A model generated the notes under the pieces. That model did not search any database and was not told the origin of the DNA. It was given only the letters and a program-made list of their open reading frames with translations. The position numbers and the translations under genes were made by a program. 64,000 nucleotides of DNA from Aurantiochytrium sp. KH105 (taxonomy: Eukaryota > Sar > Bigyra > Thraustochytrida > Thraustochytriidae), in assembly GCA_003116975.1 (NCBI GenBank), contig BGKB01000017.1, positions 891,569-955,568 on the forward strand. The letters are read 5' to 3'. Below are positions 1 through 64,000 of this stretch, in pieces; the first letter of the stretch is position 1; each line of letters begins with the position of its first letter.

Positions 1-833
1 ACGTCGCTGGCGTGGGTCAGCTTATGGACGAGAGCGCCTTGTGCGCTCAAGCTCTTGGTGCACGTATCTGGGCAACGAATGCTGCCAAACTCATAAAAGC
101 CAACGAGCGGCTCGAATGCCTCGTGAAGCGCAACTTGTCCCATTTCACGCACTTGTTTGGCCACGAGTCTTGTGCTCGCTGTCCAATGCTTTAGTAAACT
201 GCGCGGGATTTCGCGCGAGGCGGCAAGAGCGTGGGCATCAAGATGGCTCCACAGCGAGAGCAGCGCGGGCCCAGCAAAGGCAATCTGGTGCACCGCGGAC
301 AGAAATCCACCGGTTCCGAACTCGTCGAGGCCATAGGCTTGAACGAGGGGCCACATTTCGTGGTTGTCCTCTTGTTCACTCTGAGTTGGCATAATGACGA
401 TTCGGTAATCTCGTAGCATGTCAACAAGAGCGGAGATCTTGTAGCGCTCGGCGCGTGCGGAATCGCCTTTGTCTTCGCCTGGCAAAAGATGGTACTCTTT
501 GACATTGGGCCAGAGACCCACGAGGGGTGCCACCTTGGCTGCTGCATTTGTGTTGTAAAAGACTTGTGAGTTGTCGACGCCAATGACAAAGAAACAGTCT
601 TCGAGGGCCTCATCGCTGGCATCGATTGTAGGTTCGAGCAAGGTCTCCCCGCTGGCGCCCAGGAGCAAATACTTGAGTAATCGCTGCGCATTGGTATTGT
701 AGCGACCGTCCATGCCAGGCACCACGAGCATTGCGACCTCCGCTTCCCCATCCTGTGCTGCGAACTCCTTGACGATTTCTTGCACAAGCTGCACTCTTTG
801 CGCGCTCGCGTGCGCGTCCCAGCGCGACGCCAT
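1..833 (-). CDS. DNAAF9 (C20orf194/Shulin)-like protein, 5' part, runs off the window
   Basis: An uninterrupted minus-strand frame starts at the ATG at 833 and is still open at base 1, so about 277 N-terminal residues are visible and the gene continues beyond the left edge. Early segments read LVVPGMDGRYN and, further on, WPLVQAYGLDEFGTGGF. These resemble from memory the N-terminal region of DNAAF9, a cytoplasmic factor that binds outer-arm dynein and holds it inactive during delivery to cilia (Shulin in Tetrahymena). The visible part is soluble, with no signal peptide or membrane segment. The frame has normal codon-like composition, with GC-rich third positions matching its neighbours. The family call rests on remembered motifs, not an alignment. 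A ciliary role would fit a zoosporic protist and the nephrocystin-1-like gene further along. Confidence 0.55.
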   Translation of the reverse strand, partial: MASRWDAHASAQRVQLVQEIVKEFAAQDGEAEVAMLVVPGMDGRYNTNAQRLLKYLLLGASGETLLEPTIDASDEALEDCFFVIGVDNSQVFYNTNAAAKVAPLVGLWPNVKEYHLLPGEDKGDSARAERYKISALVDMLRDYRIVIMPTQSEQEDNHEMWPLVQAYGLDEFGTGGFLSAVHQIAFAGPALLSLWSHLDAHALAASREIPRSLLKHWTASTRLVAKQVREMGQVALHEAFEPLVGFYEFGSIRCPDTCTKSLSAQGALVHKLTHASD

Positions 834-1486
834 GTTTGCTGCTCTACGCACAGACAGACCGAAAGTCAAACGCAAAGACTCAGCGTACTGCCCGTCCGGG
901 GCTGCTGCTCAAGATTGACGAGGTCCTCGTCCCTGCCGCGTCTCCAGCGCCCGCCGGATAACGTAATGAACAGGCTGCGCAACTCACTGTCAGTGACTGC
1001 AGAAGAAAGGCCCTCGGCAACGGTCGTCCCAGGCCGGCACTTTGCTCTCTCTCTGTATCACAAGCAGTCCTGTCGAGACCTTTCTCTCCTCCACCCGCCA
1101 GCCAGCCTGCCGCTAGCCAACCACAGCTAGCTTGAGCGGCAGCGAGCCTTGCGCTGCGAGACGTCTCGCATACGCGTACGCGCGCGTCCCACCGAGCGTG
1201 CTTTCATCTTGTCTTGCTTTCGTCCTGTCTAGCCGCCCGGAGCTGGCCCGTTGGCCGGTCGATATACTTGGGTCAAGAACCTGCCTCGCTCGGCCTGCCC
1301 CAAAGATAGATCTCGGAGAAGGGACGATGCAATCGAGCACAGAGCAAGCAAACAGCAATCGATCGGCCTGACTGACGGATTGATCGATCGACCGATCGAT
1401 CGATCGGTCGGCCGTCCAGCCCCGTGCCTGCCCGCTTGCCCGCGCGCACGCGACGCGGCAGAGGCAGGGAAAGCGCGGGAGAGGAA
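834..1486. other. Intergenic region between divergent genes
   Basis: This 653-bp spacer separates the DNAAF9-like gene (minus) from the GxGYP-type gene (plus) and presumably carries both promoters. No convincing coding frame is present. A degenerate GATC/GACC tetranucleotide tract lies at about 1378-1412. No clear TATA box or other element was recognised. Confidence 0.6.
1378..1412. repeat. GATC-type tetranucleotide microsatellite
   Basis: Tandem GATC/GACC/GGTC units lie about 75 bases upstream of the next start codon. Such tracts recur in front of several genes in this window. Confidence 0.8.
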
Positions 1487-3367
1487 ATGGCGACGGCGGG
1501 GCCGCAGCGAGATGCGCGTGCGGAAAAGGGCGCGCGGCCGCGGAAAAGGGCCGCGCTCGCGTGCCTGGTGCTGGGCGCGACGGCGCTCGCGGCGTGCGCA
1601 GGACCGCGAGGGCGACTCGTGGGAGGCGGGAGCGTGCCGGGCGTCAGCGTGGAGGAGTCCTCCGACGAAGACGTCGGTCTCGTTTCCGAGGAGAATGTCG
1701 TGCTTATCGCCGACTGCTTGTACGCGCCGTCGGTGGGGGCGACGGTTGGCTTGATGAATCGCAAAGGACCTGTGGCAGACTGCCTGCCGTACTGGCCGCA
1801 AAAGCTAGGGTACAAGATCGCCAAGGTGGAGCAGAGCGAGTTTGTGAAGCGGGGACTGCAGGAAAAACTCTTCAAGGGCCGCGTGCTCTTTGACAGGAGC
1901 GATACAATCGGCGAGAACCTCGCGTTGAGCGCAGCAGGCATTCATGACCTGCTGCCCGTCGCAGACGGCGACCCTGCGCTCGAACCCCTGAGCCAAGATG
2001 TCGAGGCTCTGCCCGTGGCCTTTGACTTTCGCGAGAACCGCACGGCAAGCCTTCCTGGCGGCTTTTTCCGCACCGATGCTGCCGCGACGCAGTGGACGCT
2101 CGAACATCTCGTTCCGCTGTCGAACAAGCACAAAATTACGTACCGACCGCCGCAGACCAAACTCATGCCGTTCATCGTGATGGAACGTACAGTGGCAGTC
2201 TTTGTGTCAAACATTGCTGCGAAGTGCACCGAGTACAATCTTGCCCCCTTCAAGGCGCTGGCAGAGCTCGTGGCGCGCCGGAACGGTCTCAAACCCTTTC
2301 TTGATCTGACCTCTTCCGGCTACTGGGATGAGTCTGTCACGCCGCTCACCATGTACGGGTACAGTGCTGGAATGTACGAGAGTACGGGATTTTGCACGAG
2401 GGACAAGACGATGGGCGTGGCGGCGAGCGATATTGCAGACTCACTGTCGTTCCTCATTGCCGTGCAACGCGCGGAGGCGACAGTTCAGATCAACACGACC
2501 CAGACCCTGCAGCAAAAGCCGCCGCAGGACGGCGCGCTCCAGTTCAATGCCTCCAAGGTGTACGTTGCACACGTGGTGAGCGATGGCGACAATCTTTCCT
2601 TGCTCGCAAAGTCGACGGACAATCTCGAAAAGCGTCGCAAGGTGTGCACGGACCCAAAGCGCACGACACCATGCCCTCCGCGCGCCTGGACGGTGTCGGG
2701 GCAAACGCAGACGGTGGCAGCGGCCATTCGCACCATGTACAAAATCGCGGAGAGCGTGCAGGGCGCCGACAGTTTCATCTTGCCGCCCTCGGGTGCCACG
2801 TATTTCTACCCCGCGGCTGCGGTGGACAAGCAGGGCCTCTCGGAGCACCGTGACCACACCGTTGAGGTTGCCTCGAATTTGGGGATCGAAGCAACGATTG
2901 TGTGGGATTTCTTTTTCAATTTTCTGAGCTCGCAGCACCGTGAGTACATTCGCTCATTTATTGGGACTCCGATCAAGGCTGTGTTCTGGTCTGCGGCACC
3001 GTGGCTGCTGAGTCCCAATGAGAAGACGCCCTTTGTCAAACTGGGCTACAAGAGCGACCAGGTCTACAGAGACCCGGCGGATCCCACGCGCGGTGTCGTG
3101 CTCTTTAGCGAGCTGACGCGTTGGAACGATATTTCTGGAAAGGACTCCAATAATGGCAAGGGCCTCAAGATTGACGATATGGTTCGACTTGTGGCCCAGC
3201 AACCTGCGGGCAGCCTCAACTTCATTTACGACATTTCCTGGGGCATCAATCCTCTTATTTTCGACAAGTACGCTGCTGCTCTGGCTGCGCAGGCGCCCGA
3301 CGTGGAGCTCGTCGACCACCGCACTCTTATTCGCCTTGCGAGGCAAAAGCATGGTCTCCAGGACTAA
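1487..3367 (+). CDS. Membrane-anchored GxGYP-domain protein, putative glycoside hydrolase family
   Basis: Predicted protein of 626 residues. The frame extends further upstream only to a GTG, so the first ATG (1487, context GAAATGG) is taken as start. Residues about 21-38 form a hydrophobic segment after a basic stretch, suggesting a type II signal anchor or an uncleaved signal. Residues about 362-370 contain VVSDGDN, and about 432-440 read LPPSGATYFYP. These fit the two hallmark motifs of the GxGYP_C family (a VSDGDN motif and a PSGxGYxYP motif), a putative carbohydrate-active domain found in bacteria and some protists, here with GY changed to TY. Potential N-glycosylation sites (NRT, NTT, NAS) fit a secretory location. 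The substrate is unknown. The family call is moderately secure; enzymatic activity is inference. Confidence 0.6.
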   Translation: MATAGPQRDARAEKGARPRKRAALACLVLGATALAACAGPRGRLVGGGSVPGVSVEESSDEDVGLVSEENVVLIADCLYAPSVGATVGLMNRKGPVADCLPYWPQKLGYKIAKVEQSEFVKRGLQEKLFKGRVLFDRSDTIGENLALSAAGIHDLLPVADGDPALEPLSQDVEALPVAFDFRENRTASLPGGFFRTDAAATQWTLEHLVPLSNKHKITYRPPQTKLMPFIVMERTVAVFVSNIAAKCTEYNLAPFKALAELVARRNGLKPFLDLTSSGYWDESVTPLTMYGYSAGMYESTGFCTRDKTMGVAASDIADSLSFLIAVQRAEATVQINTTQTLQQKPPQDGALQFNASKVYVAHVVSDGDNLSLLAKSTDNLEKRRKVCTDPKRTTPCPPRAWTVSGQTQTVAAAIRTMYKIAESVQGADSFILPPSGATYFYPAAAVDKQGLSEHRDHTVEVASNLGIEATIVWDFFFNFLSSQHREYIRSFIGTPIKAVFWSAAPWLLSPNEKTPFVKLGYKSDQVYRDPADPTRGVVLFSELTRWNDISGKDSNNGKGLKIDDMVRLVAQQPAGSLNFIYDISWGINPLIFDKYAAALAAQAPDVELVDHRTLIRLARQKHGLQD

Positions 3368-4386
3368 CCAACTAACTGACTGGCGGACATGCGGTTCACG
3401 GACTTGGGCTTTGCCAGCAGTTTCTTTCTATTTTTCTTTATCGATTAGGCTATCATCATCATCATCATCAATTTCATTATTCATTTTCATCTTGACATGA
3501 CACTATAGGCTGTGCTGACTGCAGCTGAGGCTGAGGCTGACTTCAGTGACAGTTGGAAGCCTGGTCCTGGACAGACAGTCCACCCGTCAAAAGGGCAGCC
3601 ATGGCAGGCAGCAAGCCCTCGCTGTCGCCCGTGGCAACGACCCATCGCATCCGCGTAAATCTCGTCTCCCTCCCTCCCTCCCTCCCGCGGGCTCTTGCCA
3701 GGGCCAAACCCCGCCGTGAGTCCCCAGCAGCGCCAGCATCTGGCCCTGACTTCGAGCTCGCGTGACGCTGCTGGGTGCGGCCGCTGCTGGCCGCGGCCTC
3801 GCCCATGTCTGCGCGGGTCCCGCCGCCGCTGCTTGCCTGCCTGCCGGCCCTTTCCTCCTCCTTGCCGCGAAGATGCGGCGCGCCTGCTGCACTGCTGGGC
3901 CGCTGCTTCGATCGCGCGTCTTTCTTCCACGGCGAGCGCGATGAGGAAGCAGTCCGCGATCGTGAGTCTCTGCCCGGTGGCGGCGCCCGCGAGGCAGCAG
4001 GCGGGCAGGCGGGCAGGCGGGCAGGCGGGCAGGCAGGCCGCGCCCGCGCAGACGCGCCGCGGCCCCGCGCGCCGCTCGAGCCGCGACCGTCGCGTCCGTT
4101 CGGGGAGGGGCGTCTCGGCCCGAGGAAGAGACCCTAACTAGCTCGCCTGCTTGCTTGCGTGCGTGCCTGCTTGCTACTAACAACAGCAGCGGTCGACGAG
4201 GAAGGAGAAAGCGAGCAAAGGCGGAGGCCAAAGCAGATAGATAGATCCCGAGCGCGAGCGCGCGAGCGAGCGCGCGAGCGAGCGGCCCTGCCAGGGCTGA
4301 GCAGGAGGACAAGGCCGACGAGGAGGAGGTAGCGGAGTGGATAGCTGGGTGGTGTCGTCGGTTTGGGAGTCGGGCGGGTCGACGAG
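3368..4386. other. Intergenic region with several microsatellites
   Basis: The 1.0 kb between two plus-strand genes contains a TCA tract (3452-3471), a CTCC tract (3665-3686), a GCAGGCGG minisatellite (3997-4037) and GC-rich, purine-biased sequence up to the next ATG. Open frames on both strands here are Arg/Ala/Pro-rich artefacts of composition. No gene is supported. Confidence 0.6.
3997..4037. repeat. GCGGGCAG minisatellite
   Basis: About five tandem copies of an 8-bp unit (GCGGGCAG with GCAG variants) in the 5' region of the metallophosphoesterase gene. Confidence 0.85.
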
Positions 4387-7300
4387 ATGGCGGACGTTAA
4401 AGACCGCGTGGTGCGCTGGTTCGAGGAGAGGCTGCGCCAAGTGCAGGGCGTACAGGAGGATGCGAGCGAGTCCAAGGAGGGACAGTCGATCCGATGGCTC
4501 GCCATCCTGCTCGGGCTCATGCTCTTCTCGTACGAGGCGATGGCCCCGCTCTTGCGGGGCAAGAGAAGCGTGTACACGGATCTGCGACTGTCCCTCATCG
4601 TGTGGCTCTTCTCTGCGGCCATGTTGCACATGCCCATGGCCAGCTCTGTAGAAATGGAGGATCACCCGAGCGTACCCTTCATCTCGCTCTTTATTCTGCT
4701 GCTCGTCGTGACGCACGTGACGCTCGCTGCTTTTACGATGCTGCACCATCTCGTGTGCTGGGCGCTGGGCATTTGCTTTCCCAAGCTCGCCAAAACGCTC
4801 TGGGTCCCCGGTCTGCGCTCCGTTCGATCCTTCAAGGCGATCCTCAAGGGCAGCATCCTTCTCTCCGCTACCGTCAGCCTCGTTTTTGCCTATTGCGGCA
4901 CCGTGCCAGACACGAGCTGCATTATTGTCGACGAAGGGTCCATCAAGGGGTCCACGGCGAAGCAGTCCACGCTCGCGATGCTCGTGCCTGGGGCCGACGT
5001 GAATGAGGCTACCTCGGCCGAGTCCGAAGCAGGACAGACCACCTCAACCTCGTGCCGCCCAAGCTACACGCAGGACCTGAGCGAACTTGTCTGCATGCGC
5101 CTCATGCCCGAACTAGACGAGCTCTGGGGCAAGGTCGGTGAGGATGGGACGTTTCATATCAAGGTTCTGGGCGTCAACCTTGGCCAATTCTCCCTGCTCG
5201 AGAGCCCTGTGGGCCTTCTCTGGCTCAGCGGCGTCGCCATTTGGGCCACCTACTACACGCTCCGCCGAACGAAGCGCATCAATCAGTCCCTCCAGCGTCG
5301 TGCGGTGAGACGTCGCCGCGAGGAGGAGGCCAAGGCGCAGGCGAGGACTTCCGGTGGCCCACGAGGAGCTACATCCGCAGCGGGGACGAGTCAACCGATC
5401 GCAGGTCACGACCAAGGCAACAATTACGAAGACGAAAAGGACGCCGAAGACGCGCAGGACGATCTTAGTAGTGACGACGAGTACGAAGATGAAACGAAGC
5501 GAGCCACGACCACGGGCGCCGTGCATAACCCTCGACGCGAAGCGGCACCCACGAACTTTCGCCCCATGGCTGAATGGTACTCTCTGGCCGTGACAAGGAC
5601 TGCCTTTGACTTGCTCATTTCCATGAAACTCTTTCTTGGCAGGTTCGACATGCGAACGATGCAGGCGGCCATCGGTGACGGGCCCCTGAACTCGCGGGGC
5701 GGCGCGTATGGCTCGTGCAACCCACAAGAGCGCAACGGCACCCAACAACGCAACGCGCGTACACCGGATAGCATTCAGGAGGAATCTTTTACATTCAAAG
5801 AAGCCTCTGCATCCGCTGGATTGAATAAAAGTCCGCAAAGCGCGGCAGGCTCGACCGCGGAGACTGGAGTGACGGACTCACTCGTGGATGACCGCTACGC
5901 AGATCTCGACGAGATGTGGTTCGATTGGCTTGCTGACACTGGCGACGGAGGCAACCCGACCTACGCTATCGCGCGAGCGGTCGCTCAGCCTTCGCTCGCG
6001 GTGCCAATGCATACAGCGGGGCGGCCCCAAAAGGACGAAAAGGTTGCTGTGAAGAATCTCAAGCGCGGCGATCTCCTGATTCTGGGCGGAGACCTCGCTT
6101 ACCCCACGCCGTCTCGTCAAGAGTACGCGAGCCGTCTCTTTCAGCCCTTTGAGTACGCAATGGAACCCCCGCCTTCCTATCATCGCGACGATATCTCTCT
6201 GGCCAAGAACGTCCACGACGCTTCGACCGCTGAAACGTCCACGCGCTTTAGCATGCTCAGTATGCGTCATCTAGACAATACGAGATACTCGATGCCCCTC
6301 GGACGTATGCCGCATGATCGCTCCATGTCGAACAGCAATCTCTTGCATGGCGTCAAGACGCCGTCGTCGGCGGGATCCTCGAAAGCTGGGTCTCCAATGA
6401 GCGGTCCACCAGGGCTGCGACCACAAATGAGCGAAGTTTTTAAAGTCGGCGACTTTACCGACCCCGACTACACCGAGATGGACTCGGTGCGGACGACGGG
6501 ATCATCGCGCTCTCTTTTCACGGGAGGGAGCAGTGTCTTCAGCAACGACGGCAACACCTCAAACGGCGAAGACGAGGAAAGCGAGGACGAGAGCAAAGGC
6601 CCCGGCAGCAAGAAAACAGCGCGCAAGAAGATCACGAGATCCAATCGTACAGCCAAACGAGGCAACAGCGGAGAGGAGGCAAAGGAAGAAGGCGCCAAAG
6701 TATGGCAGGGTCCGCCTTGCGCGTATGCCATTCCGGGCAACCATGATTGGTTCGACGGCCTTGATACCTTTATGCAATGTATTTGCTATCGGGACTGGAT
6801 TGGGGGCTGGCGCATGCCGCAATCCAAGTCCTATTTTGCACTCAAGCTGCCGCACGGATGGTGGGCCTTTGGCCTCGATTTTGCCCTTGAGGACGATATT
6901 GATGGTCTGCAATATCAGTACTTTGCTTCGGTGGCACACCGCTGTCTCGGTGAGAACGACCAAGTCATTTTGTGCTCGCACGAGCCGACGTGGCTGCTCG
7001 ATGCGTACTTGAACGACCCGCATCCGGAAGACAAGCCGATTTCGCGAACCTCCAAAAATTTGAAGCAGCTCGTGCGCAGACACCTTCGCGGGCGAGTGGC
7101 GATGCGTATCGCCGGTGACGTGCACAACTACATGCGATACAATGCGGAGCAGCCGCTCTCGTATTCAGCGTTGCGCGCAGGCGCGGCTCCGTTTCTCGTC
7201 ACTTCGGGCGGCGGCGGCGCTTTTTTGCATCCGACGCATACCTTTCCGGAGCGCTACAAGGAGATGGCTGCCTATTACAAGCTTGAGAAAGCGTACCCGT

Positions 7301-8538
7301 CATTTTCGGAGTCGCGAATGGTGGGAATGAGGAACCTGGGCCAAGGCTTTCGGATGCAAAATTGGCGGTTTGACATTGTGGGTTCGACGGTGTATTTCCT
7401 CATTGTGTGCAGCTTCTTTCCGCGATGCAATCTCGATCGCATCATGAACGCTCCACACTTTTACCCCGAGGGTCTTAAAGCTTTTGGGTACGAGATGGTT
7501 CTCATTTTTGGAGAACTGTTTTCCGAGGCTTACGTTTCGCTCGTGGTGACGATGATCGTGTATCTGACATCGTTTTGCTTTGCAGACCAACATCACGGCA
7601 CGCTGCGGCAGCTCATTATTGCCTCCGTGCACACACTCGCGCACGTGAGCTGCGCAGTAGCGCTTTTTCTTTTGCTAGAAATCGTGGCAGAGCTGGCCAT
7701 CCAAGATGGCCTCGCGGGGCAGGGATACGATTCAATCTTTGAGATTTTCCAGAACTTTGAGCGGCGTACGATGCCCGAGGCGTGGTGGACGAACGGCCTC
7801 TTGGAGACATGCATGCGCTTCATGCTGCGGATCTTTGATTTACCCGAAAACATGGCCACCACGCGCGTCAAGATCTGCAAGGGCGACGTGCCGGCGCCCG
7901 GTGTCGGTTGCGCGCCCTTGGCGCCATCGCAGCTTTCGAGGTTTGACTTTGTGAGCTACTACCTTGGCAACTACCTCTACATGTACATTATTGCTGCAGA
8001 TCTCGGCGCGATGATCCTCGGGCTTTACCTGTACGTTTGCGTGACCTTTTTCAAGCTGCACTGGAATGAGGCCTTTAGCTCGATTCGCTGCGAGGACTAC
8101 AAGACCTTTACGCGTTTTCACATTGATGCAGACGGCGACCTGCACGCATACACGATTGGTATTGATCGAGTGCCGCGCAAGTGGCGTGACGATTCGCGAT
8201 GGACGTCGACTCTTTTTCGTTACCGTGCCAAACGTTTGGACACACCCGATGTGGACGAGCTTGACCCGTCGATTGCCTCGTACGGTGTCGAGTGTCCGAG
8301 TCGCTGGATTCCGGCGTACGAGCCGAATCGCAAACATCGAAGGCAGCAAGATCCCCGTATTGTCGACTACTTTTGCATTCCCCGCAAGCGAAGCTGGCTC
8401 AAGCCACGTCGGGGCAAGTCGACCGTTTCTGCCGGCGACTGGTGGAAACCTTTTGAGAGTCTGGAGCAGCGCAGAGTCTTTCCCAAAGTTTTGCCTTCTT
8501 TCAACTCGATGGTGTCTCAGGATGAGGCCTCAGGCTAG
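4387..8538 (+). CDS. Multi-pass membrane calcineurin-like metallophosphoesterase
   Basis: Protein of 1383 residues. The in-frame TTG upstream is ignored and the ATG at 4387 (GAGATGG) is used. Metallophosphoesterase motifs appear in order: ADTGDGGNPTY (about 514), GGDLAYP (about 566), GNHDWFDG (about 783), a SHEPTW histidine (about 863) and GDVHNY (about 908). They match an uncharacterised plant/algal membrane metallophosphoesterase family (GNHDWFDG, GGWxMPQxKSYFAL and HEPxWLLD stretches). The N-terminus has about five hydrophobic segments between residues 35 and 295, and more follow after residue 995, so the catalytic domain sits between two membrane blocks. A Ser/acidic low-complexity insert of about 180 residues separates the GGDLAYP and GNHD motifs. 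Two metal ions would be bound; the substrate is unknown. An AATAAA lies just after the stop. Confidence 0.85.
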   Translation: MADVKDRVVRWFEERLRQVQGVQEDASESKEGQSIRWLAILLGLMLFSYEAMAPLLRGKRSVYTDLRLSLIVWLFSAAMLHMPMASSVEMEDHPSVPFISLFILLLVVTHVTLAAFTMLHHLVCWALGICFPKLAKTLWVPGLRSVRSFKAILKGSILLSATVSLVFAYCGTVPDTSCIIVDEGSIKGSTAKQSTLAMLVPGADVNEATSAESEAGQTTSTSCRPSYTQDLSELVCMRLMPELDELWGKVGEDGTFHIKVLGVNLGQFSLLESPVGLLWLSGVAIWATYYTLRRTKRINQSLQRRAVRRRREEEAKAQARTSGGPRGATSAAGTSQPIAGHDQGNNYEDEKDAEDAQDDLSSDDEYEDETKRATTTGAVHNPRREAAPTNFRPMAEWYSLAVTRTAFDLLISMKLFLGRFDMRTMQAAIGDGPLNSRGGAYGSCNPQERNGTQQRNARTPDSIQEESFTFKEASASAGLNKSPQSAAGSTAETGVTDSLVDDRYADLDEMWFDWLADTGDGGNPTYAIARAVAQPSLAVPMHTAGRPQKDEKVAVKNLKRGDLLILGGDLAYPTPSRQEYASRLFQPFEYAMEPPPSYHRDDISLAKNVHDASTAETSTRFSMLSMRHLDNTRYSMPLGRMPHDRSMSNSNLLHGVKTPSSAGSSKAGSPMSGPPGLRPQMSEVFKVGDFTDPDYTEMDSVRTTGSSRSLFTGGSSVFSNDGNTSNGEDEESEDESKGPGSKKTARKKITRSNRTAKRGNSGEEAKEEGAKVWQGPPCAYAIPGNHDWFDGLDTFMQCICYRDWIGGWRMPQSKSYFALKLPHGWWAFGLDFALEDDIDGLQYQYFASVAHRCLGENDQVILCSHEPTWLLDAYLNDPHPEDKPISRTSKNLKQLVRRHLRGRVAMRIAGDVHNYMRYNAEQPLSYSALRAGAAPFLVTSGGGGAFLHPTHTFPERYKEMAAYYKLEKAYPSFSESRMVGMRNLGQGFRMQNWRFDIVGSTVYFLIVCSFFPRCNLDRIMNAPHFYPEGLKAFGYEMVLIFGELFSEAYVSLVVTMIVYLTSFCFADQHHGTLRQLIIASVHTLAHVSCAVALFLLLEIVAELAIQDGLAGQGYDSIFEIFQNFERRTMPEAWWTNGLLETCMRFMLRIFDLPENMATTRVKICKGDVPAPGVGCAPLAPSQLSRFDFVSYYLGNYLYMYIIAADLGAMILGLYLYVCVTFFKLHWNEAFSSIRCEDYKTFTRFHIDADGDLHAYTIGIDRVPRKWRDDSRWTSTLFRYRAKRLDTPDVDELDPSIASYGVECPSRWIPAYEPNRKHRRQQDPRIVDYFCIPRKRSWLKPRRGKSTVSAGDWWKPFESLEQRRVFPKVLPSFNSMVSQDEASG

Positions 8539-8543
8539 GATAG

Positions 8544-8549
8544 AATAAA
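8544..8549 (+). terminator. Putative polyadenylation signal AATAAA
   Basis: AATAAA lies six bases after the stop codon of the metallophosphoesterase. The close position is unusual, so its use is uncertain. The next gene converges from the right. Confidence 0.35.
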
Positions 8550-8783
8550 GCATTTCATGAACATCAAAGTCACAGATCGATTCAAACTGCATCTTGCGTC
8601 TCCTTCCATTTTACAGAGAAGAAGAACTAGGACGTTTGCGCCGATGTGGCATTTTTTTGTTTGAACCACAGAATGCAATTGCTTGCCAGGTTTCACTGTC
8701 AGTCTTTTTCTTCCCCCTTGTCGCCTTCGCTTCAACTGGCCAATGGCAAAAGAAAAAGAAGGTAAAGGGTCTTAGGCCAATAG

Positions 8784-9896
8784 CTAGTTTGTAGAGAGCG
8801 TGGCCCCTGCCTCGCCCGTCTCCTTTGCCCGTTGCAGCAACTCGTGATACTGTGCGACTTCCACGCCCTCCCAGGAAGGCCGTGACAAGGTAGCAAAGAC
8901 GCGCTCCCTCAATTCGGTCTGCACCTCTTGCTCGACCCCGGAAAGGTTGCCAGCCGAATACGCAGTTTCGAGATTGGCTTGCATGATCTCCTTTGTGGCG
9001 GCGCCAGAAAGCGTGCATGGCACTTGCGTATGTCTGAGTGCAAAATCGATTGCGAGCTTGGGAAGCGACACGCCCTTATCGCGACAGATTTGGGCAGCAG
9101 TCTGGCACGCGGTCTTGACTTCTGCCGAAGCCGGGTGCCACTTCGGTGGGTCTCCGCCGCTGAGCAAACCCATGGAAATGGGACTCGCATTGAGCCAGCC
9201 AACATCTTTGTCTCGCAACAGCGTAAAGAGCTCCTGGTCGTCGAATAGCGATGTGTCGTTGAGAGAGTAATGACAGTAAAAGAGGCAGGTGTCGATTTGT
9301 ACGGTGCTGCGCTTGAGAAGCTCGCGATGCAGAGCAAGAGGGTACCCAGTGATTCCAATTTTACGGATTTTCCCTGCGTCTTTGGCTTTTTGCAGGGCTG
9401 GCAAGGTTTCCTCAAGAATCACATCGAGTGAAGGCGCGTACTCGGGGTCGTGGATCTGCATGCAGTCGAGGTACTCGACGCCAAGACGATGAAGCGCCTC
9501 GTCCACGGCACGAAGCGTTCGCTCTGCTGAGAAGTCGAACATTTTCCGCACATCTTTCTCGTAACGTCCGCACTTGGAGTGCAGGTAGTACGCCTCGCGA
9601 GGAATCTTTTGCAGGGCCTTTCCGAGCCGACTTTCTGACGCGCCTTGGCCGTACCAGTACGCCGTGTCAATAACGTTGACGCCGCCTCGGATCGCGCACT
9701 CGACGACGGCATCCACGCTCTCCTGCGGCACCTCGCCGTACACGTCGCCAAAGGGGCTCCCGCCGAGGCCCAGGGCCGAGAGCCGAGGCTCTGTGGCCTC
9801 GCCCTCGCGCCAGGGCCGCAGCGCGCGGTACGGCATGCGCGCGCACGCGGCGGCCTCGTGGAAGCCCTCCACGAAGGTCGAGACGCGCTGCGCCAT
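8784..9896 (-). CDS. Aldo/keto reductase, L-galactose dehydrogenase-like
   Basis: Protein of 370 residues from the ATG at 9896 (ACGATGG context); a second in-frame ATG at 9974 would add 26 unconserved residues. Fold signatures run in order: GLGGSPFGDVYG, then VIDTAYWYG with the catalytic Asp and Tyr, SKCGRY with the catalytic Lys, and QIHDPEY with the catalytic His. FDFSAERTLRAVDEAL, KIGITGYPL, YCHYSLND and SPISMGLL follow the order in plant L-galactose 1-dehydrogenase. That soluble NAD-dependent enzyme oxidises L-galactose to L-galactono-1,4-lactone in ascorbate synthesis. The length is slightly above the plant enzyme (about 320) because of an N-terminal extension. A closely related D-threo-aldose/fucose dehydrogenase specificity cannot be excluded. 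The gene converges on the metallophosphoesterase. Confidence 0.85.
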   Translation of the reverse strand: MAQRVSTFVEGFHEAAACARMPYRALRPWREGEATEPRLSALGLGGSPFGDVYGEVPQESVDAVVECAIRGGVNVIDTAYWYGQGASESRLGKALQKIPREAYYLHSKCGRYEKDVRKMFDFSAERTLRAVDEALHRLGVEYLDCMQIHDPEYAPSLDVILEETLPALQKAKDAGKIRKIGITGYPLALHRELLKRSTVQIDTCLFYCHYSLNDTSLFDDQELFTLLRDKDVGWLNASPISMGLLSGGDPPKWHPASAEVKTACQTAAQICRDKGVSLPKLAIDFALRHTQVPCTLSGAATKEIMQANLETAYSAGNLSGVEQEVQTELRERVFATLSRPSWEGVEVAQYHELLQRAKETGEAGATLSTN

Positions 9897-11072
9897 CGTG
9901 GCCTCGGTCGGCCTCAGTCGGCCTTGGTTCGGGTCTGCGAGCGAGCGAGGCTGACGGTCAAGAGCAACGTGCATGAAGATGATCCATCGGTTGGGTCATC
10001 GAAGACGACGGGTTCCAGGGCTTCGTCCCAGGCTTCATAATGGATGATTAACAGTAAGAGAGGGGTCTCGACGGCGAAAGAGCGACGCGGGCACTTTGCA
10101 TGCCGATGGTGCGTCCGTCGGGTCTTCGGACTTTTTACGATGTACACACGCGCGGCACGTCGGCCGGGCTTAGCTGGCTTGGGCTGGGCTGGGCTAGGTT
10201 GAGCCCATGCGATCAGCTCGAGCCGAGAGCCGAGTCTTGCGTTATGAAGGAGTCCATCGCCGTTATTCCGCAAGCCTGCTTGCTCTGCTGCTTGCAACGG
10301 CGATTTTGGCTACCGGCCGACCTCGTTGCTACTCTCTGTGCTCTTCCTGATCACATTTCACTGCCAGCGTGGTCAGGTCGTTCTGATCACTGTCGTCGCC
10401 AGAGTCTTCTCCTTGCCCTCCGTCTCTCCGGTGTCGTCTTCGTGGCCTTGCCGTCGTTGTCGCCGTCGTTATCGTTGCTTGCTGTTGCAGATCTTCACCC
10501 GGTGGCTGGTGCTCTTGCTTTTGCGGTCGCTGTTGCCAACGTTGCCAACGTTGCCAACATTGCTCTTGCTCTAACCATAATAATTGTTGCTGCTCCAGCC
10601 CGTGCTGCTGCTTGTGCTGCTGCTGCTTGTGCTGCTGCTGCTATTCCTGCTGCTGCTGCTGCTGCTGCTAATGCCCATGTTGCCAATGCTACTGGCGAAG
10701 CCAATGCCGCTGCCACCGCTGCTGTGTTTTGTTCGCCGTTGTTTCGCGATGCTCTCCCTCCCCCCTCCCTCCCTCCCTCTCGCGTAATAGCCTCCCTGAG
10801 CGTATAATCAGCAACGCGGGCGAGGAAGCAGAGCCAGCGGCGGCATCCGCTCCAGCCAATCCAGACACGCAACGACGGGCGGCGAGCAGCAGCAGCCGCC
10901 GCGGCGAGCGGAGCAGGCCAGGCCAGGCCGGGCAGCGCGGCGGCGTCGGCAGCGGGCGCGCGCGAGGCGGCGCGGCGCGGCGAGGCGAGGCAGCGAGGAG
11001 GCGGGCCGGCGAGGAGGCGCGAGATCCAACGTCTCGCGAGCGAGCTTTTCTAGGGTTGAGTAGAGAGGCGCC
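9897..11072. other. Intergenic region between divergent genes
   Basis: The 1.18 kb between the aldo/keto reductase (minus) and the PAP2 protein (plus) has a long GCT/TGC-rich stretch (10603-10670), a CTCC tract near 10763-10788 and a very GC-rich leader before the PAP2 ATG. An ATG-initiated frame at 10100-10807 is only low-complexity Ala/Leu translation of the GCT repeats and is not called. No other element was recognised. Confidence 0.55.
10603..10670. repeat. GCT trinucleotide microsatellite
   Basis: Interrupted (GCT)n tract, about 20 units, in the upstream region of the PAP2 gene. Confidence 0.9.
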
Positions 11073-12695
11073 ATGGCCTCCGGGCTGGGCGCCAGCGAGG
11101 GCGGCGGCGCGGGAGACGGCGGCGCGCGGCGCGTACCCTCGCAGGAGAGCCTTGAGGAGGAGGAAGACTCCTTCCAGGTCCGGGACCTGCTCATCTGGAG
11201 CGCCGAAGACAGCCGCGCGAGGAAACCCGCGGAGCCAAGGGGCGAGGGCAGACTCGCATACAAGGAGTTCTCGGTCGACGCCGTCGGGCTCTTCTACACC
11301 TTTTGCGTCTTCCTGCTGCTGGCCGTGGCAGAGCTCGTCATGAAACCGCACCTCGAAAAGGTAGGAAGTGCTCTCATCAAGCAGATGCAAGCCGGCGGGC
11401 ACGGCGGCGAAAAGGGTGCTTATGTTGACTTTTTCGGCAGGATCATGAGCTTCCCCACGGATTTCTGGGGATTCATGCCCTCGATCGCCCTCGCTGGCTT
11501 CCCTGCGGGGCGGCCTTTGGCGGCGCGAATGATTCTGCTCGTGGGAGTTGGTCTCGTTGTGCAGTGGACAATGAACGTTACCTTTCGCCAGGGCAGGCCT
11601 TTCTGGGTGGACAGAAAGCTTGAAATGTGGCACTGTCCCACCAACTATGGTTTCCCCTCGGGACATGCATTTATCCTCTTGCTCATCGTCGCGCCTCTTG
11701 TCGAGGAGCTCTGGGCCTGGCGCCGACGGACGCGCCGAAGGATGCGTACCAAGCCCGCCGCCTCTTCGTGCTTTTCGCTCCCGTGCGGCGGCGGCAAGGC
11801 CCTCTTGCCGCTGTTAGGGTCCAGTCTGCTTGTCGCGGCGTACACGACATGCCTGGTGGGCCGCATGTACCTCGGGACGCATTTTCTGCACAGCTTGCTC
11901 ATGGGCACCGTCTGCGGTGCGCTCTTGCTGCAGATCCTGACCAAGCGGAACGTGGCGATTCTTATTGATCGCATCGCGCTCACGGTGGAGCTCGACGCCG
12001 CGACGTCGCTCTTGATGCGCGCTGCCGAGGTACTGGCGCGCGCAGCGGGCGTTGCACTGGTTCTGCTCGGCGCCACCGAACTCTACCTTTTGCTTTGCGA
12101 GCATCTTGCCAGCCAGGATCCGGATCCACCCCGCTGGGCCGAGCGTGCTCTCAAAGAGTGCAGGGTCACACTGCACACCTTGCAAGGCTCCGAAGTGAAG
12201 GCTTTCAATGGAATCGCCATCATCGTCGGCTGGCTCATCGCCGTTGCTCTCGCGGCCATGCGCCCTGGCGGTGTCTCGTCGCTAATTGACGGTCGCCGCG
12301 GACCCGATGGTAACCGTCCGTATGCCTTGAGTCTTTCCAGGACAAGTCCCCGCCACAGTCGTCTGCGCAAGGACAGCGAAGGCACGGACGTTTTGCCAGA
12401 CGAGGAGAATCGTGGGACAGGCGCGGGGCCATACGGGACCATGTCCTCGGGTCGCGTTATGCGGTCGCCCTCGTCATCGTCGTCGGCACTCTCATTCGAG
12501 TCGGTCCCAGAGCTGGAGCTCTGCAACGTCGGGGCTCTGCTCGCCGTTGCATCTTTTATCTCGAAAATGGCCATGGGTTACACCTTGGCATATCTTTTGC
12601 ACATGCCGTCTCTTGGCCGGCTTCTCGCCGTGATTTGCGCGCTCTTTGTGTTTCCGCAGCTACTCTTCATCTCACGTCCCAGCTGCTCTGACTAA
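11073..12695 (+). CDS. PAP2-family membrane phosphatase, glucose-6-phosphatase-like
   Basis: Protein of 540 residues from the ATG at 11073 (GCCATGG). The three PAP2 phosphatase motifs are recognisable: FRQGRPFW (about 167), YGFPSGHA (about 191) and GRMYLGTHFLHSLLMG (about 263). The last resembles the SRxYLxxHFPHQ signature of glucose-6-phosphatase-type members more than the H-x3-D form of lipid phosphatases. Multiple hydrophobic segments (about residues 70-90, 138-160, 193-208, 243-290, 315-340, 383-400 and 490-535) indicate a polytopic membrane enzyme, probably of the ER. The usual first Ser of motif 3 is Gly here. Between the last transmembrane segments lies a Ser-rich, presumably cytosolic loop. 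The reaction would be phosphate monoester hydrolysis at a membrane; a sugar phosphate or a lipid phosphate substrate are both possible. Confidence 0.8.
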   Translation: MASGLGASEGGGAGDGGARRVPSQESLEEEEDSFQVRDLLIWSAEDSRARKPAEPRGEGRLAYKEFSVDAVGLFYTFCVFLLLAVAELVMKPHLEKVGSALIKQMQAGGHGGEKGAYVDFFGRIMSFPTDFWGFMPSIALAGFPAGRPLAARMILLVGVGLVVQWTMNVTFRQGRPFWVDRKLEMWHCPTNYGFPSGHAFILLLIVAPLVEELWAWRRRTRRRMRTKPAASSCFSLPCGGGKALLPLLGSSLLVAAYTTCLVGRMYLGTHFLHSLLMGTVCGALLLQILTKRNVAILIDRIALTVELDAATSLLMRAAEVLARAAGVALVLLGATELYLLLCEHLASQDPDPPRWAERALKECRVTLHTLQGSEVKAFNGIAIIVGWLIAVALAAMRPGGVSSLIDGRRGPDGNRPYALSLSRTSPRHSRLRKDSEGTDVLPDEENRGTGAGPYGTMSSGRVMRSPSSSSSALSFESVPELELCNVGALLAVASFISKMAMGYTLAYLLHMPSLGRLLAVICALFVFPQLLFISRPSCSD

Positions 12696-13459
12696 TTACC
12701 CCTTCCTATTTCGGGGGAAAATGACAAGAACGTAGTTTGCAATGCAAGCAACTGTCAGCCAGGCAGAGAAATTGACGTTTTTCCTGTGTGGCTAAAACGC
12801 CCGCGACCGATCGCAGGTCCACATCAAAGACGAGGAGGCCGTATTTCCACGGCGTACAAGGCTCGCCATCGAAACAAATTTACTTTCTGTTTCACAATGA
12901 AAAGACAAAACCCAAACTTTCTATTTGCTACTAAAAGCTCTTGCCGCGAAATCGACTCATGTGCGTGAACTTGACCATGCCTTGGCCAAAACGTAACAGA
13001 AACAAAATTGAAAAAAGAAAAAGGAGAAGATCATGATCTCGTCCAAGATTACCCAGAGGCCCTCACCGGAATCCACGACACATTGGCCGGGCGCATCTCG
13101 TGCAAGTAGCTCCAGTAGATTACGACAGCTTTCCATAATTGAGTACCAATGCCATTACCAAATAACCAATGCCATTCTCAAATTACGCTGGTACAACTGG
13201 CCCATCAAAAATTTGCGCCATGGGAGAAGGAAAAGGTGAAAGAAAAATGGTTTCGCAGTTGGTAGCGACTGCATGATTACCTTGCTTCCTTTTCTTCACA
13301 GTATCCATTGCAACCGAATCTCAGGATTACTACTTGCCAAACTTCCGTTGGAGCTCACGAACGAGGCAATGCGCCGGGTGCACAAAACCCTTCTTTCTTT
13401 AATACTCTTGTCAAAATGTCCATGTCGTCAATACAGTTAACAGTATCAATTCGCTCTTA
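12696..13459. other. Convergent intergenic region
   Basis: The 764 bp between two convergent genes is less GC-rich than the coding DNA and contains A-rich stretches (about 12960-13035), consistent with two 3' ends. No gene or repeat was recognised. Confidence 0.6.
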
Positions 13460-14602
13460 TCAGGTATCCTTTTGCTTGGTTGCCGCAGGTGCCGCTGCGA
13501 TCTCTGACGATGGAGGCGGCGTTGCAAGTCGTGGCGGCAATCGTATAGCCGCAAGCTCGCATAGCGGACGAGCGCCCTGGGGAAGCGCATTCGAGGTCGA
13601 AAACGCGGGACCTGGAACAAGAGCAACACGAGCGCTTTGGTACAGAGACACGGTGGCAAAAAAACCTATTTTGTCCGGTATCATGCCACGGAACGCCACG
13701 CCTTGATCCTCACCATTTCTATAAAAGCGAATAAAGGATGCCGAGGTGTCTTGGGCGTCCACATTGATTTCCAAACCGATCACATCGCCCTCGACAAAGC
13801 CAGCGTCCCCGTAGGGTTCACGCAGCGCATCGTTCACCTTGGAGCCATCCACGTCCCGATACCCGAATCCGGACTTGTGGAATCCCACAGGTGCCTCAAT
13901 AGGCGAAGAGTATTGGCTCCATCCGAGGCGCACGTGGCCGGCAACTTTGACGTCAGCGGATGCCTTCATTTCCTCAATGAGCATCTCGCAAAACCAATGA
14001 CCCGAGAGCACGCCAAAATTGACTCGACAGGAGCGAAATCCTTTGTAGCCGCTCACCGAAAGTCCGTCTGCGGACCTCCTGAGGCGGTGCGCGCAATCGG
14101 ACCGCGAGAACTCGATGTGGTCCGCGACGACTTGACGCAGGTCACCCCCAAAGACCAGCTTTGTGAAATTGTCGTCGCCTTGTTTGTCCTTTCTCCTTTT
14201 TCTCTTGCGCGTCGAAGCGTCCTCACCGTCATCCTCCTCCTCCTCGTCGTCGTCGTCTTCGTCCTCGTCGTCTTCGTCTTCGTCCTCGTCATCTTCGTCC
14301 TCGTCGTCCACGTTGGCTTCCTCTTCCTCGTCCTCGTCGTCGTCATCGTGTCGGCTAGCGCCAAGGTCGTCCTCAGCTTTGACATCGTCATCCCCAACAT
14401 GCCCGTCGCCGCGGCGTCGTCTCGCACTGCCGCCGCCGGCGAGGTGGTCGTCCTCCACGACGGGGTCCGCCATCTCAACGTCGTCTTCATCCGCGGCGGC
14501 CATCCGCGGGGGCCGGGCGCGCTTGCGCGGCGCAGAGCCCGCGGCGCCCGCGGGGGCCGCAGGCGCGGCAGGTCTGCGCGGCGCGCGGGACCTGCCGCTC
14601 AT
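13460..14602 (-). CDS. ASH2-like SPRY-domain protein (COMPASS/Set1 complex subunit)
   Basis: Protein of 380 residues from the ATG at 14602. The N-terminus (1-60) is Ala/Pro/Arg-rich with basic clusters suitable as a nuclear signal. Residues about 60-130 form an Asp/Glu-rich tract followed by the basic patch RKRKRRKDK. From about 150 the sequence matches the SPRY domain of ASH2: VRLGWSQ, PVGFHKSGFGYRDVDGSK, LREPYGD, EGDVIGLEI and RFYRNGEDQG. ASH2 proteins hold together the H3K4 methyltransferase core with WDR5, RbBP5 and Set1/MLL. Animal and yeast homologues usually carry an N-terminal winged-helix or PHD-like part and a C-terminal SDI helix; neither is evident here, so this is a reduced form. 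The gene is transcribed away from the TPR gene. Confidence 0.82.
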   Translation of the reverse strand: MSGRSRAPRRPAAPAAPAGAAGSAPRKRARPPRMAAADEDDVEMADPVVEDDHLAGGGSARRRRGDGHVGDDDVKAEDDLGASRHDDDDEDEEEEANVDDEDEDDEDEDEDDEDEDDDDEEEEDDGEDASTRKRKRRKDKQGDDNFTKLVFGGDLRQVVADHIEFSRSDCAHRLRRSADGLSVSGYKGFRSCRVNFGVLSGHWFCEMLIEEMKASADVKVAGHVRLGWSQYSSPIEAPVGFHKSGFGYRDVDGSKVNDALREPYGDAGFVEGDVIGLEINVDAQDTSASFIRFYRNGEDQGVAFRGMIPDKIGFFATVSLYQSARVALVPGPAFSTSNALPQGARPLCELAAIRLPPRLATPPPSSEIAAAPAATKQKDT

Positions 14603-15081
14603 GGCGGGCGTGTAGCCGCGGCCGCTTCAGGTATTGCTTGGCTTTGCTTTGCTTTGCTTTGCCTTGCTCTTGCTTTGCTTCGACCTTCTGCTTCGCTCTG
14701 CTTTGCTTCGACAGAGCTAAGTAAGAGGAGACGAGCCGAGTCTCGACAGCGCAGACCCCGATCGCAGAGCGCCGGCGCCGGGTCCGCGACGCCTCCCGAG
14801 CGAAGCGTAGCGTCGGCGCGAGCGGCGGGCGGGGGGCGCCCTCCGAGGCAGGTCGCGGCGAGAAGCTTGGTGCAGGAGCAGCAGCAGGAGCAGCAGCGGC
14901 GGCGGCTGCAAGGGTCGGTCAGGACGACCTTTTTTCCCCTGCTTATCTTTGCTAGAACCAGCGAGGAGAGAACTCTGTCCGGCTGGCGAGGAGGGGACGA
15001 GAAGCGTACGACCGAGGTGTGGAGCGAGAGCAGAACTTGATCGAGAGGAGAGTGCTCGAGGCTTGTAGAGTGGTCTTGGAA
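14603..15081. other. Divergent promoter region with CTTTG repeats
   Basis: This 479-bp spacer between the ASH2-like gene and the TPR gene has an interrupted CTTTG pentanucleotide tract at 14636-14712 and otherwise GC-rich sequence. It must contain both promoters. No element was recognised with confidence. Confidence 0.6.
14636..14712. repeat. CTTTG pentanucleotide microsatellite
   Basis: Interrupted tandem CTTTG/CTTCG units immediately upstream of the ASH2-like start codon. Confidence 0.85.
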
Positions 15082-17055
15082 ATGGGAAATACCACGACCT
15101 CAGGCAAAGCCCCGCCGGAGCCGGAAGGACCCGCATGGGTCTTTGACACGCTCACGGAGGATGACGTCCAGAAAGAGGCACACGGCTCCGGCGACACGTC
15201 GCGTGGCGTGGTGTCGCAGGATGTTGCAGCGACTTCAGATGCTTACCCCTTTGACGTGGGCAGCTACCGGAGGGACGACATTATCACGCGCAGGCCCGAG
15301 ACGGCAGAGTGGTTCCACCGCGGCATGAATTGGATGTTTGGCTTTCATCACGAGCATGCCATCGCGTGCTTTCGCAAAAGTCTGCAGCTGGAACCAGACT
15401 TTTGCATGGCGTGGTGGGCCATCGCACTGTGTCACGGGCCCAACTATAACGTACATCAGAACAATGGCTACTTTACGCTGAGCAAGCAGAAAGATGGATT
15501 TCCTTCCCAGAAGCGAGCATTCGAGGCGATCACCAAGGCTGTCGAATATCAGCGCAATGCAAATCCTGTGGGTCGCGCGCTCATCTCCGCGTTGCGCCTT
15601 CGATGCACCTGGCCAGCGACAGACTTTGCGCGGCTCCTTCTCGAACCATATGCGCAAGCCATGCGCCTCGTGTTTCATGACTACCGCGATGATGCCGACG
15701 TGGCTTGCGTATTCGCAGACTCGCTCATGCAGCTTTCGCCGTGGCAGCTCTATGATCGCCATGAGGGCACAGAGGCACCGCAAACCGCAGAGATTAATGA
15801 AACGCTACTCGTCTCTCTCGAACGGTTCCCGCAACACCCAGGCTTGCTCCACTTGTTTCTGCACCTCAAAGAGATGAGTCCAGAGCCGGGTGACGCGCTA
15901 CCAATGGCTCGCTTTTTCCGCGACCCAGACCAAGTCCGTGACCTGGGTCACCTCAAGCATATGCCCTCGCACATCGACATGCTGGTTGGTCAGTATGCCG
16001 ATGCCGTGCAAGCGAGCGCACAGGCCTTGCAAGCCAACATGAAGTACATTGAGTACGCGCACAGGGTTGGCGAAGAGTTTTCCTTGTATATTGGCTATAT
16101 TGCCCACGATTTCCACATGTACGTTTATGCGGCCATGATGGCAGGTATGGAAGAGGCAGCACGAGGCCAGGGCATGGCGCTCATGCGCTTTATTGAAGAT
16201 TCGGTCGCCATTCACCGAACGAGGGCGGTGGACCTCGATCTCTATCACGCCGTAATTTACCATGTCCTTATTCGCTTCGGATGCTGGGATGAGATTCTGG
16301 CGCAGCATTTTCATACAGACATCGAGGCTTATTGCGCTACGAACGCGACGCTGCGCTACGCTCGCGGCCTTGCGTTCGCGGCCAAGGGGCAGATTGCACA
16401 AGCACGCAAGGAGCAGGATATTTTTGAAAAGCTTCGTGCTGTCGAGTCGGTTCGCGTTCGCATCATGCACAACAATAAGTGTGAGCATCTCTTTGCGGTG
16501 AGCTCGGCCATGCTCGACGGCGAGATCTTGTATCGCGAAAGCAAATTCGAGGCTGCCTTCGAACGCCTTCGACTCGCGGTGGAATTAGAAGAGAATCTGG
16601 CATATGACGAGCCCTGGGGCCAGATGCAACCAATCCGCGTAAGTTTTCCCTCTTGTTTGTTCGTAATCTCTCAACCTTGTCTCTAACCCTCTTTTATTCT
16701 CTCTCTCACCAAAAACCACGTTGATTGCACATAGCATGCACTCGGGGCGCTCCTTCTCGAGCAAGGTCATGTGTCCGAGGCCGAAGCAGTCTTTCGTGCT
16801 GACCTCAAGCGCTACCCCGCCAACCCATGGTCTCTCACCGGTCTGCACGATTGTCTCTCTCGCAAGGACCCAGTTCCGGCCGATGAACTCCGCGCTGTCG
16901 CCGAGGAACTGAGTCACGCGCTCGTTGATGCAGATGTGGACATTTCCTCGAGCTGCGCATGCGCGGGTCTTCCCTGCTGCAAGAATTCCAGTGACGCTGA
17001 CGAAGAATTGGGACCTGTTCCACCAAAGTCTGGGACACCAACATCATCTATCTAA
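15082..17055 (+). CDS. TPR-repeat protein with possible N-myristoylation, two exons
   Basis: Exons 15082-16638 and 16735-17055 join in phase 0 to give 625 residues. Without splicing the frame would end shortly after 16638. Splicing restores a TPR-like segment (HALGALLLEQG, AEAVFRADLKRYP), which supports the intron. The start is the ATG at 15082, giving MGNTTTSG, a good N-myristoylation sequence; the frame upstream has only GTG. Residues about 80-130 (EWFHRGMNWMFGFHHEHA, SLQLEPDF, AWWAIALCHGPN) and HMPSHID (about 296) are typical of a widespread bacterial/eukaryotic TPR protein family of unknown biochemical role (helical scaffold, TTC38-like). The C-terminus contains a cysteine cluster (SSCACAGLPCC). 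Function unknown; probably protein binding at a membrane. Confidence 0.75.
16639..16734 (+). other. Spliceosomal intron of the TPR gene
   Basis: A 96-bp intron with donor GTAAGT, a pyrimidine-rich run and acceptor CATAG. It falls between codons. Both flanking exons read as continuous TPR sequence. Confidence 0.85.
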
Positions 17056-17408
17056 GCAAATGCCACATCTTCTGACTGTTGTATACCACATGATTTCATC
17101 GGATGAAGGTGAAGGAAGACCTGCATTCGATCGACTGCACATGCTAGACCTTGGCCTAGGTCCTACGTGCTGATCGCGGCGAGGCTCGTCCATACATTTT
17201 CCCCACCATTTTTAGATGCCTATACGATTCGTTCCAGAGGGCTTCGAGTTGGTCCGCTCTTATTTGCAATTTGATTCACCGCCTCCCCTATTCGAGCTCA
17301 TTTTTGCCCCGCTTTTCTCAGCGACAGGCGAGTAAAACGTTTCGGCTCGGGCAAGCGAGCGGGCGACGAGCGAGTGAGTGCACCAGCAAACCCCGAGCAC
17401 GCAGAAAG
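17056..17408. other. Intergenic region
   Basis: The 353 bp between two plus-strand genes is AT-richer in its middle (about 17190-17280) and becomes GC-rich before the next ATG. The reading frame is open upstream to a TTG at 17271 but has no ATG there. No element was recognised. Confidence 0.55.
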
Positions 17409-20400
17409 ATGATGCTGCGCGCGGCTCGCGGTACGCCAGAGCTCGTAGAAGGGCAGGCGCGACGATGTTCGTGCGTGGCCAAGACGGAGGCCGACGCGAC
17501 ACAGCAAGAGGAGACGACCGAGGCTCCTGAACGAGCTCGACTGGATCATTGGCACGGGCACGCGCGCGTGGAGACGGCCACCGAGGGCGGCGGACCCGAC
17601 GTTCGCGCCTTCAGACTGGGCAAAGAGCTCTTTGCGAGGAAGCCCCAGGAAGCAGTGCACCTTTGGGCGGAGGCCGGCGTCTTTGGCGCGGCAAGTCCGT
17701 GCGACGCAGCAGTGGCCAAATTCCTCTTCTCACACGAGGAGCTCGACCGTCGCGCGCTTTGGGAGTTCCTCGCTTCGTCCAAACCTGTCCTCGAGGCGTA
17801 CGTACGTCTCTTTGACGTGCGCGACCGCCCGCTCGATGAGGCGCTTCGCGAAGTCTTTGGTGCCCTCGGCGTCTTTGCCTCGCCAAGTGATGCTCTCCAC
17901 AACTGGGGATCGAGAGCCCCCAGCTCGTCCCGATCATGGCGACGGTCCCTAGGAAAACGTTCCAGCACGGGCAGCAGCGCAAGCAGTAGCAGCGCAGGCT
18001 CAAGCCGGCGAAGTCGTAGACGTAGCAGACGGTTTTCAACCTCGTCCAACGCCTCACGCTCTGTTTCTTTCTCGCGGCGTCTGCGCCGACGGGCGTCCTT
18101 TTCGTCCTCGTCGCACGCTCGATCGAGGCCTTTCGACACTCATAGCGGCGACACGCACAACTTTCCGTCTCCTACAACCGGAGAGAGCTACGCTGACTCG
18201 CCAAGGTCCCACTTTGGACCTGGCGATGACATGGATGGCGAGGCGTGGCGCGCGAATGAGAGTGACGCGCTGGAACACAAGCGTTTTGCATGTCAAACGT
18301 TTGCGGACTGGTATTGGTCGCTGAATGAAGACATTGTAGCGGCGTGGCTTCCTAGTGCCAAGGTCGTCTTTGCGCTTGTTATTCAGCTCGTGAGTTTGAG
18401 CGAGAATCGAGCCGCTTACCTCGCCCCACGAACTCGCTACGCTGCTTCCGCGGGGATAACTTCTGGTGGCGGCAGCAGCATTGGCAGTGGCGGCGGCGTC
18501 GGTGCGAGTCAAGCCCGCAGCCCCACCCGATCTGCAGCCGTCGACGCGGCAGCCTCCGACTTTGTTGAAACGTGTCAAAATGTGATGATGTCGCTTGATG
18601 CGCCCAACCTGCGCGAAACAATGCTTGTGGCCATGTTCCGTCGGGTCTACGCAGAACCATTTGGCACGCCACTTCGTTACATTCTAGCTGCCGAGTCGAC
18701 ACTGTCTTCGCTCTCGTTATCGTCATCCTTTTCTTCTTCTACTACTTCTACTTTTGTGTCGTCACCTTCTCCTGCCGAGCTGAGCCATGTAGCCGCAAGT
18801 GGAGAAGGCTTTTGTCAAGGATACCTGTGGCTACCCACTTTGGACGCCCTGCCGTGTCCGTGGGAGCGACGCTGGGTCGTTTTGGCAGACTGGGTTCTCT
18901 ATGTATACCGGTCATCCCGCGAACCTGGAGAGCTTTTGATGATTGCGCCGCTGAGCAACGTCGAGCCTGATCTTCGGGCCCAAGGCGTGTACCTTGAAGG
19001 ACGCATGAAAGTTGCTCTCACGAAAGGCGCTCTCGAGGCCCCCGAAGGAACGAACCAGCAACGGACGAGGCAGACGTCCAATCGACCCAAACGCCGACCT
19101 TGGTATACCCGAATGTTTTCCTTGGCCTCGCCCGCGCCGCCCGCGTCCCGCGCCGCCTCGCGGCAGCAAGGCTCGTCTATGAGGGGTCGAGGTCATGGCG
19201 CCTCTCCATTGATCATAAATTCGCTTGAATTTGTCGCACAGTCGCCAAGCGACGCGCTTCGCTGGCTCGACGCCTTTCGTGGCGGCTTGCATTCTCCAGA
19301 GGGCGCCAAGAGCGCAGAGTTTGCAGCAAATGTGGAGCGGTACTGTAATGAGGACGAAGGCCACGCTGCTCGTGTTTCGGCTTCGGCTTCTGCTCATGCA
19401 AAGATCATGCACGATTTGGAATGGGCAAATCGCCGCGGCGAAGTCACGCAAGGCGTATTGTGGATACGGAAACCGGCCTTTCGTGACGACGAGGTTGCTA
19501 GCGGCAAGCAGAAAGAGACGCTCGACGACCTGTACTCCATCAGGTTTACAGAACGATACTGCTCGCTACTCGGCAAACAAATGGTCGTTTCGAAAGATTC
19601 AACTTCCCTCGATCATCACGGTGTGATTGATCTTAGCAAGTTGCGCATGCTTGTTCCGACAAATCACAAGTGGGCCAAAGAGCAGGGCCTTTTTCCTTTC
19701 GAACTTGTCAATAGTGAGCTACAGGTTCTGTGCGCCTGTGCAGCTCCCACGCTCAAGGATTACGTGCTTTGGAACAACGCCTTGACACCTTTGTTGCCTT
19801 CCAAGGGCAAGGCCGCGCAGCCGTTACAGCAGCAGGAAAACCAACAAACACAGGAGGAATCGGAGATCGATGAGACGGGAGCTGTTTCCAGCAATGAGTC
19901 GGGATTGTCGTCAGATGATGACGAGGCATGTTCTTCTGAGGAGGAGAAATTGAGAGCACTTCAGGAAACTGATGGCGAGGAAGAAGAAGAAGAAGAAGAG
20001 GAAAAGGATGAGGAGACGAAGATTGGCCGTGTGGTATCAGTCGGGCTCGAAGAGGGCGCCGCCGGCGCAAGCGAGACAGCAAACGTCGAAACGAGAGATG
20101 ACCCCCCCTCCCTTGCAAGCGTGCCCCAGACACTTGAAGAGCTTACCAATGCATATGCTTCGCTGATTGGCAAGGCTACGGCACTTTTGAATCGTGACAT
20201 TGATGCTGATTTGCCGCAGGACACTGGTGTCGAGCACATGACCTCACCGACAAGCTCGCCCATGATGGTGCCGACTCCAGCGCCTCCATCCGCTCCAATG
20301 CCTACACCACCAGCTTATGATGCGAATGGCGTAATTGTGGACTCGCTGCCCAAGCCCGACAAGAAGCGACGCCGCGAGAACACGCCTCGAGCGGGAGCCG

Positions 20401-20591
20401 CGTCTGCATCTCCATTTGTTGGCCCTGGGCCTGTCGAGGAGATCCCGCCCACACCCACTGATGTGCGCCGTGCGACACATGCTGGTGATGCTGCGTATGC
20501 ACAGTACGGCTTTCGGACACCATCGGCACAGCCCGGGCCTCCGCCGCCTTCGATGCCTCCGCCGACGCCTCCCTTTGCGCGCCACCGCTGA
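17409..20591 (+). CDS. Sec7-like and double PH-domain protein (divergent ARF-GEF-like)
   Basis: Protein of 1060 residues from the ATG-ATG pair at 17409. Residues about 78-160 resemble the first half of a Sec7 domain (KPQEAVHLWAEAGVF, AKFLFSHEELDRRALWEFL, RLFDVRDRPLDEALREVF). The position of the catalytic glutamate finger (LPGEAQ in ARF-GEFs) reads SPSDA. A Ser/Arg-rich insert (about 180-290) splits it from a helical second half (about 295-440). A PH domain follows at about 463-620 (GYLWLPTL, ERRWVVLADWVLYVY), with a Ser/Arg insert, and a second PH at about 674-797 (GVLWIRK, ERYCSLLGKQMVV, VLWNNALTPLL). The C-terminus is acidic and then proline-rich. PH domains suggest binding to membrane phosphoinositides. 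Nucleotide-exchange activity is doubtful because the key Glu is replaced by Asp. Confidence 0.6.
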   Translation: MMLRAARGTPELVEGQARRCSCVAKTEADATQQEETTEAPERARLDHWHGHARVETATEGGGPDVRAFRLGKELFARKPQEAVHLWAEAGVFGAASPCDAAVAKFLFSHEELDRRALWEFLASSKPVLEAYVRLFDVRDRPLDEALREVFGALGVFASPSDALHNWGSRAPSSSRSWRRSLGKRSSTGSSASSSSAGSSRRSRRRSRRFSTSSNASRSVSFSRRLRRRASFSSSSHARSRPFDTHSGDTHNFPSPTTGESYADSPRSHFGPGDDMDGEAWRANESDALEHKRFACQTFADWYWSLNEDIVAAWLPSAKVVFALVIQLVSLSENRAAYLAPRTRYAASAGITSGGGSSIGSGGGVGASQARSPTRSAAVDAAASDFVETCQNVMMSLDAPNLRETMLVAMFRRVYAEPFGTPLRYILAAESTLSSLSLSSSFSSSTTSTFVSSPSPAELSHVAASGEGFCQGYLWLPTLDALPCPWERRWVVLADWVLYVYRSSREPGELLMIAPLSNVEPDLRAQGVYLEGRMKVALTKGALEAPEGTNQQRTRQTSNRPKRRPWYTRMFSLASPAPPASRAASRQQGSSMRGRGHGASPLIINSLEFVAQSPSDALRWLDAFRGGLHSPEGAKSAEFAANVERYCNEDEGHAARVSASASAHAKIMHDLEWANRRGEVTQGVLWIRKPAFRDDEVASGKQKETLDDLYSIRFTERYCSLLGKQMVVSKDSTSLDHHGVIDLSKLRMLVPTNHKWAKEQGLFPFELVNSELQVLCACAAPTLKDYVLWNNALTPLLPSKGKAAQPLQQQENQQTQEESEIDETGAVSSNESGLSSDDDEACSSEEEKLRALQETDGEEEEEEEEEKDEETKIGRVVSVGLEEGAAGASETANVETRDDPPSLASVPQTLEELTNAYASLIGKATALLNRDIDADLPQDTGVEHMTSPTSSPMMVPTPAPPSAPMPTPPAYDANGVIVDSLPKPDKKRRRENTPRAGAASASPFVGPGPVEEIPPTPTDVRRATHAGDAAYAQYGFRTPSAQPGPPPPSMPPPTPPFARHR

Positions 20592-20970
20592 TGGATTGCC
20601 ATTGTTCTCTTCGGGAATTGAACCGTCTGTACTTTGTCTGGCGCCACGAGACAATGCTCTGCCTTCGTATCCCCTAGCCGCTTTCTTTTTGTCATACCGA
20701 GTCAAACAGACTTTTGGGTGATGTTGTTGCACAGCCCAAGCTCCTGTCCCCGCCCCCTGCCCCCTCCCCCCTCAAAAAATAGAATTTCAAGTTATTTTTT
20801 TATTCAACGGTCATTTCTTAATTTTTGCAAATTGGAGCAAGAGCTTGTCGCCGGCGCGCGTGAAAAGGGACGCATGTGCATGTTCAATTTGCAGCCGTAG
20901 ACGGCATCTCACGCGGAACGTGTTGCAGAGTCCTTCGCGTGGAGAGACGACCACTTCGCAGACGAGCGCG
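20592..20970. other. Intergenic region
   Basis: The 379 bp between two plus-strand genes includes a C-rich run (about 20745-20775) followed by an AT-rich stretch (20776-20830) that may hold the 3' end of the first gene or the promoter of the next. No coding frame is supported. Confidence 0.55.
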
Positions 20971-23900
20971 ATGAGTCGAAGTAGAAGCAGGAGTGGTGGC
21001 GGCGGCAGCAGCGGCGGCGGTCGTGGTGAGGAGGACGCTTTTGTCGAGGGCGAGCGCGTGCTGGCCCACTTTCGCGGCAACCCGGAGGCCAAGACGTACC
21101 CAGGAGTGGTGAAGCGTGTCCATGACAATGGGAGACTTGATGTTGCCTACGACGACGGAGACTTTGACAAGGAACTCCGGCCACAATTGGTCCAACGCGA
21201 GAACCAAAGGCGCTCCGCGTCACGACGACCGTCTGTTGACACCTCCTCGCCATCAAAGCAAGGAACCAAAGGCAAAGTGCAAAAAAAGATGAACAACGAT
21301 GTGCTGGCGACAGGAGACAGGGTTCTGTGTCGATTTCGCGGCAAGGGGGACGAGTATCCTGGTACAATCGCCCGAATTCATCCTCGAACTGGGCGCATTG
21401 ACGTCAATTATGATGACGGGGACAAGGACGTCAATCTTGACATGTCTGCAGCGCGACCTCTTGACAAGAAGGGACCTACAAAGCGATCACCAGGACCTGG
21501 TGCAACGTCTGGTTCCAGTGCCGCTTCGGAATCAGGTTCTCAGTCTGAAGACGACGACGACGAGGAAGAAGAAGAAGACGAGGAAGAAGACGAGCTTCCT
21601 GCGTCACCACCCCACTTCAAAGTTGACATGCAGGTCATGGCCAGATTTCGAGGCAAGCATGACAGCAAGGAGTTCCCCGGCAAGATCGCCCGAGTTCATC
21701 GCAATGGAACACTCGATATTCAATACGACGATGGCGATGTCGATCGCCAACTTGACCCAAAGTTCGTAAGGCGCAAGCAACGCGTCGTAGAGACGGGACG
21801 AAATGACGACAACGCCAAGAGTTGCAAACTCGTGGAGATGCTGGCACGTGCCATTGCGAGCGGGGGCTCGCTGGCCCCTGGTGCTGCGGTCTTGGTGAGC
21901 CAGTCGGCTTTGGCGACGAAGGGACGAAGGCGTGCTCAACCGGGCGTCATTTCGGCCCTTGGTGCGTTGCACGGGACGTTTGATGTAACCTTGGACGAGA
22001 GCGGATCTACTATGCGCGACGTTCCAGCCAGAGACCTTGAACCCGATGAAGCTCGCGCGCTCACGTTGGCGCGGCTGCGAACAGTGCTCAAGAACGCTTG
22101 CCAGGACGCCGCTGCAAACGCGCTCTCGCGAGTAGGACTTTCCACGGCTCTGCGGGACGCGCTAAATATGACCGTGACGAAGCGAGACGCTGCGGCAGCC
22201 GTAGCACGTTTCCCATCGCGCAAGCCGTCCAGCGGCTCGGACTCTGCTGACAGTCTTGATGTCCGACAATTTCTTGCGGCTGTCAAGAGCACAGTTGCGA
22301 GCTTTCAAGATGCCAAAACGCGAAACAAAGCAGAGGAACCAGAGGTGGCTGCTGATCTTGCGCCGGCGAGCGTCGCTCTTCGACAGGCGCTGAGCGCGTG
22401 CATTCTTCAAGCGGGAGCCAAGGCCGCCAAAAAGTTGGTAGGCAACCACTTCAGTCTCGACGATTTTCGCGCCGCGCTCGAGAATCTCGGAGGAAGAAAA
22501 TCGCTTTTTGCAGCGGACGGACTTGCGTGGATTCATGCCGGGCTTGACCTTCGAGGCGACGACATGGTTGCCGGCGATCACATTTTCTACTACGCTTCAT
22601 GTATGAACGTGCATGTTCCGCAGACCGCCTCTGCTGCGCTCAATCGCGCCCGCGCGCACATGCACGGCAAAGAGGGCCTATCAAAAGTCTTGCGCGGGTT
22701 GCTCAAGGACTTTGAAAAGGTTGAAGGCGCCGTCGCGGATCGGCAGGTTGATTCAAAGACAGCTCGCACCCTTTTGCAGAGCGCTGGTCTGGACAAGAAG
22801 GATATCGAGGCGATTCTCAAGATCGATTTTGCCACCGCGCGCGAGTCGCTGGCCAAATCCAAACGCTCAAACAAGAAGGACGGGGAGAGCGATGGGTCGA
22901 GCAGCGACAGCAGCAGCGACAGCGACGGAGGAGATGCTCGTTCGACGCAGAAGCGGCAGGCGACGTCGCGGAAACTCTCCATTAATCAATGGCGCTTCAA
23001 GCGGAACGGGCCCAACAAGTTCTTCTTTGATGTCTTCATCGGCGCCATGGCAAGTCCTCCACTCGACGAAGCGCGCGTCCGACTTTGCGTACAACCTTTG
23101 TTCTTGGCATCCAACACGAAAGAGTGGCTCGCCAAGCTTGGCAAGAAAAAGGTTCTTACCGAAGCTACACTTTTCCAGCAGCTGGTTGATCGGTATGGAC
23201 TCACAGTCACGCCCGAGCTGTTGACGCATTGCGCGCAGCTTGGCGGCGCGCTTTCCGGCAAGTCGCAAGAGGAAGTTGCCGTCGACACGGGCAAATTGAA
23301 AAAGTGGCTGGTCAAGGCCCGCATGGTCGATGCAGGTGGACGCGCCGAGGCCCTTGGTCATCTTCGAAAGCACTTGGGTTCGACACGAAATCAGATCATC
23401 GCATTCTTTAATGCAAGCCATGGCGAAGAGGACGAACGCAAGGACGATGAAAGTGACAGTGGCCGCGTTGTAATTTCGCGCAAGGCATTTTGGGCTCTTC
23501 TTGAGGAGAAAAAGGCAAAATGCGCTCGTAAAACGCTTCTCGTCCGCGCTGCTCTCGAACACTTGGATGCCAAGAGGACCGGCGAAATTGACGTGCACGC
23601 CGCAGCCAAGCTCATCATCGATGCAAACGAGAGTGATGGAAAAGGTAAGCGGGAGTCTGGGTCAGAAAGCGAGAGCGGCGGGAGTTCTTCAGCAAGCGAA
23701 GACGATAGCAATGCAAGCGACAAATCTTCAGTGAACGCGGAAAGCGACTCGGACGCGGACTCGGATGCGTCCAAATCGAGTGGTTTGGTGACCTTATTTG
23801 GCGCCAAGCAGCGCAAAGAATTTCTTAAAGCTCTCGAGAAAAGACTCCCCAAGGGAGGAAAGGATCCCGCCAAAGCTTTGCGCAAAGCCTTGCAAGCAGC

Positions 23901-26900
23901 AAGTAGTAAAGGTCAAGGCAGTGACAGCGAGGATTTGGGAAGCGACGGTGAGAACGAGCATACGCAAAGGTCGCCTCGCAAAGTCAGAAACACGTCTAAA
24001 CCGAGTGGCCTCGCAAGCTTTCTTGGCAAAGACATTGGTCTCGACGGCGAGACTGCGCAAATGCTTTGCGTGCTCGTTGGATCGCACGGGCCCATCTCAC
24101 GTGACCAAAAGGCCATCGCTAGATTGGTGCATTTGACGCAATCACTTCGTGGACCGGGGGTGCCAAAAGCTGAGAGCCCGGCTGCGCTGGCGATTGACAA
24201 ACTTCGGAGGGCTGCAAATGCCCAGAACCAAGCAGCCTTGGCCAGCCAACACCACGGTCTTCTGGATGTTAACAAGTCGTTGAAGGCTCGCGTGAAGTCG
24301 CTGCTTCAAGCCAAGGCCCCAAAGTTGGCCACACGAGAGCACATTGCAGAGCTTTTAAACGGCGCGGATGAAGCTGCATTGGTACGTGACCTTGGCAAGA
24401 AGTACCGAATCAAAGTGCCCGGGAGTGCTCGCCTTGAGCTCTCCAAGCTAGACACGGCTCGTTCAGGAAAGATTGACGGCAAGAAGGCCATTGCAAGTGT
24501 AGCCAAAGCATTGGGAGCCAAAGTCGACAAGGTTCACTCCGAAGCAATTTGCAAACACTTTGCTGCCGCAGGCGCAGAAGAGGGCGCCGTGGATGCGGCG
24601 GCGCTGGCTGCAGCCTTGCAGCCGGAGACTTCGCGCGTAGATATTACGTTTGCCTTGCGACATTTGATGGAGGCCATTGATCTCTTTGCCGAGGGAAGTA
24701 GTTTGATAGACCTCGTCAATCAGCATGTAAAAGAGGGGAAAAGGGAGAAAAAGAATGCATCGACTGCGAAAACGATCAAGGAAGCTGTTTTTGTTCGTGC
24801 AATGTACGCCATGGGTGCAAATTTAACGCCTTCCGAGGTGTATGCACTTGCGACAATGCTCACGACAAAGAAAGCTGGTGATGGCATGGTGAGTCTCGCC
24901 GCACTCCGAAAGCTTGAGAAGGAGGCTCAGGATGCCAAGGCGAGAGACGAAGATGCATCGTCAGCATCATCGCAGAGCGAGGGAGAAGAGAACTCGTCCG
25001 CCTCGGATTCTTCCGATGAAGACGGCGATAACGACAAGGGGACAAGCGGTGCGTCGGATAGCGAGCAAGAATCAGACGAGGATAACAAGTCTACGATGCA
25101 ACGCTCGGTTAAGGGTTCGCGATGGTTCACAAATTTCCGAAAATCCCAGGGTGTCCCAAAGCCATCACGCAACGACGATGGCGTATCGTCCGATTCGGAC
25201 TCTGCAGGCGCCGAATCAGATACAGCGTCGGATGAGGACGACAGTCAAAGTGATGGAGAAAAGAGCGAGACTTCTCTTGCGCCGCAAAGAAAAGCTATTA
25301 TCTCTTCGAGCCTACGAAGCAAGCTTGCATCGCTCGACGCCAAGCGGAAGAAGGCCCTTGTTGGCCAACTGCGCAAAGCCTCTCGTGGTGGAAAGGGCTT
25401 TATTCCTCGCAAGACATGGACTGGCGCGTTGCTCAAGACGGCTCAGCTGTCCAAGAAGGAGACCAATGCTCTTGTCAGCGTTCTTGGTTACGGCGATCAA
25501 GGCGCAGCGCACGTCGAAGATCTTGTGTTTTTGTTGTTCAAGCCGCTTTCCAAGAGCTCTCGACGTGTGCTTGATAAAATACAGGCGCAACTTAGGGATC
25601 TCAGCAAGAAGAAGCAAGCAGCGCTTTTACAATCACTTCGCAAGAGTAAGGGGATCAGCAAGTCCTCAGCGCTGAAAAAGTCCTTGGAGGCTCACAAACT
25701 CAAGGCAGGCAATGAAAAGGCACTGGAACAAATTTGCGCGTACATGAGTCAACAGTCTTCTCCAGGCGCGTACCTCGCGGACATGATGTCCGCATCGTGC
25801 GACACGAAGCGTCTTGAAAAGAAGCTGCGGCAAGGGCTCAAGGGTCATGCGAGCAAGGGGAAGAAGAGGCTTGATCGCGAAGAGTTTTATACTTTTATGG
25901 ACCGCACGGGCGTTCCGCTTGGCGAGCACGAGCTCAGGTGCTTGTCGTTGGCAAGTCAAGTGGACGAGGAGGAGGAGGACGATGCGGAGATTTCTCTAAA
26001 GCTTGTTTCCGAGTTTGCGCGAGGCCGAGGGCGGCTTGGAATGAACACAGAAAATGAGAACGACGATTCGGAGGGTAGCGGAACCGAGGACTCGGATGCA
26101 AGCGTGTCGTCAAACGCTGGCGAGGAAGACGATCTCTCCGAGGAGGATGGGTCAAGTGCCGAGGAGGAGAGTGAAGATGATGATGACGATGAAAAGTCGG
26201 TTTTTTCAGAGGAAGACGAAGTCGATGAAGAGGCAAGCTTGTCGGGAGAAGGTAGCGTTGACGAGTCTGCTTCTGACGATCTCGCAAGCGTTGGGTCTTC
26301 CTCGTCCGAATCTGGAAGCTGGTCTGGGTCACGGCGGCCCAAGGATCGGCGCCGGCGGCGCTCAAGTTCAACACGGAATGGGGATGGTTCAAGTTCGAGT
26401 GAGGACGAAAGCGACGACAGTGTTGCGTCGCCCCAACATCGTCGAGCATCACGCGTGAGCAAACGCAAGAAGCAAAGTCCAGTGTTGGACGTACGATTCC
26501 AGCGCGCAATGGAGCGCTCGCTTCGTCGGGCTTTTGATGCGATCGATGCTCAAAACGCAGGTTCGGTGGACCAGCGAGATTTGGGTCGAGCAATGTTGGC
26601 CTTGGGGCACGAGTGCTCGGGTCGCAGTATTGCAAGGGAGGCGGGGCACAGCAAAGGAGACGACAAGTTTTCACGACGCGAGTTTGTCAAGATCGGTCTG
26701 CGACTGATGCGAGCTTCCGCACACAAGCTTGGCGCGGTGCGCAGCACGCAACTTCGAGAGGTTTTGGGTCGTGCAGACCGCGCGGGCACCGGGACGATTT
26801 CATCGCGAGAGTTCGCGGAGAGCATGCAGGTTGCATGCAAGGGCGAGCTCTCTCGAGAGGAGATCAAACTTCTCGTCCGTTTCGCAGATTCGGACCGGGA

Positions 26901-28521
26901 TGGGCAATTGAGCATTGCAGCGTTTTTAGAAACCCTGCAACGAGGCGGGCCATGGCCGCGTGCCGACAAGCGTACGCGTGCTGCGTTGTACAAGGTGATT
27001 CGGGGTCCTGTTCCGGATCCCATGGCGTACCTCAAGACTTTCGGCCGCACGCCAAGTAATTATCGTCCACCAGTGACACAGGAACTGAACAAGTCGCAAG
27101 AGCACACGGCCGAATCTGCATTGGTGGAACCCCTTGCTCACGATTCGCGTATCACAGAGGCGCAGGCGCAAGCGCAGGCGCACGTTTCAGACGGAACGCA
27201 GACGCTGCAGATTCAGCTTCGCGTTGCGCGGGGCATTCCGGTAATTGCGGACGACAAGCTTGCGCAGCGTGTGCTCGAGCGCCGCGCTCGCATTTGTCTG
27301 TGGCGCAAGCCGGCCTCCATTGTCCTCGGCGAGGACGGCGCATACGGTCGCCATGCGAGCAACTCGCACACGGGAAGTGACGACGACGAGAGGAGTTTTC
27401 TCGGCAGCGGCGAGGACATCGACGACGACGACGAGAATGGCAATGGAGGCGATGATGATGATGATGATGTCCATGCCCTCCGGCGCGAGCTGCAACGGCC
27501 TGCGAATACGCACTTGCGGTACGCGGGGAACTCGTACATTGCCCCGGCGGGGTGGGATCGCGCGCAAGAGGACGTGTGGCAATTCTCGAGCGCCCGGGGC
27601 GCGGACGACGTGCTCGTGCGCATCCCCGAGGGGCTGCGGGAGCTGTGCCGTGTGCGCGGCGAGAGCTTGGTGCTGCTCGTGGAGCTCTCGCTGCTCGTGG
27701 AGACGGGCGCGGACGATCGCGCGCCGCCCGTGGAGATGAGCTGCGGCTGGAGCGGCGTGGAGCTCGAGGACCTGGACCGCGCCTCGCACGAGGGCCGCGA
27801 GGTCCGCGCGGCGGTCTCGGGCGGGTCGCCGGCGTGCCCGTTCGACATCGCCAAGGACGACATCCTCGCGCGGCGGCGCGGCTGGCGCGCGCTGCGGCGG
27901 TCGCTGCGCAGCGGCGAGACGCGGCCGGAGCTGCGGCTGCGCAGCCAGGGCCTGCAGCGCGCCGGCCGGGCCCTGCGCGCGGCGCTGCGGATGCTGCCGG
28001 CGCCGTTCATCACGCCGCACGCCGCCGTGCCGCTGCTCAGGGTCTACATGGAGCTGCGCGCCGCCGCGCAGGCCGCGCGCGACGCCGCCCGCGGCGCGAA
28101 CGCGGGCGCGCGCGCGGCCCCGCTCGGGCGGCGCGCGCGCGCGCGCGCGGACGGCGATGCCGTGGAGTTCGCGCCGGTGCTGCGCATCCTGCCGCAGATC
28201 GCGCAGGACGCCGAGCTGCTGGCGCGGCTCGCGCGCAGGTGGCAGGCGTCCTCGCAGGGCGGCGTGCTCTCGCGCGACGCGCGGCGGCGGCGGGCGGCCT
28301 TCGCGCGCTGCGTGCTGAGCATGTGGCCCATGCTCTGCGCCGTGGAGCGCAGGGGCGACGCCCATCTGCTCTCGCCCACGGCGCGCAGGACGCGCCGCGC
28401 GGCCAAGCCCTCGGCGGACCACTTCTTCTCGGCCATCCCCGCGCCGGGCGCCAAGGGCCGCGACGCCGAGGCCTCCACGCTGCTCTTCCGCCCCTTCGAC
28501 ATCCGCGAGGCCACCTTGTGA
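20971..28521 (+). CDS. Giant Tudor-like / EF-hand protein with nephrocystin-1-like C-terminal domain
   Basis: Protein of 2516 residues from the ATG at 20971; the frame upstream lacks an ATG. Three Tudor/agenet-like units (about 24-75, 112-160 and 218-275) share FRGxxxxxxYPGxIxRxHxxGxxDxxYDDGD. A looser fourth may lie near 295-355. Then comes a very long helical region with repeated modules of the type 'LxxLDxxRxGxID' and intervening Ser/Asp/Glu-rich linkers, which look like degenerate EF-hand pairs. Clearer EF-hands are at about 1850-1990 (ADSDRDGQLSIAAFLETL). From about 2073 onward the sequence resembles the C-terminal domain of nephrocystin-1: a beta-rich part with CGW and GGSP, then helices RAGRALRAALRMLP and a terminal RPFDI. 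Nephrocystin-1 works at the ciliary transition zone. The last 1 kb is markedly more GC-rich than the rest. The protein may be a calcium-responsive ciliary-base scaffold (inference). Confidence 0.6.
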   Translation: MSRSRSRSGGGGSSGGGRGEEDAFVEGERVLAHFRGNPEAKTYPGVVKRVHDNGRLDVAYDDGDFDKELRPQLVQRENQRRSASRRPSVDTSSPSKQGTKGKVQKKMNNDVLATGDRVLCRFRGKGDEYPGTIARIHPRTGRIDVNYDDGDKDVNLDMSAARPLDKKGPTKRSPGPGATSGSSAASESGSQSEDDDDEEEEEDEEEDELPASPPHFKVDMQVMARFRGKHDSKEFPGKIARVHRNGTLDIQYDDGDVDRQLDPKFVRRKQRVVETGRNDDNAKSCKLVEMLARAIASGGSLAPGAAVLVSQSALATKGRRRAQPGVISALGALHGTFDVTLDESGSTMRDVPARDLEPDEARALTLARLRTVLKNACQDAAANALSRVGLSTALRDALNMTVTKRDAAAAVARFPSRKPSSGSDSADSLDVRQFLAAVKSTVASFQDAKTRNKAEEPEVAADLAPASVALRQALSACILQAGAKAAKKLVGNHFSLDDFRAALENLGGRKSLFAADGLAWIHAGLDLRGDDMVAGDHIFYYASCMNVHVPQTASAALNRARAHMHGKEGLSKVLRGLLKDFEKVEGAVADRQVDSKTARTLLQSAGLDKKDIEAILKIDFATARESLAKSKRSNKKDGESDGSSSDSSSDSDGGDARSTQKRQATSRKLSINQWRFKRNGPNKFFFDVFIGAMASPPLDEARVRLCVQPLFLASNTKEWLAKLGKKKVLTEATLFQQLVDRYGLTVTPELLTHCAQLGGALSGKSQEEVAVDTGKLKKWLVKARMVDAGGRAEALGHLRKHLGSTRNQIIAFFNASHGEEDERKDDESDSGRVVISRKAFWALLEEKKAKCARKTLLVRAALEHLDAKRTGEIDVHAAAKLIIDANESDGKGKRESGSESESGGSSSASEDDSNASDKSSVNAESDSDADSDASKSSGLVTLFGAKQRKEFLKALEKRLPKGGKDPAKALRKALQAASSKGQGSDSEDLGSDGENEHTQRSPRKVRNTSKPSGLASFLGKDIGLDGETAQMLCVLVGSHGPISRDQKAIARLVHLTQSLRGPGVPKAESPAALAIDKLRRAANAQNQAALASQHHGLLDVNKSLKARVKSLLQAKAPKLATREHIAELLNGADEAALVRDLGKKYRIKVPGSARLELSKLDTARSGKIDGKKAIASVAKALGAKVDKVHSEAICKHFAAAGAEEGAVDAAALAAALQPETSRVDITFALRHLMEAIDLFAEGSSLIDLVNQHVKEGKREKKNASTAKTIKEAVFVRAMYAMGANLTPSEVYALATMLTTKKAGDGMVSLAALRKLEKEAQDAKARDEDASSASSQSEGEENSSASDSSDEDGDNDKGTSGASDSEQESDEDNKSTMQRSVKGSRWFTNFRKSQGVPKPSRNDDGVSSDSDSAGAESDTASDEDDSQSDGEKSETSLAPQRKAIISSSLRSKLASLDAKRKKALVGQLRKASRGGKGFIPRKTWTGALLKTAQLSKKETNALVSVLGYGDQGAAHVEDLVFLLFKPLSKSSRRVLDKIQAQLRDLSKKKQAALLQSLRKSKGISKSSALKKSLEAHKLKAGNEKALEQICAYMSQQSSPGAYLADMMSASCDTKRLEKKLRQGLKGHASKGKKRLDREEFYTFMDRTGVPLGEHELRCLSLASQVDEEEEDDAEISLKLVSEFARGRGRLGMNTENENDDSEGSGTEDSDASVSSNAGEEDDLSEEDGSSAEEESEDDDDDEKSVFSEEDEVDEEASLSGEGSVDESASDDLASVGSSSSESGSWSGSRRPKDRRRRRSSSTRNGDGSSSSEDESDDSVASPQHRRASRVSKRKKQSPVLDVRFQRAMERSLRRAFDAIDAQNAGSVDQRDLGRAMLALGHECSGRSIAREAGHSKGDDKFSRREFVKIGLRLMRASAHKLGAVRSTQLREVLGRADRAGTGTISSREFAESMQVACKGELSREEIKLLVRFADSDRDGQLSIAAFLETLQRGGPWPRADKRTRAALYKVIRGPVPDPMAYLKTFGRTPSNYRPPVTQELNKSQEHTAESALVEPLAHDSRITEAQAQAQAHVSDGTQTLQIQLRVARGIPVIADDKLAQRVLERRARICLWRKPASIVLGEDGAYGRHASNSHTGSDDDERSFLGSGEDIDDDDENGNGGDDDDDDVHALRRELQRPANTHLRYAGNSYIAPAGWDRAQEDVWQFSSARGADDVLVRIPEGLRELCRVRGESLVLLVELSLLVETGADDRAPPVEMSCGWSGVELEDLDRASHEGREVRAAVSGGSPACPFDIAKDDILARRRGWRALRRSLRSGETRPELRLRSQGLQRAGRALRAALRMLPAPFITPHAAVPLLRVYMELRAAAQAARDAARGANAGARAAPLGRRARARADGDAVEFAPVLRILPQIAQDAELLARLARRWQASSQGGVLSRDARRRRAAFARCVLSMWPMLCAVERRGDAHLLSPTARRTRRAAKPSADHFFSAIPAPGAKGRDAEASTLLFRPFDIREATL

Positions 28522-29479
28522 TGAACGAACGAACGTCAGGCCCCGTCGATGCGCAGTTTGATCTGCTTGCAGTTGTTGCTGGCGGGCTTGCAAGGTGTTA
28601 TAGGCAGCGTCGCAGTGTCACAGGAACGCGTCACAGGAATGTCCCGAGAAGGGCATGTGGCTGGCAAGGCAGGCAGGCGAGGCAGGCAGGCAGGCAGAGC
28701 AAGGGACCCAGCCCTTGGCAGCTTGACGGCGGTTATTCGTCGATGACGAACGCGATGTCGAGTCAGATTTTAGATAACTAGCACGACCAACCAAGCACCG
28801 CTTCGTTGATACGAAGCGTCATCAAATTACTATCATATGATTTTCTAAGCCCCTTCGCAGTACTACTTTTTTTTCGAGTCGCCCAATAGGCTTGACTCCC
28901 AGCTTGCTCGCGCTTACCTGCACTCGCCTGACGAACCGCACGTTGCGATGCCCTCAACCACTCGTTCGCCGCAGTGGCCCTGGGACCGGAGACCCCTGGT
29001 CGCTGTCAAGCATACTCGGATTCGATTTGAGGGGCTGCCGGCCGTTGGCATGGACCATGACGAGTCCGGCGCGTCGATCGCCGCTCCCCTTCACGAGTGA
29101 ACCCACAACGCCTTGCGACGTTTCATTCCCCAAGATCGGCCATCTTCCATTCCACGGAGGCACGGACCCGTCCCCTCTTCCGCGCCCACTTTCCAGAGCC
29201 TTTGCTCTAGATCAACATCTGCCAGCCGATTCCGCCGCCGCCACTGCCAGGCCACGGCTGCTGCCTGCGCTGCGGCTAGCTAGCTGCCGAGGCTCGTCGC
29301 CTCGCACTCGCTTCGCAAATCGTCGGCTTTGGCGAGGATCGCGGCCCGCGTCGCTGTCGCGTTGACGACGAGGAAGTGGAGGAGGAGGAGAGAAGAGAGG
29401 GGAGAGCCAGCGAAGAGAGACGCGGCCCTCAACTCGCCCGTCGGTCGCGCCTGGCTTCTCGCGAGACTGACCGCCTTAC

Positions 29480-29520
29480 TTTGCTTGCTTGCTTGCTTGC
29501 TTGCTTGCTGGCTGGCTGGC
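29480..29520. repeat. CTTG/CTGG tetranucleotide microsatellite
   Basis: About seven CTTG units followed by three GGCT units in the upstream region of the ABC transporter. Confidence 0.9.
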
Positions 29521-29900
29521 GCGGGAGAGCGGGCGCGAGCGAAGAGTGGATGAATGAGCGGATGAATAGATGGATGGGTCGATGGATCGATCGATGAATT
29601 GAGTGCAGAGACGGCACTGCAGCCTGTTTGAACAGCACACACTTCTCTGGGACAAGCTCATGTTCCGGCTGGAAACACTTTGTGAAAAAGAGCTTTAAAG
29701 TCTCGAGAGATTCGCTCGGAATGTGAAACGGCCGCAGCTTTGGGTAGTAGTTTGAGGGGCTGCTGGCTGCAGGGCTGGCCGGCTGGCTAGCGCACCTGGC
29801 TGGATTTGAGCTTCGAAGTATGCCCGTGCGCAGTTGAGGGAAAGTGAGGGAGAGCAGAATGGGAAACATTGAGGAGGCGCGCGCGTTGGTCCAAGCACCT

Positions 29901-29903
<3 letters not shown>

Positions 29904-29940
<37 letters not shown>
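29904..29940. repeat. CAG trinucleotide microsatellite
   Basis: An uninterrupted (CAG)12 tract, probably in the 5' leader of the ABC transporter gene. Confidence 0.95.
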
Positions 29941-29943
<3 letters not shown>

Positions 29944-30035
29944 GAGGAGGATCAATCGTCCGCAACTCGAGACGCAAACCCAAAACTCGACACATAGTAG
30001 GCCCATACTACTACCCCGCTCTTGCGTGAACGAGA

Positions 30036-33000
30036 ATGCTGGGCGATAACGTACCAGAGAAACGCGAAGAGGCGAACGAGAAAGAACCTTGCGAAGAAGC
30101 GTCGTCGTCGCCCACGAGCCACGTGAGCGTCCAAGTGCAAGAGCGCGAGAAAGCACGATGCGTGCTGGAGCCCTTCGAAGGCGAGCCGAGGCTGCCGGTC
30201 ACCGTGCGCGTCGCGGGGATTGAGTTCACGGCCAAAGTATCAAAGACGAGCAAAAAGGTACAGAACGTGGCCACGGCAACGCGCGACGTCCTCAACCTGT
30301 GCAAGCGAGCTACACGTGAAGACCTGCACATTCTCAAAAACTTGTCGCTGACCTTGCGCGCAGGTACAAGCACCCTGATTCTCGGTGCACCGGGAAGCGG
30401 CAAGACGAGCCTGCTCAAGCTGCTCGCCGGCAGACTGCGCGTCGACAAGGCTGCGACCCTCAAGGGCGAAGTCACTTACAATGGCGTTGCGCAGTCGAGT
30501 CTGCACATGGCCAAAGTGGCCACTTATGTAGGCCAGCTTGACGAGCATCTCGCTCTTCAAACGGTCCGCGATATCTTTGGCTTCGCCCAGGATACTGTGG
30601 GCAGCGCCCAGGCTTTTACGAACACTAACCGATGCGAAGGTGCTGCTACCGATGACGAGGTTCACGAGGCGCTCGCTCCCGCTGTGGACGACATGCTCGA
30701 TGTGCTCGGCCTCACCGGAGCTGCCGACACGATCATCGGCAACGAGCTCTTCCGCGGGGTCTCTGGCGGCGAGCGCAGGCGCACGACGCTCGGCGAGATG
30801 CTTTTCGGAAGGCACCCTCTGCTCCTCTTGGACGAGATCAGCACCGGGCTCGACAGCGCCACCACGTTCAAGCTCGTGCAGGCCCTGTGCGCCTCGACGC
30901 GCCGCATGCAGTCCAATGTGGTGATCTCGCTCCTGCAACCGGGTCCGGAAGTCATTGAACTCTTTGACGACGTGCTCATGATGAGCGAGGGCCAAATCAT
31001 TTACCATGGTCCCGTCCAGTCTGTGCTCCAGCACTTTGAGGCGCTTGGCTTTGTGTGCCGTCCCGGTCGAAGCCTCGGTGAGTTCTTGGCAGACATGACG
31101 ACGCCTCGCCGAAACCGCTATTTCGCGGGGACGCAAGGCCCCATCGGTATCGCAAGGCTCGCGGCGCAGTCGATTCCTGCTGCTGATACTGTGGCTGTTG
31201 TTGGAAAAACTGTCTCCGCGGAGGACGCGCCCGTTTCGGCATACTACCTCAAGTCGTCACCAGACCACAAGGGTAAAGGAAGTCCCTTTGTGCTTGATGC
31301 CTGGAGCGACTTCAAGGTGGTCTGCCGACATGTGAGCCGCACGTACTGGAGAGACCGCATTATTTACATTTTGCTCGTGATGCGAGGCATCTTCATCAGC
31401 GGACTCGTTGGATGGATTTTCTTTCAGTTGCCCACGGCACCAGAGAATGACAATAGCAGCGATATCTCGTGGCTGCGAAACAGGCTGGCCGTGACTTTTT
31501 TTGCCATTTTCCTCTATTCCACGAGCTCGTTCGAAGTTCTTCCGTTCGTTCTCGCAACCCGGGACGTATTGCACAAGCAGCTTGATGCGAAAATGCTTCG
31601 CCCGTCTTCGTACGTGATTTCAGATACGTTGGCCATGTGCGTCGCGAACATTCCGGAGGCATTTTGCGTGGCATCTCTCGCCTTTTGGATGACGAACCTC
31701 GTGGACTCAAGCGCGGCCGATGTCATGGAAACCTATGGTCTCTTTCTCGCAATCAATTTTGCTGCCATTTTCGTATGCAACACCATGACGCGCGCCATCG
31801 CGTATAGCATGCCCAACTTGGTCGTGGCCTTTATGATGCATGCGGTGATTCTGCCTGGAGCGTGCTACTTTTTTGGTGGCTTCATCATTACTGAAAGCAC
31901 GATCCCCGATTGGCTCATCTGGTTCTACTGGATCTCGCCCGTGAGCTACCTGTTTCGTGCTGCAACAATTATCATTCTCGACAGCGACACCTTTGCAGAC
32001 AGAACGGATATCGCGCTCGAACTCTGGGGCGTTCGCCCGGAGCGGTATTGGATCTGGGTCGCCATCCTTTACAGTCTATTTATTGGCGTTTTGTGCATGG
32101 TCTTGCAATGGGCGGCTCTTCGCTTCGTGCGATTCACCGGCCATCGCGGACGTCGCGAAGGTAGCGACTCTGGCCTTGGCGACGAGAGCGAAGAAGAGGG
32201 AGAGCGCGATGCGACAGTTGTGGATGACGTGGAAAAGGCGGCGGCAATGCAGGTGCAGCCCTCTTCGCGAGCGTTGGCGGGAGCCGCCAAGCTGGCCACG
32301 AGCATGCCTTGCCCGCAGGTCGACTTTACCTTTCGTGACATTAGCTATGCAGTCAAGGTCAAGGGCGCGAAGGCACCCAAGATGTTGCTTACCAAGGTCA
32401 CCGGTCACGTGCGTAGTGGTCGCATGTGTGCCATTATTGGTGCCACGGGCGCCGGCAAGACGACCTTGCTGAACCAGATTTCTTTGCGCAAGACATCGGG
32501 CCAAAGCACGGGTGACCTGCTGCTCAACGGACGACTCGTCACGGACAAGCGCATGTACCAGCGCCTGCTGGGCTTTTGCGAGCAAGAGGACTACCATTGC
32601 GCCTTTTCTACGGTGCGGGAGGCGGCCCTCTTTTCGGCACGTCTACGGCTTCCTGCAGGAACGTCGACTTCGGAAGCAGAGGTCTTTGTGGACGCTGTGC
32701 TCGAGACACTGGATCTTGCAGGAATCGCGAACGATAAAATTGGCGTCAAGGGTCATGGCGGTCTCTCTGTGGGGCAGTTCAAGAGGCTTACAGTCGCTGT
32801 GGAACTCGCTGCCAATCCTGCCATCCTCTTTCTCGACGAACCTACCTCGGGTCTTGACGCCACAGCAGCGGAAGTAACGATGCGCGCGGTCAAGCGCGTG
32901 TGCACGGCAGGACGCACGGTGCTTTGCACCATTCATCAGCCGAGCCGCGAGGTTTTTGCGCTCTTCGACGACATTCTGCTCTTGCAAAAGGGTGGCCGCG

Positions 33001-34331
33001 TTGCGTACCACGGGCCCGTTGCCAAGATGGTCTCGTACTTTTCGCGCTACGAGGTTAACACGGTGCCGATTCCTGCGGGGGATTTCAACCCGAGCAATTA
33101 TGCTCTTGATGTGTTGGCCCTTGGCCAGGGCGCCCATGCGTCGTCGTCGTCGTCGTCCTCCTCCTCCTCCTCTTCTGCTGCCAGCGTTGCGAGCGAAGAG
33201 GGCGAGGATTCCGCTGACACCGAGCAAATGGGTGAGGAACTAACTGGGGTGAACCAAACACGCGTGAACTGGGCCGTGCTGTATCATGACTCGCCAGAAT
33301 ATGCTGCACTCGAGGATGATATTGCAGCGGTCGTTGAGGGCTCTGCCCAAGTCAGCAATGACCCGGCTCAGGCGATCAAGCCCAAGGTGTCGACGATGGT
33401 AACGACCCTTGCTTTGTGGCGGCGTTGGGGGCGGGCATTCTGGCGGTCTCTGGAGGTCACCATTGCTCGCCTCCTGGCTATGGTCATCCTTCTCTTCCTC
33501 TTTAGCCTGACTCTCGTGGGCCAGACGAGTCTTGACACGGTCGCGGAGACACAATCTTATGTGGGAGCGCTGTATTATTGCCTCATCCTGGCTAGCTTTC
33601 TTGTGGCGCTTGCCACGATGGATCTCATGTACAAGAGCCGCGGTGTCTTTTACCGTGAAAAGTACAACCACATTTACTCTACAGCCGCGTACGTGAGCGG
33701 TTCCATGATCATGGAAATCGTTTCTCTTATCGTGACAGCGGTGGTGTCTGTGATCCCGCTTTACTTTATCATGGGACTGCGCACGGACTTTGAGGGCTTT
33801 GTGGGTTTGGCGAGCATCTTTTTTGCCAACTTTGTGGTGTTTTCCTTTATGAGTAACATGTTCATTGCGTCGACACCAAACATTCGCGTTGCGCTCTTTC
33901 TCATCGTCATGGTCATTTCTTTCTTCATTCTTTTTGCAAGTTTTCTCATTAGCCGCTCTGACGCCGCACCGAGTCTCCAATGGCTCTTTCCGCTTTCGCC
34001 GCTGTACTTTGTAATTCAGGGCATGATGCAGTCGCAGCTTCGTTGCGATTGCGCTGTGGATGCCAATTTAAATGCAGCTGCGATCACCTGCAATGGAGGT
34101 CTCGCGTGCGAGGATGTCTGCAGTGCGAGTCTGCCCGGCTGCAGCGTGCTCAATGTGGTGTTATCCGCCGATGCAAGCACGCAGGTCACCGCCTGGCAGT
34201 ACGTATCGACCAACTTTGAGGTACCCGATGAGACCTTTGCGTACAACTTTGGCTACGCGCTCCTCTTTGCTGTTGTGTTCAAGCTCGGCGAGTACTTTGC
34301 TCTACGCCGCCTCACCTTTGGACGTGCATAG
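30036..34331 (+). CDS. Full-size PDR-type ABCG transporter
   Basis: Protein of 1431 residues from the ATG at 30036, of normal length for the pleiotropic-drug-resistance subfamily, with the reverse order NBD-TMD-NBD-TMD. NBD1 has Walker A GAPGSGKTS (about 117), signature VSGGERRRT, Walker B LLLLDE and a Gln in place of the switch His (SLLQPGPE), as is usual in this family. TMD1 covers about 450-690. NBD2 has Walker A GATGAGKTT (about 801), signature LSVGQFKRL, Walker B LFLDEPTSGLD and an intact switch His (IHQPSRE). TMD2 covers about 1150-1430 with a cysteine-containing extracellular loop near 1330-1375. A poly-Ser stretch lies before TMD2. These proteins export hydrophobic compounds or lipids across the plasma membrane at the cost of ATP; the substrate cannot be inferred. 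Confidence 0.95.
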   Translation: MLGDNVPEKREEANEKEPCEEASSSPTSHVSVQVQEREKARCVLEPFEGEPRLPVTVRVAGIEFTAKVSKTSKKVQNVATATRDVLNLCKRATREDLHILKNLSLTLRAGTSTLILGAPGSGKTSLLKLLAGRLRVDKAATLKGEVTYNGVAQSSLHMAKVATYVGQLDEHLALQTVRDIFGFAQDTVGSAQAFTNTNRCEGAATDDEVHEALAPAVDDMLDVLGLTGAADTIIGNELFRGVSGGERRRTTLGEMLFGRHPLLLLDEISTGLDSATTFKLVQALCASTRRMQSNVVISLLQPGPEVIELFDDVLMMSEGQIIYHGPVQSVLQHFEALGFVCRPGRSLGEFLADMTTPRRNRYFAGTQGPIGIARLAAQSIPAADTVAVVGKTVSAEDAPVSAYYLKSSPDHKGKGSPFVLDAWSDFKVVCRHVSRTYWRDRIIYILLVMRGIFISGLVGWIFFQLPTAPENDNSSDISWLRNRLAVTFFAIFLYSTSSFEVLPFVLATRDVLHKQLDAKMLRPSSYVISDTLAMCVANIPEAFCVASLAFWMTNLVDSSAADVMETYGLFLAINFAAIFVCNTMTRAIAYSMPNLVVAFMMHAVILPGACYFFGGFIITESTIPDWLIWFYWISPVSYLFRAATIIILDSDTFADRTDIALELWGVRPERYWIWVAILYSLFIGVLCMVLQWAALRFVRFTGHRGRREGSDSGLGDESEEEGERDATVVDDVEKAAAMQVQPSSRALAGAAKLATSMPCPQVDFTFRDISYAVKVKGAKAPKMLLTKVTGHVRSGRMCAIIGATGAGKTTLLNQISLRKTSGQSTGDLLLNGRLVTDKRMYQRLLGFCEQEDYHCAFSTVREAALFSARLRLPAGTSTSEAEVFVDAVLETLDLAGIANDKIGVKGHGGLSVGQFKRLTVAVELAANPAILFLDEPTSGLDATAAEVTMRAVKRVCTAGRTVLCTIHQPSREVFALFDDILLLQKGGRVAYHGPVAKMVSYFSRYEVNTVPIPAGDFNPSNYALDVLALGQGAHASSSSSSSSSSSSAASVASEEGEDSADTEQMGEELTGVNQTRVNWAVLYHDSPEYAALEDDIAAVVEGSAQVSNDPAQAIKPKVSTMVTTLALWRRWGRAFWRSLEVTIARLLAMVILLFLFSLTLVGQTSLDTVAETQSYVGALYYCLILASFLVALATMDLMYKSRGVFYREKYNHIYSTAAYVSGSMIMEIVSLIVTAVVSVIPLYFIMGLRTDFEGFVGLASIFFANFVVFSFMSNMFIASTPNIRVALFLIVMVISFFILFASFLISRSDAAPSLQWLFPLSPLYFVIQGMMQSQLRCDCAVDANLNAAAITCNGGLACEDVCSASLPGCSVLNVVLSADASTQVTAWQYVSTNFEVPDETFAYNFGYALLFAVVFKLGEYFALRRLTFGRA

Positions 34332-35149
34332 AATTCTGCATCATCCGCATTAAAATAATGATAATTTGATCATTCGTTGTTTTGCACCTTGCATCATGAT
34401 GATCGCTCATGCAATCGTCCAAAGCTTCCAAGCGCTCCCCGTCATTGCCAAGTATGAACACCCAAGAGAAGGCGCACTGCTCGGCTCGCAGGCCATGGTC
34501 GTTGTCTGTGCCAAGGGCGACCTCCAGCTCCTCCCCCTCGATCGCTCCCAATGCAGGTCGCGCCACGTGTTCCAGACGCTCCAATCGCTCCCGACGTGGC
34601 AGCAATCGTCCCCCATTCCAGAGGTTCTCGGCCTATCTTTCCCAAGGAGGCTGTTTCGGATCCATGCTCGCATCAGCAGCAGCAGCACTGCAAGTGAAGC
34701 GAGCAAACCCAGAATCGTTTGATCGAAGGAGCACTCTCCGCGAGACGCCTTCGTCGCGCGCGAGACCAGCCGCGCCCGGCGCACGCTCGCTGCCGCACGC
34801 AAGCGGGCTCGCTCGCCCGCACGCAAGCGGACGCGCGCGGCCTGCGCGACCGACCGCACGCACGCACGGTCGCCCGCCTGCGAGCGGCATCGCGGCGGCG
34901 CGAAGCCGAGAGAAGGAGCGAGCGAGGCGAAGTGGAGATCGATCGAGCCGCGAGCGCGCGGACGAAGGCGCTCTCTCGCGCGACGCCAGAGCTGCGGCGC
35001 TGCGTTGCGTCGCGTCGCGTTGGGCTGCGTTACGCTTCGCTGCGCAGCGTTGCCTTGCGTGAGGATAGGGCAGGAAAGGAGCGAGCGGGCGAGCCAAGGC
35101 TCGAGGAACCGGAGAACCGACGCGAGGGCGACCCCAAGGCAGCGCGAAG
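34332..35149. other. Intergenic region, strongly GC-rich in its second half
   Basis: The 818 bp between two plus-strand genes starts AT-rich (3' end of the transporter). From about 34740 it becomes a GC-rich, CpG-rich leader with alternating GCGAGC-like motifs. Open frames there are Arg/Ala-rich shadows. No gene is supported. Confidence 0.55.
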
Positions 35150-38100
35150 ATGGCGAGCAATGACGGCCTCCCGGAGGGCTGGGAGATGTCCGTGGACGAG
35201 GAGACGGGGAGGACGTTTTACATTAACCACAAGACGATGCAGACGAGCTGGACGCCGCCCGTCGAGGAACCGCTCCCGGCCGGCTGGGAGCAACAACGCG
35301 ACGGCGAGGGCCGCATCTTTTTTATCAACCACAACACGCAGCAAACGCAATGGGAGGACCCGCGACTTTCGTTCGACACGTCTGCGCAGGTGTCTTACCC
35401 GAATTTTGGCGAGTCCTCGAACAATGCCGGGGCCGGGGCCAGCAGTAGCAATATGGGGACGGGCTCCGGCCACGGTGGCAGCAGCAGCAACGGTATGGTT
35501 GCCTGTCCAGCGTGCACCTTTGAAAATAACCCCGGCGATTCAGCTTGCTCTGTGTGCGGGACCTCTCTGCCCGGTGCGGCCTCGGGCTCGAATGCGAGCT
35601 CGGGCGGAGGCGGAAGTGGACATTACGGCTCTGGTGGATACGGTGGCGACGACACCATTGACGCAGCCACGGCCGCTGCCATTGCGGCTGCCCAGGCAGA
35701 AGATGACCCCGGTGCAGATGCACTGAACGCCATTGAGCGCACCGTAGAGGTGACAGACCCGCGCGATTTGGAGCCGTTCTCTGTTCCAGACGAATACTCG
35801 ATGGTCTGCACTCTCTGCGGCAAACCGTTTGATTGGAAGAATCGCAAACACCACTGCCGCTGCTCCGGCGGTCTTTATTGCCAGGAATGCAGCTCGCACA
35901 AGGTCAAATTTGCCGTTCGCGGAGAGGACGTGAAGGAACGGCGTGTTTGCAACATTTGCTTTGAACATCAATCCGCCGGAGACAGGCATTGCTTTCTGCG
36001 ATACATGGGCATTTTGCGCGACGCCGGCGCTTCGCGGCGCGACGATCGCCTTCTCGCGTTCAAGGGCATTGTGCAGCTGCTGGACCGGCTCCCCGAGGCC
36101 ATGCAACCGTATGCGAGCATTGAGGTCCAGGCAATGCCGCTTCGCACGCTCAACCAGATTGAGCGCTGCGGCGGCGCGTCAGCACTCATCGACCTCTTGG
36201 CTACAGACGACGAGCGCAATACCCAGGTGGAGGCATGCGCAATGTTGGCGAGCATTGCTACAGTTGCCTCCCAGCTTCCTTCAGACAATTCGTCGGTGCT
36301 CTCTCGCGCGTCGCTGCGCAACGATCTCTCTGACGGATCGTTTGCAATGAAAAGCGTTGGCACCATGCTCATGAGCGGCCCCCCATGGCAAGCGCGCATG
36401 CACATTGCTCGCGCCATGTACCTTTTGGGTGACATGAGCGAGATTCAGGCGGCCACGCGCAAAGAGGGCATCCTGAGAACTCTCTGCGAAGACCTCTTGG
36501 CCTCCGAAGAGGACCTTCAGGTGTGGACGACGCGCGCCGTGGCGCAGCTCGTGGCTGGCAACGCGGACAACATTGAAGCGATGCTGGAAGCGAACGGAAT
36601 GCAGGCGCTGGTGCTTTTGCTGAGCTCAACCAACGGTGAAATTAAAGAGGCCGCCGCGGCAGCGATTTGTTCCGGGCTCGAGCTCGAGGTGAGCGATCCG
36701 CGTCGCGGACACGCGCTGGCATCTCGAATTCGGGACGCCATCGTTTCACTTGGTGGCACAAGCGCAGCCGTGCGACTCTTGGAAGACTACAATGCAACCG
36801 TGGCGCGCAGTGGGCTTCAGCTGATCATGCATCTTTCCAATGGACAAGCCGAGCTCGTGCGTGCGGCAGGCGCTGTCCCACTTGTGATTGCTCTTTTGAG
36901 CAACAGCGATGGTGACATTCAGGCAAGTGCCGCGCAGCTCCTGCGCAACATTGCTCAGTGCAGCATGGCCGGAAGTGCAGAAGTTCTTGACCGTGGGGGC
37001 CTGTCCATGGCCATCCCGTTGCTTGGTTCGCACGACGCTACGTCGCGAAGCAATGCGGCAGCGCTTTGTGAGGCCTTTGCGGCTGATGAAAAGGGCGCGG
37101 CCTTGATTATTGAGGCGCGGGCTGTCCCGGCACTCGTTGGACTCGTGCGTGACCGCGACAACCGCGTCCGTGGCCCAGCCGCGGGCGCTCTCGTGGGACT
37201 TTTGCAGGCTGGATCGCATGAAAAGCAAGTCGTCGTGGATGCAGGTGGCGTGGAGGCCTTGCTAGGGCTTGAGAACAGCTCTGACCCGCACGTACTGCAG
37301 CAGCTCGTGGGGGCAGTGTACTCGTTTGTATCTGATGCCTCTCTCTTGGAGGTCTTGACGCGGCGGATCGCGGCACCTTCCATGGCCATGAAGCTTTTGG
37401 GCTTGCTCGGTGGGGCGCACGCGAACTCGCTGGACATGCACACCGTGGAAATGCTCTTGCTCGTGGTCGCGGTGCTGTGCGGCGCTCGCGACGGTGATCA
37501 GTTCGCTGACGATGTATCGCTCGCAGAGGCGACTGCTTCCGAGACCCAAACTCGGGATCTGGTTGCCAGCAATGGCTCGCAGCTGATCTTGCCCCTGCTC
37601 GGGTCGGTTCACCATCAGCCGGCGCTCGTGCTCGCGGCCTTTCGCCTTCTTCTCTCCGTGTGCAGTTCCGTGAACGGCGCGACAGCCGTGGCTAAAAATG
37701 GCGGCGTGACGGCCGTTGTGCGTGCCCTCGACGACTCCTTGGGCATTGAAACGGGAAGCGCCGAGGCTGGGCACCTTGTGACGCAGCTGCGGCAGTACGG
37801 CATTGCACTTTTTGGTCGGCTGTGCAGCGGCGGGAACGCTTCGGGCGGACGCTCCGACACGATTTCAACGGCAACGGCGGACGATGTACGCTTTGGCGTG
37901 CGCGCAATCGCGCGTGTGCTCGAGGCACCGTCTGTGGGTGCTTCAAATGATGAGCACCTGGCCATGCAGCTGTCCGCGGTCCGGGCATTGCGGAGTCTTT
38001 CGTATCACAGCGGCAATTGGGAGGCGATTGCCTCGGTTGCGCTTCCGCAACTGATTGAAATGCTCTTGAGCAGCGACTCGCAGTCGACGCTGCTCGCGGA

Positions 38101-41100
38101 TATTGCGTCTGTGATTTCCAATTTGGCCAAACTCGAGAAACATGCTGACATGGTACTCGATGCCGGAGCCGTTTTTGCACTTTTGGGCTTGTTGTCGGAA
38201 AAGGGCGGCGAGGCCGTAGAGTCCGGTTTGCAGACATTGACGGCGCTCGCCGAGTCCTCGAAGCGGTGTCGCGTCGCTATTGTGGACCAAGGGGCTGCTC
38301 CAAAGCTTTTGCACCTCGCCGAGCAGCGCGAGGTACCGATTCCTGAGCTTTCGCTCAAGTGCCTGTCTGTTTTGGCGGGGGAGGCTGCCAATGCTGCAAA
38401 GATTACTGCCGAGACGGGGGCAACAGACACCCTTCTCCGCCTGTTGAAGACGCCGGACAGCAGCGTTGCCGCGCAGGCGCTCGAAATTCTACTTGCTGTC
38501 GCCAAGGATAGCGACACGCTATGGCAGCAGCTCGTGGTGAATGCTGACATCGACTCGGCCGTGTCGTTGCTCAAGCTAGGGCCTCCTCGTGTGCAGGGCC
38601 AGGCGTGTTCGACCATTGCGGCTCTGTGCGGCGACTCGCCTGGATATGCACTGTGCGCCTCGCCAACTATTTTGGAGGTCTTGCCCGTTATGGTGCAACT
38701 GTTGACGCCCCCTGAGCATTTTGGTGCTGATAAGTCCGAGTCTCCAGCCAAGGAGGCTGCAGCGGCATGTGCGCTTCTCTCTGGGTCGTCCGTGGCCCGC
38801 GAAGCGCTCGTGGCTGCAGGTGTCATCCCAAGTCTCGTTGCGCTCCTGCTGCGGGAGCGGCGTCTTGGGCGACCGCGTTCGGCAACGTCGGAGCACACGC
38901 TTTCGGCTTTATTCTCTTTGAGTAAGGCTGTTCAAGGCGCTGGAAGTGGCCAGGAAGCTGACGAAGAAGTGGCGGGCGACGAGGCGCCCACGTCTTCGCT
39001 GTGGACCGGCATTGAAAAGCTTGGCAAGAGACGTGATACGATCGACGCCGTCATTACGATTTTGGATGCGCATATTCGTGACGCAAGCCCGACGCCGAGC
39101 GGATGCGATCGTCTGGAACTGTGTGAGCACGCCGTTCTGTTATTGGGCCGACTTCCCGGGTCGCTTTCGCCAAATGAAACGACACTGCTTGGTCGATCCG
39201 CGCGGTCCATTAATCTGGTCATGGCGGAAGCTTGCCCAGAGCCGCTCACCAAGGCGTGCCTGCGAACTCTCGGCCGTCTTGCCAAGGAGACCTCGCTCGT
39301 GGCTACGCTCACCGCTGCAGGAACGATCCGGACGGTGGCAAGGCTCTTGGAGCCCCTTTTGAAACAGCAAGATCAAGAGGAAGACGCCACCGTCGCCGCA
39401 GACCTCGAGGCTGCCGTTGTGCTTCAAGCGGCCAAGCTCTTGGCATCCTTGGTTCACGACGCCGGGGATCGTGGCGTGGATGATGCAATCATTGGCACCA
39501 AGGCGATTCCGGCCCTGGCGACACTGCTGACGCGAGCGCAGGAAATTTTCCCTGCGGAAGAGCACGCGGAAGCCGCTCTTTCAGCCGGACTAGAGGCGAT
39601 TGCGTCTCTAGCTCGCGGCGGACCGGCTGTGCAAAAGGCGATCATGAAAAGCGGCGATAGCGTTCTTCCGGCTCTGGCCGAAGTGGTTTCCCGTTTCGAC
39701 ATGGAAGGCGAGGAGAATGTACAGCGTGCGACGCACGCCTTTGCAACGCTTTCGCGTCTGGCGACCCTGGGCGAGCACCGTGAAGCTATTGTCAGCGCAG
39801 ATCCGAGCCTTTCGGATATTGCTTGCCGCGTCTTTGCCTCGGCACAGGACCCTGGCCTTGTCAAGGCCGCCACGCAGTTTGTCGCTGACCTGGGTCCTGC
39901 CGTGCTCGAGGAGGAAGTCGTGACGGGCCTCGTCGATAAGGTCATGAGCGAGGCTGCCTTTAAGGATGCGCGTGGGCCCGCGTTGCAAGCGCTTGGTGTG
40001 TCCGCAATGGTGCCTTCGCTCGGCAAGGTGATTATCGAACGTGGCATTTTCACGCAGCTTGATGCAATGCTCGAAGAAGGTGGCAAGCCTGGTGAGTTTG
40101 CCCAGGATGCAGCGTCGCTTTTGCGCCATCTTTGTGGTTTAGTGGCAGTGATGGGGTCTTTCAAACCACAAGAACAAGAACAAGATGAGGATGATGAGGA
40201 GGAAGGCGAGGAGGTGCGCAACGGCAAAGATACGGCTGTCAGCGACCGAGACTCGCAGCTCGAGGGCGCGGTTGACTCTTGTGTGAAGCTGATCCTCGGG
40301 GACAAAGTGCAATCTGCTGCAGTGGTTACGGAAGGTTTGCTTGGATTAAACTCGCTTTTGCTGGTGAACGATGCGCGTCTCAAGGCTGGCAAAAATTCCA
40401 AGCTTATGGCCGCTCTGAAGCGTATCGCCACGAGTGCGACTTCGGAGACCTTTGCCGCACAGACTGCGGCGAATGTTGTGCGCTTCATTGGCACAGGGGA
40501 GACATTGAAGCAAGACATGTCCCGACCCCGTGTCGCGCCGCCACCAGGACCAGGACCAGGGACCGGTCCCGTGCCGAGTGGGCAACAAAACCGTCCTCGC
40601 GGTCCTGGGTCGGTGTCTTCAGGTTCTTCAGGCATGAATGGTCATGTGACGCCCAAACCACCCCCGCAGGCGTCGTTCGCGGGAAGCGGGAGCAGTGTAG
40701 GTGGCGCGAGCGCCTCGCGGCCTCCTCCTCCGCCGATGCCAATGAGTGCGAATGGGCGTCAGGGTTCGCTGCCCAAGGCGTCGCCTCTTTTGGCACCGCA
40801 GCAGCCAGCCCTTGGCCCGCCTCCACTTCGAGGTGGCATCGGAAGCAGCAGCAGTAGCAGCGTGAGCAGCAGTGGAAACATGAGTAGTCGTCATAGCATG
40901 GGAGGCAGCGGAACGCTCTTGCCCACGTACAGCAACAAGTCTTTGGGATCCAGCTTCACGGGCCGTTCGGGTGGAAGCCAGGAAACGGCAATGACCGACG
41001 CGCAGCTGGCCATGAAGCTCCAGGCTGAGGAGGATGCACGTGCAAGAGAGCGCGCAGCCAAGACTGGGTCCTCGATGCGGTCTTCGCCGCCGGCAAGCAA

Positions 41101-41317
41101 ACCAAAGCTGTGGTCATGCCCACAGTGCACATTTGAGAACAAACCCGAGGCTAGCAAATGTGAAATGTGTAATGCAGCACGTCCTGGCGGTTCGAGCAAT
41201 TTGACGCGTGTGAAATGCCCCAACTGCAGCACGCTTCTCGGCGCGCCTCCTGGTGCTCAGATGTTTCAATGCATGAATTGCAAGGCAACCTCTCCTGTAA
41301 ATGCGCATCGATGCTAG
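35150..41317 (+). CDS. WW / zinc-finger / FYVE-like / armadillo-repeat giant protein
   Basis: Protein of 2055 residues from the ATG at 35150 (AAGATGG). Two WW domains (about 6-38 and 41-73: LPEGWEMSVDEETGRTFYIN..., LPAGWEQQ...) bind proline-rich partners. A RanBP2-type zinc finger is at about 120-147 (CPACTFEN, CSVCG). A FYVE-like finger at about 220-275 carries CTLCGKPF, RKHHCR and CNICF, usually a PI3P reader; here the second Cys pair is spaced CRC rather than CxxC. About 1450 residues of armadillo-like helical repeats follow (recurring 'GAxxALxxLL' and 'LAxLA' segments), then a Pro/Ser/Gly-rich linker (about 1785-1970), a second RanBP2 finger (CPQCTFEN, CEMCN) and a C-terminal CPNCSTLL...CMNC ribbon like LSD1-type fingers. 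Probably an endosomal or cytosolic adaptor, perhaps ubiquitin-linked (inference). Confidence 0.85.
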   Translation: MASNDGLPEGWEMSVDEETGRTFYINHKTMQTSWTPPVEEPLPAGWEQQRDGEGRIFFINHNTQQTQWEDPRLSFDTSAQVSYPNFGESSNNAGAGASSSNMGTGSGHGGSSSNGMVACPACTFENNPGDSACSVCGTSLPGAASGSNASSGGGGSGHYGSGGYGGDDTIDAATAAAIAAAQAEDDPGADALNAIERTVEVTDPRDLEPFSVPDEYSMVCTLCGKPFDWKNRKHHCRCSGGLYCQECSSHKVKFAVRGEDVKERRVCNICFEHQSAGDRHCFLRYMGILRDAGASRRDDRLLAFKGIVQLLDRLPEAMQPYASIEVQAMPLRTLNQIERCGGASALIDLLATDDERNTQVEACAMLASIATVASQLPSDNSSVLSRASLRNDLSDGSFAMKSVGTMLMSGPPWQARMHIARAMYLLGDMSEIQAATRKEGILRTLCEDLLASEEDLQVWTTRAVAQLVAGNADNIEAMLEANGMQALVLLLSSTNGEIKEAAAAAICSGLELEVSDPRRGHALASRIRDAIVSLGGTSAAVRLLEDYNATVARSGLQLIMHLSNGQAELVRAAGAVPLVIALLSNSDGDIQASAAQLLRNIAQCSMAGSAEVLDRGGLSMAIPLLGSHDATSRSNAAALCEAFAADEKGAALIIEARAVPALVGLVRDRDNRVRGPAAGALVGLLQAGSHEKQVVVDAGGVEALLGLENSSDPHVLQQLVGAVYSFVSDASLLEVLTRRIAAPSMAMKLLGLLGGAHANSLDMHTVEMLLLVVAVLCGARDGDQFADDVSLAEATASETQTRDLVASNGSQLILPLLGSVHHQPALVLAAFRLLLSVCSSVNGATAVAKNGGVTAVVRALDDSLGIETGSAEAGHLVTQLRQYGIALFGRLCSGGNASGGRSDTISTATADDVRFGVRAIARVLEAPSVGASNDEHLAMQLSAVRALRSLSYHSGNWEAIASVALPQLIEMLLSSDSQSTLLADIASVISNLAKLEKHADMVLDAGAVFALLGLLSEKGGEAVESGLQTLTALAESSKRCRVAIVDQGAAPKLLHLAEQREVPIPELSLKCLSVLAGEAANAAKITAETGATDTLLRLLKTPDSSVAAQALEILLAVAKDSDTLWQQLVVNADIDSAVSLLKLGPPRVQGQACSTIAALCGDSPGYALCASPTILEVLPVMVQLLTPPEHFGADKSESPAKEAAAACALLSGSSVAREALVAAGVIPSLVALLLRERRLGRPRSATSEHTLSALFSLSKAVQGAGSGQEADEEVAGDEAPTSSLWTGIEKLGKRRDTIDAVITILDAHIRDASPTPSGCDRLELCEHAVLLLGRLPGSLSPNETTLLGRSARSINLVMAEACPEPLTKACLRTLGRLAKETSLVATLTAAGTIRTVARLLEPLLKQQDQEEDATVAADLEAAVVLQAAKLLASLVHDAGDRGVDDAIIGTKAIPALATLLTRAQEIFPAEEHAEAALSAGLEAIASLARGGPAVQKAIMKSGDSVLPALAEVVSRFDMEGEENVQRATHAFATLSRLATLGEHREAIVSADPSLSDIACRVFASAQDPGLVKAATQFVADLGPAVLEEEVVTGLVDKVMSEAAFKDARGPALQALGVSAMVPSLGKVIIERGIFTQLDAMLEEGGKPGEFAQDAASLLRHLCGLVAVMGSFKPQEQEQDEDDEEEGEEVRNGKDTAVSDRDSQLEGAVDSCVKLILGDKVQSAAVVTEGLLGLNSLLLVNDARLKAGKNSKLMAALKRIATSATSETFAAQTAANVVRFIGTGETLKQDMSRPRVAPPPGPGPGTGPVPSGQQNRPRGPGSVSSGSSGMNGHVTPKPPPQASFAGSGSSVGGASASRPPPPPMPMSANGRQGSLPKASPLLAPQQPALGPPPLRGGIGSSSSSSVSSSGNMSSRHSMGGSGTLLPTYSNKSLGSSFTGRSGGSQETAMTDAQLAMKLQAEEDARARERAAKTGSSMRSSPPASKPKLWSCPQCTFENKPEASKCEMCNAARPGGSSNLTRVKCPNCSTLLGAPPGAQMFQCMNCKATSPVNAHRC

Positions 41318-42043
41318 CTAGATACGCACCCTTTTATTAGAGACATTTCCTTTATTTTTTTTCTCGATGTGGTGGGTCACCGCAGGTCAGTTTTGGGGCT
41401 TTTTTCTTTATTGTCTGAAACTTTTAGCAAGCAGACAAGCAAGACGCTTGTACTAAAAAACCTTTGCCTAATCTGCCGCGATGTGTGACGGCCGCGCGAC
41501 GGCCCACTGGCCGTGGTTCGATACTTGAAGCTGCGGCAGAATGTCGTCGTTAATGACGTTGTCTTTTTGTGCCAGAGTGACGCTCGTGTTTTTTTTTTCA
41601 AATTTTAATTTCGTTCGGTCTCACTGTATCGGTCTATTCTGGCCAAATAGGCCACTTCTCCGCCGCCTTCCCCCAAATCTAGTTTTCCCTACCCCTTGAC
41701 CAAAACTGGTTCCCAAGCCTTTAAAATTTGGCACAGCAATCTACGGGCAGAGATCCTTCCCTGTGCTTAATTTCAAGGCGCGCGAGTTTATTTTGAGCGC
41801 GCTGGAAGAGATCAGGCAAATGAAATTTCGTTCGGTTTTTCGTTCGGTTTCATGTGGTTAGAAATCTGCCAAAATGAGGAAAAAAGTGAGGTGACAATGA
41901 ATGAGATTTTGAAAAGCTCTCTTTTTCGACATTTCAAGATCACCACGACTCGGATCCTGAAGACATATTCATGTTCTGCAGGTTGCAGAATGCGCGAATG
42001 TCTTTATTTTTGAGAAAGTACAAGACCTTCATCAAAGTGAGCT
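41318..42043. other. Convergent intergenic region, AT-richer
   Basis: The 726 bp between the convergent ARM-repeat gene and the secreted-protein gene are AT-richer than the surroundings, with poly-T and A-rich runs (41350-41365, 41588-41601). They fit two 3' ends. No gene was recognised. Confidence 0.55.
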
Positions 42044-42925
42044 TTACTGGGCAAAGGCGGACAGCAGGAGAGCTGCCGCCACAGTAATGAGGGACGGCAT
42101 TGTGAGCGAAGCAGGGCTCGGGGGCCGGGCGACGGTGTTGGGGGCCACCTCATCGCAACGGTCGGCAATAGCGTTGTACTCTTTAAGGAATAAAGTGATC
42201 ACGCCTGTCTCATTGAACAATTCCTCAGAAAGAGCCTTATAGTCAAAAAGATGCATTTCAGGTCCATCTCCGTCGTCTTGGAGAGCACGGCGCTGCTGAA
42301 CCGAGGCGCTGTCTTCGGAACACTGCGTGCCTAGCTCTGCGTAAAAGTCTTCGGGGTCTGTTTCAGCCGAGATGATCAGGTTCTGGAGGTCCTCGCACGC
42401 CTCGACGTCGCCGAACGGAGTGTCAAGTTGAATGGCAGCGTTGAAGGCTTGAAGGTCGTTCGCATCAATGAGGAATGGGCACTGGAGCATCGGCTTATCG
42501 AGGAAGGCGTTTTGGCACGTGTCAACAGTCATGTCCGAGACATTGTAGTTAAGGGTGGTGTTGAAAGCTTGGACTACACCAAAAGCTCCATAGACGTCCA
42601 ACGGGCTGAACTCAACGTCAATTCTCTCGCCAGCGATGGCGAAGCTGGCAACCTCACCGGCCATCTCGAACACTTCGTCAGAGATGTAGTTGATCTCGCA
42701 CAGAAAGTAGTCTGCCAGGTCGTAATGTTCGAGGCAGCGACCAACGAAGCTTGCTTCGAAGAGCTTGGCGACATAATCAGCATTGAGCGTGACATCCGAG
42801 TCGCTTCCCTGCAGCGCACGCTTCATGAGACCGCGCTGCAGGGTCGTCAACGAGTTGTCGAATGGCAGAGCCGCGGTCGTTGATGCCGCCATGGCAGCAA
42901 GCGAAAGTGCGGTGAAGACCTTCAT
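42044..42925 (-). CDS. Small secreted, probably GPI-anchored protein of unknown function
   Basis: Protein of 293 residues from the ATG at 42925. The frame is open further upstream, but residues there are compositional and would hide the signal peptide. MKVFTALSLAAMAASTTAALP is a typical cleavable signal. The mature part is acidic, with seven cysteines in the mature region (RCLEHY, LCEIN, DTCQN, LQCPF, EACEDL, TQCSE, DRCDE) and several NxS/T sequons (NTT, NVS, NET). The C-terminus ends in a hydrophobic tail (SLITVAAALLLSAFAQ) after a small-residue stretch, as in GPI-anchor signals. It recalls small cysteine-bearing surface proteins of oomycetes and thraustochytrids, but no named family was recognised. 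It would sit on the outer cell surface or wall. Confidence 0.7.
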   Translation of the reverse strand: MKVFTALSLAAMAASTTAALPFDNSLTTLQRGLMKRALQGSDSDVTLNADYVAKLFEASFVGRCLEHYDLADYFLCEINYISDEVFEMAGEVASFAIAGERIDVEFSPLDVYGAFGVVQAFNTTLNYNVSDMTVDTCQNAFLDKPMLQCPFLIDANDLQAFNAAIQLDTPFGDVEACEDLQNLIISAETDPEDFYAELGTQCSEDSASVQQRRALQDDGDGPEMHLFDYKALSEELFNETGVITLFLKEYNAIADRCDEVAPNTVARPPSPASLTMPSLITVAAALLLSAFAQ

Positions 42926-44132
42926 CTTGATTCCTTTGACGGAGACGTTTTCCGACCTTCCTTGGCTAGCTTCTTGTTTTTCACTCTTGGGGACACGTGC
43001 AGCGTTTGCGATTTGCCTTGCGGTTTGCCGTGCAGCTTGTCTTGCCTTTTGCTGCACATCACGAACGTCAGGCAGTAATAAGCCTAGCAAATAACAAACA
43101 GTCGCCCGTCTCGGGCTTCCAATTACTTCAGCACCCCCCGACCAGCGCGGGCCGAATCTCGTCCGGCCTGCCCCAGCTACCATGGCTATACTGCAGCTGC
43201 AGCAGGCGGTGCAGCTGCCACAACTGGGCCGGCCCGCTGGCCGCGCGCACGCACACACGCTCGCTCCCACGCACGCACGCACGCACCCGCGTACACAAGC
43301 GCTCTAGCTCGCTTGCTGCCTCCCTCGGCCGCTGGCCACGGTGGCTGTCTGGCCGTGGACACCGTGGCTGTGCGGAGCGGCAGCGGTAAAGCTGGAGCTG
43401 GCGGCAGGCTCTGGAGCGAGGGGGTTGGGCTCGGCACGTGCGCCACCGCCCAAATGAAACTTTCGCACATTAGGCAGTTCGGATCGTCGTCACGTCTAAC
43501 ATGCGCTAGGCCCTATAACATGTATGTTAGGTTTGCACGAACCCATCTCGGAGCAGGCGCCGCATCGTGGCGAGGCGTGCGGGGCGTGGATGCTTGATCG
43601 CCGCTCGCGAGTCGGGGCGACACGGCGCGCCCCCCGGCTGCAGCCCCGATCTTAGGGGTCGTCATCGACAGCGAGCGACCGCCCCGAGCGACGCGAGACA
43701 GGATCAGCGCCACCAGGCCGCTGCGCAGGACAGGCTGCACAGACAGCGCAGGACAACGTGCACAGGACAGCGCGCGTAGGACAGGAACTCACTGTGGGGG
43801 CGAGCCGGGCGCGGGCGAGCCGGGCGCGGGCGAGTCGGGCGCGGGCGAGCTAGGGAGGGAGGGATGGAGGGGGGAGGGGGGGGGATTTTCGGAGGAACGC
43901 AATTGCAACGGCCAGCGCAGAGGAACGCAAATGGCCGAGCGCCGTGAGTGGACTAGGGTTCAAACTCCCAATCGTACTTTCTCCTGTACAATTGGCAAAC
44001 TCATGAAGAATCAACAAGAACGTAACAATGAACTTATTACACCATACGGATGCAACATGCTGCCGCCAATGATCCTCACATGACGCTTTTCCCCATCTAC
44101 CTCACCACATTGTTCATGATACAAAAGCCCAG
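42926..44132. other. Intergenic region upstream of the secreted-protein gene and into the accessory island
   Basis: This 1.2 kb contains CG-rich microsatellite-like sequence (ACGC tracts near 43245-43295), a 15-bp tandem repeat (43801-43850) and a G-run (43866-43884). From about 43945 it holds AT-richer, intron-like sequence belonging to the LRR remnant. No intact gene is present. Confidence 0.55.
43801..43850. repeat. 15-bp tandem repeat (CGAGCCGGGCGCGGG)
   Basis: About 3.3 tandem copies of a 15-bp GC-only or nearly GC-only unit, followed by a GGAGG-rich run. Confidence 0.85.
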
Positions 44133-44216
44133 TCTTGAGGAAAATGGAATCGGTAATGGTGCCGCAAAGGCGCTAGCTGGTGCCCTTGCAAAGACTTCAT
44201 CGCTGCAGACGCTCAA
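44133..44216 (+). pseudogene. Orphan 84-bp leucine-rich-repeat exon (remnant of an LRR gene)
   Basis: An 84-base segment with AG before it and GTGAGT after it encodes one complete 28-residue ribonuclease-inhibitor-type LRR (ENGIGNGAAKALAGALAK, SSLQTL). With phase-2 borders on both sides, such exons join into a tandem LRR array; one repeat per exon is known from NLRC3-like and other LRR genes. No further LRR exon is seen on either side. Flanking sequences resemble each other (both contain a CGGATGCA...CGCTGCCG-like or CTGCCGCC-like stretch), as if intron-exon units had been duplicated and then decayed. The downstream side runs into poly-T and then the assembly gap, so part of the gene may be missing from the assembly. 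Confidence 0.6.
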
Positions 44217-44573
44217 GTGAGTGACAGGGAGCAACGAGGAACTCACAACGTGTCAGGATCAAGAATGACTGACCAGCAAGAATCTTGGAACGGATCTATC
44301 GCACCAAACGGATGCACATCGCTGCCGTTAATCCTTGTTGTTTTCATTTTTTTTGAAATTTTTTTTAACACGGAGTTCGCGAGTGAAATGTACCAAAAAC
44401 AGCAGGCCAATCGGCACCTAGACCCCTCCGGCTTTGATTTTTTTTTCGAATCGGTTTGTCGACCGTTCGCCCAACGGCGAGAAACGTCGATTGCCGCACT
44501 CTTGGTCTGCAAAGTCAACTCGTTGCAAAGTTAGACCCGGGCGCCCTATGTAATATATGGGCAGGCGGGCGCG

Positions 44574-44800
44574 NNNNNNNNNNNNNNNNNNNNNNNNNNN
44601 NNNNNNNNNNNNNNNNNNNNNNNNNNNNNNNNNNNNNNNNNNNNNNNNNNNNNNNNNNNNNNNNNNNNNNNNNNNNNNNNNNNNNNNNNNNNNNNNNNNN
44701 NNNNNNNNNNNNNNNNNNNNNNNNNNNNNNNNNNNNNNNNNNNNNNNNNNNNNNNNNNNNNNNNNNNNNNNNNNNNNNNNNNNNNNNNNNNNNNNNNNNN
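44574..44800. other. Assembly gap (227 N)
   Basis: A run of N. The right flank starts inside a repeat whose second copy (49935 onward) is preceded by a 12-bp minisatellite, so the gap probably hides the same minisatellite. Confidence 0.99.
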
Positions 44801-45412
44801 TCGCAACGCTCCAAGAAGCCCTCGAGCAGTCCTTGACCACGATGGATGCCCTCCACTTCTTCCGCGAGAAGTGGGACCAGACCGAGGCAGACTGGAGCGC
44901 GATGCCAGGCGACAAGCCGGCGTCGTTTCCGGACGACAAGCAGCTCAAGACCAAGCTCGCCAACATGAAGCATGCCCTCAAGAAGCAGAGGTCGGAGGTT
45001 TGACGACTTGCTGACCCCAGACGTAACGATAAACAAAGATCATTCCGATGCATTTGCGCTAATCTAACTCTTCTACCCCGTCCATGCAGTACGTCCATGG
45101 CCTTGTCACGCCCTCCACGCCTCCGCAAGGCCCGCACGCCCGCCCAGGGCCTCGCAGGTCCCGGTTCTGCCTGCTTGTTCCCTATGATGCTTGCTGATGA
45201 TTAGCTGCTGATTAGGTGTTTGCCGGGCCGAAGCAACTTTGCAGGGACGGCCCGCACGCCCGCGCGCTCCCGGCCGGCGTCCTCCCCCGGGGTCGCGCGC
45301 ACGCTGCCGCGGCCGCGCGCCGATCGAGGCAAAGCCGGATGGGTCTGATGCCCAGAACCTCTGGCAACAAGGAGAGGCCAGGTGGCACTTTACTCGCGAA
45401 CTCCGTGTTAAT
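44801..45412 (+). repeat. Repeat copy A of a dispersed coding repeat (direct copy of 49935-50552)
   Basis: About 612 bases almost identical to 49935-50552 in the same orientation. The part up to 45003 reads as the same protein frame as copy B (TLQEALEQSLTTMDALHFFREKW). A CGA codon of copy B is TGA here (45001-45003), so the frame ends early; copy A also lacks a short segment near 45140. The copy ends at GTGTTAAT, where the AT-rich end of the 2-kb inverted-repeat element begins. Copy A looks like an older, inactive relative. Its left part lies in the assembly gap. Confidence 0.85.
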
Positions 45413-45448
45413 TAATTAAAAAAATTAATTAAATTTTATTTTATTATT

Positions 45449-45464
45449 AAAAATAGGCCATCTA
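45449..45464 (+). repeat. Left inverted repeat core of the 2-kb element
   Basis: AAAAATAGGCCATCTA, perfect reverse complement of 47351-47366. Confidence 0.8.
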
Positions 45465-45772
45465 GGCCTACCTACTAAGTGCCTCAAAGGACCCTAAGGC
45501 AACATCGATTCTTGTGCGAGGAATTTTGTACTGCTCGGGCGTGCAGCGGCCAGCGGACACGAGGGCGAACCGCTGGCGGGTCTTGCTCTCTCGGGGGCGG
45601 CGTAGTCATCGAGAACGAGGTGCTCAAAAGCGGGGTTGGGCGAAGTTGCCTAAACTGGATATGAGGACGCGAGACTCGGCGTCAGGGCCCAGGCAGGCCT
45701 GGGCAGCCTTCTGGCGGTCTTCCGGGCCCTCTGCGGCAAGCAGGGAGCGCGGGAGACAAGTTTCAAGCTCGC

Positions 45773-45803
45773 AATGAGATGAGATGAGTTGAGATGAGAT
45801 GAG
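45773..45803. repeat. GAGAT pentanucleotide microsatellite
   Basis: Five to six tandem GAGAT/GAGTT units beside the 3' end of the broken gene. Confidence 0.85.
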
Positions 45804-45833
45804 GTCTTTTAGCGGGTAGGCCTAGGCCCTGGA

Positions 45834-46960
45834 CTAGTTCGAGCTCTGCTGTCGCTTCTTGGCGGCAGGGAAAGCTCTCTTAAGCTGTTCGACGTCAAGC
45901 GCGACCCCGTCGATGCCGACCAGGTCCGGGAAACGCTCGCGAGTGACCTTGACCACGTCCCGAGGCTTGATGTTCGGGTTGGCACTCGCACACTCGTCGA
46001 GGAATCTTTGGACTTCGTCTGGCACTTTGCTTTTGCGACTGCGCTTGCCGGTCGTCCTCCTCGTCTCTTGGACCATCCCGGAAGTGTTGCCTTTGGACTC
46101 CATGACGAATGCCGAGATGCGAGTCTGAATCTCGGCGACGCTCGGCTAGGAGTACCGCGCGTTGGGCACGGCCTCCATGAGACGTTCGCGCATCTGGGCT
46201 GGGCCCTTCTTGGCGGAAGAATCCACAACGCCTTCGTTGAAGAGCGCGGCGATTTTGCTCGCTGTACTTGTGGACGTAGTTCGCACCGTACTGCTGCCCA
46301 CGCGAGGGGCGCCTTGCCCAGCCTTGAGAGCGCGAATGCGTTGCGTAAAGGTTTGCGAGCGCGTACTCATCCTTGTCTCCGTGGCCCAGCGTGGTAGTTC
46401 TTGCGCGCCTTTTTATGCGTCAATCTACCCAGGGTATTCCGTTTCGTTTTGAGGAGCTCCTCGAGCGTTTTGGTGGAGACGCCCTTGACGAGCACAGCGC
46501 GCGCTGTGCGGCCCTGGATAGAACCTTTCGGGGCTACTCGAATGATCGATGTCGTCGCCCCAATTAGGTTGCGCAGCTTGCGGGTCTTGTCCGTGCTGCC
46601 CGTAAGCGTCTCGCCGACTAGCCTTCGCAGGATGCTTGGGTCCCCAGGGTACACGAGCTCCGTCATGCGCACGGTGGCCGCCACGATGTTATTGACCATT
46701 ATACGAAGGCGAGGGTCGTCCGTCGGAAGCTGACCTTGATTGCGATCATGCACGCTGGGCAGTTTCTTGAGGCAGGACTCGCCAAGCTCAAAGGCTACCA
46801 TGAAATCCGCCACGGTCCTGATGAGGCGAGAATCCTCATCGTCGACATCTTGACAAGCGTCAGCGTCGGAACCCGCATCCGCAGCGGCACAGCTTTGATT
46901 GCCTCGGTGGCTGCTCCGCGGTGACGCTTCGCCCTTGGCGGCATCTGCAAGATGTGCCAT
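45834..46960 (-). pseudogene. Broken gene inside the inverted-repeat element, unrecognised family
   Basis: Three consecutive minus-strand pieces look like one decayed gene. The first (46960 to 46367, 197 residues) ends in TGA overlapping the ATG of the second (46370) by an ATGA, in a different frame. The second (46370 to 46146) is separated by an in-frame TAG from the third, whose frame continues without a break through the spacer to 45834. Composition is basic and helical: VYPGDPSILRRLVGETL and TLEELLKTKRNTLGRLTHKK in the first piece, VPDEVQRFLDEC and KPRDVVKVTRERFPDL in the third. This could be DNA-binding transposon protein, but no transposase motif was recognised. The frameshift and stop suggest a pseudogene; programmed frameshifting plus readthrough is less likely. 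Confidence 0.45.
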
Positions 46961-47097
46961 TTGCCTGGCTGGCCGCCACGCTTACGCCCCGAGGGGTTTG
47001 CGCCGTTAGCCCCGCTGTTTTCGGTGCCCTCTGCACGTGCAGATGATGAGATGGAGCACGGCTTCGTGCAAACCTAGCGCGGCCTACAGCCGGTCTC

Positions 47098-47334
47098 AGC
47101 CCTCGAAATTCCGGCTGCGAGGTCCCAGGGCCCGGGCGAGCTCCTCCAGCGCTCGGCAGCGCCGTGGCGCATCTTAAATTCAGTTTGCTAGACACCCTGC
47201 CAGAGGCCCTCAACGACGACTTCGTCGCGCTCGTGCGCAACGACCACGCTAACTATCACCGCGCCGCTTGGTGGGCTGGAGGCGTCTGGGATCCGCTGCG
47301 CGATGCACGCCTCGCCAGAATCCCCCCCAAATGA
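47098..47334 (+). pseudogene. Short plus-strand coding-like fragment at the right end of the element
   Basis: A plus-strand frame without ATG reads VAHLKFSLLDTLPEAL, then NDDFVALVRNDHANYHRAAW and WAGGVWDPLRDARLARI before a TGA at 47332. The composition is much more protein-like than the neighbouring frames. It has no start codon and no recognisable family. It may be the last exon or a remnant of a second gene in the element. Confidence 0.3.
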
Positions 47335-47350
47335 GGGGACACTTAATAGA

Positions 47351-47366
47351 TAGATGGCCTATTTTT
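47351..47366 (-). repeat. Right inverted repeat core of the 2-kb element
   Basis: TAGATGGCCTATTTTT, perfect reverse complement of 45449-45464. A similar GGCCTATTTTC occurs right after repeat copy B near 50556, perhaps the end of a related element. Confidence 0.75.
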
Positions 47367-47464
47367 CTAAAAAATAAAAAAAATTAGAATTTAACGAGTC
47401 GCTGGTCACGTGCACTCTCCGTGCTTCCCTGCATTCCCCATCCCTCGCTCGCGTTCGCGCTGTG

Positions 47465-47504
47465 TAAGCAAGCAAGCAAGCAAGCAAGCGAAGCGAGCAA
47501 GCAA
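47465..47504. repeat. AGCA tetranucleotide microsatellite
   Basis: About six AGCA units and variants, roughly 30 bases upstream of the nuclease-kinase start codon. Confidence 0.9.
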
Positions 47505-47532
47505 AACCCTTTTCCCCGCCCGGACAGAGGCA

Positions 47533-49587
47533 ATGTCGCAGCGGGGGTCGATGTCGTCGGAGCGGCGGTCGAGGTCGCAGCGGCGGACAGGGCCGAGGTC
47601 GCGTATGTCGCGGCGATCGAGAGGTGCTAGCTCGGTTGCCTTCGGGGGTATTACTAGTAGTAGTGTGAGTGTCAGTCATGCAAGGCTGCGCAGATCACGC
47701 CCTTTGCGCGACCCCGCCTACCAGTTCAGGGACGAGTCTTTCTGGGCTGATCATGAGGAAGACCTGGTCAATCTCACCATGGACGAGTTCCTCTCGTTGA
47801 GCGATGCGGAGGTCGCTTGCGTCTACAATTACATCAGAAATCATGACGACGTTCGAAATTGTATGCAACGTGCTATTAATTATGCCATTTCAGATGCTGG
47901 CCGCGACTTCGTTGCACGAGAAAGTGCTGCCAAGGCAGGCCACATGGCGAGTCTCGCTCCTGAGATTGACCGCCTGTCTGCGATACTTCGAAATCCATCT
48001 GCAAGCGATAGTGACAGACAAAAGGCTGCTGATGAGCTCAATTCTTACACAAAGAAAATGACGAATGACGAGCTCACTGTCGTTGCGTCGTTAGCGCGGC
48101 CTCTTTTCACGGCATGTGATCAACCATCGGGTATTGCTGCGTCCTCGTCGTATGCTGACAATCAGCGCACATGGCTCCTCGACGCCGAGCCAGCACTCTG
48201 GGACCGCGGCGACTTCTCGGTGGACCTCTGCAAGGAGAATTTTGGAGGAATTTTCATGTCTGTCGGCACAATGCTTTCTGGGCGTTCGTTCCGCGCGGAG
48301 GCGAGAGAAGCTACATGCATGGCGCAGTTTGTGGCCAAGTCCGTTTCTGCACTCGAACATAACATTTTCCAGGACCTGTGCTCAGCTGACAACGTCTGTG
48401 TTGAGTTGGAGCAGCCCACCATCATCAACTCACGTCCGGACATGGTATGGTTTGCCAATGGCACTCCTATCCTAGTGCACGAGCACAAGGCCTCGCGCTC
48501 ATTCCCTCTGAGACCGGCCTCGGTTCCGGCGAACGCGGTTCGAGGGGAGCTTCTCTCTTATTACTACGAGACCTACGGCGAAGCCGTTCGCAAACCAGTC
48601 GCCCAAATCTACGGCTACATGGTCGTGATGGGTCTCAAGTACGGCGTGCTCAGCACGACAGAATTCACGTGGTTCTTGCGTCGCCCTGACGGCCCGAAGT
48701 CGCCGGCGCTTGAGATCACTGACGCTTTCTCCTGCACGGACAGCGGCGAGCACAGTGTCAACATGGCGTACACGCAGATGCTTCTCATGGCTATGCACGA
48801 CAATGATAGCGTTGGACAGTTCCCCAGAGACCACGACTCTGGACTCGGTCAGATTGTGTTGAACAAGTGGGCTGACTTTCTCGGCTCGCAACATGCGAGG
48901 GGTCGTGCCATGTGGATTTCGAGGTCCGATGGCGCAAATGAATGGGTGAAGAGCATCCACGCTGAGTATCAAGTAAGGCAGCGTGATGCGTCTTCGAAGA
49001 GACACGCGCCTGACGCCCAGACCAAGTGGGACAGCGGCACCGGTGTGCCATTGAGTGCTTCTGAATTTGGAAGCATTCTTCCACTGCCTTGGTCGGCAGA
49101 CTACACGGTGGTGTCGGAGTCGGAGCGTTTTTCGGTGAAGCGTCTCCGGCTTCAGAACGGCGTCTGCATCATAATGAAAACGCTCGTTGTTCGCGATTCC
49201 GAAGAGCCGCGCACGGACTCTTTATGTCGTGAGACTGAATCGTACACTGCGTTGGAGGCTCTTCAAGGCGTTGCTATCGTGCCCCTTGTGTACGGAGGTT
49301 TCGTCGGGCCCAAGTCGAACTGCTGGCAAGTCGTCGCCACGGTGGATCTCGGGACCAATTTGGAGTGCGTCGCTAAAGAGCGTCGCACGAATCTAAAAAA
49401 ACATGCACGCTGGTCGCTTCAGCAGTTGCACGTACGCGGATTCTTGCACGGGGATGTTGCGCTGCGGAACTTTGTCGTCCCGGACGATTCCAGTCGCGTG
49501 TTTCTCATTGATCTTGAATCTTCTCGGGCTTGCAATCAGCAGCAAGAATTTGACGCGGAACTGTCTCAATTCGACAGGCTCTTCTAA
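47533..49587 (+). CDS. PD-(D/E)xK nuclease-like / protein-kinase-like fusion (Crinkler-type effector architecture)
   Basis: Intact frame of 684 residues from the ATG at 47533; upstream the frame has only a GTG. The N-terminus (1-45) is Arg/Ser-rich and could direct the protein to nuclei. Residues about 60-280 are helical and unassigned. At about 300-375 RPDMVWF, then HEHKAS, then QIYGYM fit a PD-(D/E)xK nuclease core (Asp, Glu-x-Lys, Gln). From about 525 the sequence resembles a compact kinase fold: IMKTL (Lys), HGDVALRNF as catalytic loop and LIDLESS in place of DFG. Nuclease plus kinase-like fusions are known in the Crinkler/CRN-RHS class of eukaryotic effectors and conflict proteins. No Crinkler header (LxLFLAK) or signal peptide is visible, so a cell-internal role is possible. 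It lies between two repeat copies and next to a transposon. Confidence 0.65.
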   Translation: MSQRGSMSSERRSRSQRRTGPRSRMSRRSRGASSVAFGGITSSSVSVSHARLRRSRPLRDPAYQFRDESFWADHEEDLVNLTMDEFLSLSDAEVACVYNYIRNHDDVRNCMQRAINYAISDAGRDFVARESAAKAGHMASLAPEIDRLSAILRNPSASDSDRQKAADELNSYTKKMTNDELTVVASLARPLFTACDQPSGIAASSSYADNQRTWLLDAEPALWDRGDFSVDLCKENFGGIFMSVGTMLSGRSFRAEAREATCMAQFVAKSVSALEHNIFQDLCSADNVCVELEQPTIINSRPDMVWFANGTPILVHEHKASRSFPLRPASVPANAVRGELLSYYYETYGEAVRKPVAQIYGYMVVMGLKYGVLSTTEFTWFLRRPDGPKSPALEITDAFSCTDSGEHSVNMAYTQMLLMAMHDNDSVGQFPRDHDSGLGQIVLNKWADFLGSQHARGRAMWISRSDGANEWVKSIHAEYQVRQRDASSKRHAPDAQTKWDSGTGVPLSASEFGSILPLPWSADYTVVSESERFSVKRLRLQNGVCIIMKTLVVRDSEEPRTDSLCRETESYTALEALQGVAIVPLVYGGFVGPKSNCWQVVATVDLGTNLECVAKERRTNLKKHARWSLQQLHVRGFLHGDVALRNFVVPDDSSRVFLIDLESSRACNQQQEFDAELSQFDRLF

Positions 49588-49726
49588 AACACGCCGAGCT
49601 TGTCCTTCTCTTTTCTTTCTTTCGTTTTTCATATTTTTTTTATAACTGTAAGTTTATGTTTTGTTTGTTGATAACCAATGTGTGTTAAGGCCGAAGCCAA
49701 GCAAGTTCCTCCAGGACAAGACCATC

Positions 49727-50344
49727 ATGAACAAGTGGGCACAGATGCGAAGAGCTCGGCAATCCGCTGACCATAAACAAGCAACGCAAAGCAGCACGCA
49801 AAGCAGCACGCAAAGCAGCACGCAAAGCAGCACGCAAAGCAGCACGCAAAGCAGCACGCAAAGCAGCACGCAAAGCAGCATGCAAGCAGAGCGTGCTCCC
49901 AAGCGGAAGTGCCACCGACTGGACCCGCGCTATGTCGCAACGCTCCAAGAAGCCCTCGAGCAGTCCTTGACCACGATGGATGCCCTCCACTTCTTCCGCG
50001 AGAAATGGGGCCAGACCGAGTCAGGCTGGAGCGCGATGCCAGGCGACAAGCCGGCGTCGTCTCCGGAAGACAAGCAGCTCAAGACCAAGCTCGCCAACAT
50101 GAAGCAAGCCCTCAAGAAGCAGAGGTCGGAGGTTCGACGACTTGCTGACCCCAGACGTAACGATAAACAAAGATCATTCCGATGCATTTGCGCCAAACCA
50201 ACTCTTCTACCCCGTCCATGCAGCACGTCCATGGCCTTGTCACGCCCTCCACGCCTCCGCAAGGCCCGCACGCCCGCCCAGCCTGAGGGCCTCGCAGGTC
50301 CCGGTTCTGCCTGCTTGTTCCCTAAGATGCTTGCTGCTGATTAG
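49727..50344 (+). CDS. Unrecognised repeat-family protein with QSST repeats (possibly a 3' exon)
   Basis: A frame of 205 residues from the ATG at 49727. It starts MNKWAQMRRARQ, then has about seven perfect QSST tetrapeptides from a 12-bp minisatellite, then a lysine-rich helical part (ATLQEALEQSLTTMDALHFF, KLANMKQALKKQRSEVRRL) and a low-complexity end. The second half also occurs in copy A (44801 onward), where it is broken. No family was recognised. The frame is open upstream of the ATG to 49661 and includes possible AG acceptors, so this may be the last exon of a longer transposon-related gene. Expression is uncertain. Confidence 0.35.
   Translation: MNKWAQMRRARQSADHKQATQSSTQSSTQSSTQSSTQSSTQSSTQSSTQSSMQAERAPKRKCHRLDPRYVATLQEALEQSLTTMDALHFFREKWGQTESGWSAMPGDKPASSPEDKQLKTKLANMKQALKKQRSEVRRLADPRRNDKQRSFRCICAKPTLLPRPCSTSMALSRPPRLRKARTPAQPEGLAGPGSACLFPKMLAAD
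49782..49885 (+). repeat. 12-bp minisatellite (CAAAGCAGCACG)
   Basis: Eight near-perfect tandem copies, in frame as QSST on the plus strand. The equivalent place in copy A falls in the assembly gap. Confidence 0.95.
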
Positions 50345-50552
50345 CTGTTGATTAGGTCTTTGCCGGGCCGAAGCAACTTTGCAGGGACGGCCCGCACGCC
50401 CGCGCCCTTCCGGCCGGCGTCCTCCCTCGGGGGCGCGCGCACGCTGCCGCGGCCGCGCGCCGATCGAAGCAAAGCCGGACAGGGCTGATGCCTAGAACCT
50501 CTGGCAACAAGGAGAGGTCAGATGGCACTTTACTCGCGAACTCCGTGTTAAT
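49935..50552 (+). repeat. Repeat copy B of the dispersed coding repeat
   Basis: Direct copy of 44801-45412 (a few per cent different), same orientation, 5.1 kb apart. Unlike copy A it keeps an open protein frame. Similarity ends at GTGTTAAT, followed here by CCGGCCTATTTTC. The copies could be remains of the same multicopy element. Confidence 0.85.
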
Positions 50553-50913
50553 CCGGCCTATTTTCGTCGGAATAGATCATTTGAAATTGAAGGCGCCGCC
50601 AGCCACGTTTGATCAAAAATGCTTTTGGGAATCGCAATCTCGTCGCCATGACGATAATAGCGCGAATTAAAGCTCATTAGCTTATCCTATACTTGGGACA
50701 GTGCTTGGCCCGATCGCGTAAGCGTGATTTCGAGGTGTAGAAACAAAAAAAGTCGAACAAACAAGCAAACAAACAACAGAGGAAAGCATGACTCCTTTTA
50801 AAGAACACCATCCATGTTCACCTGTGTAGTATTGGTCGAACTCTTGCGGAAGATGAACACGGATGAAAGAAAGTAAGAAAGAAAGGTCAATGGGACAGAA
50901 GAGGAGAGAAACT
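50553..50913. other. Spacer between the accessory island and the myosin gene
   Basis: This 361-bp AT-richer sequence is presumably the 3' flank of the minus-strand myosin gene. It contains A-rich runs near 50740-50790. No gene was recognised. Confidence 0.55.
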
Positions 50914-52473
50914 TTAGGCAATGACACAGCAGCCCCCAGCAGGCGCACCTCCTCCGTTGCGAATGGCAGGAAGGTTGAGAGCGCCGGAACCAACGAGCTT
51001 GAGGTTGGCCTTGTAGGCCGGACCATCGACAGCATCCATGGGGTACGAAGAGGAAGCGGTGAGGGGAAGGTCAACGCCGACGTTGCTGAGCACCTCGACC
51101 CAGTTGCGGACCTCGGAGATGTGAATGTTCTCCATGAGGTACGTGACCTGGACCTCGGGGTCCTCCTGGTGCTTGCCCGGGTACGTGGAGAGGGCAGCAA
51201 TCCATCCCTCCTTTTCGTTAAAGGCGAGGCTGTCGACCTCGCTGAAAGCAGCGTGGTGCTCCGTTTGGCGACCGTCCGGGTCGTAGAGGTAGAGGCCCTT
51301 GCTTCCAACGACGAGAAGAAGAGGCACGCGCACGGCCTTGGCGTTGAAGGCAATGACACGNCCGATGCAGGTGGAAAACTGCTCCGTATGGATGGTCTCG
51401 TTGCAGCGAGCGACAATGTGGTCGAACAGGCGACCGTAGAGCGACTTGGCGAGCGAGTCGCGCGCAAAGGCAGCCTTCTCGGCGCTGAGACTGGTACGCA
51501 CGCTCTCGGTGCCGGACTTTACGGTGCGGTGGGTAAGCGCCGTGCTGAGGTCACGTTCGTTGACGCCGAGGAGGCTGGCGGCCTCGGAGACGGCGCGCGC
51601 GTTGACAATGTCAGAAGCGTCACGGCCTCGGGACTCGAATTCGACGTTGCCGAGGTGGAGAATCGCGGCGAGAATGGCAAAGATGGCGTTCTGCTCGTCA
51701 CCGCCCATGCCAATAAAGTCCATGGCGCGGGTGGTCTCGCTAAAGTCCCTGGCATCGTCGATGCTACGCACCTTGGCGGCGCCGGGGTCGCCAAAAAAGT
51801 TATAATCGCCCGGGCTGCCGGAGAGCTTGAAGTCGCCGCGCCTCCGGCTGTCGGAGAGCAGCTGGTAAAAGATGTGAAAGTTGCGCTCGCCGTCCTGCTG
51901 ATGGGTGACGCGGGTCTTTTCCAGCAAATAAGTGGAGATGGAACCTCCACTGGGATCGCCATAGAGAAAGTTGATGGCAAAGTACTTGCCGAAGCGCGAA
52001 GAGTTGTCGTTGCGGCGGGTCTTGGCGTTACCAAAGGCCTCCAGCAGAGGGTTGGTCTGGAGGAGCTCGTCCTTGATGTGCTGGACCTGCTTGCTCTTGC
52101 TTGCCATGGCCGCCACGTACTCCATGACGGTCTTGCTGGCCTCGGTCTTGCCGGCGCCGGACTCGCCGGTGATGATGACACATTCGTTGGAAGTGTTGAG
52201 CATCATGGACCGGTACGCCATCTCTGCGATGCCGTAGACGTGGGGAGGTCTCTCGTAGAGCTTTTTCGAGACGTAGGAGCGAATTTTGCTCGATCCATAG
52301 AGTCCGCTGATGAGACGGTAGGGGTTCACAACGAGGAGCACCTCGCCAATGTACGTGTAGATCTCATCGGCGCGGTGGCGCGCGGCCAGGGCCTCTACGA
52401 TCTCCTGCTCGCCCGACCCGTCGAGCAAGACCAAGTCGTTGACCACGCCGCTCTTTGCGCCGCGATAAGACAT
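50914..52473 (-). CDS. Class I myosin, middle missing at an assembly break, C-terminal CaaX box
   Basis: The assembled frame is 519 residues from the ATG at 52473. The N-terminal half is a myosin motor: VVNPYR, P-loop GESGAGKTE, switch I NDNSSRFGKY, and LYGRLFDHIVARCNE. It stops at STCI (residue 370), where myosins continue into switch II. A single N at 51361 follows, and then comes a class I tail-homology-1 domain (RVIAFNAKAVRVPLLLVVGSKGLYLYD). Switch II, the actin-binding part, the converter and the IQ neck, several hundred residues in all, are absent, so the N marks a collapsed gap or misjoin. TH1 binds acidic lipids. The C-terminus ends GGCCVIA, a CaaX box, suggesting prenylation. The motor would move or tether membranes on actin. 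The real protein should be near 1000 residues. Confidence 0.88.
   Translation of the reverse strand: MSYRGAKSGVVNDLVLLDGSGEQEIVEALAARHRADEIYTYIGEVLLVVNPYRLISGLYGSSKIRSYVSKKLYERPPHVYGIAEMAYRSMMLNTSNECVIITGESGAGKTEASKTVMEYVAAMASKSKQVQHIKDELLQTNPLLEAFGNAKTRRNDNSSRFGKYFAINFLYGDPSGGSISTYLLEKTRVTHQQDGERNFHIFYQLLSDSRRRGDFKLSGSPGDYNFFGDPGAAKVRSIDDARDFSETTRAMDFIGMGGDEQNAIFAILAAILHLGNVEFESRGRDASDIVNARAVSEAASLLGVNERDLSTALTHRTVKSGTESVRTSLSAEKAAFARDSLAKSLYGRLFDHIVARCNETIHTEQFSTCIXRVIAFNAKAVRVPLLLVVGSKGLYLYDPDGRQTEHHAAFSEVDSLAFNEKEGWIAALSTYPGKHQEDPEVQVTYLMENIHISEVRNWVEVLSNVGVDLPLTASSSYPMDAVDGPAYKANLKLVGSGALNLPAIRNGGGAPAGGCCVIA
51361..51361. other. Single N at a sequence break inside the myosin gene
   Basis: One ambiguous base exactly where motor-domain sequence jumps to TH1 sequence. 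It keeps the frame by chance or by consensus trimming. Confidence 0.9.
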
Positions 52474-54596
52474 GGCGCCAGTCTAGCGTTCGGTCTCCCT
52501 CGTACGTGTGCGCAAGTGCCGACGCGCGCTTGTGCAGACGTGCCTGCGCGGGCGACCGTACGCGCGCGTGGGCTCGTTCGAGGTCTGGCTGCCTGGCTGC
52601 CTGGCTGCCTGCGCGCCTTGGTGAGGCGCGGGTCTTCAGCTATCCCGCTCAAGCGAGCGAGCGAGGGAAGGAGGCGGCTTTGTCTTCCGCAAGCAGACTG
52701 GGCACGCACGCACGCACGAAAGCGGCGCGCGCCTCGTGTGCGCACAAGCTTGCTTGTGCGCGTGCCGCGCGTGCGGTCACTGTTAGTTTTTCTTTCTCGT
52801 TTACTTTCTCCTTTGCCGCGTCCCTCGCGGGGGCGGCCGTCGCTACGAGATCGTCGCGCCGGGGCGGGGCGGAGGTCTGCTCTCGCAGGCTGGGGCGGAG
52901 GGCGCTCGCTGCGCGCGGGCGGGCTTGATTGAGGTCCTGCCTGATCTCTCTCTCTCCGTGCGCGCGGGTTGGAGGTATGCTCGCACGCGCGTGCCGCCGG
53001 GGAAACCCCCGCCGCGGTGCAGGCCGACAGTCGCTTCGTACCCCCCTCTAGCAGGGACACAAACTCAGAGCACAGGGCGCGGATAGGGGTGGGCAGAGAG
53101 TCTGGCCCGCCTTCTCGGCCTGGATTTTTACGGCGCATAAGGGCTGCTGAGCGTGAACGTGATAAAGCAGAATGAGCGTGCTCTTGCTCGAGCTCGAGCT
53201 CGAGCTCGCTGTCATCATCACAAGCAACCCAATCGCCGCCAAGGAAGAAAGTCTGGACCTTGCTGATCACGTCGCCATCGTCGGCGTCTGCCGGACGCTG
53301 GGATCCTCGAAGCCCGGCCGCACCAGCAGCAGCACTGCAGCTGCGGCAGCCAGAAAGGCGCCGGAGCGGCGATTCATTCCCGTCGGGGTGGTCGGAGATC
53401 ACCTGCCGGTGCTGGAGCCCGCGGCTGCGGCAGCGGCTGCGGCCAGCGGCTGCCCCAAGCTAGCCGGAGGAGAGGTTAAATTTTGCGCGCACGCGGAGCA
53501 GACGAGGCTGCGCGGGATGTGCGGCCAGCCGCAGGGAGCGATCACAGGAGGCGCGGCGGGACCCCGCGCGGCGCGGCTCGAGGCGCCCGCGCGGCGGACG
53601 GTGCGCTGCGCCGGTCCGGGAGCAAAGGCGGGCGAGGCCGGCGGCGCGGAAGCCAGGCAGCAGGCTGGGAACGTGGAGGGGAGGAGGTCGGTCAAACGGT
53701 CGCATCGAGGGAGGCGACGCGGAAGCGACTCCGGCGACGAGGTGCGCGCGGGAGAGGAGGCGCCGAGAGGCCGACCACCGCATTGATTGATTTTGGAAAC
53801 CAAGGAATGTGGACTTCATGCCATGCGCGTCGTTGATTGTGGTCAAGAAGGAAGGGCCGGATGCATGCAGAATGCGTCTGGTGCAGCGTGTATTTCGCCT
53901 CGCTTCACGGGAAACTCTTCGAGGTCTCGTAGGTCAGAGCATAAGCGAAAGTCTCTATCTGCGAAGATCAAGCGCAACTATTGCGTCTTTTCACACATCC
54001 TGAGACATCCAGGTTCTTTCTCTGCCTGCGATGGAGTGCTTGGGAAAATGAAGCTGGACAAGTTCAGAAATGAGACCAACCGGGTGCAGAATTGAGAAAT
54101 ACAACGCTCTGCTCTCAGCCAACACCTTGAAAGGAACAGGAAAAGATTGGTGTGCTGCCCTTGTCAGCATCGCTCTTGAAGATTGCCGAGACATCTCGTC
54201 AGACGCGATCTCCAACTCCAACTCCATCCTACCTCGCTCCGTTTTCCGACAGTGTCTCAACAATCGGTTTGCTTTGCTTTGCGCTGCGCTGCGCTGCACT
54301 GCACTGCACTGCACTTCAGTAGAAGCGCTTGACGATACAACCACGAGCTTTACACCAATTATACTTTCAACAAGCGAAGTAAAACCGTTTGCTCCAATAA
54401 GATCCTGTGCCACCAGGGCCAATGACGATGATCGAAGCAAGCAAGCGAGCAAACCTTTTCCATCACAAGGCCTAGGCTGGCCTAGGATCTCGTCGAGGTT
54501 CGCCGTGCGAGCAGCGCGAGGTCGCGGGCCCGCCGCCGCCGAGGCGCCGAGGCCGCGAGGCTCGCGGCACCCGCGGGGCACCGAACGCGTGGTAGC
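52474..54596. other. Divergent intergenic region between myosin and the fucokinase-like gene
   Basis: The 2.1 kb have a CTGGCTGC-type repeat (52585-52611), a GAGCTC run (about 53185-53210), GC-rich stretches with Ala/Arg/Gly-rich open frames on both strands (for example an ATG frame at 53172-53786) and a TTTGC/GCACT microsatellite near 54270-54315. Long open frames here are low in complexity and mirror each other on both strands, so no gene is called. A small unrecognised gene cannot be excluded near 53787-54470, where composition is more balanced. Confidence 0.45.
54270..54315. repeat. TTTGC / GCGCT / GCACT pentanucleotide microsatellite
   Basis: Tandem five-base units that drift in sequence from TTTGC through GCGCT to GCACT. 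Confidence 0.85.
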
Positions 54597-56960
54597 ATGG
54601 GCGCGACAGATTCGCGCGAAGCTGCGGATAGCGCGGGCTCGGCCTCGGAGGCGGTGAGGTCGAGCACCTCGAGCGGGCACGGGTCGGCGAGGCGCGCGAC
54701 GTGGGCCTCGGAGCGCACGCTGAGCGCGTGGGACGCCATCTTTATCGTGGAGGAGCATAGTGCTCAACAGCACCTGGAAGAGGTGCAAAACGAGGACCAG
54801 AAGCACCACGAAGAGCAAAACAATGATCATCAACCTGCCGCAACCCTTGCAACGGCATGTCTTCAAGAACTGGCCCGCCGAAGATACACGTGCCACCTTG
54901 AGGTGGCTGCGCGTGGCACAAGCACGACGCAAGGACATGCTTTTAACGGAGGCTTGCGTGCTGCGACAAGGTGGCTTCGACAAACGAACGCAGATCGCGG
55001 CAGCGCGCGAATGAAACGCGTCCTGGTCCTGTCCGTGGAGGCCTCAAGGCCGTGGTCCTCAGCAATGAGCGCGCTACCGTTGATGCGTGCAGAGGCCGAC
55101 AAGAACGGTTCCGAAAGCGCTCACGCCGACTGCGAGGATATTGTCTCGGTTGCGCAGCTTCTCGTCGACGTCATCGGAAGCATGCAAGCTCGTCCGGGCC
55201 TCTGGCTGTGCCCGTGCGATGGCCTCATTCTTAGCAAACTTAACGTCAAGACACCAACCTCGCCAGATGCATTTGTGATTGTATCAAACGCACTGCGTCC
55301 ACAGGAAGCGCAACGACGATTTCGTGCGGCCTATGACCCAATCGACAAATCAGTCGAGTGTCTCATTACACCAGAGCAAGGACCGCGAGATGCCGGCAAT
55401 GGTGCCTGCCTCTTGTATTATATGAATTTCGAGCTCTGCGAGCAGATTGCCGGTCTCGCGGAAGATCATGGCATCGAAAGCGAACTTGACGTTGTGCAGG
55501 ACGTCTTTGAAGCCCTCACGAGCAATTGCACGGCCGACGGGTTCGCCTCGTCCGGCTCCAATCGCCTGTCGGCAGATGCTCGGCAGACGGTGTTTTCGGA
55601 GCTCCATGGGAAACGCAAGTTTCAGGTCGTTGTTGCAGACGACGAAGCAGCCGAGACTGTAGCTTTTTGGCCTCTCACGCCAGGGGATCTCCTGCAATTG
55701 CACACAGTCACGCCCCCGGACCTTCTTGACGCCCTCCAGGTCTATGGGTGCAAACAAGTCGCCGAGGGCGTCAAAGCCGTCGAAGCAGTCGCTGGCATGG
55801 CAGCGACACGTCAAGTTCGTGTGGACTCGGCCGCGTCGACAACTAGCGAAGCGTACGAGTCCGCAGCACTTCCCCAGAGCACAACGCGTCAGCGTGTGAG
55901 CTCCCGTTCCGGATCCGTACACGATGAAGCGCATGTTCGGGTAGAGGCTGGGGCAAGGGTGTTCAATAGCTTGCTCGTTGGCACCGGCACCGTGGACACG
56001 GGCAGTCTGGTTCTCGATTCCCGACTTTGCGGTCGTTGGCATGTGGGACCTGGGAGTCTTGTGGTTGGTTTACAACGAACCGCGTTACGACGCAATTTGC
56101 ACATTGGTGCCGGCATTTTCGTTCAAGAAATCGCTCTGCCCGACGCGAACGTTCTCGTGGTTTATGGAATTGCAGACAAGCTGGAGGCGCCTGTGTTTGC
56201 AGGAAGACCCATGGACGAGATCCTGCAGCAGCTACCTTTGGACGATGAGGCCTCGTTCTGGCGAACACGCGAGGCCGCAGAGACCCAGGCTCTTCAAGAC
56301 GCTCTTTTGTTTCCTGTTCGTGCTGCATCAAGGGACGAACTGCACCTTGCGCAATTTTACGTGCTGCACGTTCTCGCCCAGCGTCTCGTCCCCGTATCTC
56401 CTTTACTCCACTATCGCGCACGATCCGCCTGGCTTTCGTCACAAAGAGTATCACTTTGGCATGTTTTCTCCCACGGGGACACTGTCCAAAGCGTTGTAGA
56501 TGCTCGGCGTCTGGCTGCACGTATACAAGCCTTTCTCATCGTCGCGGCTCTCTTGGAGAATGGTCGTGTGGGCGTTGAGCGCGCCCTGCCTCGCGTCCAG
56601 GGTTTGCTGAGACAAGGGGATGATCTCGAGGCCCTCATGGATATTCTCGACGGTGTGGCCTCGAATTCGCGCACACGGCCAGGTGTAGCATCTGCAGCGC
56701 TTGAATGCATTGCTCTGGCGCTACGACAACGCCGCGCATTTGCGCTGGCTGCACAGGACAAGCGGACATCAGAACTATGTCAAGGGGCACACGAAGGCGC
56801 ATCAAGCCTTGCGGCCATCTTTGCGCCTACCCTTAATCGCATGTCATCCGCACGCTATGACGGTGTGCAACAAGCTGCACGTCTTCGCAAATCTTTGGCA
56901 GGCAGTGAGACGGATGAGGCGCTTGCTGCGCAATACGAAGCGCTCGCGCGGAAAACATGA
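54597..56960 (+). CDS. Fucokinase/fucose-1-P guanylyltransferase (FKP)-like protein lacking the GHMP kinase domain
   Basis: Protein of 787 residues from the ATG at 54597 (AGCATGG), starting MGATDS, a possible N-myristoylation site. The order of segments follows the N-terminal pyrophosphorylase half of plant FKP and animal fucokinase: WDAIFIVEEHSAQQ (about 45), the nucleotide-loop equivalent TTQGHAFNGGLRAA, RVLVLSVEASRPWSSAM, GLWLCPCDGL and a left-handed-helix-like part (about 461-502). Then come VLVVYGIADK, FAGRPMDEIL, LFPV and WLSSQRVSLWHVF. It stops after the helical linker, just where the GHMP fucokinase domain should begin. The G-loop (GSGAAT-like in homologues) and the GGxSxR motif are degraded, so catalysis is doubtful. 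A role in GDP-fucose salvage or a regulatory role are both open. Confidence 0.65.
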   Translation: MGATDSREAADSAGSASEAVRSSTSSGHGSARRATWASERTLSAWDAIFIVEEHSAQQHLEEVQNEDQKHHEEQNNDHQPAATLATACLQELARRRYTCHLEVAARGTSTTQGHAFNGGLRAATRWLRQTNADRGSARMKRVLVLSVEASRPWSSAMSALPLMRAEADKNGSESAHADCEDIVSVAQLLVDVIGSMQARPGLWLCPCDGLILSKLNVKTPTSPDAFVIVSNALRPQEAQRRFRAAYDPIDKSVECLITPEQGPRDAGNGACLLYYMNFELCEQIAGLAEDHGIESELDVVQDVFEALTSNCTADGFASSGSNRLSADARQTVFSELHGKRKFQVVVADDEAAETVAFWPLTPGDLLQLHTVTPPDLLDALQVYGCKQVAEGVKAVEAVAGMAATRQVRVDSAASTTSEAYESAALPQSTTRQRVSSRSGSVHDEAHVRVEAGARVFNSLLVGTGTVDTGSLVLDSRLCGRWHVGPGSLVVGLQRTALRRNLHIGAGIFVQEIALPDANVLVVYGIADKLEAPVFAGRPMDEILQQLPLDDEASFWRTREAAETQALQDALLFPVRAASRDELHLAQFYVLHVLAQRLVPVSPLLHYRARSAWLSSQRVSLWHVFSHGDTVQSVVDARRLAARIQAFLIVAALLENGRVGVERALPRVQGLLRQGDDLEALMDILDGVASNSRTRPGVASAALECIALALRQRRAFALAAQDKRTSELCQGAHEGASSLAAIFAPTLNRMSSARYDGVQQAARLRKSLAGSETDEALAAQYEALARKT

Positions 56961-57354
56961 CCGGGCACATTCTAAAAAGTGAACTTGCTTATTTTTAAAC
57001 CCGTGGATGGGTGAAAAGACCTCCACAACTTTTTGGAAAGTGCTGACGGTGATGATCTCGACATCACGTCTTGCTAAGGGGTTGGTTCTTGAGCGAGAGA
57101 ACATCGCTATCGTCGTGTGACGCATCGTCAACGGTGACCTCTACTTCTTCTTCTTCTTCTTCTCGTTTGTTGTTGTTGCTCCCAGATGAAGCGATGAGTT
57201 ACCTGCTGCTGCGCAGTGGGACTGTTAGGCGGCGGAAACGGGATAAAATCTTCCTCGCTCAGCTCGAGGTCCCAGGAAGGTAGCTTTTTGGTTATGGGGT
57301 ATCGGGATGAAACCTTGGCGTCTTTAGCGAAAGAAGATGTCTGCTCCGTCTCGC

Positions 57355-57516
57355 CCCCATGTTGCGCTCATATTATGCGTTGCGCTCACAATTTGCGTTG
57401 CGCTCATAATATGCGTTGCGCTCATAATTTGCGTTGCCGCTCACAATTTGCGTTGCGCCCACAATTTGCGTTGCGCTCGTAATTTGCGTTGCGCTCACGA
57501 TTTGCGTTGCGCAGGC
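57355..57516. repeat. 18-bp tandem repeat (GCGCTCACAATTTGCGTT)
   Basis: About nine imperfect copies of an 18-bp unit; the CA/TA and TT/AT positions vary from copy to copy. All three frames stay open for much of its length because 18 is a multiple of three. Confidence 0.9.
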
Positions 57517-57877
57517 AAGGCAAACAGTGGAGAATGTCGTCTTGCAGCCTGACAGAGAAACAAATGAAAACAAGCGCGACTGGGAGCACTTGCGCTTTCA
57601 GCTGTCTGCGTGCGGCGTGCGGCGCGCGGCGAATTTTGAAAGGTGAATTGTTGGCGTGTGTTTCGCGACTGCGCGCGTGCATTGTACAGTTCTCCATATC
57701 ATGGCTGCGGTGAATGGGCATCTCCTTTTCCACGTCAATTCCGACGTGTCCATTGCCTTACTAAGAGGGAAGCCAGAGTAAAGTATGCACGCACGAGAGC
57801 AGCTTGATAACAGAGGTCGTGGCGATAAGCAAAGACTGCCAAAATCTGTCAGCAGCGAGCCCGAGCTTCAAGCAGAT

Positions 57878-58168
57878 TAATCGACGATGCCCGCCACGAT
57901 GAGCTACCCATCACCTTGACACCAGGTGGTAAACTGCTATAGCATCCACGCACAAGCAGAGCCAAAGTGCACACCCAGTGTGCGAAACACCATGGGAACC
58001 GCACTCATTCCGCGTGCGATCCAAGATCGCACCCACTGCAATGATGCCGCCTTAACGAGGCCCCGCGTATCATTTCGTCAGTGAGCAATGCCGTCCTTGA
58101 CGAAGGCCCAGCGCATTGCCGGATAATGTCGCCTTGACGAAGGCCATCGTGGCGGGCATCGTCGATTA
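57878..58168. mobile_element. MITE-like 291-bp unit with perfect 24-bp inverted ends
   Basis: Bases 57878-57901 and 58145-58168 are perfect reverse complements (TAATCGACGATG... and its mirror). The outermost TA on each side can be read as a TA target-site duplication, as produced by Tc1/mariner-type transposons. The interior (243 bases) has no coding frame but contains three loose copies of a CCTTGACGAAGGCC-like motif (near 58047, 58095 and 58132), itself partly palindromic. Confidence 0.55.
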
Positions 58169-59151
58169 GCCCAGCACATTATTCCATCACCTTAAATGCA
58201 GCTTTTACACGAGCCCACGCATTTCATTTCACCATGCTTTTCACAGCATGAATCATAATCTAAGCTGCACGAAGCCACGCACACGCGCGCTCTCGTCCGC
58301 CAGCAGACCCGAATCACCCGAGCACTCGAACCCAGTGCGAGTTCCGAGTTAACCGCTACCAGGGTGGCCATTTGCAAGCGGGCTCTTCCTAATCGTTAGA
58401 CTCCCTTGCAACCAAGGCAAACAACTACAGTCTCCGAGTAGCTGCGTGAGACTCCAACTTCTTCCTCCCCATCGCGCTACGCGCGGAGGGGAGATTTCTT
58501 TTACGTTTATACGAATCATCTTTGTTGCCCTTTCTTTCAATCAGACTTTGCGTCAATAATCAGTAGAGAATTCGAGGCGCTCAGAGCAAGTTGGTCCTAT
58601 ATAGCCTCCGCGCGTCGTATCCAGATTTGTATTCTGAGTCACGATGCCGCGATATTTCTTGCGCGCCTCTTTCATGCCAGCCAAAACTTCTTTGAGGCCC
58701 CATTTCTGAAGAAAAGGAAGGAACACCGATTTGATGACGAAGCACACTTGACGATGACCACTCGAAAAGGTCGGTAATCGGAGGGTTTGAGTTGCTACTG
58801 GTGTCATTTAGGTAAGTGTCGGCAGTCTCGAGACAGTATCAGTTGGAAAAGTTTCTCATCAGCAAAGAGTGCTTGAGGTGCGCTCTCCTCGCAATTACAG
58901 TCATGCCCTCTCATCTCCCGAGCACAGACAAAGATTCGTGATTCCAACCACTTTCGAACTAATCGTAGCTTTATAAAAAGTCATTTTTTGGTTGTGTCGC
59001 GTGCAACAACTAAAGACCGATGAAAGAACATTAAAAAAAAAAGCAAGAGTTTATTTAGGAGATAATACTACTGCGTCACAGTAAGTGATCACAAGCATTT
59101 AAGGTCTGTCGCCCACGCAGGCATGGCACACGGTAGCGCAAAGCCGCACGA

Positions 59152-62100
59152 TTAGGTCCCAGGATCGAGTCCTTGAACATGCAAGATGTGTACCCTCCCG
59201 CTAATGTCGCCAAAAACGTAAACACGTCCCTGGCGAGCAGTGTCCCAGATTGCGTGCTCCGTCGTGAAGCCTATGCCTTCGCTAAGCTTCACATGTGTCC
59301 CGTTTTCAACGTTCACCAACGTCTTTGTTCCAGGTGTAGTCGATGCCTCCGCTTCATCCGCGTCCAGTGCTTCGCCCGTTCGAGCGTTCCAGTAACGAGT
59401 CCCATCCCCTGACTGTGATACAATGATGCAGCCATCGATCGCCACACTCAAGACGTAATCGGAGTGCCCCTTCAACACGTGTTGCTCCTCGCCCGACGTA
59501 GCGTTCCAGATGCGCACCGTCTTGTCATCGGACCCACTGACGATGATGTCGTCCTGTATCGCCACGCTCCTGACCCAACCAGAGTGCCCTTGCAATGCGT
59601 GCTGCTCCTCGCCCGACGTAGCGTTCCAGATGCGCACCGTTCCGTCATCGGACCCACTGACGATGATGTCGTCCTGTATCGCCACGCTCCTGACCCAACC
59701 AGAGTGCCCTTGCAATGCGTGCTGCTCCTCGCCCGACGTAGCGTTCCAGATGCGCACCGTATTATCCTCGGACCCACTAACGATGGTGTCGCCCTCAATC
59801 GCCACGCTCAAGACCGGACCAGAGTGCCCCTTCAACACGTGCTGCTCCTCGCTCGATGTAGCGTTCCAGATGCGCACCGTGTTGTCATCGGACCCACTGA
59901 CGATGGTGTCGCCCTGTATCGCCACGCTCCTGACCCTTCCAGAGTGCCCCTTCAACACGTGCTGCTCCTCGCCCGACGTAGCGTTCCAGATGCGCGCTGT
60001 CTTGTCATTGGACCCACTGACGATGGTGTCGTCCTGTATCGACACGCTGTTCACCGCAAACGAGTGCCCCTTCAGTACGTACTGCTCCTCGCCCGACGTA
60101 GCGTTCCAGATGCGCACCGTTCCATCATCGGACCCGCTGACGATGGTGATGCCCTGTATCGCCACGCTTGTGACTCGACCAGAGTGCCCCTTCAACCCGC
60201 GCTGCTCCTCGCCCGACGTAGCGTTCCAGCTGCGCACCGTTCCGTCATCGGACCCACTGACGACGGTGTCGCCCTGTATCGCCACGCTCCTGACCCAATG
60301 AGAGTCTCCCTCCAACACGTGCTGCTCCTCGCCCGACGTAGCGTTCCAGATGCGCACCGTCTTGTCATCAGATCCAGACACGATGGTGTCGCCCTGTATC
60401 GCCACGCTGTTGATCCGACCAGAGTGCCCCTTCAACACGTGCTGCTCCTCGCCCGACGTAGCGTTCCAGATGCGCACCGTCTTGTCAACGGACCCACTGA
60501 CGATGGTGTCGCCCTGTGTCGCCACGCTCAAGACCCAATCAGAGTGGCCCCTTAACACGTGCTGCTCCTCGCCCGACGTAGCGTTCCAAATGCGCACCGT
60601 CTTGTCCGAGGACCCACTAACGATGGTGTCGCCCTGTATTGCCACGCTCCAGACCAAACTAGAGTGCCCCTCCAACACGTGCAGCAAGGGGTCGCGGGGA
60701 TGAGCAAGGGTGACGCGAGTGGGCTCCAGCCATGGCTGATCAGGTGTTTGTAGACTGAGCGCCAAAAGATCTTTCGACTCGTGACCAAGACGCGCAAGAA
60801 CTTGCGACGCAAGTTCGTTGGGATCGTAGCTGAGGGCATGAACTGCTTTGCTCAAGAAACGGGGCGTATCACTTTCGGGCGCAAAGTAGATCCCGAGTTC
60901 GACGCAGTCGCGAATGAGGTTTTCGATTGTGGCGCGCCTTCGCGCTTCATCGTCACCGACAGAGATGGCGCTCTGTACCCATGCAAAGTCATTCAGGAGC
61001 TCATAAGCCTCAGCGTGCTCGCCGCTCTTGACGAGGTGAAAGATGGCGTTACGGAGCGAAAAATCGTCCCGCGAGCTGCTGCAGTAGTCGGCCAATTGTT
61101 TATGCCCGTCTCTTTTCTTCACGAAGAGCTTTTTTCCGCTCTGCTTCTTATCTGAGAGCCAGTCTGCCATGCGCTTATGAATGAGTGCCACACGACCATC
61201 GCCGTCTCGGTATAAGAGATTGCTCGCGTCGTCGACCATATCATCCATATCATCTTGATCTAATTGCAGAATTGCGCTTAGTTGCTCGACACTCAGCGGT
61301 TCACGAGCAGCTATGATTGGCGCCAAGAGCATCTTGTACGTCTTCTCCCCGCCAACTTTTTCTTGCAGGCGCTCAAAGTACTCTTTGAACATGCCGCCAA
61401 GCCCATTGGGAATGGCGTCTTTGTGCGAGATGTCCTGCAAGGTCAGCACTCCACCTTGTTTCTCCTCGTGCATCCGATTCAGGGTCTCGGGAAGGAAGCT
61501 CGCCCAGAGAAAGAGACCTTCGGATCGTTCGGAAAGAATCTTGGCGCAAGAAGCAATGTCCTTTTGCTCCACGGTATCTTTCATGTCGCACAGCAAATGC
61601 TCGATGTGCTTTTCGATGTCGCAAAAGTTCTGTTCGTCCTTGAGCTCCAACACTTTCGAATCAAGGCTGTAGTTGGTGATGCCGCGCTGGATCTCGCCTT
61701 CGGGACGTGTGCTTACGACCAAGCTGAGCCATGAGGGCATCACATCCTTCCACGTACGAATGACCTTTCGCAAAACATCGTCGCTCTTGCTGCACTCATC
61801 GAGAGCGTCGAGCACGACCACTCGTCGCATCTGGTCTGGGCCGAGCTTGGTTGCAGGATTGACGAGAATGGTCTGGAACATGTCGGCCAGAGGCTTGTCG
61901 CGGATACCGCCGAAGCTCATGGAGTCCAGCGCATCGGCAAAGCCAGGCACTCTTAGGCAGAGCTGCCATGCAATGCTCATGAGAGCCTCTTTCGGCGCAG
62001 CGGTCGTGACTTGATCATGCCGGAAGAAATGGTACGCTGCCACCGAGATGGGCTGGCGCTCTTTTTGACTGCGACGCCACAGGCCACGTACACGTGACGA

Positions 62101-63342
62101 CTTTTGGCGCGGCTCGGCGCGTTCATCAGCCTTGCTCTTTTCGACATCTTCGTCAGTTTTTAGAGCGCCTCCGCGATGGCAAAGCTCGGCCATGATGACG
62201 CTCTTGCCGATGCCGCCGTCGCCAATGAGAATGAAGACAGCACTTTGTTTCTTGTTGTACCAGCCGCAAAGCTCATCGATGATCCAGCTCCGCGTGCCAA
62301 AGGTAAAGTTTTCCGCCTTGCCCTTAGCCCATGCCTCTGAGCTGCAGGGGCGCAACCGAGGACGAATGCGGCACATGAGGGGTGTCAGATCTGATGAGGC
62401 CTCTGGGAAATCGATGCGTGACCATATTGTGCCGACAAGACGCGTTATGGCTTCATCCGACAGTGTCGATAGATCATCGGGTGACTGTTTATTGAGTGCG
62501 AGCTGGAACTGTCCCTTCCATTGGGTCACGGCATCGGCCATGGTCGGTTCCAGCGCAGCGACCACAATCCGATCTGCGCGGTTCTCGCGGGCGTGCAGAA
62601 ATTCTCGGACGCATTTCTCGCGGCGGTCTCCTCGATTCACCTTGTCCATGTACCCCTCGGTTGCGAGGACGAGGAAGACCTTGGATAATGCAATACCTTG
62701 TGACACGCTCTCGTCGGCGCTTCGCAGCCCCTGGTTTTCGTCAAGCCATATTTTCAAATCATGTTGGTCTTTGAGGCGCTTCGCGATCTCTTTTGCCATG
62801 TCGCGTGCCTTTCGGTCGTGAGAAATGTATGCGTCAAAGATCTTGCGAAGGTACTTGCCGCTTCCCTTGAGTTGAACTTGGTCGAGAAGATGAGAAATGA
62901 TGGCTGTTTCAGGCTCGCAAAAGTCGAATTGTACCTCGTCGGCCATACGATAGCTGATTGCGCTTTGCCACGACTCTTGCAGGATCATGGCCTTGTCCAC
63001 GACGACTGGAACGAGCGCATGGGGTAGCTTGCGAGCTACGACCTCGACGAGTGGTTTGTTCCACTGCAATGCTGCGCTCACTAGTATCGCGGCCACCTTG
63101 GCCACCTTGGCCTCCTTTTTTGCCTCTGCGACGTGGCTCGCGGTGCGCACCGGCAAGCTGAGGTGAGGTTGGAGCTTTTCGATCAAGTCTTTGGCTGCTT
63201 GCTCATCTGCCGGGTCGTAGACCACGAGAAGGGCAACGTCCGCAGGCAGCACGCTTTTGATCGGCTCGTCTTCCGCGTCGGTGGTGGCTTCGTCGTCGCG
63301 TCCTCTCTTGAAGAGCGTGAGCAAGCGCGTCGCCCAACTCAT
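59152..63342 (-). CDS. TIR-NACHT-WD40 STAND protein (NLR-like immune receptor candidate)
   Basis: Protein of 1396 residues from the ATG at 63342 (MSWATRLL). The frame is open further upstream only through a CTTT microsatellite and low-complexity sequence. Residues about 32-150 look like a degenerate TIR-like alpha/beta unit (DVALLVVYDPADEQAAKDLI). About 170-310 is a clearer TIR domain (FDAYISHDRKARDMAKEIA, IWLDENQGL, SKVFLVLATEGYM, REFLHA). A NACHT-type NTPase follows, with Walker A GDGGIGKS (about 374) and Walker B VVVLDALDE (about 508), and then a helical region (about 600-880). The C-terminus has eleven 40-residue WD units plus a degenerate end. In such STAND proteins the WD array senses a ligand, NACHT oligomerises on ATP and TIR signals or consumes NAD. 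Ligand and output are unknown. The units are nearly identical, which suggests ongoing recombination. Confidence 0.88.
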   Translation of the reverse strand: MSWATRLLTLFKRGRDDEATTDAEDEPIKSVLPADVALLVVYDPADEQAAKDLIEKLQPHLSLPVRTASHVAEAKKEAKVAKVAAILVSAALQWNKPLVEVVARKLPHALVPVVVDKAMILQESWQSAISYRMADEVQFDFCEPETAIISHLLDQVQLKGSGKYLRKIFDAYISHDRKARDMAKEIAKRLKDQHDLKIWLDENQGLRSADESVSQGIALSKVFLVLATEGYMDKVNRGDRREKCVREFLHARENRADRIVVAALEPTMADAVTQWKGQFQLALNKQSPDDLSTLSDEAITRLVGTIWSRIDFPEASSDLTPLMCRIRPRLRPCSSEAWAKGKAENFTFGTRSWIIDELCGWYNKKQSAVFILIGDGGIGKSVIMAELCHRGGALKTDEDVEKSKADERAEPRQKSSRVRGLWRRSQKERQPISVAAYHFFRHDQVTTAAPKEALMSIAWQLCLRVPGFADALDSMSFGGIRDKPLADMFQTILVNPATKLGPDQMRRVVVLDALDECSKSDDVLRKVIRTWKDVMPSWLSLVVSTRPEGEIQRGITNYSLDSKVLELKDEQNFCDIEKHIEHLLCDMKDTVEQKDIASCAKILSERSEGLFLWASFLPETLNRMHEEKQGGVLTLQDISHKDAIPNGLGGMFKEYFERLQEKVGGEKTYKMLLAPIIAAREPLSVEQLSAILQLDQDDMDDMVDDASNLLYRDGDGRVALIHKRMADWLSDKKQSGKKLFVKKRDGHKQLADYCSSSRDDFSLRNAIFHLVKSGEHAEAYELLNDFAWVQSAISVGDDEARRRATIENLIRDCVELGIYFAPESDTPRFLSKAVHALSYDPNELASQVLARLGHESKDLLALSLQTPDQPWLEPTRVTLAHPRDPLLHVLEGHSSLVWSVAIQGDTIVSGSSDKTVRIWNATSGEEQHVLRGHSDWVLSVATQGDTIVSGSVDKTVRIWNATSGEEQHVLKGHSGRINSVAIQGDTIVSGSDDKTVRIWNATSGEEQHVLEGDSHWVRSVAIQGDTVVSGSDDGTVRSWNATSGEEQRGLKGHSGRVTSVAIQGITIVSGSDDGTVRIWNATSGEEQYVLKGHSFAVNSVSIQDDTIVSGSNDKTARIWNATSGEEQHVLKGHSGRVRSVAIQGDTIVSGSDDNTVRIWNATSSEEQHVLKGHSGPVLSVAIEGDTIVSGSEDNTVRIWNATSGEEQHALQGHSGWVRSVAIQDDIIVSGSDDGTVRIWNATSGEEQHALQGHSGWVRSVAIQDDIIVSGSDDKTVRIWNATSGEEQHVLKGHSDYVLSVAIDGCIIVSQSGDGTRYWNARTGEALDADEAEASTTPGTKTLVNVENGTHVKLSEGIGFTTEHAIWDTARQGRVYVFGDISGRVHILHVQGLDPGT
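59362..60675 (-). repeat. Eleven tandem 120-bp WD40-encoding units without indels
   Basis: Units begin at 60675 and recur every 120 bases without any insertion or deletion down to 59475. The last unit (59475-59362) is more diverged. The shared core is SGS-x-D-x-TVRIWNATSGEEQ. Units 9 and 10 (59596-59715, 59476-59595) differ at only a few bases. Differences among units concentrate after GHS and around SGSxDxT. Confidence 0.95.
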
Positions 63343-63362
63343 GCTGGCCTCGCCCTGTTTTC

Positions 63363-63393
<31 letters not shown>

Positions 63394-64000
63394 TCCTCGA
63401 TCGCGCGAGGAGGAGAAGGAGGAGAAGGAGAGCGCGCGCGCGCGCGCTGCGCAAGCCCCTCTTCCCTGGCGCGGCCACGGGCTGGCCAGGCCTGTCGACG
63501 AAGCGCGTCTGGTATCTCCCGCTGCGTGCCTTCTTGCTGCGCCCGTCGATCGACTCATCGATCGATCCTCGCTGCGGTTCCCCTCCCCCTTCGCGGTAGT
63601 AGGCTTACTACCTCTACGTGAAAGATACTTGGGAGAGCGGCACGTGCTTGCAGCCGCTGCTGCAGGGAGGGAGAACGGCGGGAGATCGCGCCGTGGTCGA
63701 GGGAGCGGCGGCGGCGCAGTGGCCATGGTGGCTGGATGGGAGGAGAAGGCCCGAGGCGAGCAGCGCTTTGTGCGATGGGATTGCATGGTGGGGTCTGAGC
63801 GTTGTTTCACACGAGCCGCCGCGCCGGAAGGACGGGACAACGTCGAGACATTGCGCTCGCTGACAAGGTCGCCTCTGCCGCCGCGCCGAGCTCGCGCAGA
63901 AGCTTCGCGCGGGCGCGTGGTTCGTTCGCTCTACACAGACAGACGCCGGTCGTTTGTCCGGGAAGCCAGCCTGTATACACGACGTGACACGGGGTCCCTC
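63343..64000. other. 5' region of the TIR-NACHT-WD40 gene to the window edge
   Basis: This 658 bp contains the CTTT tract (63361-63396), a GAGGAGAAGG repeat (63405-63430), a GATC cluster (63547-63568) and GC-rich sequence. It should include the promoter. Open frames here are low-complexity. Nothing else was recognised up to the edge. Confidence 0.55.
63361..63396. repeat. CTTT tetranucleotide microsatellite
   Basis: About eight CTTT units, 20-55 bases upstream of the TIR-NACHT-WD40 start codon; in frame it would encode Lys/Glu/Arg runs. Confidence 0.95.

What the first reader, a model, noticed from the sequence alone, without database searches (positions are those of the whole stretch)
59152..63342. 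Protist TIR-NACHT-WD40 receptor candidate
One intact gene joins a TIR domain (plus a second, degenerate TIR-like unit before it), a NACHT NTPase with intact Walker A and B, and a WD40 array. TIR-NACHT-WD40 assemblies are known from bacteria, fungi and some animals as inflammasome-like or incompatibility receptors. A stramenopile member with two TIR-like units would be a little-described innate-immunity system. The helix after the TIR strand carries an acidic residue (REFLHA) where NADase TIRs place their catalytic Glu.
Basis: partly seen in the sequence, partly recalled or inferred. Interest (0 to 1): 0.9.

Follow-up and report, generated by a model that had tools for sequence, protein, structure and literature searches.

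The report
Hypervariable TIR immune-receptor family in protist
A single-celled marine thraustochytrid-like protist carries dozens of genes for intracellular receptors that join an NAD-enzyme-like TIR domain to an ATP switch and a fast-changing propeller of near-identical repeats, much like self/non-self genes of moulds, so it probably has a large inherited sensing system.

Summary
The larger finding: the gene is one of at least 51 loci in this 76-Mb assembly; the only named close relatives found belong to the thraustochytrid Hondaea. In 302 repeats, variation concentrates at positions 5, 6, 8, 22 and 24; the rest is homogenised. Positions 6/8 and 22/24 correspond to the codon pairs under diversifying selection in Podospora HET-D/HET-E (7/9, 25/27). 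The partner contig, 92-95% identical alongside, carries a very different member (TIR 53% identical) at the corresponding place. Most likely a diversifying TIR-NLR repertoire for pathogen or self/non-self recognition. The architecture class is known; its scale, TIR executor and fungal-style hypervariability in a stramenopile appear new in the searches that ran. Function untested.

The parts
59152..63342 (-). intronless gene, 1396 aa: unit 1 - TIR - STAND NTPase - winged helix - arm - WD40 propeller
62863..63243 (-). N-terminal alpha/beta unit (residues 34-160), possible degenerate TIR; duplicated in 3 of 41 family ORFs
62413..62841 (-). TIR domain, residues 168-310
62602..62604 (-). codon of Glu247, the putative NADase glutamate in motif C-V-R-E-F
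   Evidence: E in 38 of 39 family sequences with a residue there, D in 1; D also in Hondaea P0002; aligned with the Glu of HKE in C. elegans TIR-1
61711..62298 (-). NPHP3_N / NACHT-type STAND NTPase, residues 349-544
62200..62223 (-). Walker A GDGGIGKS (374-381)
   Evidence: Lys380 in 40 of 40 family sequences with a residue there
61795..61821 (-). Walker B VVVLDALDE (508-516)
   Evidence: D512, D515 and E516 each in 40 of 40
61033..61332 (-). TANC1-type winged helix, residues 671-770
   Evidence: HTH_TANC1 36.7 bits, cut-off 27
59473..60672 (-). ten near-identical 40-aa WD40 repeats (residues 891-1290); mean pairwise DNA identity 86%; hypervariable repeat positions 5, 6, 8, 22, 24
59155..59472 (-). 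degenerate last blade and C-terminal tail (residues 1291-1396)
54001..57347 (.). flank that matches the partner contig C36:15168-18532 at 95%; C36 carries a divergent family member (L035) at the corresponding place

Best explanation
This is one member of a large, fast-diversifying family of TIR-NACHT-WD40 STAND receptors (NLR analogues) in a thraustochytrid-like stramenopile. Shown here: the domain order, conservation of the TIR Glu and NTPase motifs, at least 51 loci, purifying selection on the N-terminal machinery, homogenised WD40 repeats with hypervariability at a few fixed positions, and putative haplotypes that differ at this locus. Inferred: the WD40 propeller binds variable foreign or non-self proteins through its top face; binding opens the NTPase switch; the protein oligomerises through the NACHT/winged-helix core; the clustered TIRs hydrolyse NAD+ and kill or arrest the cell, or make a signalling nucleotide. 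New specificities arise by repeat exchange within and between genes plus selection on the face residues.
Against: No expression, ligand, NADase or cell-death data. Within the hypervariable codons themselves pN/pS is only 1.04 (95% CI 0.94-1.17) over 30 genes and 1.16 over 26 younger ones, so the case for positive selection rests on comparison with neighbouring codons, and even synonymous change is raised in the hypervariable codons. In four older arrays (L048, L049, L039, L042) the ratio to neighbouring pS is 0.8-1.0, and the pair L048/L049 is conserved at the hypervariable codons (pN 0.015), so not every member is diversifying. Nearest neighbours of repeats lie in the same gene in only 12.1%. 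Glu247 is Asp in one paralogue and in Hondaea P0002. Seven of 41 loci read are broken or cut off. Immunity and allorecognition cannot be told apart from sequence.
Confidence: 0.68

Rival explanations
1. Same receptor family, but for allorecognition (self/non-self at cell fusion or mating), as with Podospora HET-D/HET-E, rather than anti-pathogen defence.
For: The same repeat sites vary as in HET-D/HET-E; strong difference between putative haplotypes at this site. A source named one Hondaea relative 'Vegetative incompatibility protein HET-E-1', probably a label from similarity only.
Against: Dozens of members would be many for allorecognition alone, and no fusion biology of these cells is known to me (both recalled, not tested).
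Confidence: 0.25
2. The TIR is a non-enzymatic adaptor: it recruits other TIR proteins of the cell, and signalling does not need NAD+ cleavage by this protein.
For: 122 of 150 scored TIR_2 matches in the genome lie outside this family, so partners are plentiful.
Against: Glu247 is kept in 38 of 39 sequences, the best fold matches are SARM1 structures, and the Glu aligns with that of TIR-1.
Confidence: 0.2
3. Selfish or neutral gene amplification with little function; repeat diversity reflects unequal crossing-over and relaxed constraint.
For: 15 of 33 loci on contigs of 100 kb or more lie within 15 kb of a contig end against 3.1 expected; mosaic dS along the gene; broken or cut copies 7 of 41.
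Against: Low dN/dS in TIR and NTPase; relaxed constraint would not confine change to five codons and spare the codons between them. Contig ends may also be assembly breaks at repeats.
Confidence: 0.1
4. Assembly artefact: collapsed or mis-joined repeat arrays create apparent diversity.
For: Some family loci contain N runs or stop at contig ends.
Against: Hondaea records show nearly the same positions; random sequencing error would not target whole codons at fixed repeat positions.
Confidence: 0.04

Closest known systems
Fungal NWD/HNWD family (Podospora anserina HET-D, HET-E, HET-R)
   Same: NACHT-type STAND plus highly conserved WD40 repeats, repeat exchange inside and between genes, and variation at the same paired sites (7/9 and 25/27 there, 6/8 and 22/24 here; paired by motif, each pair flanking a conserved residue) (passages of PMC1805685, and of PMC4986451).
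   Different: N-terminal HET domain in part of that family (itself remotely TIR-like according to PMC4986451), canonical TIR_2 plus an extra alpha/beta unit here; 10 genes in Podospora against at least 51 loci in this assembly, which appears to hold both haplotypes; lineage is a stramenopile.
SARM1 / TIR-1 NADases
   Different: SARM1 has ARM and SAM regulation, no NTPase switch (recalled).
Plant TIR-NB-LRR receptors
   Different: NB-ARC and LRR there, NPHP3_N/NACHT and WD40 here.
TRADD-N proteins with WD40 propellers (eLife 2021, PMC8195603, passages)
   Same: Lineage expansions of 13-129 proteins per species whose WD40 propellers vary in repeat number and sequence, read there as diversification by recombination.
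   Different: DED and TRADD-N domains there; no TIR or STAND NTPase named for them in the passage seen.
Metagenomic TIR-NACHT-WD40 protein P0012
   Same: TIR_2, NPHP3_N and WD40 in one chain; 23% identity over 71% of the query; a CLDEI Glu aligned with CVREF.
   Different: Source organism unknown; its WD40 blades differ from each other by eye.
Ectocarpus NB-ARC-TPR candidates (Zambounis 2012, recalled; the paper is not held)
   Same: Stramenopile STAND proteins with a diversifying repeat sensor (recalled).
   Different: NB-ARC and TPR with exon shuffling there (recalled).

Membership tests
TIR domain family | sequence profile match over the curated cut-off | tested here: met
   TIR_2 39.9 bits, cut-off 28; 28 of 28 members scanned match at E 0.01 or better
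TIR domain family | TIR fold | tested here: met
NADase TIRs (SARM1/TIR-1, plant TIRs) | catalytic Glu in the helix after the second-last core strand | tested here: met
   Glu247 aligned with the Glu of HKE in TIR-1 chain 8p2m_A; that this Glu is the catalytic one is recalled
NADase TIRs (SARM1/TIR-1, plant TIRs) | NAD+ cleavage activity | not testable with these tools
   needs an enzyme assay
STAND/NACHT NTPases | Walker A and B plus winged helix | tested here: met
   NPHP3_N 62.6 bits, HTH_TANC1 36.7 bits, both over cut-off; PF05729 NACHT itself 25.1, under 26.7; motifs
NLR-type receptors (functional sense) | ligand-triggered oligomerisation and cell death or immune output | not testable with these tools
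   no ligand or phenotype data
Fungal NWD/HNWD-type hypervariable receptors | multigene NACHT-WD40 family with highly conserved repeats evolving in concert | tested here: met
   51 loci; non-hypervariable DNA distance within this gene's array 0.094; older arrays left out, mean 0.170 within against 0.185 between genes; same-gene nearest neighbour 12.1% against 3.0% permuted, maximum 6.0% of 300
Fungal NWD/HNWD-type hypervariable receptors | variation at face pairs 7/9 and 25/27 | tested here: met
   positions 6, 8, 22, 24 (and 5); correspondence by motif, not by superposed structure
Fungal NWD/HNWD-type hypervariable receptors | positive selection at those codons by site models | tested here: inconclusive
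   only pairwise counts made: pN/pS 1.04 inside the codons, pN above neighbouring pS
Fungal HET-domain NLRs (HET-D, HET-E) | N-terminal HET domain | tested here: not met
   Pfam at E 10 or better lists TIR_2 and two weak others, no HET, in residues 1-315
TIR-like identity of unit 1 | detectable homology to TIR | tested here: inconclusive

The most novel reading that the evidence does not exclude
A single-celled stramenopile runs an adaptive-like, germline-encoded recognition repertoire: dozens of TIR-executing STAND receptors whose WD40 sensor codons are changed at fixed positions, possibly by a targeted conversion or cassette-exchange mechanism between loci near chromosome ends and not by selection on random mutation alone, so that haplotypes and perhaps individual cell lineages carry different specificities.
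Probability: 0.2. Interest if true: 0.93.

Novelty: new variant of a known kind. Interest (0 to 1): 0.8.

Why it matters
A January 2026 review (PMC12911909, passages) says that protist antiviral defences have not been thoroughly characterised and proposes the thraustochytrid Aurantiochytrium limacinum and its mirusviruses as a model. Here is a concrete candidate gene family in what looks like a relative. Dyrka 2014 (PMC4986451, passages) linked fungal NLRs to multicellularity because yeasts lack them; a large NLR-like repertoire in a single-celled group would argue against a general rule. The match of variable sites to fungal incompatibility genes, in another supergroup and on a canonical TIR, makes convergent versus shared origin of hypervariable WD40 sensors testable.

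Tried and rejected
Unit 1 as a second TIR: tested by Pfam on 28 members (28 of the 37 unit-1 stretches I had, window plus 36 loci), profile-profile comparison, solved-structure profile search (5 matches, best E 0.41, none a TIR), the family TIR profile on the unit-1 zone (best E 0.92) and a separate model (mean pLDDT 56.3) with fold searches (Foldseek: none at E 0.001 or better): an alpha/beta fold, TIR neither shown nor excluded.

Telomere proximity: no TTAGGG x4 in the assembly, so a subtelomeric place is not shown; enrichment at contig ends (45 of 51 loci with known contig length) may be assembly breaks.

Prokaryote relatives: a genome-contig scan with A2 found 50 pattern matches and no relative; it used only two short peptides, so it is weak evidence.

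Adenine-directed mutagenesis of the diversity-generating-retroelement type: the hypervariable codons show no adenine-only pattern; not pursued further.

Nearest-neighbour clustering of repeats by gene is above chance but modest (12.1% against 3.0%), which fits exchange between genes but does not prove it. Choosing close repeat pairs biases the reference pS downward; I therefore quote per-gene figures (13 genes chosen by me, mostly for low array divergence, of 36 with repeats) together with the unselected figures.

Rows dropped: of 41 family loci with letters in hand (window gene and L010-L049), 5 gave no repeat at my threshold (L015, L023, L040, L041, L046), leaving 36 genes and 302 repeats; the dN/dS count used 30 genes with at least 4 repeats, L036 and L047 left out. 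Repeats with N, or with under 18 of 40 consensus matches, were not counted, so strongly diverged blades are missed; many arrays are also cut by the locus end, so repeat numbers are lower bounds. Ten of the 51 loci were never read.

Thraustochytrid with NACHT and WD40: 0 papers. Passages only were seen of PMC12258536 ('wd40', 'nacht', 'tir domain' 0 times), PMC4986451, PMC1805685, PMC5658179, PMC8195603 and PMC12911909. My statement that the system appears undescribed rests on these only.
Full report
Observation. The reported frame is real: 59152-63342 on the minus strand, 1396 residues without a stop. Pfam places TIR_2 at residues 172-266 (E 6.8e-10, over cut-off), an NPHP3_N STAND NTPase at 349-544, a TANC1-type winged helix at 671-770 and WD40 from about 891 on. 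The specific NACHT model PF05729 stays just under its cut-off (25.1 against 26.7 bits), so 'NPHP3_N/NACHT-type' is the more exact name. The window's end is the end of its contig C17, and the gene starts about 660 bases from it.

A gene family. Searching the window's own 76-Mb assembly with residues 1-885 gave 53 matches, which I count as 51 loci after merging two split matches on C123 and C51. Only 51 of 149 first-look candidates were scored, so this is a lower bound; the assembly appears to hold two haplotypes, so the number per haploid genome is smaller. Of the 80 NPHP3_N matches in the genome, 51 lie in these loci, and two more (on C359 and C27) have a TIR_2 match close by on the same strand. 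Of the 41 loci whose letters I held, 34 have an uninterrupted frame from unit 1/TIR to the edge of the WD40 region. In nine pairs of members dN/dS is 0.09-0.28 in the TIR (8 of 9; WIN-L021 has saturated dS), 0.16-0.38 in the NTPase and 0.15-0.46 in residues 561-885 (9 of 9 each). dS differs strongly along the gene within one pair (WIN-L010: 0.024 for residues 561-885, 0.418 in the NTPase), a sign of exchange between copies.

Who else has it. In the protein database the only named close relatives are proteins of Hondaea fermentalgiana, a thraustochytrid (57-84% identity). Further out come an unnamed metagenomic TIR_2-NPHP3_N fragment (P0022, 37% over 52%), P0012 (TIR_2-NPHP3_N-WD40, 23% over 71%), five unnamed ENA proteins and fungal STAND proteins. 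In both searches only the candidates sharing most words (7993 and 7997) were scored, so absence elsewhere is not shown.

The sensor. The window gene has ten 40-residue repeats with 79-95% pairwise DNA identity (mean 86%) and a degenerate eleventh. Over the family I counted 302 repeats in 36 genes. Entropy is 3.78, 3.64, 3.57, 2.75 and 2.52 bits at positions 6, 22, 8, 5 and 24; the next is 2.08. The residues between the pairs, Val7 and Asp23, are nearly fixed, at DNA level too (196 near-consensus repeats). In Hondaea (58 repeats of 7 proteins) the top positions are 6, 22, 8, 32, 24 and 5, and the whole ranking correlates at rho 0.94. Paoletti 2007 reports codons 7, 9, 25 and 27 of the Podospora repeat under positive selection, each pair flanking a conserved residue, on the propeller's interaction face (passages of PMC1805685). 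By their place in the WD40 motif these correspond to 6, 8, 22 and 24 here; the mapping is mine, from the motif, not from a superposed structure.

Selection. Within the five hypervariable codons pN/pS is 1.04 (95% CI 0.94-1.17) over 30 genes, against 0.47 elsewhere. Against the pS of the other codons, hypervariable pN is 1.6 times higher over all 30 genes (0.565 against 0.353) and 2.1 times over 26 younger ones (0.564 against 0.263); 2.6 times in this gene and 3.1-10.5 times in eight arrays picked for low divergence, but 0.8-1.0 in four older arrays. Two allele-like pairs contrast: L025/L026 (93% identical before the WD40) differ at hypervariable codons by pN 0.353, while L048/L049 (94%) are conserved at 0.015. 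The family therefore contains both fast and stable members. These are pairwise counts, not site models, and recombination is not controlled.

Haplotypes. The flank beside the gene (window 54001-57347) matches C36:15168-18532 at 95%, a longer stretch (52473-57347) at 92%, and a stretch further in (27001-30000) at 92%. C36 carries a family member in the corresponding place and orientation (C36:9520-11967, L035), yet the two are 53% identical in the TIR, 71% in the NTPase and 88% in residues 561-885, and L035 is 95% identical to a copy on another contig (L021). L035 has a frame break near its start and 97 N. The two putative haplotypes thus hold different members at one site.

Best reading. Domain order, retained catalytic-like residues, family size, and confinement of change to a few sensor positions fit an NLR-like receptor system. 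The step from ligand to NAD+ loss and cell death is inferred from the TIR and STAND families. Pathogen sensing and allorecognition remain open.

Comparison and novelty. It works like fungal HET-D/HET-E for the sensor and SARM1/TIR-1 for the executor. It is a member of the TIR and STAND families (tested), but not a HET-domain protein. I call it a new variant of a known kind. The library searches that were answered showed no description in thraustochytrids; later searches failed, so this is limited.

Noticed in passing
whole assembly G000: 150 TIR_2 matches listed (150 of 258 candidates scored), 122 of them outside the 51 family loci: a very large TIR repertoire in frames of very different length.
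   Followed up: partly
L054 (C16:578600-581200): C-terminal TIR_2 (63.4 bits) behind a weak COR-B match (19.4 bits, under the 27 cut-off): possibly a ROCO-TIR class.
   Followed up: partly
L055 (C84:295000-298000): Another C-terminal TIR_2 (56.1 bits); the upstream part was not read.
   Followed up: partly
L001 and L003 (L002 and L004 look like near copies and were not scanned): Other STAND proteins in this genome: DUF4062-NACHT with HTH_NWD1 (L001), and the same with TPR (L003).
   Followed up: partly
window 57420-58560: Two interspersed repeats; the stretch 57878-58560 has about 34 further matching pieces in the assembly.
   Followed up: no
window 27001-30000 and 52473-57347 against C36: The putative haplotypes differ by 5-8% at DNA level in the stretches compared, high for alleles.
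   Followed up: no
window 47410-49587 (+): 725-aa frame that by eye may join a nuclease-like and a kinase-like part; not searched.
   Followed up: no
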